From positions 8,748,779-8,812,778 of the forward strand of contig JAJEKV010000059.1 in NCBI GenBank assembly GCA_021234155.1: a DNA stretch of 64,000 bases, given 5' to 3'. The notes beneath the pieces are model-generated. The model saw nothing but the letters and a program-made list of their open reading frames with translations. It ran no database searches and had not been told where the DNA came from. Below, piece by piece: positions 1 through 64,000 of the stretch. Origin of the DNA: Isoetes taiwanensis. Taxonomy: Eukaryota; Streptophyta; Lycopodiopsida; Isoetales; Isoetaceae. The position numbers and the translations under genes were made by a program. Each line of letters starts with the position of its first letter. Position 1 is the first letter of the stretch.

Positions 1-275
1 GGGGACCACAAAGGGGAACATTTCTGAAATAGTTGTAGTGAAAGAGACTATGGTGCCTTTCTAAGAAGGCAGAGGGATATGGTCCTAGACCTTGCAACAC
101 CAAATTGATGATGCAAGGACCCATCGAGACTTGTCTGCCATTATTGCCGGGTACCCACATGGGCATTACTTCGTCGCGGAGCGACGAAGGCGCCGCTTTT
201 AAATTAATTCAGCTCAATTCAATTCAATTGAGTTGAGTTCAATTCAATTCAATTCAATCCACTTCAATTTTCCAA
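1..275 (+). repeat. Dispersed repeat copy A ending in (AATTC)n
   Basis: This copy starts before the window and matches 2517-2780 almost base for base. It ends in a run of AATTC pentamers after a perfect hairpin, CTTCGTCGC-GGA-GCGACGAAG (169-189). A 3' hairpin followed by a pentamer tail resembles the LINE 3' ends elsewhere in the window, so this may be the 3' end of a non-LTR or non-autonomous element. No coding sequence is seen. Confidence 0.7.
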
Positions 276-1185
276 AGGCCTCAACCCCCACTTAGTCCTT
301 GTGGCTAACCCCCTTTTATTTCATGGTGTAAGCAGAGTTGAGGAAGCAACCTGAGTGTAGCCGAGCAGTTGAGCGACGAGATTAATAGAGTCATGTTGAT
401 ATCTAGGATTTCCTAGTCTGAGACTTCATGGATAAAACATATATTTGAAGTTGGATATTATATACCTATTTTGTACATGTTACTCAAGTGTAGCGTTTGC
501 GCCTATGATAAATTTAAGTTCTATTTTTCCCTTTTAAAGGATAAAGATTAAATTCTTTACCATATTTTGGGCTTGATTGCATTGTCAATTATTGACGAAC
601 AAAGCATGCATTAAAATTATTTCATGAATACCAATGGTCAAGTATGATGGGATATTCAGTTACCATGGGGATAATTGGCCAGGCCCTGTCACAAATTTTA
701 CACAAATAGAATTGAGAAGTTCAAGGTTAAAGTATGCCATGAAAGAACCATGCTGACTAAAACAAGAAGAAACAATGAAGGTCTCCATGCTTAAAAAGCT
801 CCAACATGCAACCAACCATTACATGTTTGGGCTAGAATTAAGCATTTCTAGTATTCCATGCTTACAGACCTAAAAGTAAATACCTAATGTGTAGGAATAC
901 GTACAAATCGTAATATCATATAGCATAAGATTTCGCAAAAAATAACTCAAAATAGCAAGCCTAATAAATTGTACACCCCAACCATTGGAAAACTAGGCCC
1001 TGACTCCCACTTTTCAAGGTTATCGCTCTATATGATTTGAAGCCATATTTATGGTGTAACTTAGTCATGAGGAATTCACCTGCATATATGGACATAGTAT
1101 TTGGGCTTCTAGAGTATCAACTTACTCTACGTGTTCGGCGATCTCCCCTCTCTCCAACCTGGGTGGAGGGGCAATCGTCAGGAAG
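276..1185. other. No gene seen
   Basis: AT-rich sequence without a supported reading frame or a recognisable RNA gene. Confidence 0.5.
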
Positions 1186-1412
1186 GTAAGCATACTGTAA
1201 GTACTTAGGCATAATTGGAACTTATCAATGAAGATATTGACATTGTTCTGTAGGAACTCTTCACTTTTTATGTCTACTTTGATTGGTTATAATTGGGTGG
1301 GGGCATTGTTAAGCAAGGTAAGCATACGATAAGTACTTAGGCATAAATGAAACTTATTATGAATGAATATATGGACATTGTTCTGTGGAACTCTTCAGTT
1401 TTTATGTCTGAA
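1186..1412. repeat. Imperfect two-copy tandem repeat, period about 130 bp
   Basis: The segment containing GGTAAGCATACTGTAAGTAC and ending in TTTTTATGTCT (about 1184-1283) recurs at about 1315-1411 with substitutions and small indels. It is non-coding. Confidence 0.65.
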
Positions 1413-2516
1413 GGTTTTGGGTGGGGGGCATCCAGGTATTTATAAATTGTGACAGATTAGCGTGAATTGATGGGAGCTATGATGGCTTCAACTTCAATAG
1501 TTTCCTCTGCATTTGATGCGTCCAACCCATTCAAAAGACCGAGAATGTCTTAGATAATGGTGCGTTAGAAATTGTTACTCCTAAGAACGCAAGCACAGCT
1601 AAGAGGAAATCATCTTTAAATGTGAGCGATTTGGCAAGTTTATACGCTCGTTAACATCCCTGAGGTGCATGTAGTCTTGCACAGAGGGACATTTTCTTCC
1701 TCCAGGTAGTCATGTACTTTAATTCTACGTATTGATTTTATGATTGAATTCAACTATAAAATAAAATAGTAATATTTTAGTTCAAGTATCTTTTTTAAGA
1801 AGTGGTTTTTTCTTAGAAGTCTTACATTGTCAAACAATAATATCCACTCAAATGTTTAGCAATATTTAGTGGCAAAGGGCCAAACTTCTTATGTAAAGAG
1901 AAAGTGGTTATGGAAGGCCATTAAAAAATAATAAATCTGAATTCCCCTTTTTATGTTTTTTTAAGTGATGAAATATTATACAACTCTAACTAAAATTCTT
2001 TTGAGTTCTAGCTATTATTTGGCAATATATATATAACAATTGTCTAACAATTTCATAAACAATCTAGAGCTAGATACATCTTTATCAGGAGAACCTCCAA
2101 AATGACCATATGCAAGAAAGCAACTTGACATAATGATTTATGAGGATCTTTCAAAGCCCTTTATGAGAGCATCTACAACCTTTAGGTATAATTAAATCCC
2201 TGTGTTGTTTCAAATTATGAGGCATAGAAAGGAACAATGAAGAGGAGGCAAGTGGTTTTGTTTAGCATCATTATGACAATGCACTGGCATTAGACATCAG
2301 GGCCAACAATCTATAACATCTGCAGACGCTGATTTGCGCTGACATCAGGGCAATGGAATCAAGACAACAATCTAATATGTAGCAATAAAGGGTAGACATG
2401 GACTAGAGGGAGGGCATGAGAGAAAGCCAGGCAACAAGGTGAAGACCAGAGTCTAGGACATGTAGGCACCACATGCACGTTGAGAAGAACCTTTAAACCC
2501 TTAAAATTCATTAAAT
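1413..2516. other. No gene seen
   Basis: AT-rich sequence with many stops in all frames. Nothing is recognised between the tandem repeat and copy B of the (AATTC)n repeat. Confidence 0.5.
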
Positions 2517-2780
2517 GGGGACCACAAAGGGGATCACTTCTGAAATAGTTGTGTGAAAGAGACTATGGTGCCTTTGTGAGAAGGCAGAGGGATATGGTCC
2601 TAGACCTTGCAACACCAAATTGATGATGCAAGGACCCATGGAGACTTGTCTGCCATTATTGCCGGGTACCCACATGGGCATTACTTCGTCGCGGAGCGAC
2701 GAAGGCGCCGCTTTTAAATTAATTCAGCTCAATTCAATTCAATTCAATTCAATTCAATCCACTTCCATATTTCAAAGTCC
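2517..2780 (+). repeat. Dispersed repeat copy B ending in (AATTC)n
   Basis: This is a near-identical direct copy of 1-275, including the 21-bp hairpin (2684-2704) and the AATTC tail. It lies about 60 bp before the start codon of the next gene, so it may now supply that gene's 5' UTR or core promoter. The two copies differ by single substitutions and by tail length. Confidence 0.75.
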
Positions 2781-2840
2781 AACCAACCGAGATGCCAATT
2801 CATTTTTTCAAAGGCCAACCAACGGAGATGCCAGACATGG

Positions 2841-3938
2841 ATGGAACAGATAGAGCATATGTCGGGACGCCTTGCAATCCAGCATCTAAGGGATTGCAAG
2901 GTAGACATAGCTCGCGGTCTGTCCGAACAAGAGTTCGGACAGATCGAGAGCCGGTTCGGCTTCACCTTTCCGCCTGATCTGAGAAGCATGCTGCAGGAAG
3001 GACTGCCTCTGGGGCATGGCTTTCCGAACTGGCGCGCCGGGAGCTCGGAGCAGCTCAGTGTATGGCTGAACATGCCCTGCTGGGGTCTGCTCTCAGCAAT
3101 TGAGCAAGGCCTTTTCTGGTACAGCCCTTGGGGCCCTAAACCGTCCGATTTGTATCAGGCTCTTCGGATTGCCCGTGCTGCAGTAAAAAAATCCCCTGTT
3201 CTCATCCCTGTTTATGACTGTTTCTATATTCCGTCTTCTCCTCACCGTGCAGGAAATCCTGTTTTTAGCATTAGGCAACTGGAGGCCCTGGTTTATAGCC
3301 ACGATTTGAATGGTTTTCTGTTCAAGCAGAGATTTGTCAATTCTGATACAGGCATGCATCTTCAAGATAAATATTGGTCTGCTCGTTTTGATCAGAAAAA
3401 CCTTGGCCTGATCTCTCCAGCAAGAGAGTATAACGAGTACCCAGATCAAGATTGCTGGTTCAGTTGCATTGGCAAGATGTCTAGGCTTTCAAGAAGCGGA
3501 TCTTGTAACAGACCTGGGTTTCCTTGGAACCCCATGCAGATCCAAAAACCCAGTATCTGGAAGAGGTTCTTCAGGCACCATGAAACCGCAAGGAGTAGTT
3601 TCTACTTCCAAATATGGCTTCTTCACAAACGACGCCCAGCTCCAAAATCTGCTGCAAGGATTGAATTCTGGAGTGATCTCGCTGATACATTTCAGGCCAA
3701 GATCCCAGTTTCTCAATCAAACTTGCTGCCTCAATCTCCTCATAGGGCTGCAGAATTTGCACATTATGGCGTGCAATTTTTTGGCAGTGTTCAGACTTCA
3801 GAAATTGTTGGACAAGTTTTGGATGACGTAGCCAAAAAACTGCGAAAAGGGGGATGGAAAGAACAAGATATTTCTGACATGCTACAGCCAAAGCCTCCTT
3901 GCAGATCTACAGATTGTATAACTTTGAATTTTGTTTAG
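2841..3938 (+). CDS. Plant SMI1/KNR4-like protein, single exon
   Basis: A 365-residue uninterrupted frame from ATG to TAG. Residues about 20-75 carry the SMI1/KNR4-like signature: GLSEQEFGQIE, then FGFTFPPDLRSML, GLPLGHGFPNWR and a Trp-rich stretch with FWYSPWG (about 112-118). LIPVYDCFYIP and GNPVF (about 140-162) follow, as in the plant-specific branch of this family. The C-terminus contains the conserved block KKLRKGGWKEQDI (about 335-347). Family members are usually 350-450 residues, so the length is normal. In fungi the domain acts as a protein-interaction module in cell-wall signalling; the function of the plant members is not known. The stretch at about 215-260 reads less like the family, and small indels there cannot be excluded. 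The first ATG of the frame lies just before the conserved GRLAIQHLRDCKVDIA region, so it was taken as the start. There is no signal peptide or membrane segment. Confidence 0.75.
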   Translation: MEQIEHMSGRLAIQHLRDCKVDIARGLSEQEFGQIESRFGFTFPPDLRSMLQEGLPLGHGFPNWRAGSSEQLSVWLNMPCWGLLSAIEQGLFWYSPWGPKPSDLYQALRIARAAVKKSPVLIPVYDCFYIPSSPHRAGNPVFSIRQLEALVYSHDLNGFLFKQRFVNSDTGMHLQDKYWSARFDQKNLGLISPAREYNEYPDQDCWFSCIGKMSRLSRSGSCNRPGFPWNPMQIQKPSIWKRFFRHHETARSSFYFQIWLLHKRRPAPKSAARIEFWSDLADTFQAKIPVSQSNLLPQSPHRAAEFAHYGVQFFGSVQTSEIVGQVLDDVAKKLRKGGWKEQDISDMLQPKPPCRSTDCITLNFV

Positions 3939-4629
3939 CTTGTAATTGATTTAGTCTCAGCTCTAATCTGATCTGATTTCTTCATATTCCATCTCGGTTA
4001 CTTATTGATATTTACCAAAATCCAGTTAAACTTTTGTTTGTTTCATGGCTACGGCTCAGCAAAACAAAAGAGCTCTAGACATCGAAAACATGGAATGTAG
4101 AAAGACGACGTTGGTTTTCATCTTATCAAATTCAAGAGATCGATTATGAAGTTCAATGCATAATGTAGCCAAAGTTAGTAGTATAGATAACATAAGAATC
4201 AACCCAATTCATGAAGTTCTATTCACCCAAAGCTAAATAGTTGTATTCATATTGTAGCCCGAAGGTAAATCAATAACATGTATATTTGGTGGTGTACTTA
4301 CTTTTTATCATTCCAAAGATTTGGCTGAGATTTTCATGTATTCATTGACAATTTCCCTTTCTATATTTCATGTGACCTTCCATGCATGAGGCGTCATTTA
4401 ACGTGTTGTTAGTACTAGGTCAATTCATGCACATCTCCCTGTTAACCACGTTTATACTACCTAAATATTCCCCAGCTTCTTACACATGCATCTTTTCCAG
4501 TTAAGGTTCTCTGGGCAACTCTTGGAGCCTGAGTTACATACACCCAATATCTCTATGCTAAAGCTAACTAAATATCTAGATGTGCAACTTGTAATTTTGG
4601 TCTCTTTACGAAGTGTAGTCATCTCATAA
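3939..4629. other. 3' flank of the SMI1/KNR4-like gene
   Basis: No further gene. About 3939-4400 is the likely 3' UTR or flank, and it is recognisable in a degraded second copy at 6480-6840. Confidence 0.5.
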
Positions 4630-5075
4630 ACTTTCCAGAGTTTTTTGCTATTTGGAATATACATTGATAAGCTTCAGGATTGGCTTATCCATCATGAAGG
4701 TGGAGGGGCCCATCTCTTTCACCATATTATCCGGCAGCTGTATGTGGATTTCTTAGCTAACACCCCAGCAAGTATGCAACAATATGTTTTGCTTATACCC
4801 CTACAAATATTCAAGATAATTTGGATGCAGTAAGTATATTCTGCCAGAATATAAGAATGCATGTCAATTTGACCAAGACCAAGATGCTTTTGATATCATC
4901 TTCATGACAACAAAGGCAATCTTGTTCCACTTATCAAGGTCAAAATGTGGAAGTGGCGCAGATATATAAGTGCTTGAGAGTGGAGTTCACCACTACCACG
5001 TACTACGATACTTGTGTATGAAGCACGTGATGGCAGGCTGAAAGCCTCTATATGCACTGCACCCAACTAGTTGTA
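4630..5075 (+). mobile_element. LINE reverse transcriptase fragment
   Basis: The frame reads LFGIYIDKLQDWL, then GGGAHLFHHIIRQLYVDFL, which matches the part of LINE reverse transcriptases running into the YADD active site (here YVDF). After frameshifts it continues as NLTKTKMLL and then a stretch like the family's Y-K-LGVEFTTT. Stops and shifts make it dead. It may be the same insertion as the (TATTC)n-tailed end at 5920-6012. Confidence 0.6.
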
Positions 5076-5919
5076 CTCTAAAAGCACCATTAAGAAAATA
5101 AGGATATTGAAGAACCACTATCAAGAAAATAAAGATATTGAAAAAATTATTTTGCGAGCATAATTATTCTTGCGCATTTTAAATGAGTCATGTGATGGAC
5201 ATTGTATATGCACTGCAAATTCAATTGTCCAAAATGATTGAATATGCAAAGAATCAACCATTTCTGTAATTTATACTTCTTTGGTCAGTGTATCATTTTC
5301 TCGTTTCATTTTTAACTATCACTTGATGGCAAGACTTCAAGCTCTTTTGCAAATAAAATCGTGTTAGTGGCCCGTGATACATATAAAATTTTATTAACCA
5401 TATACTTGAAGCAGCATCTACATTGCCCTATAGCTATTAGAACTTCTTACTTTATCATCAACCCTATAGAACCAACCCTTGCGCTCCTCATGCCACATGA
5501 CATTTATCTCATAAATAGAAACATACAAAGAAGTGACCACATTAAATGAAGCAAATATGGTTTAATCCTGAGATATACACTGACATAAGAATTAAATTCC
5601 AAAACGTCAGGGACTACCCAATCCCAAAGCTCATGATCCAAGACAACATATTAACAGACATGGCAGATGCCATCGGAGAGATGGCAATTAGACACCAGGG
5701 GGTGCACCAAGATAAAGGGTTCATAATTTGAGACGCAAGTGATGTGGATCAATGGAGCCCACAAAGCACAACTCAAAACTGAAGATAACGATGTTCACGC
5801 AATGGCTAAGAAGCCAAGTAAGAGTGTTGTATACAAAGAAACAAGTTAAGCCCGCATGATGGCTACATTATTTTCAGCATTGTATTGCTCGTAACATCTC
5901 GTCGTGGGAGCTTGCAAAT
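5076..5919. other. No clear gene; possible LINE interior
   Basis: It lies between a LINE reverse transcriptase fragment and a LINE-type tail. Only short frames without recognisable motifs are seen. Confidence 0.35.
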
Positions 5920-6012
5920 GCAACACAAGTCCAATGGCCCTCTGGTCTTAGGGACACAAATGTATTCTATTCTATTCTATTCTATTCTATTCTATTCTAT
6001 TCTATTCTATTA
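5920..6012 (+). mobile_element. LINE 3' end with (TATTC)n tail
   Basis: CCAATGGCC..GGTCT..GGGAC runs directly into about nine TATTC pentamers. The same block precedes the tails at about 19195 and 61440, so this is the 3' terminus of a third member of that LINE family. Confidence 0.6.
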
Positions 6013-6354
6013 TATATACGAGCCACTGAAGTTGTGCAAACATAGTTTTAGATACATCCTATCAAATATACCTTTGCTCTGTGTCATTGAGACATGTTGT
6101 GCTATTAAGGTGATTCAAGAAACTAGAATGAGCAAGCAAAGACAATAGTTTTACTATTTTGGTAACAACCTCCATAAAAAGATTGCAGCAATATGAACAA
6201 AGATTGTGATAGTCTTCATAATATGAGTAGAGAAACACATAATGTTTAGCTTTGACGAGAATCCTCTTCAAGCTGACCTAGAAATGTTATAAATGAGTAA
6301 CTACTATGAAGGGATATTATGAGATAGTTGCATGTGATATATGTAAATGTAACA

Positions 6355-6840
6355 GCTAAGAAAAGGGGGATGGAAAGAACAGGATATTGCTAACATGCTA
6401 AGGGGGATGGAAAGAACATGATATTGCTAACATGGTATAGGAAAAACCTCCATGCAAATCAAAGATATATAATGATGACGATGATCTGATTTGTTCAAAT
6501 TCCATTTGGGTTATTGATATTTTACAAATTCTTCACAAGATTTCAATTCCTAGTTAAACATTTCATTGCTATGGCTTAGTAAAACAGACAAATACTAGAG
6601 CTTTGAAAACAAGAAGAAAGGGGAAGACGTCATTGGTTTTAAATTGACAATATTCAACAGATGTTATAGTCTCAACTGATTTTGTGAAGTTCAATTTATA
6701 GTGTAACAAAAGATAATAAAAAATCAACTCAATTCACTATAGTTCTATTCAATTTGGTGGTATGCTTTATTCTTCAAAAAATTCATTCATATTTATTATC
6801 AATTTTCCCTTTCGATATCATTTAACTCCTCGGACTTCTT
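6355..6840 (+). pseudogene. Partial duplicate of the 3' end of the SMI1/KNR4-like gene
   Basis: It matches the end of the gene at 2841-3938: AAGGGGGATGGAAAGAACA (codons for KGGWKEQ) appears twice here, about 39 bp apart. Degraded matches to the gene's 3' flank follow, for example the block GTTCTATTCA and the region before AATTTTCCCTTTC. Only the last tens of codons and the flank are present, so this is a dead fragment about 2.5 kb downstream of its parent. Confidence 0.65.
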
Positions 6841-7266
6841 GCCTCTAGCATCTTCTCTCTCTATGGTTTTGGAGCACCTAGTGTTTAGAAGGAGGAAGCA
6901 ATTTTTGCAGACTTATATATTGCACACATAGAGCTTTCCATAGCAACAAAAATCCTATCAATCGGAGCATCAACAAGGTCACCTAGCAAATGTATTAATG
7001 ATATATAGTTCAACTATAGATTCCTTTTAAGAAAACTGAAATGCTAGCATATTTTGGAGGTTTATATTGTCAAAATCATTCAAATTAATAGGTTGCAATT
7101 TAAAATAACCATTTTGTTGAAGACAACCATAAAATACAATGTGCAGTAACAAAACGAATTACACAATGAAAGAAGATATATGAAAAAGAAGACTAGCTAT
7201 ATTTTTTAACTTAAGTAAATAGCACCTTTAAAAGTCGCAAGTATCATCTTTTAAGTGATAGAAACT

Positions 7267-7742
7267 TCAAAGATCAAGAGAAACATTTTTATGAACAAGA
7301 GGTTCTTCGTCATCTTTTTCAACATCTACAATGGTAATACAAAAAGTAGGTTCTTGCCTAATCGGGTCCTCCAATTTCTTCATCTCATCAAGACGAATCA
7401 AGTTAATAAAACTTGGAAGATCATTAGTATTCTCTGTCAATGGCGGTTGAACCTCAGAGCTTCTTGGCTTGGCACTACCATTAGCACCAAATTCTTGGTT
7501 CTCATCAGATATACTCTGTAGAGAACTAATTCTCAATCGAATGAAACCCATACGGTCTTGATCAATATATTTCCATAAGGCACAGGCACATGCCAGGCAA
7601 TAGTTGTCATAAAAAATAGAAAATGCATCAACAATCCAATTCTCTTGTTGAATTGTGACATTCCAAGGAAATATACGCCATAAATACATATATTTCTAGG
7701 TTCATCACTATAAAAGTCTACCTTCATAGCCTTATATACCAT
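7267..7742 (-). pseudogene. Unidentified coding relic
   Basis: An ATG at 7742 opens MVYKAMKVDFYSDEPRN. After one apparent frameshift near 7640 the other frame continues through FYDNYCLACACALWKYIDQ to a stop at about 7267. The acidic, ordered composition suggests former coding sequence, but I do not recognise the family. It abuts the family-A LTR. Confidence 0.3.
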
Positions 7743-7749
7743 AGATTAG

Positions 7750-9287
7750 TGGCATAGGGTGCATGGCTAAGTTATTCATATAACTTAGCAACCTTAGGCT
7801 AAGGCCATTTTCCACGTGGCCTTAACCTATTGGGCACCCGCCACACGGAGCCACCCTATTGGAGCCATGTGGCATAACATGTAAACCCTAACCTATAAAG
7901 GCCTAAACCCTAACCCTAGGCCTCTTTTCTGGCTCCAACAGTCTGGGAACCTTCTTCGCGCTCGAAACTCCGTTTCGAGAACCGTCTGCTATGGCACAGC
8001 ACAGCATAGCAGCCCCTAGAGTGTGAGCACATGAGTAGGAGTGAGAGCTACCTCGAACATCTCGAAGACCATGGAGACGCCGGGAACAGGAGGAAGTTTT
8101 TCAGGAGCAGGTATTTTGGTATAAATTTCTTGGTAGATCATCTAGAAGTCAGGATTCCAGATGAGTTAGCATCTCATGTCTCTAGTAGAGCCATTCTAGA
8201 GCCCTTAGTTTAGATCTTGAACCCTAATCAATGAACCCTGACTGTAAGTTAGATGTATATGATTAGGTTAGATGTTCTTCTCATTATTATCATGTTATGT
8301 GGATATGTGATGTTGGTTGTTCATGTTCGCTCCTCTTGTATTGGGAAGGGGGGTAGAGACTTAGTAGCCATTACGTAGTGATGCTCCTAGTGTAGACCCT
8401 TTAGTTCCTATTATTATGCGGCCTGCGCACAAGAACCCACCCGGCTATGGGGACTATGGACTAACTGAGCACTACATAACGGGGCTAGTGGCCAAAAGGA
8501 TGGGGGTCCCTGCTGAGCACGGCTACTGGGGACCCATAGCAAGCTAGGCTTATGGCCGGTCACTTCGTGGGGGTCGGACATGGGTCCGACACCCTCTAAA
8601 TCAATGGTGCCACCCTGATCCTTAGGAGTTGCAGGTGTTGGCCTGGCTCCTATTTTGGGGGGTTAAGCCGGGGAAGAATCGTGTATCACCACGATTCTCT
8701 AGCTGCCGTTGGATCTGCTAGACCCCGGGAAGGGGAGATGGAACCCTTCCTGCCTCAACGGACCGGAGAGATGCAACCTGGAGTAGCCTTGAAGGGTGAT
8801 ACCTCGAGACTATGTCTCCGGCAGGCTACAGTCATGCCAGAGTCCGATCTAGCCAGTCTACATAGTGTGCACAGGAGGGGCGGATGGAGTGGACTACCCT
8901 AGCCATTATCTCTAGCTAGCCCAACCATTGTTATGACTCGGTCTGCTCTATCTTGTGGTCTAGCAGTCTACCTCCCATGAGTCTAAGGCCTAGGTAGGAG
9001 CTCTCACGTTTTATGGCATATGTTTATCTCTATTATATCTATGGATGTATAGATGTGCTACCCTTCGAGGTAGTTCGATATATTGTTGTTGCTAGTTCTG
9101 ACGGTGTTTATGTTTTCGATGTGATAGGAGCCCATAGGGGAAGGCAGCGCAAGACACCTTCGTGTCCCCTTCCCGCACTAGGGATACCCTGGAGTGCGAG
9201 ATAGATGGAGGGCCCGTGCGGTCGAAGGACCAGATGGGGGATTTCCTGTGTACGGCCGGGCGCCATATATTTGTAGGGAGCATCACA
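7750..9287 (+). mobile_element. LTR family A, copy 1 (5' LTR)
   Basis: About 1.5 kb. The 3' part (from about 8100) is shared with 15880-17041 and, inverted, with 62016-63095. It ends in CATCACA and is followed after one base by the primer-binding site TGGTATCAGAG, which marks it as a 5' LTR. The 5' end is uncertain because the other copies do not reach it; TGGCATAGG at 7750 or TGCATGG at about 7761 could be the TG terminus. It holds a TATA box at 7892-7900. Open frames inside it are not genes. Confidence 0.75.
7880..7920 (+). promoter_or_regulatory. LTR-A core promoter: TATA box flanked by telobox motifs
   Basis: CCTATAAAG (7892-7900) is flanked on both sides by AAACCCTAA-type telobox motifs. 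TATA boxes in plant LTRs set the start of the R region; teloboxes are known plant promoter elements, mainly of translation-related genes. Use by this LTR is inference. Confidence 0.5.
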
Positions 9288-9288
9288 A

Positions 9289-9299
9289 TGGTATCAGAG
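9289..9299 (+). other. Primer-binding site (initiator Met tRNA)
   Basis: TGGTATCAGAG is the standard plant LTR-element sequence complementary to the 3' end of initiator-Met tRNA, one base after the LTR end. The following internal region (9300-10140) holds no gag or pol that I can recognise, so the element is non-autonomous or gutted. Confidence 0.85.
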
Positions 9300-10139
9300 T
9301 AATGTTCTTAGTTGATTAATAGCTAGCACTTACCAAATCCCTGAATAGGTAGATTAACTGACCTAGCTAAGGAATGGAATGAGAATTCCAGTCTTGAACC
9401 GCGAAAGGTGGGAGAATTTTTTTTTTCCATTAGCAGGGTCATAATTAGATTAGGTTATACTCTAAGTGGGCAGAAATAATATAGTCAAAGAAATCTTCTA
9501 GTAATTTGAGCTCAAGTTGTTCATGAACCGCACCTTTCAAGCAAAAATTGAATCAGAAACCGCTCAAAAGAAAGCTTGAAAGAAAATGGCGCGAAATGAC
9601 CACTATTTGGCCCAAAAGAAATAGGAAATTTTGAGAAATAGTTAGGTGATTAGGAAAAGTACATTAATTAATAACCCATAGTTATAATAAATTTACTTTT
9701 AAGAAAAGTAGTTATTAAATCTATGAAAGCACCTCTACTCCTTAGAAGTTCCCAAATGGTAGCTTGAACCTCTCCTTTATCTTTGTAAGGCAAATTATAA
9801 GCTAATCTCCGAAGCTGCCATAAGAATGCGCACCAAACGAACAATCTGTGAGATCGACCCAAAGGAGCTGTGAATAGACATAGTCGACCATTGATAGAGG
9901 CAAGAGCTTTCGAAAAGGCTGCTATCAAGGAAGCTAAGTTGTTGGGAGGACCAAACAAGTAGCTAAGAAGGTGGGAAGCCTCAGCTTGCACCCGAATGTT
10001 GAAGCACTCGCGACATGTGGCCTAGGCCAGACGATGAATCTAGCCACTCAAGCTCTTCAGACGAATCGTATCACTCTTGGAGGAGCAATAGCTTAGCACT
10101 TCAAGTGAATGATCGCAAGGCTCAAGGAAAATTGAGATC

Positions 10140-10480
10140 GTGGCGTCCGCTTCTGGAGGTGAGGAGCAAGTAGCAAGAGCAACCTCGGCAACAAGAGCAA
10201 CCCCAGCAATAGGAAGAGCAGGTGAGGAGCAAGTAGCAAGAGAAACCTCGACAAAAGGAGCAACCCCAAAGACCAGAAGAGTAGGTGAGCAAAGAAGCGT
10301 GAGGGAGCAACCCAACACCGAAGAGTAGATGAGCAAAGAAGCGAGGGAGCAGCCCCAACACCGTGAAGAATAGGTGAGCAACAAGGAGTAGGAGCAACCT
10401 CGGCAATACAAGCAACCTCAGCAGCAAGAACAGCAGCAAAGAGGGGCCAGCAATGCGAAAGAAAAGGGCAGGAAGAAAGT
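10140..10480. repeat. Purine-rich minisatellite
   Basis: Degenerate units around GAGGAGCAAGTAGCAAGAG and GTGAGCAAAGAAGCG recur about every 40-70 bp. They create long open frames on both strands that are composition artefacts. Confidence 0.7.
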
Positions 10481-10552
10481 CGTTGCAAGAGAGGAAGAGA
10501 CGTAGGCAGGGGAGAAGCGAGCAAAGATGCGTGAAGATAGGCAGAGGGGAGC

Positions 10553-10948
10553 GTGGTTGTTAGAGAACCACAACCGGACGAACCCAGGAGGATGAGCCCG
10601 AGAAGGAAGAACCACACCAACAAGAGTAGGGAGCAAGAGGCTAAAGAAGAAGAGGAGGAGGTGGCCAAGAACGTGACGAGCCTATGCTCGCAACTATATC
10701 CAATGCAGTCCAAGGAGGGCAAGATCAGCGAGAAGTTATTTAAGCTAAACCAGCATATTGACTACGAGAAGAAGAGGCAGCATGCAAGATTTATCTCTGC
10801 TGATGGATTCGACATAATTACTGATATTGTAAGTAGAGTGCCGGAGTCCGTCAAAGGCAGCCGACCAGGGTCGAAAAGCAAGCCTCCAGCACCTCGATCC
10901 GAATTCTCTGAAGAAGGTTCGCCATGGGCCAAATTCCAAGCACAGTAG
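10553..10948 (+). CDS. Unidentified charged ORF inside the LTR-A internal region
   Basis: 131 codons, rich in K, E and R. The first half is low complexity (EAKEEEEEVAKN). The second half is more ordered, with LFKLNQHIDYEKKRQ and SADGFDIITDIVSRV, and ends EEGSPWAKFQAQ. No family is recognised. It lies between the minisatellite and a histone H3 relic, in the same orientation as the LTR. It may be a remnant of a captured gene rather than gag. Confidence 0.25.
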   Translation: MVVREPQPDEPRRMSPRRKNHTNKSREQEAKEEEEEVAKNVTSLCSQLYPMQSKEGKISEKLFKLNQHIDYEKKRQHARFISADGFDIITDIVSRVPESVKGSRPGSKSKPPAPRSEFSEEGSPWAKFQAQ

Positions 10949-11040
10949 AGTTGCTCGGTATATTTGGCATTGCCAATAGTGCACCAGTCTGATGATTCAG
11001 AACGCCTCGTTTCGAGTGCCTACATCAAGGGTCTATGTAG

Positions 11041-11157
11041 GAGTTCAAGATGGACTACGACTACCGAGCCACATCGACGATCATTCATGCCAAGAGGATG
11101 ACCATTAAGCTCAAGAATATGAACTTGGCATGGAGGATTAGAAAAGATAAAATTTAG
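11041..11157 (+). pseudogene. Histone H3 C-terminal relic
   Basis: The frame EFKMDYDYRA..TIIHAKRMTIKLKN..LAWRIRKDKI ends at TAG. It aligns with the end of histone H3 ([23 protein letters not shown]-type), with H-A-K-R-x-T-I, L-A and R-I-R conserved. EFKM before it recalls the DFKT of the H3 core. A stop lies just upstream and the middle of the fold is missing, so it is a dead fragment. It is too short to tell canonical H3 from CENH3. Confidence 0.5.
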
Positions 11158-11239
11158 GAATCTTTGCATAACATTTTGAGCTCGTATGTATATATGTTTT
11201 TAGAATTAATGGTAGGGAAACAAAAAAATCAACTCTGGC

Positions 11240-11830
11240 CAAACCGCGCGAAATGCCTCTGCGTCGCGAACGCAGAACCCTTTGGCGCGGGGTGACACGA
11301 GTCTCTTAATTTTTTGCTTATATTGCTCAATTTTTGTAATAAAAGATGTTAGAATGCTTAGAATTTGTTTAGAAATACAGTGTAACACTTAAAATTTGTT
11401 AAAAACATCAATAAGCAGTAAAGAATGGCCCACTCGGGTCACCCTGCGCCAATGGCCTTTGCGTCGCAAACGCAGACCCCTTTCGCGCGAGTTGACCCGA
11501 GTGACCCATATTTGTACTTTTACATATTAGTTTGATATAAGTTAGTAAATAGCTAGAACAAATGAAAATGCAAATCTAGCATTATTTTATTTCTTAAAAA
11601 GATGAAAAATTAGATGAGTTGACCCCTTTATTTCTTAAAAAGATGAAAAATTAGCTAAGTTGACCCTACTAGGGTCAATCTGCGCCAGAGGCCATCTATT
11701 GAGACGCAGGCATCATTGGCGCCAGACCCGAAATCATATGATTTCTAACTGAGTTGACCCCACTAGGGTCAACCCGTGCCAGAGGCCATCCAGTAGGATG
11801 CAGGCATCATTGGCACGTTGTGACCCAAGT
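11240..11830. repeat. Short GC-rich repeats with hairpins
   Basis: CTGCGTCGCGAACGCAG and TTGCGTCGCAAACGCAG lie at about 11259 and 11460, each in a block ending in ..GTGAC-CGAGT-type sequence. About 11660-11820 holds two copies of GTTGACCC-ACTAGGGTCAA..GCCAGAGGCCATC. They are palindromic and contrast with the AT-rich surroundings. Confidence 0.6.
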
Positions 11831-12350
11831 CACATGATTTCTAGCAAAAATTTTGCAAAATTGCTTAGGAAAAGTTCTTGACCCGAGTCATATGATTTTT
11901 TCTTGCAAAAATTTTGCAAAATTGCTTAGGAACGGTTCTTCACCCGAGTCGTATGATCTCTAGCAAACATTTTTTGATTTCTAGCAAAAATTTCGCAAAA
12001 TTGTGCGAAATTGCTTAGGAAAGGTTCTTGATTTCTAGCAAAAACATTTGCAAAATGGCTTAAGAAAGGTTCTCAAAATTGCTTAGGAAATGTTCTTAGT
12101 GCTTAGGAAAAGTTCTTAAAAGTGCTTCGGAAAGGTTCTTACTTTTAGCCATTTGCCATGCATCAGGAAAGGTTCTTAAAATTGCTTAGGAAAGGTTCTT
12201 AGTGCACATTTTAGCCATTTGCCATGCATAGGTTCTTAGTGCACATTTTAGCCATTTGCCATGCATTCTAACGTCTTGTAGTATTCCATTCTAAGTGCAC
12301 ATTTTAGCCATTTGCCATGCATTCTAATGTCTTGTAGTACTCTGTTCTAG
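11831..12350. repeat. Degenerate tandem array
   Basis: It alternates units AATTGCTTAGGAAAGGTTCTT and GTGCACATTTTAGCCATTTG; the second unit ends CCATGCATTCTAA. At least a dozen copies of the first core and four of the second are visible. Non-coding. Confidence 0.75.
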
Positions 12351-12509
12351 CTTTTCAATCTATTTGAACCTCATCTTAAAAAAATTCTCACAATAACGGA
12401 AATCGAACCTCCCACCCACAGGGATAAACCCCCCCGAAACCCCCCCGTGCCAACCACTGAGGGCGGGCATCGTTTATATTTGAATTATAATCTTTAATTA
12501 AATTTAAGC

Positions 12510-12961
12510 TTAACACAAACCATTAACACACAACTAACATTATTAACACAAACCATTGCATTTGACACATTTAAATTAAAATCCCCTTAAACCCCCTTTG
12601 ATTTGGGTGCATATTCACACTAGGGTTACTTTCGGCAACGAGTCATTTGATGGGCATATTTGCCCTTTATTCCAAGATCCGGACCGCACATAGCGATCCT
12701 CGCTTGTGGGTATGCATGTACAAGTTTTTGTATACTATATATTAAGATTTTCAAAATACTATAAGGTTTGAGAGAATGTACTTAGTGGTGTTATTTTTAT
12801 ACATATATTGTAATTTTTTTGAGGCTCTCGCTGCCCTACGTAACCCTCCGTGTGAATATGCACCCAAATCAAAGGGGGTTTAAGGGGGATTTTAATTTAA
12901 ATGTGTCAAATGCAATGGTTTGTGTTAATAATGTTAGTTGTGTGTTAATGGTTTGTGTTAA
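12510..12961. mobile_element. MITE-like element with 111-bp terminal inverted repeats
   Basis: 12510-12620 and 12850-12961 are inverted copies differing by one base of length in a C/G run. The outer ends are TTAACACAAACC and its complement. The ends include TTAA, which may be a TTAA target duplication or part of the repeat. The ~230-bp middle is non-coding. Length and structure fit a non-autonomous DNA transposon or foldback element. Confidence 0.8.
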
Positions 12962-13912
12962 CTAAAAAAATTTTTGGCCCCTTTGGGGCCTTAAGGATGG
13001 TGTAGGGGTGTAGATATAAACATTACCTAAGACTCTAACGATGGATCTTATTAAACTTGAGTGAAAGGTAGACTGATGTAAATTACTTTGTCGTTTTTTT
13101 TGTTCTCCTACACGAGAATACACCATGTCATTGTGCCTTATGGAATGGAATGTCATTGTGCCGAATAGAATGGAATGTCTTACGTTAACAATAATAAAGC
13201 AATTGCTTGTACAATACCCTCTGCAACTTGTTTCCTCATCAAAACCCTCTCTAGCTTGTCTCAAAGCAATAAATGTGCCAATATATTACCTGATTGCCCC
13301 AAAGCATTTCAACTTTTATTTTTCTGTAAAAGCTTTATTTTCCTGAAGATGAGCAATCTATTCCACCTTTATGAAGCAGAGCAATGTTTGATATGAAGCA
13401 GAGCAATGCTTGAATAAGCTGCATACCCGCAGAGCAAAGTATGTCTAAGATGTGCATACTTTAATGGCATATCTGAAGGAGATGAATGCTTGAATCTTGG
13501 ACAAACCGCATACCGCAAGCAAAATATATGTAAAATGTGCAATGTCATCCTGTTGGATAAATCTTCCAGAACTTGTGTTTGAAAGAGACTATGAATAAGA
13601 ACGTAACCACCAAGTTAATATGCTACAGAATAACTTGAATACCTGGAGCAAGGAGCATCTCCAGAAAGGCATGCCACCATAAATAAAACTTTATATGAGG
13701 AGTCACAAAGGCGTTTCGATCTTCTTTTGCTATGATCCTTACGGGCATGCAATTTGCAATGACACGCAGAACAAAACGAAAGAAACCATCATAAAGAAAT
13801 GATTACAGAAGTTATAGGAATTATAACAAGTCATATGAAAGAATTAATAGCAAATATTTGTCCGAGTCCCAAAAGGTTTGATAGCCGGGCTCCAAAGACC
13901 TAGAAAACATGT
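12962..13912. other. No gene seen; minor internal repeats
   Basis: It includes a short direct repeat GAAGCAGAGCAATG (about 13375 and 13396). Part of 13560-13900 may be further decayed - strand exon sequence of the ABCB relic, but I cannot align it convincingly. Confidence 0.4.
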
Positions 13913-14462
13913 TTAGAGTGCTTTTCTCACCGCAGATTTTGTAGGCATAGACAAATCTTTGAATTGATGATGTAGCCTGCTCTTACCCAAACTATTCCAG
14001 CTTTTGTCATATGCACGCTTAGACGGGCGATTTTCATACTGATAATGCTTTTCCATAGAAATACCCGATGCAAGAGCAATAATGGTGTAAATGTGGATAA
14101 AATCCACCAAGAATCCACCTATAAATTGAAATAAGTTCTCGCACAAATTCTCCCACCTTCACATTCACATAGTGTAGGGTTATAGTACGCACCGCGAAAC
14201 TTCATCCGCAATCTTAGATGGATCATCCGATATGTGCCTAGAGTATTGATGATTCTGCTCTGAATGATTGTCAGGATTGGAAATGCCAGCCCATTTATAA
14301 TAGCAGCCCCGTCCCAACAAGCATGAATAAAATATCACGAGTCAAAGAAATTTGAATAGCTTCTAATATGGAAGCCGCTTTTGCCTCCTCGATACCGCAT
14401 TGCTTTTTCCTCTCCTCCTTGTCTTCCACTTCAAGATGACTTTCCTCCGCACTAGATGCCAT
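13913..14462 (-). pseudogene. ABCB-type ABC transporter relic (N-terminus and first membrane domain)
   Basis: Reading - from ATG at 14462, a charged N-terminus (MASSAEESHLEVEDKEERKK) runs into ILFMLVGTG and, after a frameshift, AAIINGLAFPILTIIQSRIIN with LGTYR. This is the start of transmembrane domain 1 of plant ABCB (P-glycoprotein-like) exporters. After a gap, KVGEFVR followed by a shift to ENLFQFIGGFLVDFI matches the family's EKVG-F-Q-FIGGF-AF helix region. A Y-x-KAG motif near 14010 fits the next coupling segment. The QDAMGE part, both nucleotide-binding domains and the second membrane domain are missing. Several frameshifts show it is dead. Confidence 0.6.
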
Positions 14463-15879
14463 GATAATTATGCTAACAGATGGACATGGACCGCCGAAGA
14501 AGGAAGAACTTTGAACAAAGATGGATTATTTTAAATCCTAAAAGCTACACTAGGTTCGGAAAATAAGCCAATATAATATTTCAGGGTAGCCGCTTTGAGC
14601 TCAAACAGCTACTATATGCATGTATCTCGCCTCGTGACCAAGAACTTGATCAAGCAGATCCGCAGTTTCCATCAAACTTACATTGCCTTTCAAAGCAAGA
14701 AAACATGCAAGATTCTAAAAAGGATCAAAGGCTATTAGTTCTTACCAAAAACCGGAAGCGTGACCGAAAAAACGAAGAGACTTTGAAAATCGACACCAAA
14801 TCGACCATGATAGAAATGGATCAATCATAAGATTAATGCATGGAACTTCATAGGCATAGAGCTCCCCGATTATTACAGAAAGGTTCTGATGTATGAATAT
14901 GCTCCAGGAAACGGGTTCTACAAATGGTTCACGTTTGGTTTTTTTTTCATGAGAAAGGAGAAAAGGGCTTTCATTATAAGCCCTTGGATTTTTGAATTAA
15001 AAGAGGGCTTTCTTTGTAAGCCCTCCGATCTTAACCATTGGGGAGGATGAAACAAAAATTGTACAAATTGCATGCAAAAGCTTGGTGCACTCTAGATGTA
15101 CCGATTAGTATGCCTCGCGTAATACGCCCATGAAATCATATAAAAACCATGCCAAAAGCCGTATAAAATCATAAAAAAAACCTGTTATAATGCTAGATAT
15201 TAATGGCCAAGACCCTTAGAGTTAGAACCAAGATCCTTAAGCTAGATAGAGACAACATCCGCATTCATCTTAGCTTAGTTGTCGCCTTATCTTGCTAAGT
15301 GTCTTCTTGTCTACATATAGGTAGTATAATCAAACCTTTTTCTTAGAAACCCAAATAGTTGCCAAGGCCTTAGAAATTATTGTCACACGCTGGTATGATA
15401 CACCAACACACTTTATAGATGCACACCACCAAGTGTCTTCCGCCATGCCTTTGTATGTAGATAATTATCTAGAATTCATTCTATCTAGGTAATTTAGTCC
15501 AACGCACCAAGTACACCCGTAAAGTAAGTCTCCTTCTACCACCCCATAACAAGAAATATGTACCTTTATCGCTGTTTAATAAAGTGCCAAATGCCAAGTG
15601 GGTCATTTGAGGTAGAGTGGATGAAGGTATAAAAATAGGGTTGTAGAGTAAGTAGATGTAAATAATTGTTGTTGTGGTAGTATTAGTTGCCTTGTGCACT
15701 TAAGGCAAGAAAAATAGGTCGAGAACCTTCGCTGCATCCCTCGAGGCCTCGACAATCGAGCCACCCCGACAACATCAACGAAGTTGAAAGCGTAAGGCAA
15801 CCTTATGGAGGAAACTTCAGAAATCAAAGGCTTAAGATGGTGTAGAGGGAAAACCACCTGAGATGCCTGGAGAGGAGGA
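14463..15879. other. No gene seen
   Basis: 14950-15030 holds two similar AGGGCTTTC..TAAGCCCT stretches. The rest has no supported coding frame. 15700-15879 may be diverged 5' sequence of LTR-A copy 2, but the similarity is weak. Confidence 0.4.
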
Positions 15880-17041
15880 AGTTCTTCTAGAGCGTATTTT
15901 GGCATAGAATTTGGTAGATCATCCGGAAGTTATGGTTCCAGATGAGTTAGCATCTCATGTCTCTAGTAGAGCCATTCTAGAGCCCTTAGTTTAGATCTTG
16001 AACCCTAATCAATGAAACCTAACTGTAAGCTAGATGTATATGATTAGGTTTAAATGTTCTTTTCATTATTATCATGTCATGTGGATATGTGATGTTGGTT
16101 GTTCATGTTCGCTCCTCTTGTATTGGGAAGGGGGGTAGAGACCTAGCAGCCATTACGTAGTGATGCTCCTAGTGTAGACCCTTTAGTTCCTGTTAATATA
16201 CGGCCTGTGCACAAGAACCCACCTGGCTATGGGAACTATCGACTGACTGAACACTACATAACGAGGCTAATGGCTAAAAGGATGGGGGTCCCTGCTGAGC
16301 GCGGCTACTGGGGACCCATAGCAAGCTAGGCTTATGGCCGGTCACTTCGTGTGGGCCGGGCATGGGTCCGACACCCTCTGGATCAATGGTACCGCCCTGA
16401 TCCTCAGGAGTTGCAGGTGCCAACCTGGCTCCTGTTTTGGGGGGTTAAGACGGGGAAGAATCCTGTGTCGCCACGATTCTCTAGCTACCCTTGGATCCGC
16501 GAGACCCCGGGAAGGGGAGATGGAAACCTTCCTGCATGCAACCCGGAGTAGCCTCAAAGGGTCATACCTCGAGACTACGTCTTCGACAGGCTACAGTCAC
16601 GCCAGAGTCTGATCTAGTCAGTCTGCATAGTGTGCACAGGAGGGGCAGATAGAGTGGACTACCCTAGCCATTGTCTCTAGCCAGCCTGCCATTGTTATAA
16701 CTCGGTCTGCTCTATTTTGTGGCCTAGCTGTCAGTCTACCTCCCATGATTCTGAGCCCTGGGTAGGAGCTCTCACATTTTATGGCATATGTTTATCTCTA
16801 TTATATCTATGGATGTATGGATGTGCTACCCTTCGAGGTTGTTGCTAGTTCTGGCATTGTTTATGCTTCTGTTGTGATAGGAGCCCATAGGGGAAGGGCG
16901 CACAAGGCATATCCGGTCCCCTCCCACACTAGGGATATCCCGGAGTGCGATAGACTTAGGGTCAAGGCGGGTCAAGGACCGGATGGCAGATTTCTTACGG
17001 AGTGTACGGCCGGGCGCCGTATATTTATAGGGAGCGTCACA
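15880..17041 (+). mobile_element. LTR family A, copy 2 (5'-truncated or solo LTR)
   Basis: It matches 8095-9287 along its whole length, including the end GGGAGCGTCACA, with scattered substitutions and small deletions. The following sequence (AGATCAAAAC) is not a primer-binding site, so this is a solo or 3' LTR. It could be the 3' LTR of the element starting at about 7750, which would make that element about 9.3 kb with no gag-pol, but no target duplication was found. Frames inside it are not genes. Confidence 0.75.
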
Positions 17042-17639
17042 AGATCAAAACACTTTTTATTTCTTCTCAAATAGGCTCAATCAGCCATATTTTTGCTCTC
17101 CATCTCGATCTTGATTAATCAAGCTTTACAAGGTCGATATTTCCAAGTAGCATATAGAGCACATGAAGAGCTTAAAGGCTCAAATAGTGCGCTTTCACCA
17201 AAGATCACACAAAACAAAAAATTTCTAGTCGGGTTTGGTAGGTTTCAACTGTTGCTTTTGCCCAATTTGATTTTGTGACGAGCCTGGCGTGTTAGCAGAC
17301 ATGTATTGTGAGTGCTTCATCAATCTGTACGTTTGTAATCAATAACATTAATGAAGAGTTCTTTTGAATTAACCATTGCTTGGGGAAAATGCATACGCAA
17401 TATGTACGGAAGTTTGTACACACGAAGACATAAGTATGAAGGAGGAAGGGATTGAGCTTTTGGTGCAAAGCAAGAGACAAGTAATGAAAACATGAAAGAT
17501 ATGGAAAGGGAAAATGTTTTAATGCTAAAAAGATGGAACTGATGTATGTCTTAATACATATACACCTGTATGTATTAAGAGCTGCAAATTGGATCTTGAT
17601 TAAGTCAACAGTCTTGCTTAAGATTAATGGTCTGGTCTG

Positions 17640-18060
17640 TACTAGACCTAGGGTTTCTTTCTTTTTCTTTTTTAAATTACATGGAAATGAATTTTTTTTC
17701 TCCTTTTTTTCCTCCGTGTACGTGAAATACCCTATTTTGCGTACTCGAAAACAACTTCGGGTAATGAAAACAATGTGTTTCACACACGCAATTTTTTTGG
17801 TATTATAATTAGTGTAACGCAGATATGATTTTTTTTTTCTGCATATGCAAAATAGATTTTCTGGATGCATTTTATTTCCTTGTGTAGGCAAAATACACTG
17901 CTTTGTATACGCGAGAAAAACTTCGAACACATAAAATAATATTTTTCGCATACGCAAATTTTTTTTCTTTCCCTTTTTTTTTGTGTACACGACCCACAAT
18001 GTTCGTGTATGCGGAGTACAATCGCGTACACAAAACTGAAGTGTTCGCGTATGCAAAAAA
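17640..18060. repeat. Minisatellite with GCGTAYRCGAAA-type units
   Basis: Variants of TTCGCGTATGC, TTTGTATACGCG and TTTCGCATACGC recur every 40-60 bp among poly-T runs. A long - strand frame across the area is a composition artefact. 17042-17640 upstream shows no gene. Confidence 0.6.
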
Positions 18061-18299
18061 ATTTTCTGGCCAGTGAATGGAAGATACTTTTTTTACATCA
18101 AAAATATGTATTTTCCAACTTTATACGTCTAGAATTTAGTTTCATACATGTAAAACCTATCCCTGGATATATATGATGCATTTTGTAACTTTCAGTGGTC
18201 TACCGTTTTGGATAGAATTTCAGATAACTCAATCAACCTTTCTTCTAAAAAGATTCATCTTGAATAATCTAGTCATGCGCTTTATGAGGGAATCTATTG

Positions 18300-19196
18300 G
18301 GCCGCCGACAAAACCGCTCGCTGTGTATCTTTGTATCTCCGCTTGATTTTGTGAAGACTTACGATAATGTTAGTTGGACTGCATCTTTGTATGCTATGTT
18401 TGGGATTTAAGCAACAATTCATGTCAGATATTATGAAGTTGTATGTTTTTGCTCGGGCGACTGTTTGGTCCATGGTGAGCCAACAGAGGTTTTCTCATTT
18501 AGTCTTAGTATTCGCCAGGAATGCCCGTTAGCACTATTGCTCTTCATAATTGTTGCAGAGGCTTTGTCACACTTATTCTCTCAAGCAACAACAAAGGGGC
18601 TTCTCCATGGTCTCGTGATGGAGGATGGCACACAAGCGCTTTGCAATCAATATGCAAATGACATGTTTCTCTTCTTGTACCCTAGCTGCCCATGAAGAAG
18701 CGCAGACTTATAGCTTCCATTCGCACGGGTGCACATCGCCTCCGCATTGAAACAGGGCATTGGGCTCGGGAAGCACGAGAGCAAAGGCTTTGCCAAGCTG
18801 CTGCCACCTGTATTTCCATTGAGGATGAATGTCATGCCCTCCGTGTCTGCCTAACATTTGCCCATATCCGAGAGCGATATGTTCGACATTAGTGTCCGCC
18901 AGCCGCTGCATCGCTTATTACACGGGCGCCGTGGGTTTGTTGGGGTCATACCTCCAGAGGTTATGGATGCAATGCATTCTCATTTGTGTCCTACGATGGT
19001 ATTGAACTGTTTCTATACATTGTACGAATGTACAAAGATCCTTATTATCAAGCTATTTTTTCCTCGAAACTCTTCGGGGCGGGGTTTTTAATCATGTCGG
19101 GACACGCTTTGTCGCCCTCTTTTTGTTTGGGTCCCATAGGCCAATTGGTCTCCGCGGACGCAAAAATCTATTCTATTCTATTCTATTCTTTTGTTT
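18300..19196 (+). mobile_element. LINE relic with internal deletion and (TTCTA)n tail
   Basis: 18340-18690 encodes reverse transcriptase motifs: LDFVKTYDNVSW, IRQECPLALLLFIIVAEAL (for RQGCPLSPLLF) and QYANDMFLFL (for QYADDTFLFL, with the second catalytic Asp region altered to AND). It then jumps directly to RRLIASIRTGAHRLRIETG and a Cys/His region with IEDECHAL near the ORF2 C-terminus, so hundreds of codons are deleted. A 3' UTR hairpin (CTCGAAACTCTTCGGGGCGGG) and GGCCAATTGGTCTCCGCGGAC precede the (TTCTA)n tail. Confidence 0.75.
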
Positions 19197-19259
19197 ACCG
19201 ATACTAAGAACATAGAAGCCGCCAAATTGGTCTTAGATACATTTTATATATGTTCCGCG

Positions 19260-19786
19260 ACTACAAGGGATAGTCGACGTCCAACGACGCCGCGACGCCG
19301 GTTGAACGACGGTCGCCGCCGAACATCGACGGCATCGCCGTTCAACGACGATAACGCCGCTTCGACGCCGCTCAATGACGCTTCGTATCGACGTGGTCGG
19401 ATTGGCTCCGGGGTGGGCATGGTACCGCCGCTCGCCGGGTAGCTCGCGTCAAAACATCGCCGCCGAACGCCGCTGAACGACGCCTCACAGAGCCGACGCG
19501 GCACATCCGGCCAAGGGGCTTTGCCGACATGCCGCCAGCCGGGCACGCCACCGTGTTCTCGCCACGCCGACATGACGCCGCTTGAACGACGATAAAAAAA
19601 TTCGACGCGGACTGGGCCGCCTTCGCGGCTTGCTCGACATGCCAGTCGCAAACCGCTTACGCCGACATGACGCCGTTAAACGCCTGAATATTTTAACGGG
19701 GCAGCAGCTTTGCCGTAAGGCATCGTCCGTCTGCCACGCCATTGTCGCCAGAGCGCCACGTAAGCAAACGTCGCTTAACGACGTCA
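19260..19786. repeat. GC-rich cluster of CGACGCCG-TTAACGACG motifs
   Basis: Many degenerate copies of CGCCGCTTAACGACG and related 12-17-mers lie in an otherwise AT-rich window. The same motif family recurs at 24850-24965 and 26080-26460, in both orientations. Frames here are artefacts of the repeat. Confidence 0.65.
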
Positions 19787-19802
19787 TTTTTTTTTTTTTT
19801 GG

Positions 19803-19833
<31 letters not shown>
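19787..19833. repeat. Poly-T / GG / poly-A tract
   Basis: A run of 14 T, then GG, then 31 A, at the border between the GC-rich motif cluster and the 1.1-kb satellite array. It can fold on itself. It may be an insertion scar or an assembly-sensitive homopolymer. Confidence 0.8.
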
Positions 19834-19839
<6 letters not shown>

Positions 19840-19857
19840 CCGACGTTGTTTATCGCT

Positions 19858-22800
19858 TGGAATGCCAAAATTACCCTATGGACTAAGTTACACCTGTCAG
19901 TTTTGCAAAAACGACACACACCCGCCCTACATTGGGTAAGATTCAACGCCCACCTCCTAGGCCAATTGACTTCACGAGTGTGTTGACATAAGATAGTTTG
20001 GCGCTTCGAGAAGGGTGGCCTCGCCACAAACTTGGTCCCTAGGGCAATGTCGACGTTCGAGTCCATTGGCGAGCCGAATCACGGTTCCGGAGAGGGAAAG
20101 CTGCCCGTCTGGTCCGCTGTGGCCTTCTGGAGAGGACTTTTGGGGCAAGCCGCCTCGGTGGTTTTAGGGTCCGCGGTTCAAGGCCAACACCCCTACGCCA
20201 AGACACGCCAAGGTCCTAGTCGAATCCGACAAGATAGAGCCTCCAAACGTAAACCCTATGAGTTGCCGTGTTCTAGCAGGTTTGGCGCTTTGGGTGCCGA
20301 AGTTTGGTCTTTTGCACTTGGGACGGGGCCATCACATGCGCTTGAGAACGCCAAGCAAGGGGAACTGACGAATGGAGTTTGGACCTGCTCCTCCCGCCAG
20401 GCGCTAGAAGTCAAGGCCCACTTTTGCGAGCAAGACATTCAGAATTGTAATTAATGCATAATACGGACTTAAATTCTGATTTTTGTCACGAAGCCCAAAG
20501 TCATCGCCAACATACAGGCCAACTTTCAAAAATTTTGATAAGGTTTAGATCAAATAGTTTGCAAAGAGAACGGTCCCGGCAAAATCGTTGTTGGGCAAAC
20601 CGAAATGGGCACACTTGCTCAAGTCAAACAAGGCCAGACCTTGCAAGGCCTCCTCATTAGAGGGGAGAGTCCAACCCCAAGAGGCAAGCCCCAAAAGCTT
20701 CCCGAGGCAGTTTTCTCGGCAAAAGCCCACGGGGCGACGCTTAAAGACCACACTCCCGGATCTCTTGCCCGTGATCCGACCGCTGAATCCTTTTGTTCCG
20801 TGAACCCCGTCCGAAGGTCCAAAAATCCAACATCCGTCCGGGAGAACATATCAAACCGCTGCGCCCCGCGGGCGACAAAATAGAAACCAAAGTGTTTTGT
20901 CGTTCTGGACATTGCAGAGACTCAAATGCCGATCCGACTTCGCCACATCGTCCTAATGCCAAAATTACCCTAGGGACCAAGTTATACCTGGCTAATTTTG
21001 CAAAAGAAACAAACACTTACGCCCCTACATTGGTAAAGATTCAAAGCAACCCCACCCCTAGGCCAATTGACTACGAGTGTGTTGCACATGATATAGTTTG
21101 GCTTCTTCGAGAAGGGGTGGGCTTCTGCCACTAAACTTGGTCCCTAGGGCAATGTCGACGCTCCGAGTCCATTGGCGCAGAGATCACACGTTCCCGAGAG
21201 GGAAGTTGCCCGTCCGCCGCCAGGCCTTCGGGAGGGGAATTTTGGGGCAAGCCGCCTGGTGGTTTTAGGGTCCGTGGCATGCCAACAACACCCCTACATC
21301 AAGACACGACGCTAAGGTCCTAGTCAACCGACAAGGATAGAGCTCCAAACGAAACCCTATGAGCTGCCGGTTCTAGCAGTGGTTTGCGCTTTGGGTGCCG
21401 AAGTTTTGGTCTTTTGCACTTGGGACGTGGTCCGATCACATGCAGTGAGAACGCCTAAGGGGAACCGACGGAATGGAGTTTGGACCTGTATCTCCTCCCG
21501 CTGTGGCGCTAGGAAGTCAAGGGCCGCTTTTGCAAAGAGAAGACATTCAGAATTCGTAATTAATGCATAGTACGGACTTAAATTCTGATTTTTTGTCACT
21601 AGCTTCCTAAGTCATCGCCAACATACAGCCAACTTTCAAAAATTTTGGATAAGGTTTAGATCAAACAGTTTGCACTAGAACGGTCCGGCAGCAAAAACAA
21701 GCCGAGCTGGGCACACTTGCCCAAGTCAAACAAGGCCGACCTTGCAAGGCCTCCTCATTAGAGGGGAGAGTCCGAACCCGTGAGGCGAGCCCAAAAGCTT
21801 CCCCGAGGCAGCTTTTCCCCAAAAGCTTCACTCGAGGCAGATCCGACTGTTGAATCCTTTGTTCCAGAACCTGGTCCGAAGGTCCAAAAAATCCAACATC
21901 CGGCATATATCAAACTGCCCCCCGGGGGCGACATGCGAAAAACTAAAGTGTTTTGTCGCTCGACATTGTGGAGGCTCCACATCGTCCGAATGCCAAAATT
22001 ACCCTAGGGACCAAGATCATAGTGCCAAACACTTACCCCTACATTGAGATTCGACCGCTGGCCAATCGACTTTGTTCCAGAATACCGTCCGAGAAGGTCC
22101 AAAAATCCAACATCCGTCCGAGAACATATCAAACTTGCCCGAGAGGGGAAACGCGCCCGTCGCCGGCCTTCGAGAGGAATTTTGGGGGCAAGCTGGCGAT
22201 TTTAGGGTCCGTACAAGGGCCAACACCCCTCTACATCAAGACATCTAAACCAAAGGTCCTAGTCAACCGACAAGGATAGACCTCCAAACGTAGAAACCCT
22301 ATGAGCTGCCGTTCTAGCGTGGTTTGGCGCTTTTGGGTGCCGAAGTTTTGGTTTTGCACTTGGGACGGGCCGCATCACATGCGCTTGGAGAACGCCTAGG
22401 GAACCACGGAATGGAGTTTGGACCTCAGACTCCTCCCGGCTAGGCGCTTAGAACCAAGGCTTTATGAAAAGAAATTCGTAATTAATGGTACGGTACGGAC
22501 TTAAATTCTGATTTTTCGTCAGCTTCCTAAGTCATCGCCAACATACAGGCCAACTTTCAAAAAATTTGATAAGGTTTAGATCAAATGTTTGCACTAGAAC
22601 GAACGTCCAGCAATTGTTGGGCAAATGAGCTGGCACACTTGCCTGTCAAACAAGGCCGTGGCAAGGCCTTATTAGAGGGGAGAGTCCAACCCGTGGAGGC
22701 GAAGCCCCAAAGCTTCCCGGTTCCTTTCCGGGCAATGGGGCGACGCGAAGACCACACTCCATTAAGCCCTCGATCCCACCGCTGAATCCTTTGTTCCGAA

Positions 22801-24525
22801 CCGGTCCGAGAAGGTCCAAAAATCCAACATCCGTCCCTGAACATATCAAACCGCTAAGCGCCCCGCGGCGACATAACGAGAAAACCAAAGTGTTTTGTCG
22901 GACATTGCAGGTTCGCCAATCCGACTGGTTTTACATCGTCCGAATGCCAAAATTACCCTAACACCGCCTACATCAAGACACGGCGAAACAAACACTTACG
23001 TCCTTCAGCCCACCTCCTAGTTGAATTGACTACGAGTGTGTTGCACATGATATAGTTTGGCCCGAAACGGTGGGCTTTAGCCAGCTGCCTTGGTTCCTAG
23101 GCAATGTCGGTTTGGTCCATTGGCAGACGCAGACAATCGTCTTTTGCAAGCCCGGGACGTGGGCCTTCGAGAGGAATTTTGGGGCAAGCTTGAGAACGCC
23201 AACACCCCCTCTACATCAAGACATTCGGAACCTAGTCACGAATGGAGTTTGGAAACCCTATGAGCCGCCGTGTTCCAGCCCGGTTTGGCGCTTTTGGGTG
23301 CCGTTTTGGTCTTTGCACTTGGGACGAACATGTCAAGGGGAACACGGAATGGAGTTTGGATCCATCTCCTCCCGCTGTATAGAAGTCAAGGGCATTTTTG
23401 CAAAAATTCGTAATTAATGCATAGTACATGGACTTAAATTTGATTTTTGTCAGCTAGCTTCCTAAGTCATCGCCAACATACAAAGCCAACTTTCAAAATT
23501 TTTGGATAAGGTTTAGATCAAATAGTTTGCACTAGAACAGTCCCGGGCAGCCCGTTGTTGGGCAGCCGAGCCGCACACTTGCCCAAGTCAAACAAGGTCG
23601 ACCTTGCAAGGCCTCCTCATTAGAGGGGAGAGTCCGAACCTCGTGAGGCGAGCCCCAAAAGCTTCCCGAGGCAGCCTTTCCTCGGCAGCGCCCCACGGGG
23701 TGTACGCTAAAGACCACACTCCCGATCTCGGTTCCCGTATCCGACCGTTGAATCCTTTGTTCCGTGAACCTGGTCCGAAAGGTCCAAAAAATCCAACATC
23801 CGTCCGGAGAACATATCAAACCGCCGGCGCCCCCGCGGCGACAAGTAGAAACCAAAGTGTTTTGTCGCTCGGACATTGCGAGGTTCAAAATGCCGATCCG
23901 ACTTCGCCACATCGTCCCAAATGCCAAAATTACCCTAGGGACCAAGTTACACGCCGGTTTTGGTAAAAGAAACAAACACTTATGCCCTACATTGCAAGAG
24001 ATTCAAGCAGCCCACCTCCCAGGGCCAATTGACTACGAAAGTTTGCACATGAGATAGTTTGGCGCTCTTCGAGAAGGGTGGGCTTCACTTGGCCACAAAA
24101 CTTGGTCCCTAGGGCAATGTCGACGCTCCCGAGTCCATTGGCGAGACAGATCACGGTTCCCGAGAGGGAAATTGCCCGTCCGGCCGCCAGGCCTTTGGGA
24201 GAGGACTTTTTGGGGCAAGCTGCCGGTGGTTTTAGGGTCCGTGCTCAAGCCAACACCCCCTACGCCAAGACACGACGCAAGGTCCTAGTCAACCGACAAG
24301 CATAGAGCCTCCCAAACGAAACCCTATGAGTTGCCGTGTTCTAGCGGTGGTTTGCATTTTGGGTGCCGAAGTTTTGGTCTTTGCACTTGGGGACGTGGGT
24401 CAATCACATGCAGCTGAGAACGCTGGCAAGTAAGGGAACCGACGAATGGAGTTTGGATCAAGACCCTCTGCCAGGCGCTTAGAAGTCAAGGCCCGCTTTG
24501 CGAAGAAGACATTCGAAATTAGCAT
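19858..24525 (+). repeat. Tandem satellite, unit about 1.1 kb, about 4.3 copies
   Basis: Landmarks repeat in register: CTTGGTCCCTAGGGCAATGT at 20031, 21136, 23088 (variant) and 24101; TTAGAGGGGAGAGTCC at about 20655, 21758, 22671 and 23620; AAAGTGTTTTGTCG at about 20889, 21944, 22886 and 23855. Full units are about 1000-1105 bp. Each also contains the inverse ACCCTAGGGACCAAG (20967, 22001, 23932), so a ~17-bp inverted repeat brackets about 870-950 bp of each unit. Copies differ mostly by many small deletions, most in the third. No coding function is supported. Confidence 0.85.
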
Positions 24526-24810
24526 GTTGGTAGGGTATTAGTTCTCATAGCAGGGACAAAATTAAAAAAAATATATATATATATATGTCGTCAGAATAAG
24601 CGAACACGTAGCTATTGGTAAGGTATTAGTTATCGTGAAAGGTGTAAGGTATTACTAGTTATCATCATCAGATTATATACCTCATAGCTCAACGGATGTA
24701 CCACAAAACATTGAACATTTTCATGGTGGTATATTTCATAACTTTAACGGTGTAGCAAGTCAAATAAACCCCTATCCATGTTAAATAAACCCACATGCAT
24801 TCTATACTAT

Positions 24811-24844
<34 letters not shown>
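24526..24844. other. Array flank ending in poly-A
   Basis: Contains (AT)n and two GGTAAGGTATTAGTTATC-like copies, and ends in a run of 30 A (24815-24844) next to the second GC-rich motif cluster. Confidence 0.5.
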
Positions 24845-24846
<2 letters not shown>

Positions 24847-24849
24847 GTC

Positions 24850-24965
24850 AGAAAAAACGTTACATAAACGCCGCTCAACGACGTTTTTGTCGCCGCTTAA
24901 CGACGCCACGACGCCGTTAAACGACGACACAGGATTTAAATCGAAAACAAAGCAATCCCGCCGCT
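24850..24965. repeat. GC-rich CGCCGTTAAACGACG motif cluster
   Basis: Contains CGCCGCTCAACGACG, CGCCGCTTAACGACG and CGCCGTTAAACGACG in a row, like 19260-19786. Confidence 0.65.
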
Positions 24966-25092
24966 TATTTTCGAAAGCAAGCAAAGCTTATGGAGGAGTG
25001 TTTTTGAGGCGATTTTCGCGGATCTACTTTGGGGTCTATTCTATGTAAGACAAGCTTCATAAGGTATGTGCACGGATTAACCAACCTCGTTT

Positions 25093-25810
25093 TTGAATCT
25101 AAACTTGTTTTTGGGTAGATTTAGAGCTTTTTGTATTTGTTGTTTGTTCTTCCTTCAACCTTCATTCTTTCTTCTTCCATTCTTGCATCCTTCTTCCATA
25201 CATATTCTTCCATTCCCTTTGTCATCTTCTTCTTCGATTCTTCCTCCTCTTATTCAAATTCTTACTCTTAATCCTCCTCTTTGCGCTTCATCTTCTTCAG
25301 ATTCTTCCTCCCATTTTCGGGTTCCTCCTCTTCTTCTTAGCCTTTTCTTCTTCGGAATTCTTCCATTCTTCTTCTAATTTTTTTCCCCATCTAAGAAGAC
25401 GCTGTTAAAAGACCTAAACCCTTCTTCTTTCAAAATTTTTCCTTATTAGTTGTTTTATACTATTTCTTTCTAATCATTGAATTTTTTTGTTTTGCATGTA
25501 CACTCCTAGCAAAATGTGTTGTTCTTGCAAAACAAGTTGGCACCTCTTCCGTAAGGATTTAATTTTTTCAATACGGTAATAAAATACTAATGCTTTATTT
25601 AGGTTAAATTGTTATCCAAGAAGGGGACGCCATTGAAACCACCCTCCCCCATTGATTTTCCATATTTTTTTTTTTTTTAAGTTGTTTATTTATACTAATA
25701 TTTTACTAATCATTGAATTTATTGTTTTGCATGTACACTCCTAGCAAATGCGTTGTTTGTGCAAAACAACTTTGCCACCTTTTGTACCCGTGTAAGCATT
25801 TAATTTTCAA
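25093..25810. repeat. Polypyrimidine tract and two-copy tandem repeat
   Basis: 25140-25440 is almost pure T/C with CTTCTTC units and encodes only low-complexity frames. About 25445-25570 and 25680-25810 are two copies of a segment containing GTTTTGCATGTACACTCCTA and GCAAAACAA. 25811-26079 is AT-rich with nothing recognised. Confidence 0.7.
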
Positions 25811-26079
25811 TATGCTTAATGTATTGATTAATGTATTTAGCTTAATTTATTGATTAATGTATTTAGCTAAAAAATTGGGGCTTCATTTATTTTTGTATTT
25901 TTTTAATATATTTAAGCTTACATCATTTAATGACGTTAAAATCTTATATTTCTTTATTGGTTAAATTCATTTTATAGGCTTTAAATTAAATGTATTAACT
26001 TCATTCATAATAAATGTATTATTATTATTTTTTTCAATTTATAAAAAAAATTAAAAAAATAAAAAAATTTTTTTTATAC

Positions 26080-26460
26080 ACGTAAGCAACGCCGTTAAAC
26101 GACGCTGCTTACGCACGCCACGCCGCCAACGACGCCGCTTTAGCGCCAGCGCTAGCCCTTGTGCGTGGGCTATGCGATATGCGATAACGTCGTTAAACGG
26201 CGTCAAACAAATGTTACCACGTCGGCAATAACCGCTTCGCCCGGCCCGCGGCCTTTGGCGGCGTAAAGCGACACGATATGCGATGGCGTCGTTGAAAACG
26301 GCGTCATTAAATTAAGCTTTAAGGCAGCGGATTCGCGGCAGCGATATGGCAATGGCGTCCGCGTCGTAAAGCGGCGATGCCGGGCGTCGTTATGAAGTGG
26401 ATTTCATCGACTTTTTGGCGTTCGCTCATCGACGTTCAACGACGTCACGGGCGTGCGTAA
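26080..26460. repeat. GC-rich motif cluster in both orientations
   Basis: Holds CGCCGTTAAACGACG near 26090 and its inverse CGTCGTTAAACGGCG near 26190, plus many partial copies and GCGATATGCGAT repeats. Non-coding. Confidence 0.65.
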
Positions 26461-26569
26461 TAGGCGATAAATAACAGGGCAATTTTTGTAGTCTTAGAAG
26501 CGTGCTGAAAATGGGGTGGTAGAAGTGTAAAACAAGTTGCTTGCTCATGGCTAAACCACCAAGATGCTA

Positions 26570-28330
26570 GAGATTCGGTTAGCATTTATCTGATCTTTGG
26601 AGTCGCATGGAAAGAAATCATTATGGGTTTGGAGAAGACCTTGTTTTGGTGGTCCACCGCAAAATTGTCTCTTTTTAGATCACATTACAAAGGCGATTGA
26701 TCAAGCGCTTATTACTTCTAGCCCCACAGGTCAAAGTACAGGAGCTCATTGCAATAGTCTAGAACTTTACCGGAGAAGGTATTGTGATTAACGTGGCTTG
26801 ACCTAAATGCATCCTTCCAGAATGGGCAGGTGGTCTGAGTATGATGGATTTCGTACTGTAGAGCAAAGTTCTTATGTCAAAGTTTATTTGGAGACTCCAA
26901 ATGGCGAAGAAAAACTCTATTGGTTTACGCCTTTGTAGATAATCTCTTAGTCACTATGTCCCTCTAGACAAGAAGACCATGCCTTATTTCATCCTCTGCA
27001 GCCTTTTCCAAATGCTTCTTTTTTTCTATGTGGATTATGGGCAGCATAAGATGCAGTCAGACATCTATTTGAATCATGTCCTTCCATCCAATAAAGGAGC
27101 TCGTTGCAATAGTCCGGAACTTTGTAATGTCCAGTACCAAAAAGATGTTGTGATTAAGGTGGCTTGTCCTAAATACATCCTTCTAAAATACACAGATTAA
27201 GTATGATGGACTTCTTACAGCTGAGAAAAGTCCTTATTTCAAAGTTCATTTGAAGACTCCAGAAGGGAAGAATAACTCTCTTGGTTTATGCCTTCTTAGA
27301 CAATTTCTTAGTCACTGTGTCCCTCTCTATGCAAGAAGGCAATCAAACCAGTTATGCCTTAGGTTCTATTTCATCCTTTGCAGTCTTTTCCAAATGCTTC
27401 TCTTTTTTTACATGGATTATTGGCAGCATGAGATGCAGTCAGACATCTTTTTAGATCATGTCCTTCCATCCACACCTTGCTGGAGATTCCGTGGTGGTGG
27501 ATACCATTGCTGCCAAACCTCTCAGCACCTCCATTGATTGCATCAGTTCATCCCCTTACATAGAGATGATGGATCCATGCAGGTGTCATCTCTATTCAAG
27601 CATAATATGAAGCTGGTCGGCTATTGTCTTGGTCTGACTTTCAGGTCAAAATTCTATTATCGTTGGGATGTGTCTATATAGGAGAAGGCCGCAGAAAATT
27701 GCCCTCCTATGCTGGGGGTTGGTGTTATAGAAAGGATCTTGAAGATGCCACGAAAATCTTCACAAAGGCAACTACTTGTCTGCTCAATATATCGTCTTCC
27801 TCTTAGCACCACAACTCCTCTGATTGCCAAATGGATGGCACCTGCAGGTTCCACAACCCAATTTGGGTCATACATGGTGCTAGCTTTGGGTTAAGTTGCA
27901 CCATCCCAAAGTGTCTATACTTTGGTGGCAGGTCATCCATAGGTGTCTACATGCTAATGCCTGCTGGTACCGCTATGATCTTCCTTTATCTGCAGCATGT
28001 CCGCTCTGCCTTTCAGATCTTGAGCCCCTTGAGAACTTTCTTTTTGCTTGTCCAGAGGTTCAGCCTATGTGATCCTAGCTATAAGGTTTATTTAATAGTG
28101 CAATAGACTGCCAAGACATCCTCTTGACGTCCTACCCCAATGCATGGCCCACAGCTAGACAGAGAGCATTGCATCTTAGTTCTAGTTGGTTTCCATGATC
28201 GATATGGGAGCGTCGCAGATGTCACATTTTTTAGGGCATCTACTTATCTGCTCACGGTGGTACTGTTGTGGCCCAGGCTAAGACACTGATGGCTTACAAG
28301 TATCCTTCCCTTGAACTAGAATTGATGGAA
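26570..28330 (+). mobile_element. L1-type LINE relic with zf-RVT domain and a tandem duplication
   Basis: After frameshifts the + strand reads CILPEWAGGLSMMDFRTV, as in LINE ORF2 downstream of the reverse transcriptase. Further on it reads KLHHPKVSILWWQVIHRCL, then CPLC and ENFLFACPEVQPMW, the reverse-transcriptase zinc-binding region (W..L-K-W-H-LH..C..C..H/N..C). About 26745-27085 and 27095-27475 are tandem copies, with AATGCTTCT..GATTATKGGCAGCAT and GATGCAGTCAGACATCT blocks about 350-380 bp apart. Many stops make it dead. Confidence 0.65.
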
Positions 28331-29239
28331 CGTATTTGGATTCAGTACCTTCAAATTGGTTTAATTTCCTATTTTGGAGTAAGTACGCTGTGCTTCATGA
28401 TCGTGGGTTCGGCATCTTCTTTTGTGCTTACATTTGGTTAATTTATATTCTCCAATCATTAGGGTGTAATCTTATATGGGGCATGCATATGCATGCATGC
28501 AAACCAACACAAACATCATCGTATTGTAAAATAAGTATCATCAAATCAATTGTGCATGAGATTATTTAAGGGGTATGGTACCTAACTCATTTTGATAGTT
28601 GAATTTTGATGATCCATTAATAGGAGCGCAACCTTGCATGTTTGTTTGTGATGGATATACACACAAACAAAGGCAATTGTCCCGAAGGTCTAGACCGCTG
28701 AATAATTCAAGGGACCAAGTATCAAGAAATTGTGTAGTCGATAAACTTGCTACAATTCTTTTAGATTATGGAGAGTATTCTTTCAATGGTTGGAACTATG
28801 ATTTTTGTATTGTATTGTATCCAAAATCATATTTTTGGGGTAGTTTGAGCTGTTTATTTGTTTTAGAGGTCATATATCTTAGATTTTTTTTCTTATGGTT
28901 TTGGTTCCAAAGTTATCACAAGGGAAACGTATTTTGCGAATTTTGGGAAGTTCGTATGTTCTTATGCGGAGAGTATTGATCTCATAGTTTCTGGCAGTGG
29001 AGTAGCACTGCCGGCATGCAGGGTCAGATTGTTCAGATGCTGGTGCGTTCCTCCAGCCTGCTTGGTTTCGTAGGCCTGGTTTCACATAAACTTTCTTGAT
29101 CACGGAGGGCTGTGGTGAAGCGATTGTTGGGCTTAATTTACATGGAAGTTTTTTCATTATTACCGAGAAGGCAACTTAACAAATAGGAGCCCAAATTATC
29201 GCCAAAGGCCTCGTGATCGCGCCACGATCGTTAGCCCTA
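28331..29239. other. No gene seen
   Basis: AT-rich. No frame with recognisable motifs. Confidence 0.45.
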
Positions 29240-29384
29240 GAAGATAATCGCAGTTGTATTTAATTTCTAGCTGATTCAACGCGGAACAGAGCTTTTTTCA
29301 ACCCGACTGACATCTAAAACGGGCTGAAAAAAGCTCTATTCAACGCTGAATCAGCTAGAAATCAGCCACAACTGGGATTATCTT
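29240..29384. repeat. Long imperfect hairpin, 65-bp arms and 15-base loop
   Basis: 29240-29304 pairs with 29320-29384 with roughly ten mismatches and no large bulge. Ends are GAAGATAATC and its complement. The inner part, AGAGCTTTTTTCA-CCCG, is nearly perfect. It may be a small foldback element or a MIRNA-like precursor. Confidence 0.7.
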
Positions 29385-32100
29385 CCATGTGATCGCTACA
29401 TGTGTGTCTGAAGGTCCAAATCCTCCGTCTTAGGGTAGAAGATCACTGGCTATAGCCATAGATCACCAATGGAGCCTGGTGGCCTGGTTTGCCCAAGCTC
29501 ATGACAGATTCATGGTCCGTTCTAGGGTTCAAGGTTCTAGTTTGGTTCAAAGCTTCGGCTTGATGTGATATTCGTTCAGGGTTTTGTGCCACTACAGTGA
29601 ATCCACAAGAAAAGGCTGTGGTGAGGCCGTTGGAGGTTCGATTCCTCCGGCTTCGCTTACTGTCAATCAAGGTTTCTGGCCTGTGTGGTTGCTTCGTGAT
29701 AGAGGTTCGGGCCTTTTTTGGTTTGTAGAAATAAAATATCATGTTTTTGGATTGTGAATATGATGTTTTTGTATGGTTCTTAATTGTCCACTTTTGCATC
29801 GTTGGAACTTGCACATCAATTTTTGATCAATAATTTGCTAGCTCTTGATCTAACATAAATGAGGGAACATTCCCAAATCAATAAATGAGTGATCAACTTA
29901 TAAGGGTAGGCCTGCCATTTTTTTGTAATGGCACATTTTAGAATGCCCTTATTTTTGCATGGTAAATTTTGAAACACCCTTTTTTTTAAGCTCAAAATTC
30001 AGATTACCTTTTTTATCTATAATTCAATAAACAATTTCAGCAAAACAAAAACACTTCAAATGGCAAATACTTTAAAGAAAATCTTACAAAGCTTATACTT
30101 ACAAAAAAACATAGCTTATAACATAGCTTATATGTACTTGCAAAAGAACATAGCTTATAATAACACAGCTTATAATGCTCTGGTTTGATAAACATATTGA
30201 ATGCAAGCGAAATTTGAAATGCCTAGATCTAGATTCTGGATGAATAGGCTCTTACCTCTGATAGTAATATGCTTGCTTTTGGCTGAATTGATGAATTTTT
30301 ATCTGGATGGTGCCCAAATAGGATTGTTGATGAGATCACCCGGCCTCACCGGCATTGGTATCGCTTCAAATTCTTTCTCGCTCTTTTAGTTTGATCCAAT
30401 CATCCAAAGCTTGAAAAACTGAGGTTACAAGGAGTCAAAATTAGGAAAAATTATAAGGAATAAGCATGGAATCAAAATCAGGGAGTCTACTGGCAATGGC
30501 ATCGCTTCAAATTCTTCCACTTCGACTCTTTCAATTTGATCCAAAAGCTTGAAAATCCGAGGTTACAATGAGGGAGTTGAAATAAGGAAAAACAAGAATG
30601 AGCCATCCAACATCGAATCGAAATCAGAGAGAGGGAGGGAGTCTTCTCTTTCTCTTCTGCTTCCGTGATTTTTCTTCTCCCGCCCACAGTCCAAGCCGTC
30701 GTCCGTTGCTTTTTCCCACCAGAGCGCCCACATGCATTAATGATAATAAATTAAAAATATGATTTTTGGCTAATTTGCTTGATTTTTGGCCAATAATAAC
30801 CCATTCTTTGGATTTTATACGTGTATATTAATTAACAATAAAATAATAAATAATAAAATATTATAAAAAAATTCATAACAGAAAAGGGGCTTAACAAAAT
30901 CTTAAGGGTTTTTCGAAATCTTACCCTTATCTATAATGGTATGTTTATTTTTGCCCTTTTCATGGTGAAGGCATTTTTGCCCTTTTGCCCTTAAAAATGA
31001 TGTCCTAAAAAAAATTCCCTTTATTTGAAGAGTTATTGCGGCAACGTTGCAAAGGGCGGCTAACGTTGCAAAGTTGATCAACAAATAAAAAATGCAAATA
31101 AACCCATATGCAAGAAATTGTGATATTCCGGACCCGTGGAGGGTTGACTCCAGACCGTGGATTCACCGTATATTCCACAAATTGTGCCTCAGGGATGGCC
31201 TACGTTTTTTTGCTCCATAAAACGAAAGCCAAATCCTAAGGTCCATATTGCCCTTACATTATACTCACATTTCTGCTTGTGGGATGGACTCTCTATGGCT
31301 CTCCACGTCACAACATCAATCATTCCCTCACAAAATCTCTTCTACATTCCCCTGTTTCACTTCTCTCATGCGATCGGCCTCAAATCCACTTCCAGAAATA
31401 CTTCCCTCCATCCCTCTTTCTACATATCCCGGAAGGGGATGTTTCGTGCAATACCCTTTGAATCGGCATGTCATAAGAGATATATATGCCTATAAATTCA
31501 TGCTTCATAGTTCGAAAATCCACAAAACAAATATCTTGCAATCTGCTTTGCATTCTGCTCTGTACTCAGCAGCAACAATTTGCTGCACACTAGCTCGACA
31601 TTAATATGTATTCACAATTCTCCCTGCCACTTCCAAAGGTCTACCTGCATCATTTGCAACCCTCCACTGCAATGAGGGCGCAGGATCTTTAGCAGCCCAA
31701 GCAAGCAGCCCCTTGCAACATAGTCAGAGCTCCCCAAGCAGGACTGATTTGCCATGGTGTCGTTGAAGCCACAGAGCTTGGGTAAACCGACCCCATCAAA
31801 CAAACTCGAACCAATTCCCCCTCCGCAGCAAATCGAACACCGCAAAAAATACCACATACGATTCCGCATATATACGCCCCCAAAATCTAGGCCCAACCAT
31901 CGGTGAGATACCCTCCCCAAATACGAAACAAAATAATTAGAACATTATACCCAAATACGAAACAAAATAATTAGAACATTATAGGATTGCAAGATAAAAA
32001 TTTTAAAATTTTTCAAAATAGTGCCCCATCCCGTCGATGGGTAAAGAGCCACTGGCCTTTCATCATAATAATAAATGGCTTACATTCCACGAAGGACGAC
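29385..32100. other. No gene seen; small tandem duplications
   Basis: About 30350-30470 and 30490-30630 are two diverged copies of a segment with ATCGCTTCAAATTCTT and CGAGGTTACAA-like blocks. A 33-bp unit (CCAAATACGAAACAAAATAA plus 13 more bases) is duplicated at 31917-31983. The part just before 32101 should contain the mTERF gene's promoter and 5' UTR, but no clear TATA box was chosen. Confidence 0.45.
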
Positions 32101-33015
32101 ATGAATATGGTGAATCAAGCAGGGCGCCTACCTTTGTCGATGTTCGTTCAGGCAAAGGGTAAGCCTTGTCTTCATATTTCATCTTAATTGTTGCTTGTTT
32201 CTTTCATGTTCTGTTTAAGCAGTTTCAGCGAAACCGGCTAGCATGAATACATTTTAAGACTTAGAAGCATGCTTCAAATTCTATGAAACATTGTTGAAAG
32301 ACTTCACAAAATTGGTATGCTAATAACACAATCTTTGGCAGGTGCCCATCTGCAAACTTTTCCAGGAAATCTTAAAATGAGCTGCAGTCTTCAAAACCCT
32401 ATGTTTATGTCAACAAATACAAGTTCTCCAAGGAGGTCTGTATTCGTAAAAGAATCTCGGATGAACAAATTATTATTATATCATATTAAGTACATAAAAT
32501 CAGATTTACGATTGATTGACCATGGTTTTAGACTTCATAATGCACTTGTTTCTGATGATACATCTATATTAGAGGTTACCCCCGAACATTTAGATGGATT
32601 AAGTTTGGAAAGATGGCAGGCCTGCTTTACCTATATAGTTGCTTTGGGTCTCACAGATGAAGAGGCTGCAAAGGTGCTTGGAAAGGCATTTGGACATATA
32701 AGATCCCCTTATTGGGGACAAAATAAAGAGAAAGCTGTTCCTGAACCTTCTATTCCTTTGGAAATAATAGATTATCTAAGAAACCTAGGTCTTAATGACA
32801 TAGATTTGGGAGAACTGCTTAAAAAGTTTCCTGAGATACTAGGTTGTGACCTTGAGGATCTGAAAAAAAATGTAGCAGATTTGGACAGTAAATGGGATAT
32901 TACAGGGAGAACGTTAACGAATCTTATTCTTCGTAAACCACACGTTCTTGGATACAATGTTGATTATGGTGGCGACTGCATGGTTGAATGTACCGCTGCT
33001 GGGCGTAGGTTTTAG
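32101..33015 (+). CDS. mTERF-family organelle protein, two exons
   Basis: Exon 1 is 32101-32158; intron 32159-32341 has GTAAGC at the donor and TTTGGCAG at the acceptor; exon 2 is 32342-33015. The joined frame is 243 residues. The N-terminus is Ser- and Arg-rich with few acidic residues, which suits a plastid or mitochondrial transit peptide. The second half holds mTERF-like repeats: IDYLRNLGLNDIDLGELLKK, FPEILGCDLEDLKKNVADL and LTNLILRKPHVLGYNVDYGG. mTERF proteins bind organellar nucleic acid and affect transcription or splicing. The protein is short for the family and belongs to a small plant subgroup that ends GDC-x-x-x-CT. Here the end is CTAAGRRF, which looks like the family's CTRCW-RF read through two compensating indels. 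An in-frame ATG at 31987 would add 38 residues and is the alternative start. Confidence 0.75.
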
Positions 33016-34026
33016 TATTTCATTTAACAAACTGTTCTGCACAAATGATATTCTTCTTCTAAAATTTATAAAAGATTCAGGTCTGCCTATGGATTGCCCC
33101 AGCAATGCAGCTGAAAGTGCTTAATCTGAGTTGCATGCTGTACTTTCGAGCCAATGTACGGTGCACAGGATACCATGGGCCTATATATTTATTGCAATAT
33201 TGATCATATTGCTGATTGGAGCAGGCTATTTGCATAGTTATCATCTTTACACTTTGGACATCGTTCAGTTTTTTTTTAATTCTTAATTATGAAGTAGAAA
33301 GGGCAACCAATTGAAGTTAATGAAGAATGTGCAACAGAATATGTGCCTAGAACAGTGTTGCATGGTTCAGCTCAGCAGCAGCGAAATCTATCTGGTAAAA
33401 AAAATTTATTATGACAATCTCAATCAATGAAGTCCAATGAGACATTTGTAAATTTGTATGATCAAGTTTCATTGACATAACAGTGAAGAACAAAAATGCT
33501 TGCTGCTTATAAAGATGCACTGTAATTTAACAGCCCTAGGCTTATAACTTGTACTAACATTGTCTCTTTTCTTTATTTGTTTAAATTGACTGAGTTCCTC
33601 TTATGAGCTCTTCTTGAGATCAATTTCAGATAGTTTGAATCTGAGACTGAGGACAAAGAAGGGATGGTAAAGAAAAGAGAAAGGAAAGAAACAATGGTTG
33701 TATTGTGTATGAGGAAACTAGTGTTATACTCTTGTAACTAGGCAGGCCACGCCATTTTGTCTGCACCAAATGAAAGGGTTCAGATTGATACATGGGGTTT
33801 TAACAAGTGAATTTTAGAACAAAATCAAGATGGTTGAGTTTTTTTTGGCATGACAAATTTATCATGCTCTTCCCTATGACCGCACCGGCAGCCCCTTGTT
33901 ACACAAAATTTCATGGCATGCCTCTTTGATCTTTCCACCACAATGTAGGTACTTATAAAACGATAGAACGCATGAACAACACTCACACTACAGTTTTCTC
34001 ATCTATATGTTTTAAAAAAATTTCCG
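33016..34026. other. 3' flank of the mTERF gene; no other gene
   Basis: AT-rich with short frames only. The first few hundred bases are the probable 3' UTR. Confidence 0.45.
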
Positions 34027-34430
34027 ACATACCCTTGAGTTTTGTGTATTTTGTACGATGCCCTTAGTCAATGTATTTACATTTGTAGAAATTCAAATAT
34101 CACCAAATAGTCTTATGGTTTTTCGTGTTTCATGGAAAGCCTGTGCAACAAATTGGCGAAGGTGGCTATTGCGTGAACGATTTGCTGCAATTGGAGCAGC
34201 AATTTGGTTTAGGATTTCGCTTCATCAATTTGCTCAATTAAAAGCTCCATCAATTTGCTTCACAATTCTTTTCAAATTGAAAGTCACAAAGGATTTAATT
34301 AACACGAAGCTTAAGAGCGTTTGGGAAATTAACATAAGTCTTAAGAGCATTTGAACTATTTCAAAAAATAAAAAGTACTTTGTATGTGATAAAGGGCATC
34401 CTACGGAATTATCAAAACTCAAGGGTATGT
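34027..34430. mobile_element. Second small TIR element
   Basis: ACATACCCTTGAGTTTTG at 34027 recurs inverted, ending at 34430, and both arms continue to a GATGCCCTT block about 40 bases in. The ~300-bp middle is non-coding. No target duplication is evident. Confidence 0.55.
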
Positions 34431-34579
34431 TATGAATTTTGTCAAAAAGTAAGGGTACTTTGTAGTTTTTCCATGATTAAAAAGTGGTAAGCATGGGCAC
34501 TCACTATTTTTAAACCTCGCCTATACAATAACCATGTATCCATAACGCCTTAAAGCCTGCTGGACAAAATGAGCCATCT

Positions 34580-34735
34580 GATTCTCTAGATGAAATATGC
34601 AAGAACAGGGGTGCATACATGTGCATGGCAATGAGGACCATAATCGTCTGAAACAGTATCTAGACACATGTTTCCACAGTGTTTTGGGATAATAATGCTT
34701 TTGGAGCTGGCAAAGAAATTGCACTACAAAAACCA
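34580..34735 (+). mobile_element. LINE C-terminal fragment
   Basis: It matches 60720-60830: GGTGCATACATGTGCA, then a diverged stretch ending TTTTGGGAT. Only a piece of the ORF2 tail region is present, directly before the LTR retrotransposon. Confidence 0.55.
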
Positions 34736-34765
34736 GATTAATCAGAGGTACTGTTAACCCATTTA

Positions 34766-34770
34766 CCTAT
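34766..34770. other. Target site duplication CCTAT (left) of the LTR retrotransposon
   Basis: CCTAT here and CCTAT at 56946-56950 directly flank the TG...CA ends of the element. This is the 5-bp duplication expected of a gypsy-type integrase. Confidence 0.9.
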
Positions 34771-35952
34771 TGCTGCCATGCTATGGCAGTATGGAAGAAC
34801 AAAACATGTTTTGAAGACTAATCCTCACACTTTGATCTGAATTTTAAGGCACAAGAAGAGTGCTTCATTGAAGGCTTGAAGAGCAAGGAGAGGACAATTG
34901 ATTCAGGTCACATAAATGAGGCAAAAGGACAATCAAGCAAAAGGAAGAAGACCCCTATAAGATCTCTGGGTATGTGATCATTTGAGTTCTTGGCATTATT
35001 GTACACTTTGATTCCCATTCCATATCTCCCATACCTTCCACCACCATGAAATACCCATGAGATCTTGAAATTCCATGCCTACAACTCATTTCCAAGTCAA
35101 ATTTGGCCTTGAAGAGTTTTTCTAGTCAAAACTACACTTTCAAAAGTCATTCACATGCCATGAGCTCACCACACCACCTCTACATCATTCAAAGTCCAAA
35201 ACTTCACTTGACTTGGTCTTACATGTGGTCAAAAGGTCAACACTCCCTCCTTCAAAGTTAAAGAAGAGAGAAAATCATAAAATCCCTAAGGGAAACATTC
35301 AAAAGTCAAGCTTGCCTAGAAAATGCCAATGATTTGCATTTATAGCAAAATTGGCCCATGGAAACCACATTGGAAATGCCAAGTCATCTCACACGTCACC
35401 CTCCTTGCCATGTCATGTCATGCACTTATCTCCATGATCATACTTCAAATTTTTGTCAAAAGCCTTCAAGTTACATTCATAAGATGACACATCACCTTGC
35501 CACATCATCATTAGCACCTCCGCATCACCATCCACATGGCACACACATCATGTCCACATCACTTGAGGTTTTGACTAGAAAAATTATTCTAAGCCAAGTT
35601 GTTTGACACATCACCATCCTTATTTGCCATGTCACCCCTACCTTGCCATGTCATTACTCTCACATGCCACATCACATCTTTTGAGCCATTTCTAAGCCAA
35701 GCTTGAAAATGCCCATTCACAAAACAAGATTCCAGAATCTTTTAGAGCATGAAAAAAGATTCCCATTGCAAAAAAGAAAATAAAAAAACTCATTTGTTTT
35801 GGCCATTAAACTTGCTTCATTGGGAAATGTGCAATAGTCCATGGGGCAAAAAATATTTCCTATCTATCCCCCCAGCCTATTTTTCTTCCCAGCCAATCTC
35901 CCCATGCCGTGTGGAACATCTGGGCGTGTGGGGCGGTGGAGGTACCGAATCC

Positions 35953-35984
35953 CACGTGGATATTGCATGCAATAATTATAAATA
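35953..35984 (+). promoter_or_regulatory. LTR promoter: G-box and TATA box
   Basis: CACGTG (35953-35958) is followed 20 bases later by ATTATAAATAAA. The same pair occurs in the 3' LTR. G-boxes bind bHLH and bZIP factors in plants; activity here is inference. Confidence 0.5.
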
Positions 35985-37199
35985 AAGAATTTGTTATTCC
36001 TTATATATCTTGGCTTGCCAAATCTAAATTTGCATGTGGGATAAATCGTCGAAGATTTTCAAGAACCCTAAACCTGTGAATGCCAAGATCCGGTCGATTG
36101 AGCCAAACTAACTGTGCAATCATACTCCAAACCTCTCGAATAACTTTGTTTAATGTCAAGAATGCATCTGGGAAACAAAAAGACAGAGAATTGAATGGAA
36201 TTGATCAAGAATGCAACTGAACAGGGGATTCACAAAAGAGGCTTTTCGACAGAAGAAAAATTTGAGGGCTTTAAGGCGAAGAAGCGATTGTTTGCTTTGA
36301 AGAAGGATCGGCTTGCTTGATTGATGCTTGATTCTGACCTCCACACTTGATTTTCAGTTTGGATTATTGACTAATTCATCTGAGTTGATTGATTGTCTAC
36401 CTATTTGATCCTGTGCCCAAGACTCAGAGCTTGGGATTCATGTTATTTGCCTTTGTGTACCTGATTTAATTGAAAATCCGACCCTTGTTGTTGAATTCTT
36501 AGTGCTTCATATTGATCTATTATCAAAAAACAATTTGTTGGCATTGTTTGCCTATTGCATTCTATCCCAGTAGTTTGACACCATTTGCTCGACATCTAGG
36601 CATGCTCCACGTAAGTATTATTCAACTCCATTGATTGCCCGAACAACCAACACAAGTTACTTGAATTATTTATCTCAATTTACCATAGCGTAGGTCAGCA
36701 TGTGGACGATAGCAAAGTATAAAAAAATCCCTAGAGCATTCGAGTCATTGCCTTATGCATGGTTCTTGCATAAACAATAGAATTTGCATGCATTCTTCCC
36801 AGAAGTGGATCTGCTTTCACATCTGTTCATGAGCTGTAGCAGTTAGTCCAAGAAAATTCAAAAAGTGAAAGATCTCGACTTCTATTTGCCAAGAGCACCA
36901 AGGCCTATTGAGTGCAGACTTATTCGAATAGACAAAAAGTTTCAAAGCTAAAAAAAAGTCTTAGTAGCAAGATCGTAAATCAAGCTCTCTGCCGGGGATA
37001 TCGACCAAAAATTGACTCGTCGGAATGTCTTTTTTATCTATCCGGCCTTGTCAAATTCCCCCACTTTTGCAAAAGAAGATAAATGTAGGTTCTGAGCAGC
37101 TCTGCAAGCAAGAATCACAAGCAAAGCTCAGATGGTTTGCATTTGGCAAGCTTTTCTCTGAGACAGACTTTTTATCCTTTAGGGAAAGCTGTGTCAAAT

Positions 37200-37231
37200 A
37201 ACCATCATTCAATTAAATTGGGATTATGTCT
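37200..37231 (+). repeat. Left terminal inverted repeat (32 bp, perfect)
   Basis: AACCATCATTCAATT followed by 17 further bases to ..TATGTCT. It is identical to the complement of 49283-49314; similarity stops abruptly after base 32. Confidence 0.95.
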
Positions 37232-38139
37232 ATTCCAAAATCGCTACCAGATAAGCTATTTATTGACCATTATATTGAATTAACCACACTTTTGCACTGA
37301 GTTCATTTTCGGGCTAGGAAGATGCATTTTATGTTGAAATGCAAGGGCATCCAAATATTCGGTCCAAATGACCCATATTATGAAAGAATGTTGGCAATAT
37401 AAAAAGTAGGAAATTGCTTATTAATTAGTTATAATCACCGAAGCGACAACGAAATCTAAACATTGAAATTGTAGTGTTTTACGAATAAATAACGACAAGC
37501 AAGTTGCTTTCTGAGCGTAGATTTTGAAGGGTCAAATCGCTGTGGCGATTTTATTCCCATAAATAACGTATTATAGTGGAACATAAACTTTAAAAACTAA
37601 TCCAATCATCGTCGACGGTGTAGCGCAGCGGTGTTTGAGATCCTTTCGATCATGAACAAACCATGCTCTGATTCCATATAAGATGGATTACAACATCAAA
37701 GGGATCGGGATAGAAGCGGACGGGATTCATAGCAACGACATCAAGCCAGATCCTGAAGTTCTATTTCTAGCTCGCGGCACTGCAGAGGTCGTGGTTCATC
37801 TGGCGGTGTAATAGAATGTGCCATAATAACAAGCGTATATGGAAGCCGTTTATGGTTTGCCAATTTCATGCATACGTATTTATAGACACCTAAATTATTG
37901 ACGGTATATACATACAAATTATTGCAAGTATAGCAAACCATACACGTAATATAAAAAGAACAATACGCATACCTAAACCAATAATGCTGATATAAGAACA
38001 CAATATATATTCGAAAGAGGTTGGTGTAAAGTATATTTCATATTCAAAACTTTTGGAAAGTGTATTTCCTGTATACATATATATATATATCAAAAAGTTC
38101 CCTTTCTAGAACGATCTTCTCTAGGTCCCCTCAATTTCC

Positions 38140-41100
38140 CTGTCCGATTAAGTTGCGTATAGTGTTTGTATCTCTTCGACCTTTTTCACCGTAGCTATTT
38201 CTTGCAAGATGCTCGACAAAACGAAGCAGGAAGTCATCTTTGTCAAAATCCTCGATGATAGGATGGTGGATTTAGTGATCGCGGATCGATTGAAGCAACA
38301 CTTCAAGGCGTCATCATCAACTATAATGATGTCTTCCTTCTCCCGAACGCCCAAGTCATCCATCATGTCGCTCAAGCATTTCACAAATATTTTTTTACAG
38401 AGGATCCTTTGGGTTATTGAATGACTTACATTTGCTCTGATCCCAAACAGATGCCCAATCTCTATGTAACTCAGGAACTACTCTCAAAACTTCCTGTATA
38501 TTTCTATTCTCCATCGACGACCAAATTGCACAACGAAATAAAAAGAAAGCTTGGTCTAACATCTCCTTCGAGATCTGGTCACGGATATACCCATTTCAGA
38601 TATGTCTCAAATGGTTTCGCTCATACCATGATAAAGGAAATTGTGCTTTAGGTAACGTTTTGCAGAGCACTCCATTCAAATCGAACACCAGAATTTTGGA
38701 GGAAACTGGATTAGGTCTGTAATAATAAAGCACACACTTGTGAGACAAGGAGAAAGAAAATTGAAATCGCCGCTTGGCGCGATTTTCAATCTATTGGAAT
38801 AATTGAAATCGCGCTGGTTTTTCAATCTCGCTTGAAGAATTGAAATCGCGCTGGTAGCGATTTTCATTTCTGTTTGAATAACATACCTTTCGGTTCTGTT
38901 CAACATCCGCAATGATGAGCTTACTCTCTACTGCCTTGATTCGCCGTATGACAGACCACATCACTTAGTGTTTGAACTATGGTTGATACTTCATTACTCT
39001 TTATGCTAACCTGACTCGAGCTTTCCGAATCCACTGTATCATCTAGGATTTTGTCTTCTTCTTATGCTACCTACATCCACTTCGCTTCGGATTTTCCAAT
39101 GTGATTGGAAGGATAGGCACGCCTCGGCCGCATAGTTAAAAGATTTTTGCTTGTCGATATTCTTCTTTATGCCCTCTATATGCTTTCTCATTTCTTCCCG
39201 CTCTGCGACGGATCTGCGAGGTAAAAGCTGGACTTAGAGCTGGAAGCTTTATTTTTGCACTACCTAGCGGACCCCTAGGTGCCACCTCTAGCACTTTCTC
39301 GAAAAATATGAGAAAGTCCTTGGCTTGACCATCGGAGACCACACTTTGGCATTTCCTAGCTAGCTTGAGCTTCCCCCCGACATAACCTCCAACATGAAAC
39401 TCCCAACACGTAGACTCTAACAGGCGTATAGGCTTCAATCAGAAAACTTCGAAAGGGCAAAAGAAAACCCGTACTTATTCAGCCTCCCCTTATCTTGCCA
39501 AGGTAGCTCATACTTGATTGGTGAATTAAGGGCGAGGGTCGACCAGATTTTCTTCTTCCTCTTCCTCTTCCTCTTCGTCCGGGTCCACATCCACATCTGC
39601 GGTCCCTTTCCCTTTGTCTTCGCCCAATTGGATTCGACATAAAAAACATTCTTCAATAGGGGTTCATCTAGCCGATAGCGCCAAGCAATCTTCTCACCTT
39701 CCTCGGTTTCCCCTTGAGTCTTTCATATTCTTTATCATCCATAATGGCTATCATAAGGACTAGCACATGTGAGATCTTACTTTTCGGTACTAAACTCACT
39801 ATCTTTGTTTTCATCTATCATCAACGCTTGCCTCATCACTTTAATGCATTCGACATCATTTGCGGCAGCTAGTGCATATGCGTAGGAAATGTCGAAGTGG
39901 CAACCGTCACGATAGTATAATGCATCTCGATCGTCAAACCACCTTGCATGTGTTGAAGAAGGTGCTTTGTAATCATCCCATGTCCATCTCGTACCCCACG
40001 GCTATCAAGAACAAATAGAGTGATGTCGGTTGGCCCTTCACCTACCTCCGGCATGGCACACTTATAACCAAAGGACACCTTATAGAAAAAAGGAGACTGC
40101 CTCTCGCCGTCTTCTTCACCAAAGCAACTTTTCTTTTTTTAGGTCGACGCAACTTTTCGTGGTGAATCCCCTTAAGAGTTGCCACATTCTTCGCCTTTTG
40201 TTTGCTTCACAAAATCTTTTGACCAAAATACATATTTCTTAATGTCATCATTAGATACGTTGTACTTTTGCATTAAGCCTATCTCTGATAACATCATGTC
40301 TCCTGAGAGCCTTTGCAGTTCTTCACCAACAGCTTTTTTCAGGACTTTCATATTCTTTATCGATTCGCATGCATCTTCGAAAGATGTCAAGTGCTTTGCT
40401 GCAGACGTTTTCTTGTAGATAACTTCCTTCATGCAACTATCTAGAACGAGATTAATTCGCATCATCCAATCCTTGTGCCTTTCTCATTTCGTGATACCTA
40501 TATCAAAAATAGACGATATCTTGCGAGGAAACCCTCGCCATACGAATCGCAACTTCTTTTCCTAATAGGCGCCCCAAAATTTCGTTCCACTTTTCCCATA
40601 CCGGTCGGAAGAAAAACAATCTTGCGTGCATCTTTTGGCACCGCTTTGCTCTTCCGTACCGGCTTTGTGCATCCCCTTTTTCTTCTTTGATCTAGTGGCC
40701 TTGTTCTTGTCCTGTATTATGGTTTGGCACAGTGTCCTTTCTAGTAATTTGAATTCGGCACTCTTAGATTGCCCTTGTCTGGTCGGCATTGGTTTTCCAT
40801 ATTCGATCCATTGGTTACGAGCGTGCCGCAACTGCTCCACATACGGACTGCAAAATATGGGCCGTTAGATAAAAAAAAAAAAAAAACAGTCGCGAAAGTA
40901 ACAATATAAAACGCCGCCAGCGCCACAGATTAATCACGATTTACAAAACGCCGCTGGCGCCGATTTCTTCATGATGAAGAATTCGCGCCAGCGCCGTTTC
41001 TTGTAAATCCGTCACACAAATAACAACAAAAAGCCAGCGCCGCTTTTTGCTAATCACGATTTAGAAAATCGCAGCCATATGAAGAAATCGCGCCCGGCGC

Positions 41101-42440
41101 GTTTCTTTGTGAATACGTGATTAAGCTTAAAACGCTGGCGCGCGATTTGGAACGCTATGTGTGGAACATAAAATACCTTTTGTACAGGAATGTCTTTCCC
41201 ATGTCATTCAATGGCGCCGATTTCGCTAATTACTGCTGGCCGCTGTGGAGCCACCGAGGAATCGGCAATTTCGATTTGAATACTGATCTATAGAATAACC
41301 GATTTCCGCTTTTTGTGCTTGATCGATCAAAACCTTCGCCTCCACCGGTCGCCGCGCCATCTATTATCATGAAGTGAATATCGAGGTTGCCAGTTAAATC
41401 TTCAAGTTTATTCCACATCAACACCTTCTTCGTCTTCATATCAAAAGGCACCACATCTGCCGGCATTGGCACCTGTCCTGGGTTTTCTATCATGCTGTCG
41501 ACTATTTCCATTGCGTGCTGCTTGTCAAATCTTCTGCTGACAAACATAGCCTTCGTGGACCTGAAAAGCCTGTCGACATGGATAGGATGCGTGAAGCTAA
41601 GGCCCAGTGGATACTTGTCAGCATATTTCTTGAGTTTGCTCATGGCCTCTAACCTGCCTCGCCTTTGTCATCATCACTAGTCATATCTGTAATGCCTAGA
41701 ACGTCTGGTGTTTCCCTGGCTCTAGAACTTGCATCTTCCTTCTCCTTTAAAGCTTGTAGGTACAGACTAGCTGACGGCCTTGTACTGATTGCTCTTCTCA
41801 CAGCTGAGAGACCTTGACATATTTTTTTTGGTGTCAATAGATCACCACCTGACCAGCCAAATTTGAAGAGGTTATCTGCGGCCTCATCCGCTTCTTAGGG
41901 CGCCTCTTTAAAGGAACTAGCATCGCAGCGAATTTAACTTCTTCAATACTTTTTATTTTTCTCGACCCGCTTCAAGTAATACGAACAAGAAGAATCGCCC
42001 CCCGTTTTCTTCGCATGTGATCGGTCATACCTTGTTTCTTCATTTGATCTGCTTCCTTAACTCTAGACATGAAAATCGATCTCGGTCTTTCCGCTAGTCT
42101 TGAAGATCTCCACATACCATTCGAGCCCTCTGGTAGATCTTCTTTCGACATGGAGGCTCTACCCGAGCCTTCATTATTTCGGCCAGATCGCCAATGGTCA
42201 CAACGTGTGCCAAATCTGCAATCGATACATCTTCATCCGTTTTGGTTTTTTCTCAGGCAGATGTCCTCGACCTGCTTGCGCAGGCTTTTCTTTTCACATT
42301 TTTAGAAGATCCCGAAGTTACAATCATGTGGTGAGTAATGAAATCGCTAAATGCCAGTTTCATAGACGCCTTACTTTCAAAAACATAAATTGTACAGGGA
42401 AAGTAGCAGAGACAACCAAAAACCACTCATAATTATAAAT
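38140..42440 (-). pseudogene. Decayed multi-exon gene: ParB-like, possible methyltransferase, FCP1-like HAD
   Basis: Read on -, it starts with a basic coiled region with ADLAHVVTIGDLAEIMKAR (about 42230-42100). 41643-41230 is the longest clean exon: a ParB-like N-domain pattern RRFDKQHAMEIVDSMIENPGQ followed by DIHFMIIDGAATGG, where ParB-type domains have y-v-i-dG-xHR. 40840-40172 is charged, with LLERTLCQTIIQDKNK and WSKDFVKQTKG. 40078-39136 includes DITLFVLDSRG and EFHVGGYVGGKLKLARKCQS, a faint likeness to a SAM-binding G-x-G loop. 38720-38200 is FCP1-like: KILVFDLNGVLCKTL (DxNG nucleophile motif), CAIWSSMENRNIQE, VWDQSKC and IIIVDDDALKC. Stops and frameshifts lie between and within blocks. 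It lies inside the TIR transposon, opposite to the transposase. The FCP1-like call is firmer than the ParB-like one, and the methyltransferase call is weak. Confidence 0.5.
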
Positions 42441-44580
42441 CACTTTGTAAGCTGCGTTCTTAAGAGGGGACCTATGCACACTTCTCTTTTATAAGAGACA
42501 TACTAGGCTACAAAAAGACTTGTCAAAAGAACGGAGAATACAAGTAAAGACTTACACTCTACATTATACAAAATGGAGAATTGTTCCAACTTTAAAACAT
42601 ATCGGAGTAAAGGAGAAGATTATAACAAAAAAACACACAAAACAAGGTAGTAAAAGCAAAAGAAAATGACACGTAAAACAATATGAAAGGTAGACAATAC
42701 ACAGAGACACGATACACGTAAAATACACAGGTTGAAAAACATCCTAGAAACCTAACAATAAAAGGGACACAGAAATCAATTACAAAACAAAAACAGATCA
42801 ATTACCTGAGGCGCTTGTTGGATCAAAACTTTCTGCTTGTTCAGCAGCCTCCAGGCTTGGGATTTGTGCTTTAGTCGTGCCGCCCACCTCTACCAACACG
42901 CCTCGCCGTGGCATCCTCTAGACGCCATAGAACCGCAAGTGATAGTATGAGATCTGGGTTTTGGTTTAAACTTATATGTATGCGTTCATAATCTAGGCCG
43001 CCGATTTACAAATAAATTCAAATTCGCGTCCTTTTAAATTTATACCGCCTTAATTAACCGCCCGTCCCGCTCATTTACAAATTTAAATTGTGTTTTTCTT
43101 TTTAGTGCAATTTCAAGATAACAATTAATTATTAATTTCAAGAAACGCATATGTGGCAATCTACTACCACCTAATCGGCCACCTACTACCAGAGCGCCCA
43201 AGATCATTCCTAGTATCGAGGCCCAAGAACAATCGACTCATCGAGCGCCCAAGATCCGCTCGATCCCATTCGATCGATCGAGCCGCCTTCAATCCATTCG
43301 ATCAAGCCGCTTCAATTCCCATTCGATGTCCGCATGAACTATGGTGAATTCGAATGCATTCTCTTGTTCTCAATTTTTCGCCCTCTATTTTTACAATGCA
43401 TTCGGTTCTTTATCGGTGTCCTGAGAAGAATGCTATCTTTTAACAACAAACTTGAAGCCGAGTAGGATTGTGTAAAATCAAGATTTGAATCCAAGTTCTA
43501 TGTGTCATGGTGTTCCTCTTGGAACAAGTTTCAGTAAGATTTCTATTCTAAACTCAATTATGAAGATGAGGCTCTTCCAAGAAGACATCCCGTGGCGATA
43601 CAACAGGAAAGCGTGGGCACATTTGTAGCATGGCCAAAAGAACGTCTGAAAAAGGTATGTATATTTGGATATTCAAAAAAAAAGAATATATCATATCATC
43701 TCATTGATGTTGTGAATTTTGTATTCTTTGATGCTCTTTTAGCCCGATCATATCAACCCCATGAAACTACACATTAATGAAAATATGTAGTTTCTTGGGG
43801 TTGGTCATATAATCGGCCGGAGGGCATCACAGATTCAATGTTTTCGACATTGCATATAAAAAAAAAAAATAAACTAATGACAGAAAAGTATAGTGCAAAT
43901 TGCGCCAGCGCGAAGTTTGTATTCATATTCCAAAAAAAAGTTATGTACATTTCTTCTTCGCAAAAATGCGCCAGCGCCAATTCTTTCTATATCTCTACAA
44001 TATGTCGGTCGTGCCCACTTCATCCGCCCAATCCCAAAGAAGTCCCACCTCGAACCACCCCTCGATATGACAGATCCTCATCTTTCCCGAGGATGTCGAG
44101 TCTCCAAACCAGTGTTGTATCGATCCCCGATACTATAAATCAAATCCTTGTACTTATTTGTTGGCATGAGCCTTACTAAGAGCATGAGGAGTCCGATATG
44201 TCCATAGATGCGATGGAAGTGTACCCATGGCCCCCGATACAAAAGCCGTCTAATGGATTCTCCAACTCTCTTTGAACGTTTTGAACAAAGACACTCAAGT
44301 AATATCTTGTACAGGTCCGTAGTTGATGGTCGCCCGGGAACTAGAACCACCGATTGTATTTGAACCAAAGGTCCATGCATAAGGAAAATCCATGGCACTA
44401 GAACGAGAGAAAGTAATTAGCACAGATCTATTTCATACGCCTTTGGCGCCATTTGTATAGAGCCGTATGAAATTGAAATGCCAACTAAAACGCTACCGGG
44501 CGCGATTTGATTAACCTAGTGGAAAAACGTGAACCCAAAAATAGAAATGCGCCAAGCGATTTCTCCCATTCCAACATATT
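38760..44580. repeat. Dispersed GCGC-rich palindromic motif family
   Basis: Variants of AAATCGCGCTGGCGCGATTT occur at about 38765, 38810, 38845, 40905, 40945, 40985, 41035, 41085, 41130, 43900, 43965, 44440, 44490 and 44555, mostly between coding blocks. A weaker one lies near 37535. I saw none outside the TIR transposon. Confidence 0.6.
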
Positions 44581-44783
44581 ATTCTAACAAAATACATAAT
44601 GCGTAATCACGAAATGCGAGAATGCGTAAATTCAAAAATATAAAGCCGCTTAGATATTGTTTAGTTCTTTATTTACTCCTTGTTTAACTCCTTGTTTAGT
44701 TCAATATAACTCCTTGTTTAGTTCAATATTTAGTTCATTGTTTTAGTTCATTATTTAGAACAGATAGAGGAAGAGCTAGTGAA

Positions 44784-44833
44784 GATCTATGATCTTGCTC
44801 TATGATCTAGATCATAGAGCAAGATCATAGATC
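44784..44833. repeat. Perfect 50-bp palindrome without spacer
   Basis: GATCTATGATCTTGC plus ten more bases is followed immediately by its exact inverse, centred on AGATCT-AGATCT-like sequence at 44808/44809. It can form a cruciform. GATATGA-type microsatellite follows. Confidence 0.9.
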
Positions 44834-45130
44834 GATATGAAATAGAAACGATAGAGTAATATGATATGATAGAGAAACGATATGATATGAAATAGAACTG
44901 ATGCATGTAAAAGTAAATAACATGCTTTATGGAAAATAACTACTTTATGTAAATAAAAGAAATACTAACCCGAAACCTTAAGAAGTGATTCGAGAAGCCT
45001 TAAGAAGCCGAAAAAAGCAATAGCAAAACTAATTTGGAGAAAAAATAATAGCAAATGAGAAGCTTTAACACAAAAACCAAAGTTATTCAAAGTCGAAAAA
45101 GCAAAAAACCGTAAAAACCTTGTATAGAGC

Positions 45131-45905
45131 CTACAAACCTTGTATAGAACCTTGTATTGAGCCGAAAAGCATATAGAAGCCTAAAAGCATATAGAAGCCG
45201 AAGTTTAAAGCGTAAAAGCGTAAAAGCCGAAAGTAGAAACCTTTTAGCCGAAAAAACCTTTGAGCCGAAAACCCTAAAGCAGAAGATTGTAGAAGCAGAA
45301 AAACTCGAAAGCGCAGATAAAAACAGATAAAAACAGATTGTAGAAGCCGAAAGCGCAGATAAAAACAGATAAAAAGCAGATAGAAGCCGAGTTTAAAGCA
45401 GATAGACGCCGAGAAGCCGAGATTGAAGCAGAAGCCAAGTTTGAAGCAGATAATAGAAGCCGAGAAGCAGATTGAAGCAAATAGAAGCCGAGAAGAAATT
45501 GGAAGCAGAAAGCGAGAAATTGGAAGCGCCTGGAATGCCTGGAATTGGAAGCGAAAAGTGAGAGAGAAAAGTTCGAAAACGAATGCTAACTTGAAATAAT
45601 AACTGCTTTCAAAATTTTGTACCGCGCCATTATAACTTCCGCGAAAATTTATTGCACGGGTTAATTGTTTTAAGGACCGCGAGTTTATCCCTTGTAATAA
45701 CAATGTTAAATTTATTATAAGGGTTATTATAGGATACCAAGGTTATCCCTTGTAATAATAAGGTTAAATTTATTATAAGGGTTATTATAGGATACCAAGG
45801 TTATCCCTTTAATGGTTAAGTTAACCTTTTAAGGTTAACCCTCATAAGGGTTATCCCTTTTACAAGGTTAAAATTTATTACAAAGGTTATTATAGGATAC
45901 AAGTT
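45131..45905. repeat. Two minisatellites
   Basis: 45131-45570 is purine-rich with units such as GAAGCCGAAAGCGCAGAT and CAGATAAAAA, and creates long - strand artefact frames. 45706-45905 has about three units of about 70 bp built on GGTTATTATAGGATACCAAG and AAGGTTAAATTTATTA. Confidence 0.75.
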
Positions 45906-46074
45906 ATAAGGCTAATAAGTAGAGGGTTTTATTTATATATAATGTTGAGGAAAATAACTTGGGGAATCCCATTATATAAATAGAATGATCAAATAGAATA
46001 AGACATATGAGGCTTTCATTTATGAACATGTTATTGAGAGGTTATTTGGATATGCTAACTTACTATATATTTTT

Positions 46075-49066
46075 ATGCATTCTAGGTCAATGGCATGCAA
46101 AATGCTAAAAATAAAGCCCCTAATGATGCTTGATCAAGGCAAGGAAAAATCCCCAACTAATGAACATGATGGCCAAGGAAAGGAAAATACCTCAAATGAT
46201 GTTCATGATGGCAAAGGAAAGGAAAAGACTCCAAATGATGTTGATGATGGCAAAGGAAAGGAAAAGGCCTCAAATGAAAAGGATGATGCCAAAGGAAAGG
46301 AAATTGTACTTTATACTGGCCGATTGGAAAAACAAAAGGTCAAGATCCCCGCATGCATGCAAATGTAGAGGCAAGAGGGAGAAGGGATTATTGTTCTAGC
46401 GGATCCTATCAATGCAAAGTGAATGATGAAAGATTAGGGGAGGACAGGGTTAGGTGTGGCAATCTCAAAATTATATGACAATTGGAAGGAAAAGGGTTCA
46501 GCAAACAAGAATGCCTAGCTTGTGTGAAGCAACTAGAGGTTCCAACTATTGTTGCATGGCCTAGGGACAAGATTCAACCTGAGGGGAACTACACGCTTCC
46601 TATAGATGTAGAACCATTGTCAACAATGTTCACACAGTGTAGCAAGAGGCCACTTCCAACTTTCAAACATTATCCCACCAAAAGATGCAAGTCGATTATG
46701 ATTGTTCTCCGGAGCTATGATGAAGGTTAGAGGAGGTGAATGTTGTTGGGCTTCTTGTGTTAGAATGTTCACAATAGAGGAGTTGGTGGGAGCAAGAGCT
46801 ACATATCAGAAACATAAGTGTGATAGGAGGAGGAATTTCATGTACCCCATATTTGGCTATGCAATTCAGGATGAAAGATCAAAGAAAAAAAGATTCCCAT
46901 TGAATGGAAAGTGGATATGTTCAAAAGCATGGATGGATATACATGGAATTCCAACCTCTTTTTGGCACAACTGGCAAAAGAGACATGAAAATGGTAGTAA
47001 AATTGCATTGCATGGGAACACCGGCCCGTAAGGCCTACCTCAAGAACTATAGCCGCAAAAGGAAATATTTGAAAGATATGTGGATTTCAATGCAGAAAAC
47101 ATGCCACATAAGAGTAAGAAGGATGAATAGGGTAGAGTTATTGTTGAAAAGAGATTGCCATCCCATTGTACCCAGAAGAGCATATTAGAGGAAATAAATG
47201 CATTGCTTCGAACTTGGAGTGGCCTCTATATCCCACCAGTTTTAGTAGGCTATGGAATAAGCATTTCAAGCATGTGACCATAGCAACTTCAAACAACTTT
47301 GCAAAGTGCAATTTATGTGCTAAGCTGAAGGAGACACTAGATAAGACTGTGCAACCAAGTCTAAGAGCAAAGATAAGGGAACATATGAAGGACCATATGA
47401 CGTGATCAACTATCATGTAGATCAACTTATTGGATGTGGAGGACCTTATCCGCAATGGAACCTAATAACTATCTATGTATTATACATGATAAAATGGACC
47501 AACGTAAGACTTGTCTTCCACAATTCAAGTACATTCCTAAGTCATGTGGAAGATCATACCCTTGCGATTTCAATGACTGGGGCAATATTGCATGGGCAGC
47601 CTCGCACCTATTATGGCCATTTCAGTTTTAGAGTTGTGGAGTGATGGTCCAGATTTTCACATTGGGAGTATCATGAGGTGTTTAAGAAACTATGAGAAGG
47701 GTTACAATGGTCACCTACAGGATCCTATACTAGCCGTGCACTACATAGTGCATTGTTGGATGGAACCCCTAATAGTATTGAAAAGTTTAGCAAGGCAAGA
47801 TTTAGGAGGAATGGACCTAATGAACATGTTGGAGCTTCAACATCTCGTATAAAACCTCGAGATCTGCCCGTAAAGCTCCTCTTGCAACTAGATAATTGTG
47901 CTGGTCAAAATAAGAATAGGTGGATGTTTTTCTTTCCTATCCTACTTAACAAATTGTGGGTATTTTTGAAAGAGTCAATTTGGGGTTCCTAATGCCCTAT
48001 TACATACTCATGAGGATGTGGATGCATTGTTTGGAAAATATAGTCATGTATTGAGACAAAGCAGACAGCTACCAACTTTCCCAAAGCTATTGGAAATATT
48101 TCATGGATGTACAAATCCATCTCCTATAGGATCTATCATAGAAGAAGTGCCTGATTGGAAGAGTTTTGTGGATGGTTATGCTCTATTATGGAAGGTCATT
48201 CTAGACCTCTTCAATTCACTTTTTGGGTGAGAGAAGGGATTCCAATCATGCAATGGAAAATGAGACCTTCGAGGAGGAGAAGTGGAGAGGTGGGGCAGAA
48301 ATTTGGCGCAGGGATGCAAATGGCAAGCCTATGATACCTCCCCGGTCAACCAAAAGCTCTAAAACCAATCAAGAAGTCAAGCAATTGGGCTTGACTAAGG
48401 ATGGCATCAATGACTACATCAAGCATTGGCAAACTAATTCAGATGAGACTAATCGCATTGATAGATTATTGGAAGAAGGTGATCAACTTGTTGGATGAGG
48501 TAGACACATCCTCGTAACAATTTCTGGAAGGGTGGTTCCCTAAAAGTAAGTGGAAAACATTAGCCGGTGATGAAGATGATGGTACCATTAGTAGCATTGT
48601 GAAGGCATATGCTCCTCCTCAACTGGATAAACACTATGTTGGTCCTAAGAAGGATAGGCCAAAATATCTAGGCATGGATTGTTATGAACCTTCTAACGAC
48701 GTGGAGTGCCACCAATTTGTAGTAGTAAAACCAAAGAGATCTAGAGACCTATCCAAAGTGGTTGGGATGGACTATCTCGGATATTTGCAAAGAAGAAGGT
48801 GATGTTAACTTCAATAAGGTGCGTGTGGAATGGTGGTGTCCAAAGACATCGGTTGAGTAATGTCACCGATAAAGAAAGATATTCAGATTGTTGGACAAAG
48901 AGGTGGAGGAGAAATCCTAGTGATCCCCGATCTTTGGCTAGACATTGAAACCGTATTGTACTCATGGACTCCAAAACTATTCCTAGTAAAACAAATGAGA
49001 GTTACAATACCTCGTGATGTAAGGAATAAGGTTCTCATATCCTTGGGGATGTTGGTGGAAAAATGA
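46075..49066 (+). pseudogene. DUF7869-type transposase-like gene, frameshifted
   Basis: It begins with a Lys-rich tandem repeat (DGKGKEK-type, about 46130-46300). A Cys/Trp region, CCWASCVRMFTIEELVGAR (46740-46800), and CNLCAKLKETLDKT (about 47310-47350) follow. The core has three acidic blocks in the order of DDE/DDD nucleases: IIHDKMDQRKTCLPQF (about 47480), LLLQLDNCAGQNKNRW (about 47880) and HTHEDVDALFGKYSHVLR (about 48003-48055), each typical of the plant and animal protein family I know as DUF7869. The end carries VRVEWWCPKTS (about 48820-48850). Neighbouring blocks sit in different frames, so at least several indels and stops have accumulated. Its place in a TIR element with target duplications argues that the family is the transposase. 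That catalytic role is inference. Confidence 0.65.
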
Positions 49067-49282
49067 TTCTCGCCATATGTATCAATCACTTTTAATAAAA
49101 GTTGTGTACTACTTGAGTTTCATGATATATGATTTTGTAATTTGAAGTTAAGGTGTGAATTTATATTCCCGTGTGTGATTATATGTTAACGTCTATTCTA
49201 GTCTAAGGGCAACAAAGTTACTAAAAAAGTGAATTTAACAAAGTTACTAAAAAAGTGCAATATAAAATTTATCCCAAAATTA

Positions 49283-49314
49283 AGACATAATCCCAATTTA
49301 ATTGAATGATGGTT
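49283..49314 (-). repeat. Right terminal inverted repeat (32 bp, perfect)
   Basis: Exact inverse of 37200-37231. AAAT (49315-49318) follows and then the interrupted LTR resumes with AATTATTT. Confidence 0.95.
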
Positions 49315-49424
49315 AAATAATTATTTAAACATTTTCTCTGGAACTTATGCATTCAGATTGGAAGCAACTTGGAGGTTCTAAACCACTGAGGTTGAAGGTT
49401 TTGCCAGGAACACCTTCAACATTT

Positions 49425-49442
49425 TGGAGGTTCTACCGAGAT
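49425..49442 (+). other. Putative primer-binding site
   Basis: TGGAGGTTCTACCGAGAT starts three bases after the LTR end CA. TGG is expected opposite the CCA of a tRNA. The tRNA was not identified. Confidence 0.5.
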
Positions 49443-49464
49443 CATCTTCCTGGAATTTAGACTC

Positions 49465-50793
49465 ATGGCACCCAGGAGAACTAATGAGGCATCTGAACAT
49501 GGTGAAGCACAGGAAAATCATGAAGCCACCGCCCAAAGACTCATCAGAACCATACAAGCAAATTCAGGTATGCCTTGTCATTATTTTGAGTTGAACATGC
49601 CTATTCCAGTTCCTATCTTTGATCCAAGCATGAATGCTAATAATTTCCTGAAGACTTTTGAAGAGTATTACCAAGAGTATGGGCACAAAAAAGGTCAGTA
49701 AGTTCTCCTCGAATTTAAGAAATGTTTTAAGAATGATGAGGTTAGGGCTTGGCTTGAGTATGTTATAAGTTTAGGTGCCAACTATTGGGATGAATTGGTT
49801 AAAAAGTTCTTGGCATGCTTTGGTAAGCTTTTGGATCTTCAAGATTTGATATTTGAATTGCAAACTTTTCGCATTAAGCATGGGGAAAGTGTGCATCAGT
49901 ATGTGGAAAGGTTTAATCTTTACCTTGTCAAATGCCAAATCAACCAAGTTCCCAACCATACCTTGCATCTTGTGGCATCTTTTATCAGAGGATTGAGCAG
50001 CAGACCAAGAATACACAGGAAGCTGTTAAAAAGTCAAAAGCAAGAAGGCTTTGACACAATACATAAAGCCTTTACTAAGGCTACTGAGATTGCAGATATG
50101 ATTTCCTACTTGCCAGATGACATGCACTCGCCACATGACCCTTTTTTTCCAGATTATAAGCAAGAATACATGGGACCAGGACCTGTGCCAGTTTATGCTG
50201 TCCAAAAAGAAAAGAAAAAGGTAAAAATGGAGGATGTTGAAGCTCCTGCAGCAGATGCGACAGCTGAGATCACCAAGGTATCAGAAGCATTAGTTGAGGT
50301 AACCAAGCAACTCCAAGAGCTAAGAAACTCGAAATTTGAGAAGAAGACCTATCCACCATGTGTTCATTCTTCAGAGACAGACACTCATTCCTCTGATCAT
50401 TGCTGGTATAGACCTTGTACAAAGTGTGGAAAAAGAGGACACTTTGGCAAGGAATGTCCTGTGTGTACTTTTTGTAAGGCTGTGGGACATTATGAAGATA
50501 GGTGTAGTGTGAAAGAATACTTTGCTAGGCAGGAGAAATAAAAAACTAATGAACAAAATGCTTCCATTAGATTTGTGCAGGAAATTGAAGAACAAGGAGA
50601 GATAATGGCTGTGCATACCAAGAGAATGAACACTGCAAAGGAAAAGGAGCCAGCTTGTGCCAATGAGGAAGTTGAGATGGTAAAACACAAGGAAGCAGAG
50701 CAAGTAATGGTTGTGCCTCCTCCACCTGCTCAGAAATATGTACAAAAAGAAAAAGATTGTGAGGATTTCGAGTATTTGCTAAAAAAACTCTAA
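49465..50793 (+). pseudogene. gag, with in-frame stops
   Basis: ATG at 49465. The first 78 codons contain a P-rich segment like the start of plant gypsy gag, then TAA (49699). The same frame resumes with WDELVKKFLACFG and a retrotransposon-gag core (FRIKHGESVHQYVERFN), then KATEIADMISYL. Two zinc knuckles follow: CTKCGKRGHFGKEC (C-x2-C-x4-H-x4-C) and CTFCKAVGHYEDRC (50420-50515). A second in-frame stop at 50539 is followed by a coiled, charged tail to 50793. Gag forms the particle and binds the RNA. The two single stops suggest fairly recent inactivation. Confidence 0.8.
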
Positions 50794-50805
50794 GATCTGT
50801 GTTGA

Positions 50806-51427
50806 CTTGCTAACTTTGCTCAAAATAGCTCCATCTTACAGGAAAAAAGTGCTTAACCTAATCAAAGAAGATGAATTTGCTCTAACTAACCATATTGAAG
50901 AGCATATGCTCACTTAAGAGGACTAGGATCCAGGAGCTTTCACATGTGTTGCCAAGATGGGAAAAAAAATCTTGACCAAAGTCTTGTTGGACGGAGGATC
51001 ACCCTTGAATGTCATGTCCCATCAAGTCACGAGGTTATGTGGCCTTGAGATAGATAAAAAGGCTCTAATGATCTTAAAATCTTTCTCAAATACAAAAATT
51101 AACCCTGTTGGAATAGTCAATAATGTGCCTATTGATGTTGAAGGTATAATTGTTGCAGCTAACTTTGTTGTGGTTGCATTTGAAGGAATAGAGGACAAGT
51201 CAGACATCTATGACTTACTCTTGGGAAGAAAATGGCTCTCTACAGTTGATGCTAGACCAGTTTGGCAGAAAAATGTAACATTATACAACAAGGTAGGAGA
51301 ATTTGAGGCCCTAAATTTCATTGAGGAAGAGATGCTATTGTCAAGCCCATGTGGAAAATTTGAATTAAATGCAAGTAATCTAGAATCCAGCATAGGAATC
51401 CCCAATCAGCTAAGATCTCCTAAATAA
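50806..51427 (+). pseudogene. Retrotransposon aspartic protease
   Basis: It is in a different frame from gag. LTLLKIAPSYRKKVL leads into two stops (about 50915-50925), then AFTCVAKMGKKILTKVLLDGGSPLNVMS, where DGGS replaces the more common DTG/DSG, and YDLLLGRKWLSTVDA near 51215. These are the active-site and C-terminal G-R-x-W-L motifs of gypsy proteases. It would cleave the Gag-Pol polyprotein. Confidence 0.75.
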
Positions 51428-51430
51428 GAT

Positions 51431-51865
51431 AGTTTTGCATACTTATGGTTTGATGGTGGTGTGTCTAAAAGGCTAAGTGTGGCTTCCTCTGCTGCTATTC
51501 TCAAGACTCTTCTAATAGGTTGCTGGCAAAGGTAGGTAGGATTTACTCCAACACCACATCTAATATGGCAGAATACAAAGCTTTAATTAGGCAAAAAATC
51601 TTAGCATTAATGACATAGTTATTTTTGGAGATTCTCAGCTTGTTTGCAGGCAAATATTGGGAGAGTATCAGGCCAAAAATGAGGATATGATCCTGTTCAG
51701 AGATCAAGCTATGCACGAATTAAAGAATTTCAAAACATGGGAGCTCGGTCATGTGCCAAGGGAGCAGAACTGTGAGGCTGACTCACTATGCAAAAGTGTT
51801 CTTCTTGAACACTTGGCTGAAGGAGCAATTCAAGAGGAGGAGCTAGAAAAAAAGGACTTGCAATG
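51431..51865 (+). pseudogene. Retrotransposon RNase H placed before the reverse transcriptase
   Basis: Across two frameshifts it reads LWFDGGVSK, then IYSNTTSNMAEYKALIR, INDIVIFGDSQLVCRQILGEY and VPREQNCEADSL. These are the four acidic positions D-E-D-D of an RNase H of the RVT_3/archaeal-like type known from plant Tat elements. It sits between protease and reverse transcriptase. In typical Tat elements the extra RNase H lies after the RT/RNase H block. The regular RNase H expected after the RT is missing here because of a deletion. Confidence 0.75.
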
Positions 51866-51899
51866 ACTATATCCCATTCTGGTAATCAATGCTAGTGAA

Positions 51900-52738
51900 G
51901 ACAAGCAGGTAAGGGAAATCAAACTCAACAAAAAAGGTTTAAACAGTGTATTGTATGTTGGGGATTTGTTTAAAGAGGAAGATAATACCTTTGTTACAAA
52001 GTTCTTTGATGATTGGAAAGATGTTTTTGCTTGGGATTATGATGAACTGGTTGATTGACAAAAGCATTTGTGAATTTGAGATAAAAATCAAAGAAAGCAT
52101 GAAACCTGTAGTATAGAAATTGAGAAGAATTAATGCATTCTTGTTGGGGCTGATCAAGGAAGAATTGTACAAAATGAGAGATGCAGGTGTGATTGCAGAA
52201 ATTATGAATCCTGAATGGCTATCCTGCATTGTTCCAGTGGAAAAGAAAAATAAAACTATCAGAATCTGCATTGATTATAGGGATTTGAACAAAGCTACCA
52301 TCAAAGATTGCTATCCATTGCCATTTTTAGAAGAGGTTTTGCATGCTAAGATATCTATTCTTCCCTGGATGGTTTCTCGGGCTTTAATCAAATAAGTATA
52401 AAAGAAGAAGATCAGCCAAAAACCTCATTTATCACACCTTGGGGTACATTTGCCATGAAAAGGATGCCTTTTGGGCTAATGAATGCTTCTGCAACATTCC
52501 AGAGAGCTATGGATACAATCTTTAGAGATATGCCTACTAATGCTTTTTGTGTGTTCTTGGATGATCTCTGCTTGGGAACCTCCCTTAAAAATCACTTTGA
52601 TATACTAACTATGTTGTTTGCCTTATGTAGGAAAGGGGGAGTCAGCTTGAATCCGAAAAAATGTGTTTTTTTGTCCTCAAAAGGGGAACTACTTGGACAT
52701 ATGGTGTCCACAAAAGGTATACAAATTCTGTCGGGCTA
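51900..52738 (+). pseudogene. Retrotransposon reverse transcriptase
   Basis: LIKEELYKMRDAGVIAEI, WLSCIVPVEKKNKTIRIC and DYRDLNKATIKDCYPLP (52140-52325) are fingers and palm motifs. A frameshift near 52355 leads to LDGFSGFNQISIKEEDQPKT, TPWGTFAMKRMPFGLMNA (52435-52490), VFLDDL (FLDD active site, 52554-52565) and LLGHMVSTKGI. A stop at 52054 and the frameshift inactivate it. Confidence 0.85.
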
Positions 52739-52799
52739 AGATTGAGGCTTTGAAAAGTTGGCACCTCCAAAGATACTCAAGCGGTGAAAAGTTTCATGG

Positions 52800-53643
52800 G
52801 GATGACCATCTTCTTAATATCCACCCTCTTCACTCAACATCAATTCATACTTGTGGCTCTGATTATTTCACCAAATGGGCTGAAGCAATTCCTTTGAGAG
52901 AAGCAAATGCCCATGCCATAACGCCATTCCTCCATGAGAACATTTGTGCCAGTTTGGAATTCCCTTCAAATCATCTCTCGACGGGGGAAGCCTGCTTTTA
53001 TTAATCACACAATCACACTCTTGCTAGCCACTCAAGGTCAAACCACGAAAAGCTCATCTTACTATCCTCAAGGAAATGGTCAAGCAGAGTCAACTAACAA
53101 AGTTCTCAAGTCAATTCTTAAAAAAACCATCAGCATATCAAAGAAAGATTGGCACTTAAAGCTCCATGATGCACTTTGGGCATACAGGACTACCATCAAA
53201 GCATCCACAAGGCATACTTCCTTCAGCTTGGTCTATGGCATAGAGTCAGTGGTGCCCATTGAATTGGAACTTCCCTCCCTTAGGCTGGCATACCAAATAA
53301 ATTTGGAAATGGATGAGGCACTAAAGGAAAGATTTGTGAGGTTGATGCAGCTTGAAGAGCACAGATATGAGGCAGAAAATGCTGTTATGATGAAAAAAGC
53401 CAAGGACATTGCAGCCTTCAAAGCAGCTCATAAACTTTAAGGAATTCTTAAAACAGGTGAATTGGTGTTGAAGTGGAACAAAGCAAGGGAAGAAATTGCT
53501 TCCAAGTTTGAAAATCTTTGGGAAGGGCCCTTTGAGGTAATTGGTACAACAGGTAAGGATTCTTACTGGTTGAGAGACGTTTCTGATGGCAGAGAATTGC
53601 TAAATCCTATCAACATTCTTCATTTAAAAAGGTATTGGCAATA
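52800..53643 (+). pseudogene. Retrotransposon integrase, N-terminus deleted
   Basis: Shortly after the reverse transcriptase the frame jumps into the integrase core: SDYFTKWAEAIPLREANA (first catalytic Asp). The second Asp should be in IISDRG but reads IISRRG here. The Glu is in GNGQAESTNKVLK (about 53070-53105). WAYRTTIKASTRHTSFSLVY follows, then a C-terminal domain ending GPFEVIG..NPINILHLKRYW, with no chromodomain. The connection domain, the usual RNase H and the HHCC finger are missing, so a deletion joins about 52770 to 52820. Confidence 0.85.
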
Positions 53644-54399
53644 GCATGTTGCCCTGAGTTTGTTCAGTTAAAAGCATTTAAGAATTTGTAGGTAGGTTTA
53701 GTTAAGATACCTCATAAAGAAGCAGAAGTAGAATAAAAAGGAAGACAAAAAAAAGGGGGAACAGTGAAAAAAGCAAAAAAAATACTTAGTCAATTCCAGT
53801 TGTTGAATTTTACTTATAAACTTTGGACTAATTAATTTTTCAAGTTCATTCCAAATTGCAAAAGCAAAATCTATGCAAATCACTCAAGTTGAGGAGAAAA
53901 TCAAGTGCTAACCATAGATTCCATGCAGGAACATCTGAATTTCACGGCCATACATCTCATCCTCCACTCATTGCACTACACTTCATCACCCAAAGTTGCT
54001 GCCATTCTCACCACAACAACAACTCATTTGAGCTAACAAATTTTATTTCACATGCAGGTGCATCCTAATATCTTCATTTCACACTCATCTACTCAAGAGT
54101 TGACCTTGTTACACTTGAGAACTCTCCACATTTTTTTTTGCAAACTGCTGTCACATCTCCATCCAGCAGTTCATTTTTCCTAAAGAATTTATTTGTCATG
54201 CAGGTTCACCTAAAAAAACACCTCCATATTCACATTCATAGCATGCTGAACATCATTACTATCTTTGTTTCTTCCAAATCCATTTGTAGGTTCATCAAGT
54301 TGCCAAGCACATTCTCATATTGGCAACTAGCTGGAGTCTTGTTTTCAAGCAACAAGTAAAAGGGCTTGCAGACCAGCCTATTCTTTTAGTTTGGCATAA

Positions 54400-56945
54400 T
54401 GCTGCCATGCTATGGCAGCATGGAAGAACAAAACATGTTTTGAAGACTAATCCTCACACTTTGATCTGAATTTTAATGCACAAGAAGAGTGCTTCATTGA
54501 AGGCTTGAAGAGCAAGGAGAGGACAATTGATTCAGGTCACATAAATGAGGCAAAAGGACAATCAAGCAAAAGGAAGACGACCCCTATAAGATCTCTTGGT
54601 ATGTGATCATTTGAGTTCTTGGCATTATTGTACACTTTGATTCCCGTTCCATATCTCCCATACCTTCCACCACCATGAAATACCCATGAGATCTTGAAAT
54701 TCCATGCCTACAACTCATTTCCAAGTCAAATTTGGCCTTGAAGATTTTTTCTAGTCAAAACTACACTTTCAAAAGTCATTCACATGCCATGAGCTCACCA
54801 CACCACCTCTACATCATTCAAAGTCCAAAACTTCACTTGACTTGGTCTTACATGTGGTCAAAAGGTCAACACTCCCTCCTTCAAAGTCAAAGAAGAGAGA
54901 AAATCATAAAATCCCTTAGGGAAACATTCAAAAGTCAAGCTTGCCTAGAAAATGCCAATGATTTGCATTTAAAGCAAAATTGACCCATGGAAACCACATT
55001 GGAAATGCCAAGTCATCTCACACGTCACCCTCCTTGCCATGTCATGTCATGCACCTATCTTCGTGATCATACTTCAAATTTTTGTCAAAAGCCTTCAAGT
55101 TACATTCATAAGATGACACATCACCTTGCCACATCATCATTAGCACCTCCACATCACCATCCACATGGCACACACATCATGTCCACATCACTTGAGGTTT
55201 TGACTAGAAAAAATATTCTAAGCCAAGTTGTTTTGACACATCACCATCCTTATTTGCCATGTCACCCCTACCTTGCCATGTCATTACTCTCACATACCAC
55301 ATCACATCTTTTGAGCCATTTCTAAGCCAAACTTGAAAATGCCCATTCACAAAAAAAGATTCCAGAATCTTTTAGAGCATGAAAAAGATTCCCATTGCAA
55401 AAAAGAAAATAAAAAAACTCATTTGTTTTGGCCATTAAACTTGCTTCATTGGGAAATGTGCCATAGTCCATGGGGCAAAAAAACTTTCCTATCTACCCCC
55501 CGCCTATTTTTCTTCCCAGCCAATCTCCCCATGCCACGTGGAACATCCGGGCGTGTGGGGCGGTGGAGGTACCAAATCCCACGTGGATATTGCACGCAAT
55601 AATTATAAATAAAGAATTTATTATTCCTTATATATCTTGGCTTGCCAAATCTAAATCACTGTGGATAAATCGTCAAAGATTTTCAAGAACCCTAAACCTG
55701 TGAATGCCAAGATCCGGTTGATTGAGCCAAACTAACTGTGCAATCATACTCCAAACCTCTCGAATAACCTTGCTTAATGCCAAGAATGCATCTCGGAAAC
55801 AAAAAGACAGAGAATTGAATGGAGTTGATCAAGAATGCAACAGAACAGGGGATTCACAAAAGGGGCTTTTCGACAGAAGAAAAATTTGAGGGCTTTAAGG
55901 CGAAGAAGCGATTGTTTGCTTTGAAGAAGGATCGGCTTGCTTGATTGATGCTTGATTCTGACCTCCACACTTGATTTTCAGCTTGGATTATTGACTAATT
56001 CATCTGAGTTGATCGATTGTCTACCTATTTGATCATGTGCCCAAGACTGAGAGCTTGGGATTCATATAATTTGCCTTTGTGTACTTGATTTAATTGAAAA
56101 TCCGACCCTTGTTGTTGAATTCTTAGTGCTTCATATTGATCTATTATCAAAAAAACAATTTGTTGGCATTGTTTGCCTATTGCATTCTATCCCAGTAGTG
56201 TGACACCATTTGCTCGACATCTAGGCATGCTCCACAGAAGTATTATTCAACTCCATTGATTGCCTGAACCGTAAACACAAGTTACTGAATTATTTATCTC
56301 AATTTACCATAGAAGAGGTCAAGATGTGGACGATATAGCGTTGTATAAAAATCCCTAGAGCATTCGAGTCATTGCCTTATGCATGGTTCTTTCATAAACA
56401 ATAGAATTTGCATGCATTCTTCCCGAGAGGTGGATCTGCTTTCACATCTGCTCATGAGTCAGAAAGTGATTAGTCCAAGAAAATTCAAAAGTGAAAGATC
56501 TCGACTTCTATTTGCCAAGAGCACCAAGGCCTATTGAGTCTGGACTTTATTCGAGAATAGGCAAAAGTTTCAAAAGTTCAAAAAAACAGGTCTTAATAGC
56601 AAGATCAGAAATCAAGCTCTCTGCCAGGGATATTGACCAAAAGTTGACTCGGTCAGGAAAGTCTTTTTGATCTATCTGGCCTTGTCAAATTCCCTCAGAC
56701 TTTTGCAGCAAGATAAATGTAGGTTCTGAGCAGTTGTGCAGGCATGAATCACAAGCAAAGCTCAGATGGTTTGCATTTGGCAAGCTTCTCTCTGAGACAG
56801 ACTTTTTATCCTTTAGGGAAAGCTGTGCTAGATAATTATTTGCACATTTTTTCTCTGGAACTTATGCATTCAGATTGGTTGCCTTAAGCAACCTGGAGGT
56901 TCTAAACCACTGAGGTTGAAGAATTTGCCAGGAACACCTTCAACA
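54400..56945 (+). repeat. 3' LTR
   Basis: It is 2546 bp, starting TGCTGCCATGC and ending TTCAACA, followed by CCTAT. It matches both halves of the 5' LTR and keeps the empty target site of the DNA transposon at 56830-56841. Open frames such as that at 54987 are duplicated in both LTRs and are not genes. Confidence 0.9.
55580..55610 (+). promoter_or_regulatory. 3' LTR G-box and TATA box
   Basis: CACGTG (55580-55585) and TTATAAATAAA-type TATA (about 55603-55612), as in the 5' LTR. An additional CACGTG at about 55535 is lost in the 5' LTR. The 3' LTR could drive transcription into 57 kb and beyond. Confidence 0.45.
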
Positions 56946-56950
56946 CCTAT

Positions 56951-57453
56951 GAAAAAGCATAGAGCGATTAAGCCCTATGCAATTAAATTGAAAAAATTTC
57001 CACTTCCTATTTTTCAATTTAGCGGACTAATTTTGGCATTATTTTATAGTTTATGTGCCATTGGAGTTCAAATGGACTAAGTTCCGCATTATTTGTCATA
57101 ATATGTGTGTCGTTGGAGAATGTGTGTATCATTGGAGAAAGAACATTATCCCACACGTGTTTTTCAATTTAGCGGACAAAAATAATCATAATTCCATTTG
57201 CAGAATGTAATGGTAATAGAATCTTGCAAATTTTGAAAATGGAAATATACTTTTACTTATAGACGTGAATATAGAATTCCATGTCTATCATAACAATATA
57301 GACATTGAATTCCACGTTCATGATAATTCCATTACAACATGATTCCACGCCTATCATAGACATTTGTCTGACAATATACTACCATTTATGTATGTTGAAT
57401 GACCTTCTATCTAGAATCTCTATCAAATCAGCATCATCTGTTATCTTCTTCAT
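56951..57453. other. Right flank of the LTR retrotransposon; no gene seen
   Basis: Contains GCATAGAGCGATTAAGCCCTATGC-like inverted ends near 56960 and two TTTTTCAATTTAGCGGAC copies (57009, 57162). Confidence 0.45.
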
Positions 57454-60400
57454 TTATGGAAAAGAAGCCAAAACATCCGCGAGATTTGCTGATGCACTTA
57501 CAACTTGTAACTTTGGCAATAGTTCTCCCATTAGATAATCATTTGTCATATAATTATATACCAAATATGGCTCTACAATCCAAGCATTATTCAAGTTATA
57601 GTAGCACGTACTGTCAACTATAAATGTATTTTGTGAGTGATATTTTCCAAGATACTTATCATAAACCTTTTCCAAGGTTTTAAGAAATAAAGTTGTTCTT
57701 CCTACTTAGGAGTATAATAGAGGATCCAATACGCTCAGTCTGTGACCAAATTAAAGCAAAGGATTTCATGACTGAATCTGGAAGAAATGCAGTTAGAGTT
57801 GATCTTATAATTTCCAAGTCTTGAACCGACGAAACAGCAACATCAAAGACTTGTAAACATGTCTAAATGAAATCAAGAACTTGAGGACGAAGAAATATAT
57901 GTCTGGTTTTGGTCTCAATTGTCATCACATAGTCGATAGGCACATGTCCTTTCGGGCACGAATACATAAGAACTCCATTAAGGCTTAATATCAATAGCTT
58001 CCTATGAACACATGGGTTAGTAATAATACATTCTTCTTTCTAGAGTTGCTTCTACATGGTATATGACATTCATCTAACTTATTTGCATCATTTTCAACCA
58101 CTTCCTTGTCATTCCTATCATCTCCATCACCATGGTCCAACTCAACTGGATGTAAAACTCTAGATTCTTGGAGGTCTCCCACCATAGCCCGACTTGATAG
58201 GAGTATCTTTTAAAGGTCTAGATTCATGAAAGTCATTTGCATCGGTTTCTGACTCAAACCTAAAGAGTAAGAAAACAACTCATTAGTGAAAGTTTACGGA
58301 GTCCAACGCATCAACTTCCAAAATCATTTTCAAAATCATTCGACTCAAACCTAAAGAGCAAAAAAACACGTTAGTAAAAATTCACGGACTTGAGTCCGAT
58401 TACTATCTTTTAAGGACATGAAAAAGAGTAAAGGAGGAGAAAAAAGAGAGAGGATATGCTCACAGTATTTGATGTCTATCGAGAAAGAATGCTGCTGCTT
58501 TTGCATTGCTATCAAGTGGCTTTGCCAACTTGATTAGTATCACCAAATTGGATGGCATCTTCAATGACTTGTTTTTCAATAATGTTTTACTATTGTTTAG
58601 AGGATCTTCATCTTCAATTTTCGTATCATTTTGTTGGCTCTCATACTTTATAAAATTCACAACATCGTATAAAAACTTATTACAAAATACTTTCTCTGAC
58701 TCCTCAACGACAATGGAAATAGCTTTATAACCTGAGCATATAGCTGCTTGGCCGAGCGTACCATGAAGATACCATTCACATATAATAGTTTGTTTCTTAC
58801 AAAAAGAGTTTATGAAATATTTTGCTACTTGGGCCCTCAATGGCACTAATTCACTGACCCTCAATTTATACCCACATCTGCGTAAGAGGAACTATCAGAT
58901 TTTTTTTTTCCCAACCAATTCTATTTTCGTGTTGATTGTAAAGCACATTTCAATGGGATCTTTTCCAAGGTTACATTATTTAGATTGGACTTCAAACATT
59001 CCAGGTTTTGAAATCATAACTATAAGAAGATAAGAGATACCAGTTGAAGCTATATCTGATTTTGATATCACTTGATGCTCATATACTGCATTCACAATTT
59101 GCTTATCACCTTCAATAGAATGAGTTGATGATATCGCCACACAACATTCAGGACCCATTGGAGACAAGATGCACACAGTGTACATACTTAACAATGTCAT
59201 GTCTGAACAATTTCTCCAAAACTGCTCAAAATCATTTGCATCCCATATTTCATTGCTCTTACTAGAGTGCAAATCAAGAAAAAATAAACTTATTGGTGCT
59301 TTTAGAAGATCATTGCCACTTGCCTTTGCACCCTATAGATAATTCAAAAAACTGTACATCTTCGCGATTGAACATTCGACATTGCATTCCCAATTTCTTT
59401 CTGAGCGATTCCTTCACTGTATCTGGCAAATCAACAGTCGTTGTACTTTTTTTCAAAGATGTTTTAAGATAATATGATGACATCGAGATATATATCTTGA
59501 GATCCTCATGAGTTATGTTGAAAACCTTTGCATGCTCCTCATAATCACTATTCAAGTCTTTCACTGCATTTATTTATGTATTGAGTGATGACTTCTTTCA
59601 TCGCCCTCTTCTTCTTATAAGTATTTCCACAATTATCCACATCAACTAGATCATTTCTACCCTTTGGTTTTTCCAATAACACCTCGCCACTTAATATTTT
59701 TTCTGTAAGTGGCGGCATATCATCACCTAAACCCCATTACCCGACCTCATAAAAGGAATATTGAAGAATGTAAGACATGGCCTTTGGGGACGGTTTCTGT
59801 CTAGTCATTTAAATTCTTATCCATCCACCTATCCCATATTAAATTCCAATTCTTCCATGCTTTATCAGAAAGAGTATTAAATTCATAGTGTTCACCAAAC
59901 CTTGATTTATTTGACTCATTCCTCTTTGTCGTTTTACTTATAATAATATATTTCACTAATTCTTCGAATTCCTATATGGCATCCAATAAGATTTAATACT
60001 AGTATGACAATCATTGAGATTATAAATATTAATGAATACTTACCTGCCAAGCAGTGCCTTTTCTAGAATTGCCGCATCCCTCTCCGGGTTTTCCAAGAGC
60101 AATTCATTGATTTCTAGCATGTTTCAACTGATCAACGTATGGACTTCATTAAAAAAACTATAAGCCATTAGTACAAAACCTTATAGGCAAAAAAATATAA
60201 ACTGTTAGTACAAAACCTTATAGAAAAATAGCAAGACTTTATGAGCAAATAACAAGACATAGCATGAAATACCTTTCATAGTGTGAGACAACATTGATGT
60301 TGTTCTAGACATGCAAGGCTAAAGTGCTACTTTTTGTCTCCCCTAATAATACTCTACATTTTCTCATCCCGTAAAATTTTTTCATATCATTAGAGATTAT

Positions 60401-61717
60401 ATGAGATGGTAGCCCGAATAGTACTTGGGTAGCCAAAGCAGAATGTTGTCCTTCTATAACATTCCAAAATTTCAACTTTAGTTACCAGCATCTTCTCCTT
60501 CAAGAATTTTTCAACTATTTCTTTGGTATTCTCGTTTTCTTGTTAAGCCCACTATCCGGAGGTTTAATGCCTTTTGAATTCGCTCCTGAGTTTCTACATA
60601 TTCATCAAATACAACCTGCATATTAGTAATCCCCTCCATCACTACTTCTGCCACATTATCAGCCGATTTTTCTTTCAATTCTATAATATCCTCCTTGGAG
60701 GGAAAAGAGAGCTCAATGGATGGCTAGATGGATTGTGCAGGAGCACAGGTGCATACATGTGCAAACAGAGGCAGATCGCCATAGCTTGAGGCAATATCTT
60801 GATGCTTGCTTCATCAGCAAGCTTTGGGATGCCAGCGCCCTTGAACAGGTCAAGACAGCACACTATCAACGCCACATAAATCCCACATTGGAACGAGGCC
60901 CGCAATGCTACCTGCGCACCCACTTGCCCATGAAAAGACACAGACTCATTGCCTCCATTCGCACAGGGGCACATCATCTTCGAATTGAGACAGGCAGATG
61001 GATTGGTGAGCCACGTCAGGACAGGCTCTGTCAATGCTGTCAAATGGGAGTCATTGAGGATGAATCTCATACCCTTCAAAGTTACCCAGCATATGATCAA
61101 ATCCGGACGCGCTACGCTGAGTTGGTCAGGCCTGGCCAGTCGCTACATGTGACATTGAGCACGACATCCATACGGGTGCTAGGATCATACCTTCAGGAGG
61201 TCATGGACATGCGAGATCAGCTATGTCCTCGGGCACGCGCTTGACATGTACATACACATTTATTTCATGATGATGTATACTTGTACAGTTTGACAGCATT
61301 CTTATTACTGCCACGGTTTTTCCCTCGAAAACCCTTCGGGGCGAGGGTTTTTTAACTCGGATAGTAATAAGTTTGCTGCGCTCCTTCTAGGTCCCATAGG
61401 CCGATTGGTCTCAGTGGACGATAAAAAACTATTCTTCTTTATTCTTCTTTATTCTTGACCACATTTAGTTCTTCCTGCAGGTGTACAAAATTAGAGCAAA
61501 GAGCTTCATTCTCTGATTTTAAACTTTTGATCTCCTCTAAGAGCTTCATTTCCCTGAGAGCAGATTCTTGCCAGAAGTTAACTAGTTCCCTCATGATAGT
61601 TGCCAGAGAGATTTTGGCTTCTTCACCATCACTTTTAGCCCTCTGCTTGGTCTCAATTTCTGCATCAAAAGTCCATGCCTTTGGTTTTTTCGACCTAGTT
61701 TCCTTGTGCAATGCCAT
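57454..61717 (-). pseudogene. Second decayed gene of the ParB / methyltransferase / FCP1-like type
   Basis: It starts at ATG 61717 with a charged coiled coil (ALREMKLLEEIKSLKSENEAL), is interrupted by a LINE (60690-61456), and resumes with KEDIIELKEKSADNV. ALNLRIVGLTRKRE, NTKEIVEKFLKEKMLVTKVEIL and, in another frame, NVIEGQHSALATQVLFGLP (about 60440) follow. GQHS is the ParB-type G-x-H-R/S loop. 59564-58460 holds PISLFFLDLHSSKSNEIWD, DFEQFWRNCSDMTLLSMYTV and CEWYLHGTLGQAAICSGYKAI, which resembles the D-x-x-x-GTG-x-x-A-A-x-x-GR loop of N6/N4 DNA methyltransferases with Asp and Arg replaced. 57990-57454 is FCP1-like: KLLILSLNGVLMY (nucleophile Asp now Ser), FALIWSQTE and NTFIVDSTCYY. An in-frame stop and frameshifts show it is dead. 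Confidence 0.5.
60690..61456 (+). mobile_element. LINE 3' end (ORF2 C-terminus, hairpin, (TTCTT)n tail)
   Basis: A 174-codon frame (60720-61244) carries the ORF2 C-terminus: LPMKRHRLIASIRTGAHHLR, then RLCQCCQMGVIEDESHTL, a zinc-binding C-x2-C..H with the last Cys replaced by Tyr. The 3' UTR has a hairpin (CCCTCGAAAACCCTTCGGGG and its partner, 61322-61352) and GGCCGATTGGTCTCAGTGGAC before the TTCTT tail. It is inserted in the - strand gene and is homologous to the element at 18300-19196. Confidence 0.8.
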
Positions 61718-61889
61718 CTTCAGCCTGATAGCCCCTGTTTTTTATTGCCCCTCTGTTTTTATTGCCCCTCTGCCATTATAATCCCTTGCTGTCGGAACCT
61801 TAGATCATGTATCTTCTATTGCAACCAGACTGACCCCGACCAGGACCAGAACCTGTGCACAGATCGGGCCCTTTGGGGCTTATGCGGCT

Positions 61890-61975
61890 TATCCAGAGAG
61901 AGGGAGAGGGAGAGGGAGAGGGAGAGGGAGGGGCAGAGGCAGGAGTCGAGGTAGAGGTAGAGGCAGAGGTAGAGG
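61890..61975. repeat. GAGAGG / GAGGTA simple repeats
   Basis: (GAGAGG)n followed by GGTAGAGGCAGAG units, adjoining the inverted LTR-A copy. Confidence 0.85.
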
Positions 61976-62015
61976 TGATTTTGAGCAGGTAGAGGAAGAT
62001 GCTCAACATATGGAG

Positions 62016-63095
62016 TGTGACGCTCCCAACAAATATACGGCGCCCGGCCGTACACGCCATAGGAAATCCCCCATCCGGTCCTTCGACCGCATGGGCCCTT
62101 CCGCCTATCCCCACGACTCCAGGGTATCCCTAGTGTAGGAAGGCGACACGACGGTGTCGTGCACGCCCTTCCCCTATAAACAACGCCAGAACTAGCAACA
62201 ACAATACATCGAACTACCTCAAAGGGTAGCATGTCTATACATCCATAGATACAATGGAGATAAACATATGTCGTAAAACATGAGAGCTCCTACCTCAGGC
62301 TCGGACTCATGGGGAGGTAGACTGAAGGCTAGGCCACAAGATAGAGAAGACCGAGTCATAACAATGGCAGGGCTGGCTATAGACAATGGCTAGGGTTGAC
62401 CACTCGATCCGCCCCTCCTGTGCATACTTTGCAGATGGGCTAGATCGGGCGCTGGTACGACTCTAGCCTTCCGGATACGCAATCTCATGGTATCACCCAT
62501 CGAGACTGCTTCGGGTTGCATCTCCCCAGTTCGACGAGGCCTTCCCGTGGTCTAGAGGTTCCATGGACGGCTAGAGAATTGTGGCGACGCACGATTCTTC
62601 CCCGACTTAATCCCCCAAAACAGGAGCCAGGCCGTCACCTACAGCTCTTGAGAGGTAGGGCGACACCATTGCCCCAGGAGGTGTCGGACCCATGCCCGCC
62701 CACTCGAAATGACCGGCCATAAGCCTAGCCTGCTATGGGGTCCCCAGTAGTCGCGCTCAACAGGGACCCTCCCTCTGTCTCGCCTCTACCCCGTTATGTA
62801 GTGTTGAGTCATATCATAGCCCCCATAGCCCGGTGGGTTCCTATGCACAAACCGCATAATAATAAGAACTAAAGGGTCTAAACTAGGAGCATCACTAAGT
62901 AATGGCTACTAGGTCTCTACCCCCCTTCCCAATACAAGAGGAGCAAACATGATCAACCAACATCACATATCCACATAACATGATAATAATGAGAATAACA
63001 TCTAAACCTAATCATATACATCTAACTTACAGTTAGGGTTCATTGATTAGGGTTTAAGATCTAGACTGAGGGTTCTAGGAAGGCTTTACTAGATA
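62016..63095 (-). mobile_element. LTR family A, copy 3 (inverted, truncated)
   Basis: On - it matches 8205-9287, ending CGTCACA at 62016. The sequence after that end is not a primer-binding site, and the 5' part upstream of the AACCCTAATCAATGAACCC block is missing beyond about 63095. It is a solo or truncated LTR. Frames inside it are not genes. Confidence 0.75.
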
Positions 63096-64000
63096 AAGCT
63101 TAATTGACATACACAAATTGAGATTGTTGGGTCAAAAACATTGCATGTGCATTAAAAAGCCCTTAAAAAGATGCGAGCTTGATGATCCTTTGAGGCAGGA
63201 CAAGATCATGTATAAAACCTAGGCCACCAAGCAGACTATTCATGTTTTATTACCCGAATCAAAAAGAAATTAAAGTCATAAGATTTATATAAACTAAATA
63301 CAAAGATGAGCACATTTCAAAAATGTAAGCCTTACTTGAACGTGAATGATATTGGGCTTCTTAATGTACAAATGCTCCTGGCTGAAGAAGGCTTCATTGC
63401 CAGAGTTGTCAACATGTTAGGCAACCTGATAAAATCTCCATGACAAGCCATCTATGATGATCATAACCTGAACGATTAGATCTGATACATAATTCATAAT
63501 TACCTCATGTTGGGCAACCAACGGCACTTGATTACCATCACTATATATTTGCAACAAGTTATCATTATCTCTCTACAAGCTCCTAGCACATGGATAAATG
63601 CCCTCCTGCTGCATCCGACTAACCCTTTTTTATGCTTCTAGTCTGGGACAACGTTGTGTGGTTCCAACTCAGATGTTAGTTTTGCGGCACTTAATCTCCA
63701 TTACAACTGACAGAACTATACAAGCACTAAGTAAGGTTGTAGAACTAGGTATAAACAATAAGCTTTCAAGAAGTAGTACTGCACCCAGAGTGTTAATGGC
63801 ACAATGCTCTAGTGTTGGGTTTTGCTGAAAACCTTCATTGATGACAATTAAGTAATTGTTGTTCTGACAAAAAACAAAAGACTAGTGCAACTATACATAG
63901 AAAGGAACCTAATAAACATGAACTTACACATGTCATACCTCAATATCTAATCAAGCAATTAAAAATTTCATATACATACTCTGGAACAAAAAATATGAAC
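63096..64000. other. No supported gene; possible - strand exon
   Basis: 63350-63490 on - reads DNSGNEAFFSQEHLYIKKP in one frame, with stops nearby. It has coding character but no recognised family. The rest is AT-rich. Confidence 0.3.

Follow-up and report, generated by a model that had tools for sequence, protein, structure and literature searches.

We have identified, in the genome of the lycophyte Isoetes taiwanensis, a high-copy family of large DNA transposons in which a gene with a NIF domain appears to accompany the transposase gene on the opposite strand. The family member studied here lies in a 64,000-nt stretch of contig JAJEKV010000059.1 (the window), where it is inserted in a retrotransposon's 5′ LTR. 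The 12,115-bp element is real, well bordered and abundant in the genome, and the copy in the window is dead. We consider it probable that this copy belongs to a cut-and-paste, most likely Sola1-type family that has a DUF7869 transposase and a NIF-bearing accessory gene derived from a ParB-methyltransferase gene. Elements with a ParB-methyltransferase gene on the strand opposite the transposase are a known kind (Sola1, Ectocarpus); what is new is an accessory gene with a NIF domain.

The element and its borders

The terminal inverted repeats are perfect, with 12,051 bases between the two arms (Table 1), and reach 33 bp if one flanking base per side is counted. A preliminary description, made from the letters of the window, had placed the 12.1-kb element, its 32-bp ends and the AAAT on both sides at the same positions, and all of these were confirmed. 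It had also claimed that the sister LTR shows the empty site. The sister LTR does run through the insertion site unbroken, but its target tetramer is AGAT, not AAAT, so that the empty site is not letter-perfect; the two tetramers differ because the two LTRs have diverged (94.9% identity between 34768-37193 and 54397-56827; 87% between 49314-49421 and 56829-56945).

Table 1. Features of the transposon and of the interrupted retrotransposon, in window coordinates
Feature	Position	Strand	Remarks
Whole TIR DNA transposon	37200..49314	.	12,115 bp; five further full copies compared
Left terminal inverted repeat	37200..37231	+	32 bp
Right terminal inverted repeat	49283..49314	-	32 bp
Target-site duplication AAAT, left	37196..37199	.	
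Target-site duplication AAAT, right	49315..49318	.	
5′ LTR, left part, split by the transposon	34768..37199	+	Match to 3′ LTR
5′ LTR, right part	49315..49421	+	Match to 3′ LTR
gag of the interrupted LTR retrotransposon	49702..50538	+	Pfam Retrotrans_gag 5.3e-9
3′ LTR with uninterrupted site	54397..56945	+	
NIF (PF03031) part, broken, motif FDLNGVL (DxN)	38092..38784	-	Open in copy C139
Degenerate methyltransferase-like region	39247..39952	-	Accessory gene
Linker part B	40079..40849	-	Accessory gene
ParB-like part A	41176..42128	-	Accessory gene
Transposase gene relic, several frames with stops	46524..49063	+	tblastn with open frames of C258 and C139
DUF7869 (PF25273) part, motifs LQLDNCAGQNKN and HTHEDVD	47858..48185	+	Pfam on two open frames

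Copies in the genome

The genome assembly (1,658,258,908 bases in 1,110 contigs) was searched with the 32-bp end. With up to two mismatches we found 1,491 forward and 1,513 reverse matches (3,004 together), while the reversed pattern, used as a control, had no match. Half of the 3,004 end matches corresponds to ~1,500 elements; if most copies are of full length, the family would occupy roughly 18 Mb, or ~1% of the genome.

Among the 100 end matches listed, 15 forward–reverse neighbours 12,110–12,849 bp apart were found by our own reading. These, along with five longer pairs (13.8–27.5 kb), made a set of 20 further end pairs, all with exact ends, as in the listed matches generally. An exact 4-bp duplication flanks 18 of the 20, and none is seen at the remaining two (C284 and C24). 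The preliminary description had anticipated other copies with the same borders and a target duplication; the borders do recur genome-wide, and the duplication was borne out at all pairs except these two. At an assumed luck rate of 1 in 150 per pair, the binomial chance of 18 duplications in 20 pairs is ~1e-37. With 17 different tetramers among the 18 duplications, the insertions follow no fixed target motif.

Five further full copies (C106, C30, C139, C85 and C258; 12,110–12,477 bp) align with the window copy along both arms without any change of order. Compared with the window copy in 500-base steps, they are 92–97% alike over bases 9,001–12,000 and 57–95% alike over the first 6,000 bases. 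In the central accessory part (1,460–5,400) the full copies and the partial copy C1018 fall into two types that are 64–70% alike; across the same set the first 700 bases are 80–94% alike. Judged from these similarities, the two accessory types look like the outcome of a cassette exchange between subfamilies.

The DUF7869 transposase

The presence of a DUF7869-type gene, mentioned in the preliminary description, was verified by Pfam: the two open frames covering the domain score 6.9e-8 and 1.2e-8, past Pfam's cut-off. A rough first look across the genome gave 9,911 DUF7869 candidates; 150 were scored and all 150 pass the family cut-off. Related DUF7869 genes elsewhere in the genome have greater lengths and in many cases no stops. 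In a four-row alignment, two DUF7869 lineages have three motifs in common: IDGMDQKKT / HDKMDQQKT, LQLDN and HTH[DE]xxD. The aspartates of these motifs may make up a D-D-D triad, with the third residue being a guess, chosen by us from the four rows.

On the sense strand of the transposase arm, none of the six full copies yielded an open frame longer than 274 aa, and dN/dS in this arm is 0.52–1.06 over 15 codon comparisons; both observations are as expected for dead copies. Scans of DUF7869 proteins against PDB yielded no significant relative, and scans against Pfam yielded no other transposase model past its cut-off. A search for DUF7869 in viral contigs produced 10 pattern matches, none of which was confirmed as a relative.

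The accessory gene of the left arm

The relic of the accessory gene runs on the strand opposite the transposase gene, from 42128 to 38092, and bears out the earlier statement that the element contains non-transposase coding sequence. Copies C139 and C1018 have its parts as long open frames, and all six full copies contain the region. The order and the common strand of the open frames suggest that they form one gene. The NIF part is an FCP/SCP-type HAD domain (PF03031 2e-17 in copy C139; 63.8 bits, the cut-off being 21.8).

Estimates of dN/dS for the accessory gene are rough, since synonymous sites between the two types are near saturation and the alignments cross frameshifts; with this proviso, the ratio between types is 0.30–0.35 for the NIF part in four of four comparisons (with pN well below pS), 0.15–0.20 for part A in the two of four comparisons with computable dS, and 0.25 for part C in the one computable case of four, while for part B it was computable in none of four. 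Within type II the values are higher and mixed (0.30–0.79 in eight comparisons, equally rough) and are weak evidence for constraint.

The methyltransferase-like region of the window family has no methyltransferase match in Pfam, and searches of Pfam and PDB with the ParB-like regions gave no significant match naming them. We call these regions ParB-like on the basis of our own reading of their motifs and of a published parallel (see below).

ParB-methyltransferase relatives

At other DUF7869 loci of the same genome an N4C/N6A methyltransferase domain is recognisable, unlike in the window family. The ParB-METHYLTRANSFERASE gene at C1034 encodes an N6/N4 DNA methyltransferase domain (PF01555, 5.4e-15) and is divergent from a DUF7869 gene 6.6 kb away. 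The best PDB relatives of the methyltransferase gene at locus L076 are MboIIA (3e-8) and CcrM (9e-8). Genome-wide, PF01555 gave 1,444 rough candidates, of which 150 were scored. Between these and the 150 scored DUF7869 matches there are 24 pairs less than 20 kb apart (22 divergent, one convergent and one in the same direction), against 2, 1, 2, 0, 1 and 1 pairs in six shifted controls. Around one such pair, at C1057:5882408-5890695 (8,288 bp), the 25-bp ends are 88% alike and are flanked by an AAAC duplication. Inverted repeats were looked for and not found around the L001 element (C1034), nor was a right end found at C1055. The locus at C1066:8.25 Mb, at first suspected to be an intermediate with an intact methyltransferase and window-type ends, is now read as two neighbouring elements.

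A further kind of gene (C941 and four others, the C941 type) has a degenerate methyltransferase-like region and, by position, a NIF part. A ParB-like region with 'IAGQHS' was recognised by eye in three of the five genes; the other two are incomplete there. Part B is common to C941 and the window family (tblastn 5e-7). In profile comparisons, for which hhalign probabilities are 22–76%, the C941 type was linked to the window type by the ParB-like regions (2.3e-5) and the methyltransferase-like regions (5.6e-4), and to genes with a true methyltransferase (3.4e-4 for this domain, 9.6e-4 for the ParB-like regions of these genes); in four controls with swapped domains the values were 0.57–0.73. No link emerged when the window-type accessory was compared directly, profile to profile, with the ParB-methyltransferase type (0.24 and 0.085). 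From these comparisons it appears likely that the window accessory descends from a ParB-methyltransferase, the link running through the C941-type genes.

A separate NIF lineage

A genome-wide search for PF03031 gave 3,263 rough candidates. Among the best 150, which were scored, 49 matches have 89–196 bits and 101 have 61–85 bits; many of the 101 include an open frame of 200–430 aa. In a tree of 23 NIF proteins, flagged for long branches, 11 proteins form one clade (support 100/100) apart from 12 host-like rows. The latter comprise eight high scorers and four matches of 80–85 bits, therefore not every low scorer is of the transposon kind.

The surroundings of five of the 11 clade members were taken (C139, C258, C941, C1040 and C1051), and three of these loci (C139, C258 and C1040) lie between inverted repeats. 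The other six, which are fragments without context, are presumed to be transposon-borne as well. All 12 host-like rows have the DxD motif, while DxNG[VA]L stands in all eight clade members whose motif could be read (three are unreadable). In HAD chemistry the second aspartate serves as acid/base; since it is replaced in DxN, catalysis by the clade NIFs is doubtful. The window family carries the NIF domain of FCP/SCP phosphatases without the DxD catalytic motif.

The NIF gene at C1040 has a RING-like part (4.7e-4, below Pfam's cut-off) and lies tail to tail with a gene that by eye resembles a different transposase and has no Pfam match. This element has 33-bp inverted repeats spanning 7,759 bp and shows no duplication at its borders as cut. 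The stretches searched around the NIF genes C941, C1040, C1044 and C1051 gave no DUF7869 match. Within the best-scored lists, a single pair less than 25 kb apart was found between the 101 lower-scoring NIF matches and 41 window-type transposase matches.

Superfamily assignment and alternative explanations

The available text of PMC10741241 describes Sola elements with 4-bp duplications, a DDD transposase, TIRs of 11–1124 bp and, in some cases, more than 15 kb of length, and reports them from moss and as not common in flowering plants. The window family resembles these plant Sola elements in its 4-bp duplications (18 of 20 end pairs and the window copy, with AAAC at the methyltransferase-bearing C1057 element) and in its 32-bp perfect TIRs, which fall within that range; it differs in its host, since the plant Sola named there is from moss, whereas here one lycophyte family has ~1,500 copies. 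The earlier statement that the element fits no plant group known was too strong, given the report from moss.

The closest published parallel is Sola1-1_Ec32 of Ectocarpus, a 21.5-kb giant Sola1 family with a 1104-aa ParB-methyltransferase protein encoded on the opposite strand (PMC12477816, as far as its accessible text goes). Like the DUF7869-methyltransferase loci described here, it has a ParB-like and N4C/N6A methyltransferase gene opposite the transposase, and an opposite-strand accessory gene is present both in the window family and, as a divergent gene, in 22 of the 24 close pairs. It is unlike the window family in its size, its brown algal host and its recognised methyltransferase, with no NIF mentioned in the accessible part of PMC12477816; the window family, in turn, has a degenerate methyltransferase region followed by a NIF domain. 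Similar proteins in transposons of green and red algae (Iyer 2011 and Petroll 2025, cited in the accessible part of PMC12477816) represent, according to the citing paper, the same accessory type in algal hosts. Fanzor genes have been reported from Sola2 elements (PMC3627910, accessible part). In the open-licence PMC literature we found no mention of DUF7869, no report of a NIF (NLI interacting factor) domain in a DNA transposon and no report of Sola in lycophytes; the accessible parts of PMC10294476 and PMC10541799 contain nothing on the window family.

By analogy with these systems, the element works like Sola1 and probably is of the Sola1 type, the case being circumstantial. A Sola-like affinity had been offered as a guess in the preliminary description; it stands as the best label available, given the 4-bp duplications and the published Sola1 parallel, and stays circumstantial. 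An undescribed superfamily with 4-bp duplications, which obtained its ParB-methyltransferase gene by exchange, would be a rather unlikely alternative: in its favour, a NIF gene also adjoins an unrelated transposase-like gene, so accessory parts may move between groups, but the published descriptions of Sola and Sola1, in the parts accessible to us, are matched in duplication length, TIR range, large size, divergent arrangement and type of accessory gene. The duplication length tells against several familiar groups. Target duplications are 8 bp in hAT, 9 bp in Mutator, 2–3 bp in CACTA, 3 bp in PIF/Harbinger and TA in Tc1/mariner, compared with 4 bp at 18 of 20 end pairs here; the piggyBac and Kolobok duplication is TTAA, a tetramer that does not occur among the 18 duplications read. 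Ginger, an integrase-type group, makes short duplications too, but neither rve nor any other integrase model is among the Pfam matches of the transposase pieces scanned. It would be very surprising if the family belonged to Ginger, piggyBac or Kolobok.

As for the left-arm gene, it could be a host NIF gene picked up recently by Pack-type transduplication and having no role in transposition. Host gene fragments can be carried by transposons, and NIF genes are ordinary host genes, most of the 49 high-scoring matches being host-like. We regard a recent pickup as improbable, however, because the region is shared by all six full copies and has diverged centrally into the two types, because the NIF part shows the deficit of pN between types, because the 11 NIFs stand apart from the host-like rows with DxN in every readable member, and because the gene occupies the same place as the ParB-methyltransferase gene in related elements. 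Descent of the accessory gene from a ParB-methyltransferase gene in a Sola1-like element is the reading that we prefer.

Proposed mechanism and significance

Under the preferred reading, the DUF7869 protein would be the transposase; it would bind the 32-bp ends and cut the element out, with a chemistry that we can only predict, and the excised element would be joined to a 4-bp staggered cut in the target, the outcome seen being the duplications and matched borders. The ParB-like part may hold the accessory protein on the element's own DNA, which the ancestral accessory protein would have marked by N4C or N6A methylation. In the window lineage this marking would have been lost and its role assumed by the NIF part. 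That part might bind, or act on, phosphorylated proteins of the host's chromatin or polymerase and in this way keep the element expressed or mobile.

A more far-reaching scenario, which we advance tentatively and hold to be somewhat less likely than an even chance, is that a host NIF was captured once, changed from DxD to DxN and was then passed between unrelated transposon groups in one plant genome. In the Sola1-like elements it would now form the end of a decayed ParB-methyltransferase protein, while elsewhere it would be combined with a RING-like part and adjoin a transposase-like gene of another sort. A phosphatase-like module directed at phosphoproteins of the host would thereby have replaced self-methylation. 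If true, this would be a novel strategy by which a transposon controls its own silencing.

The family represents a large Sola1-like expansion in a lycophyte, in a superfamily that is not common in flowering plants (PMC10741241, accessible part). The same genome extends accessory genes of the ParB-methyltransferase type to a vascular plant, the cases in print being algal (PMC12477816, accessible part), and in the window lineage the DNA-modifying module has apparently given way to one that is phosphatase-like. Should the accessory protein have an effect on host silencing or transcription, its action could be tested with the many natural variants that one genome offers.

Accessory genes and other features of the window

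The window carries another, different NIF and ParB-like accessory gene, which persists as a relic on the minus strand (57469-60460). Within the TIR transposon at 37200-49314, close to its repeat-rich middle, a perfect palindrome with 25-bp arms was seen (44784-44833). An mTERF-family open frame lies ∼1.8 kb ahead of the start of the LTR match.

Elsewhere in the window, several overlapping tandem-like repeats of ∼1 kb (mostly 72-82% alike) occupy 19861-24520, and a repeat of ∼1.1 kb is present in three copies, 81-86% alike, at 8074-9288, 15860-17042 and 62016-63093, the last of them inverted.

Coordinates of accessory-gene relics, elements and neighbouring frames
Feature	Position	Strand	Details
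NIF pieces, second accessory relic	57469-58015	minus	motif 'LLILSLNGVL'
Part B, second accessory relic	59804-60145	minus	
ParB-like region, second accessory relic	60317-60460	minus	'VIEGQHSALATQVL'
mTERF-family open frame	32287-33012	plus	PF02536, 1e-6
C1040 element (L070, L065, L066)	C1040:7433392-7441150		7,759 bp
Methyltransferase-gene region and neighbours (L076-L078)	C1066:8249068-8252337		

Genes and elements on other contigs

The C1040 element ends in 33-bp inverted repeats (TATAGGGTGAAAG...). Its protein 'SDGCSSQFKSARPF...' looks transposase-like by eye and is unrelated to DUF7869, part of the inferred transposase of the window transposon; this candidate transposase gene and a RING-like/NIF gene are arranged tail to tail.

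Two further frames were noted. The region C1051:7003500-7016900 (L063, L064) contains, near a NIF gene, a frame of 452 aa that has the look of a candidate LINE-type reverse transcriptase; in C941:443300-456600 (L067, L068), an open frame of 284 aa, ∼5 kb from an accessory gene, resembles on inspection an FSH1-type serine hydrolase and is a candidate for one.

On contig C1066, a diverged window-type end ('AACCATCATTCATTTAAATTGGATTTATGTC') and a transposase C-terminus were found ∼0.5 kb from a methyltransferase gene. We read the methyltransferase gene and the window-type end as parts of two adjacent elements.
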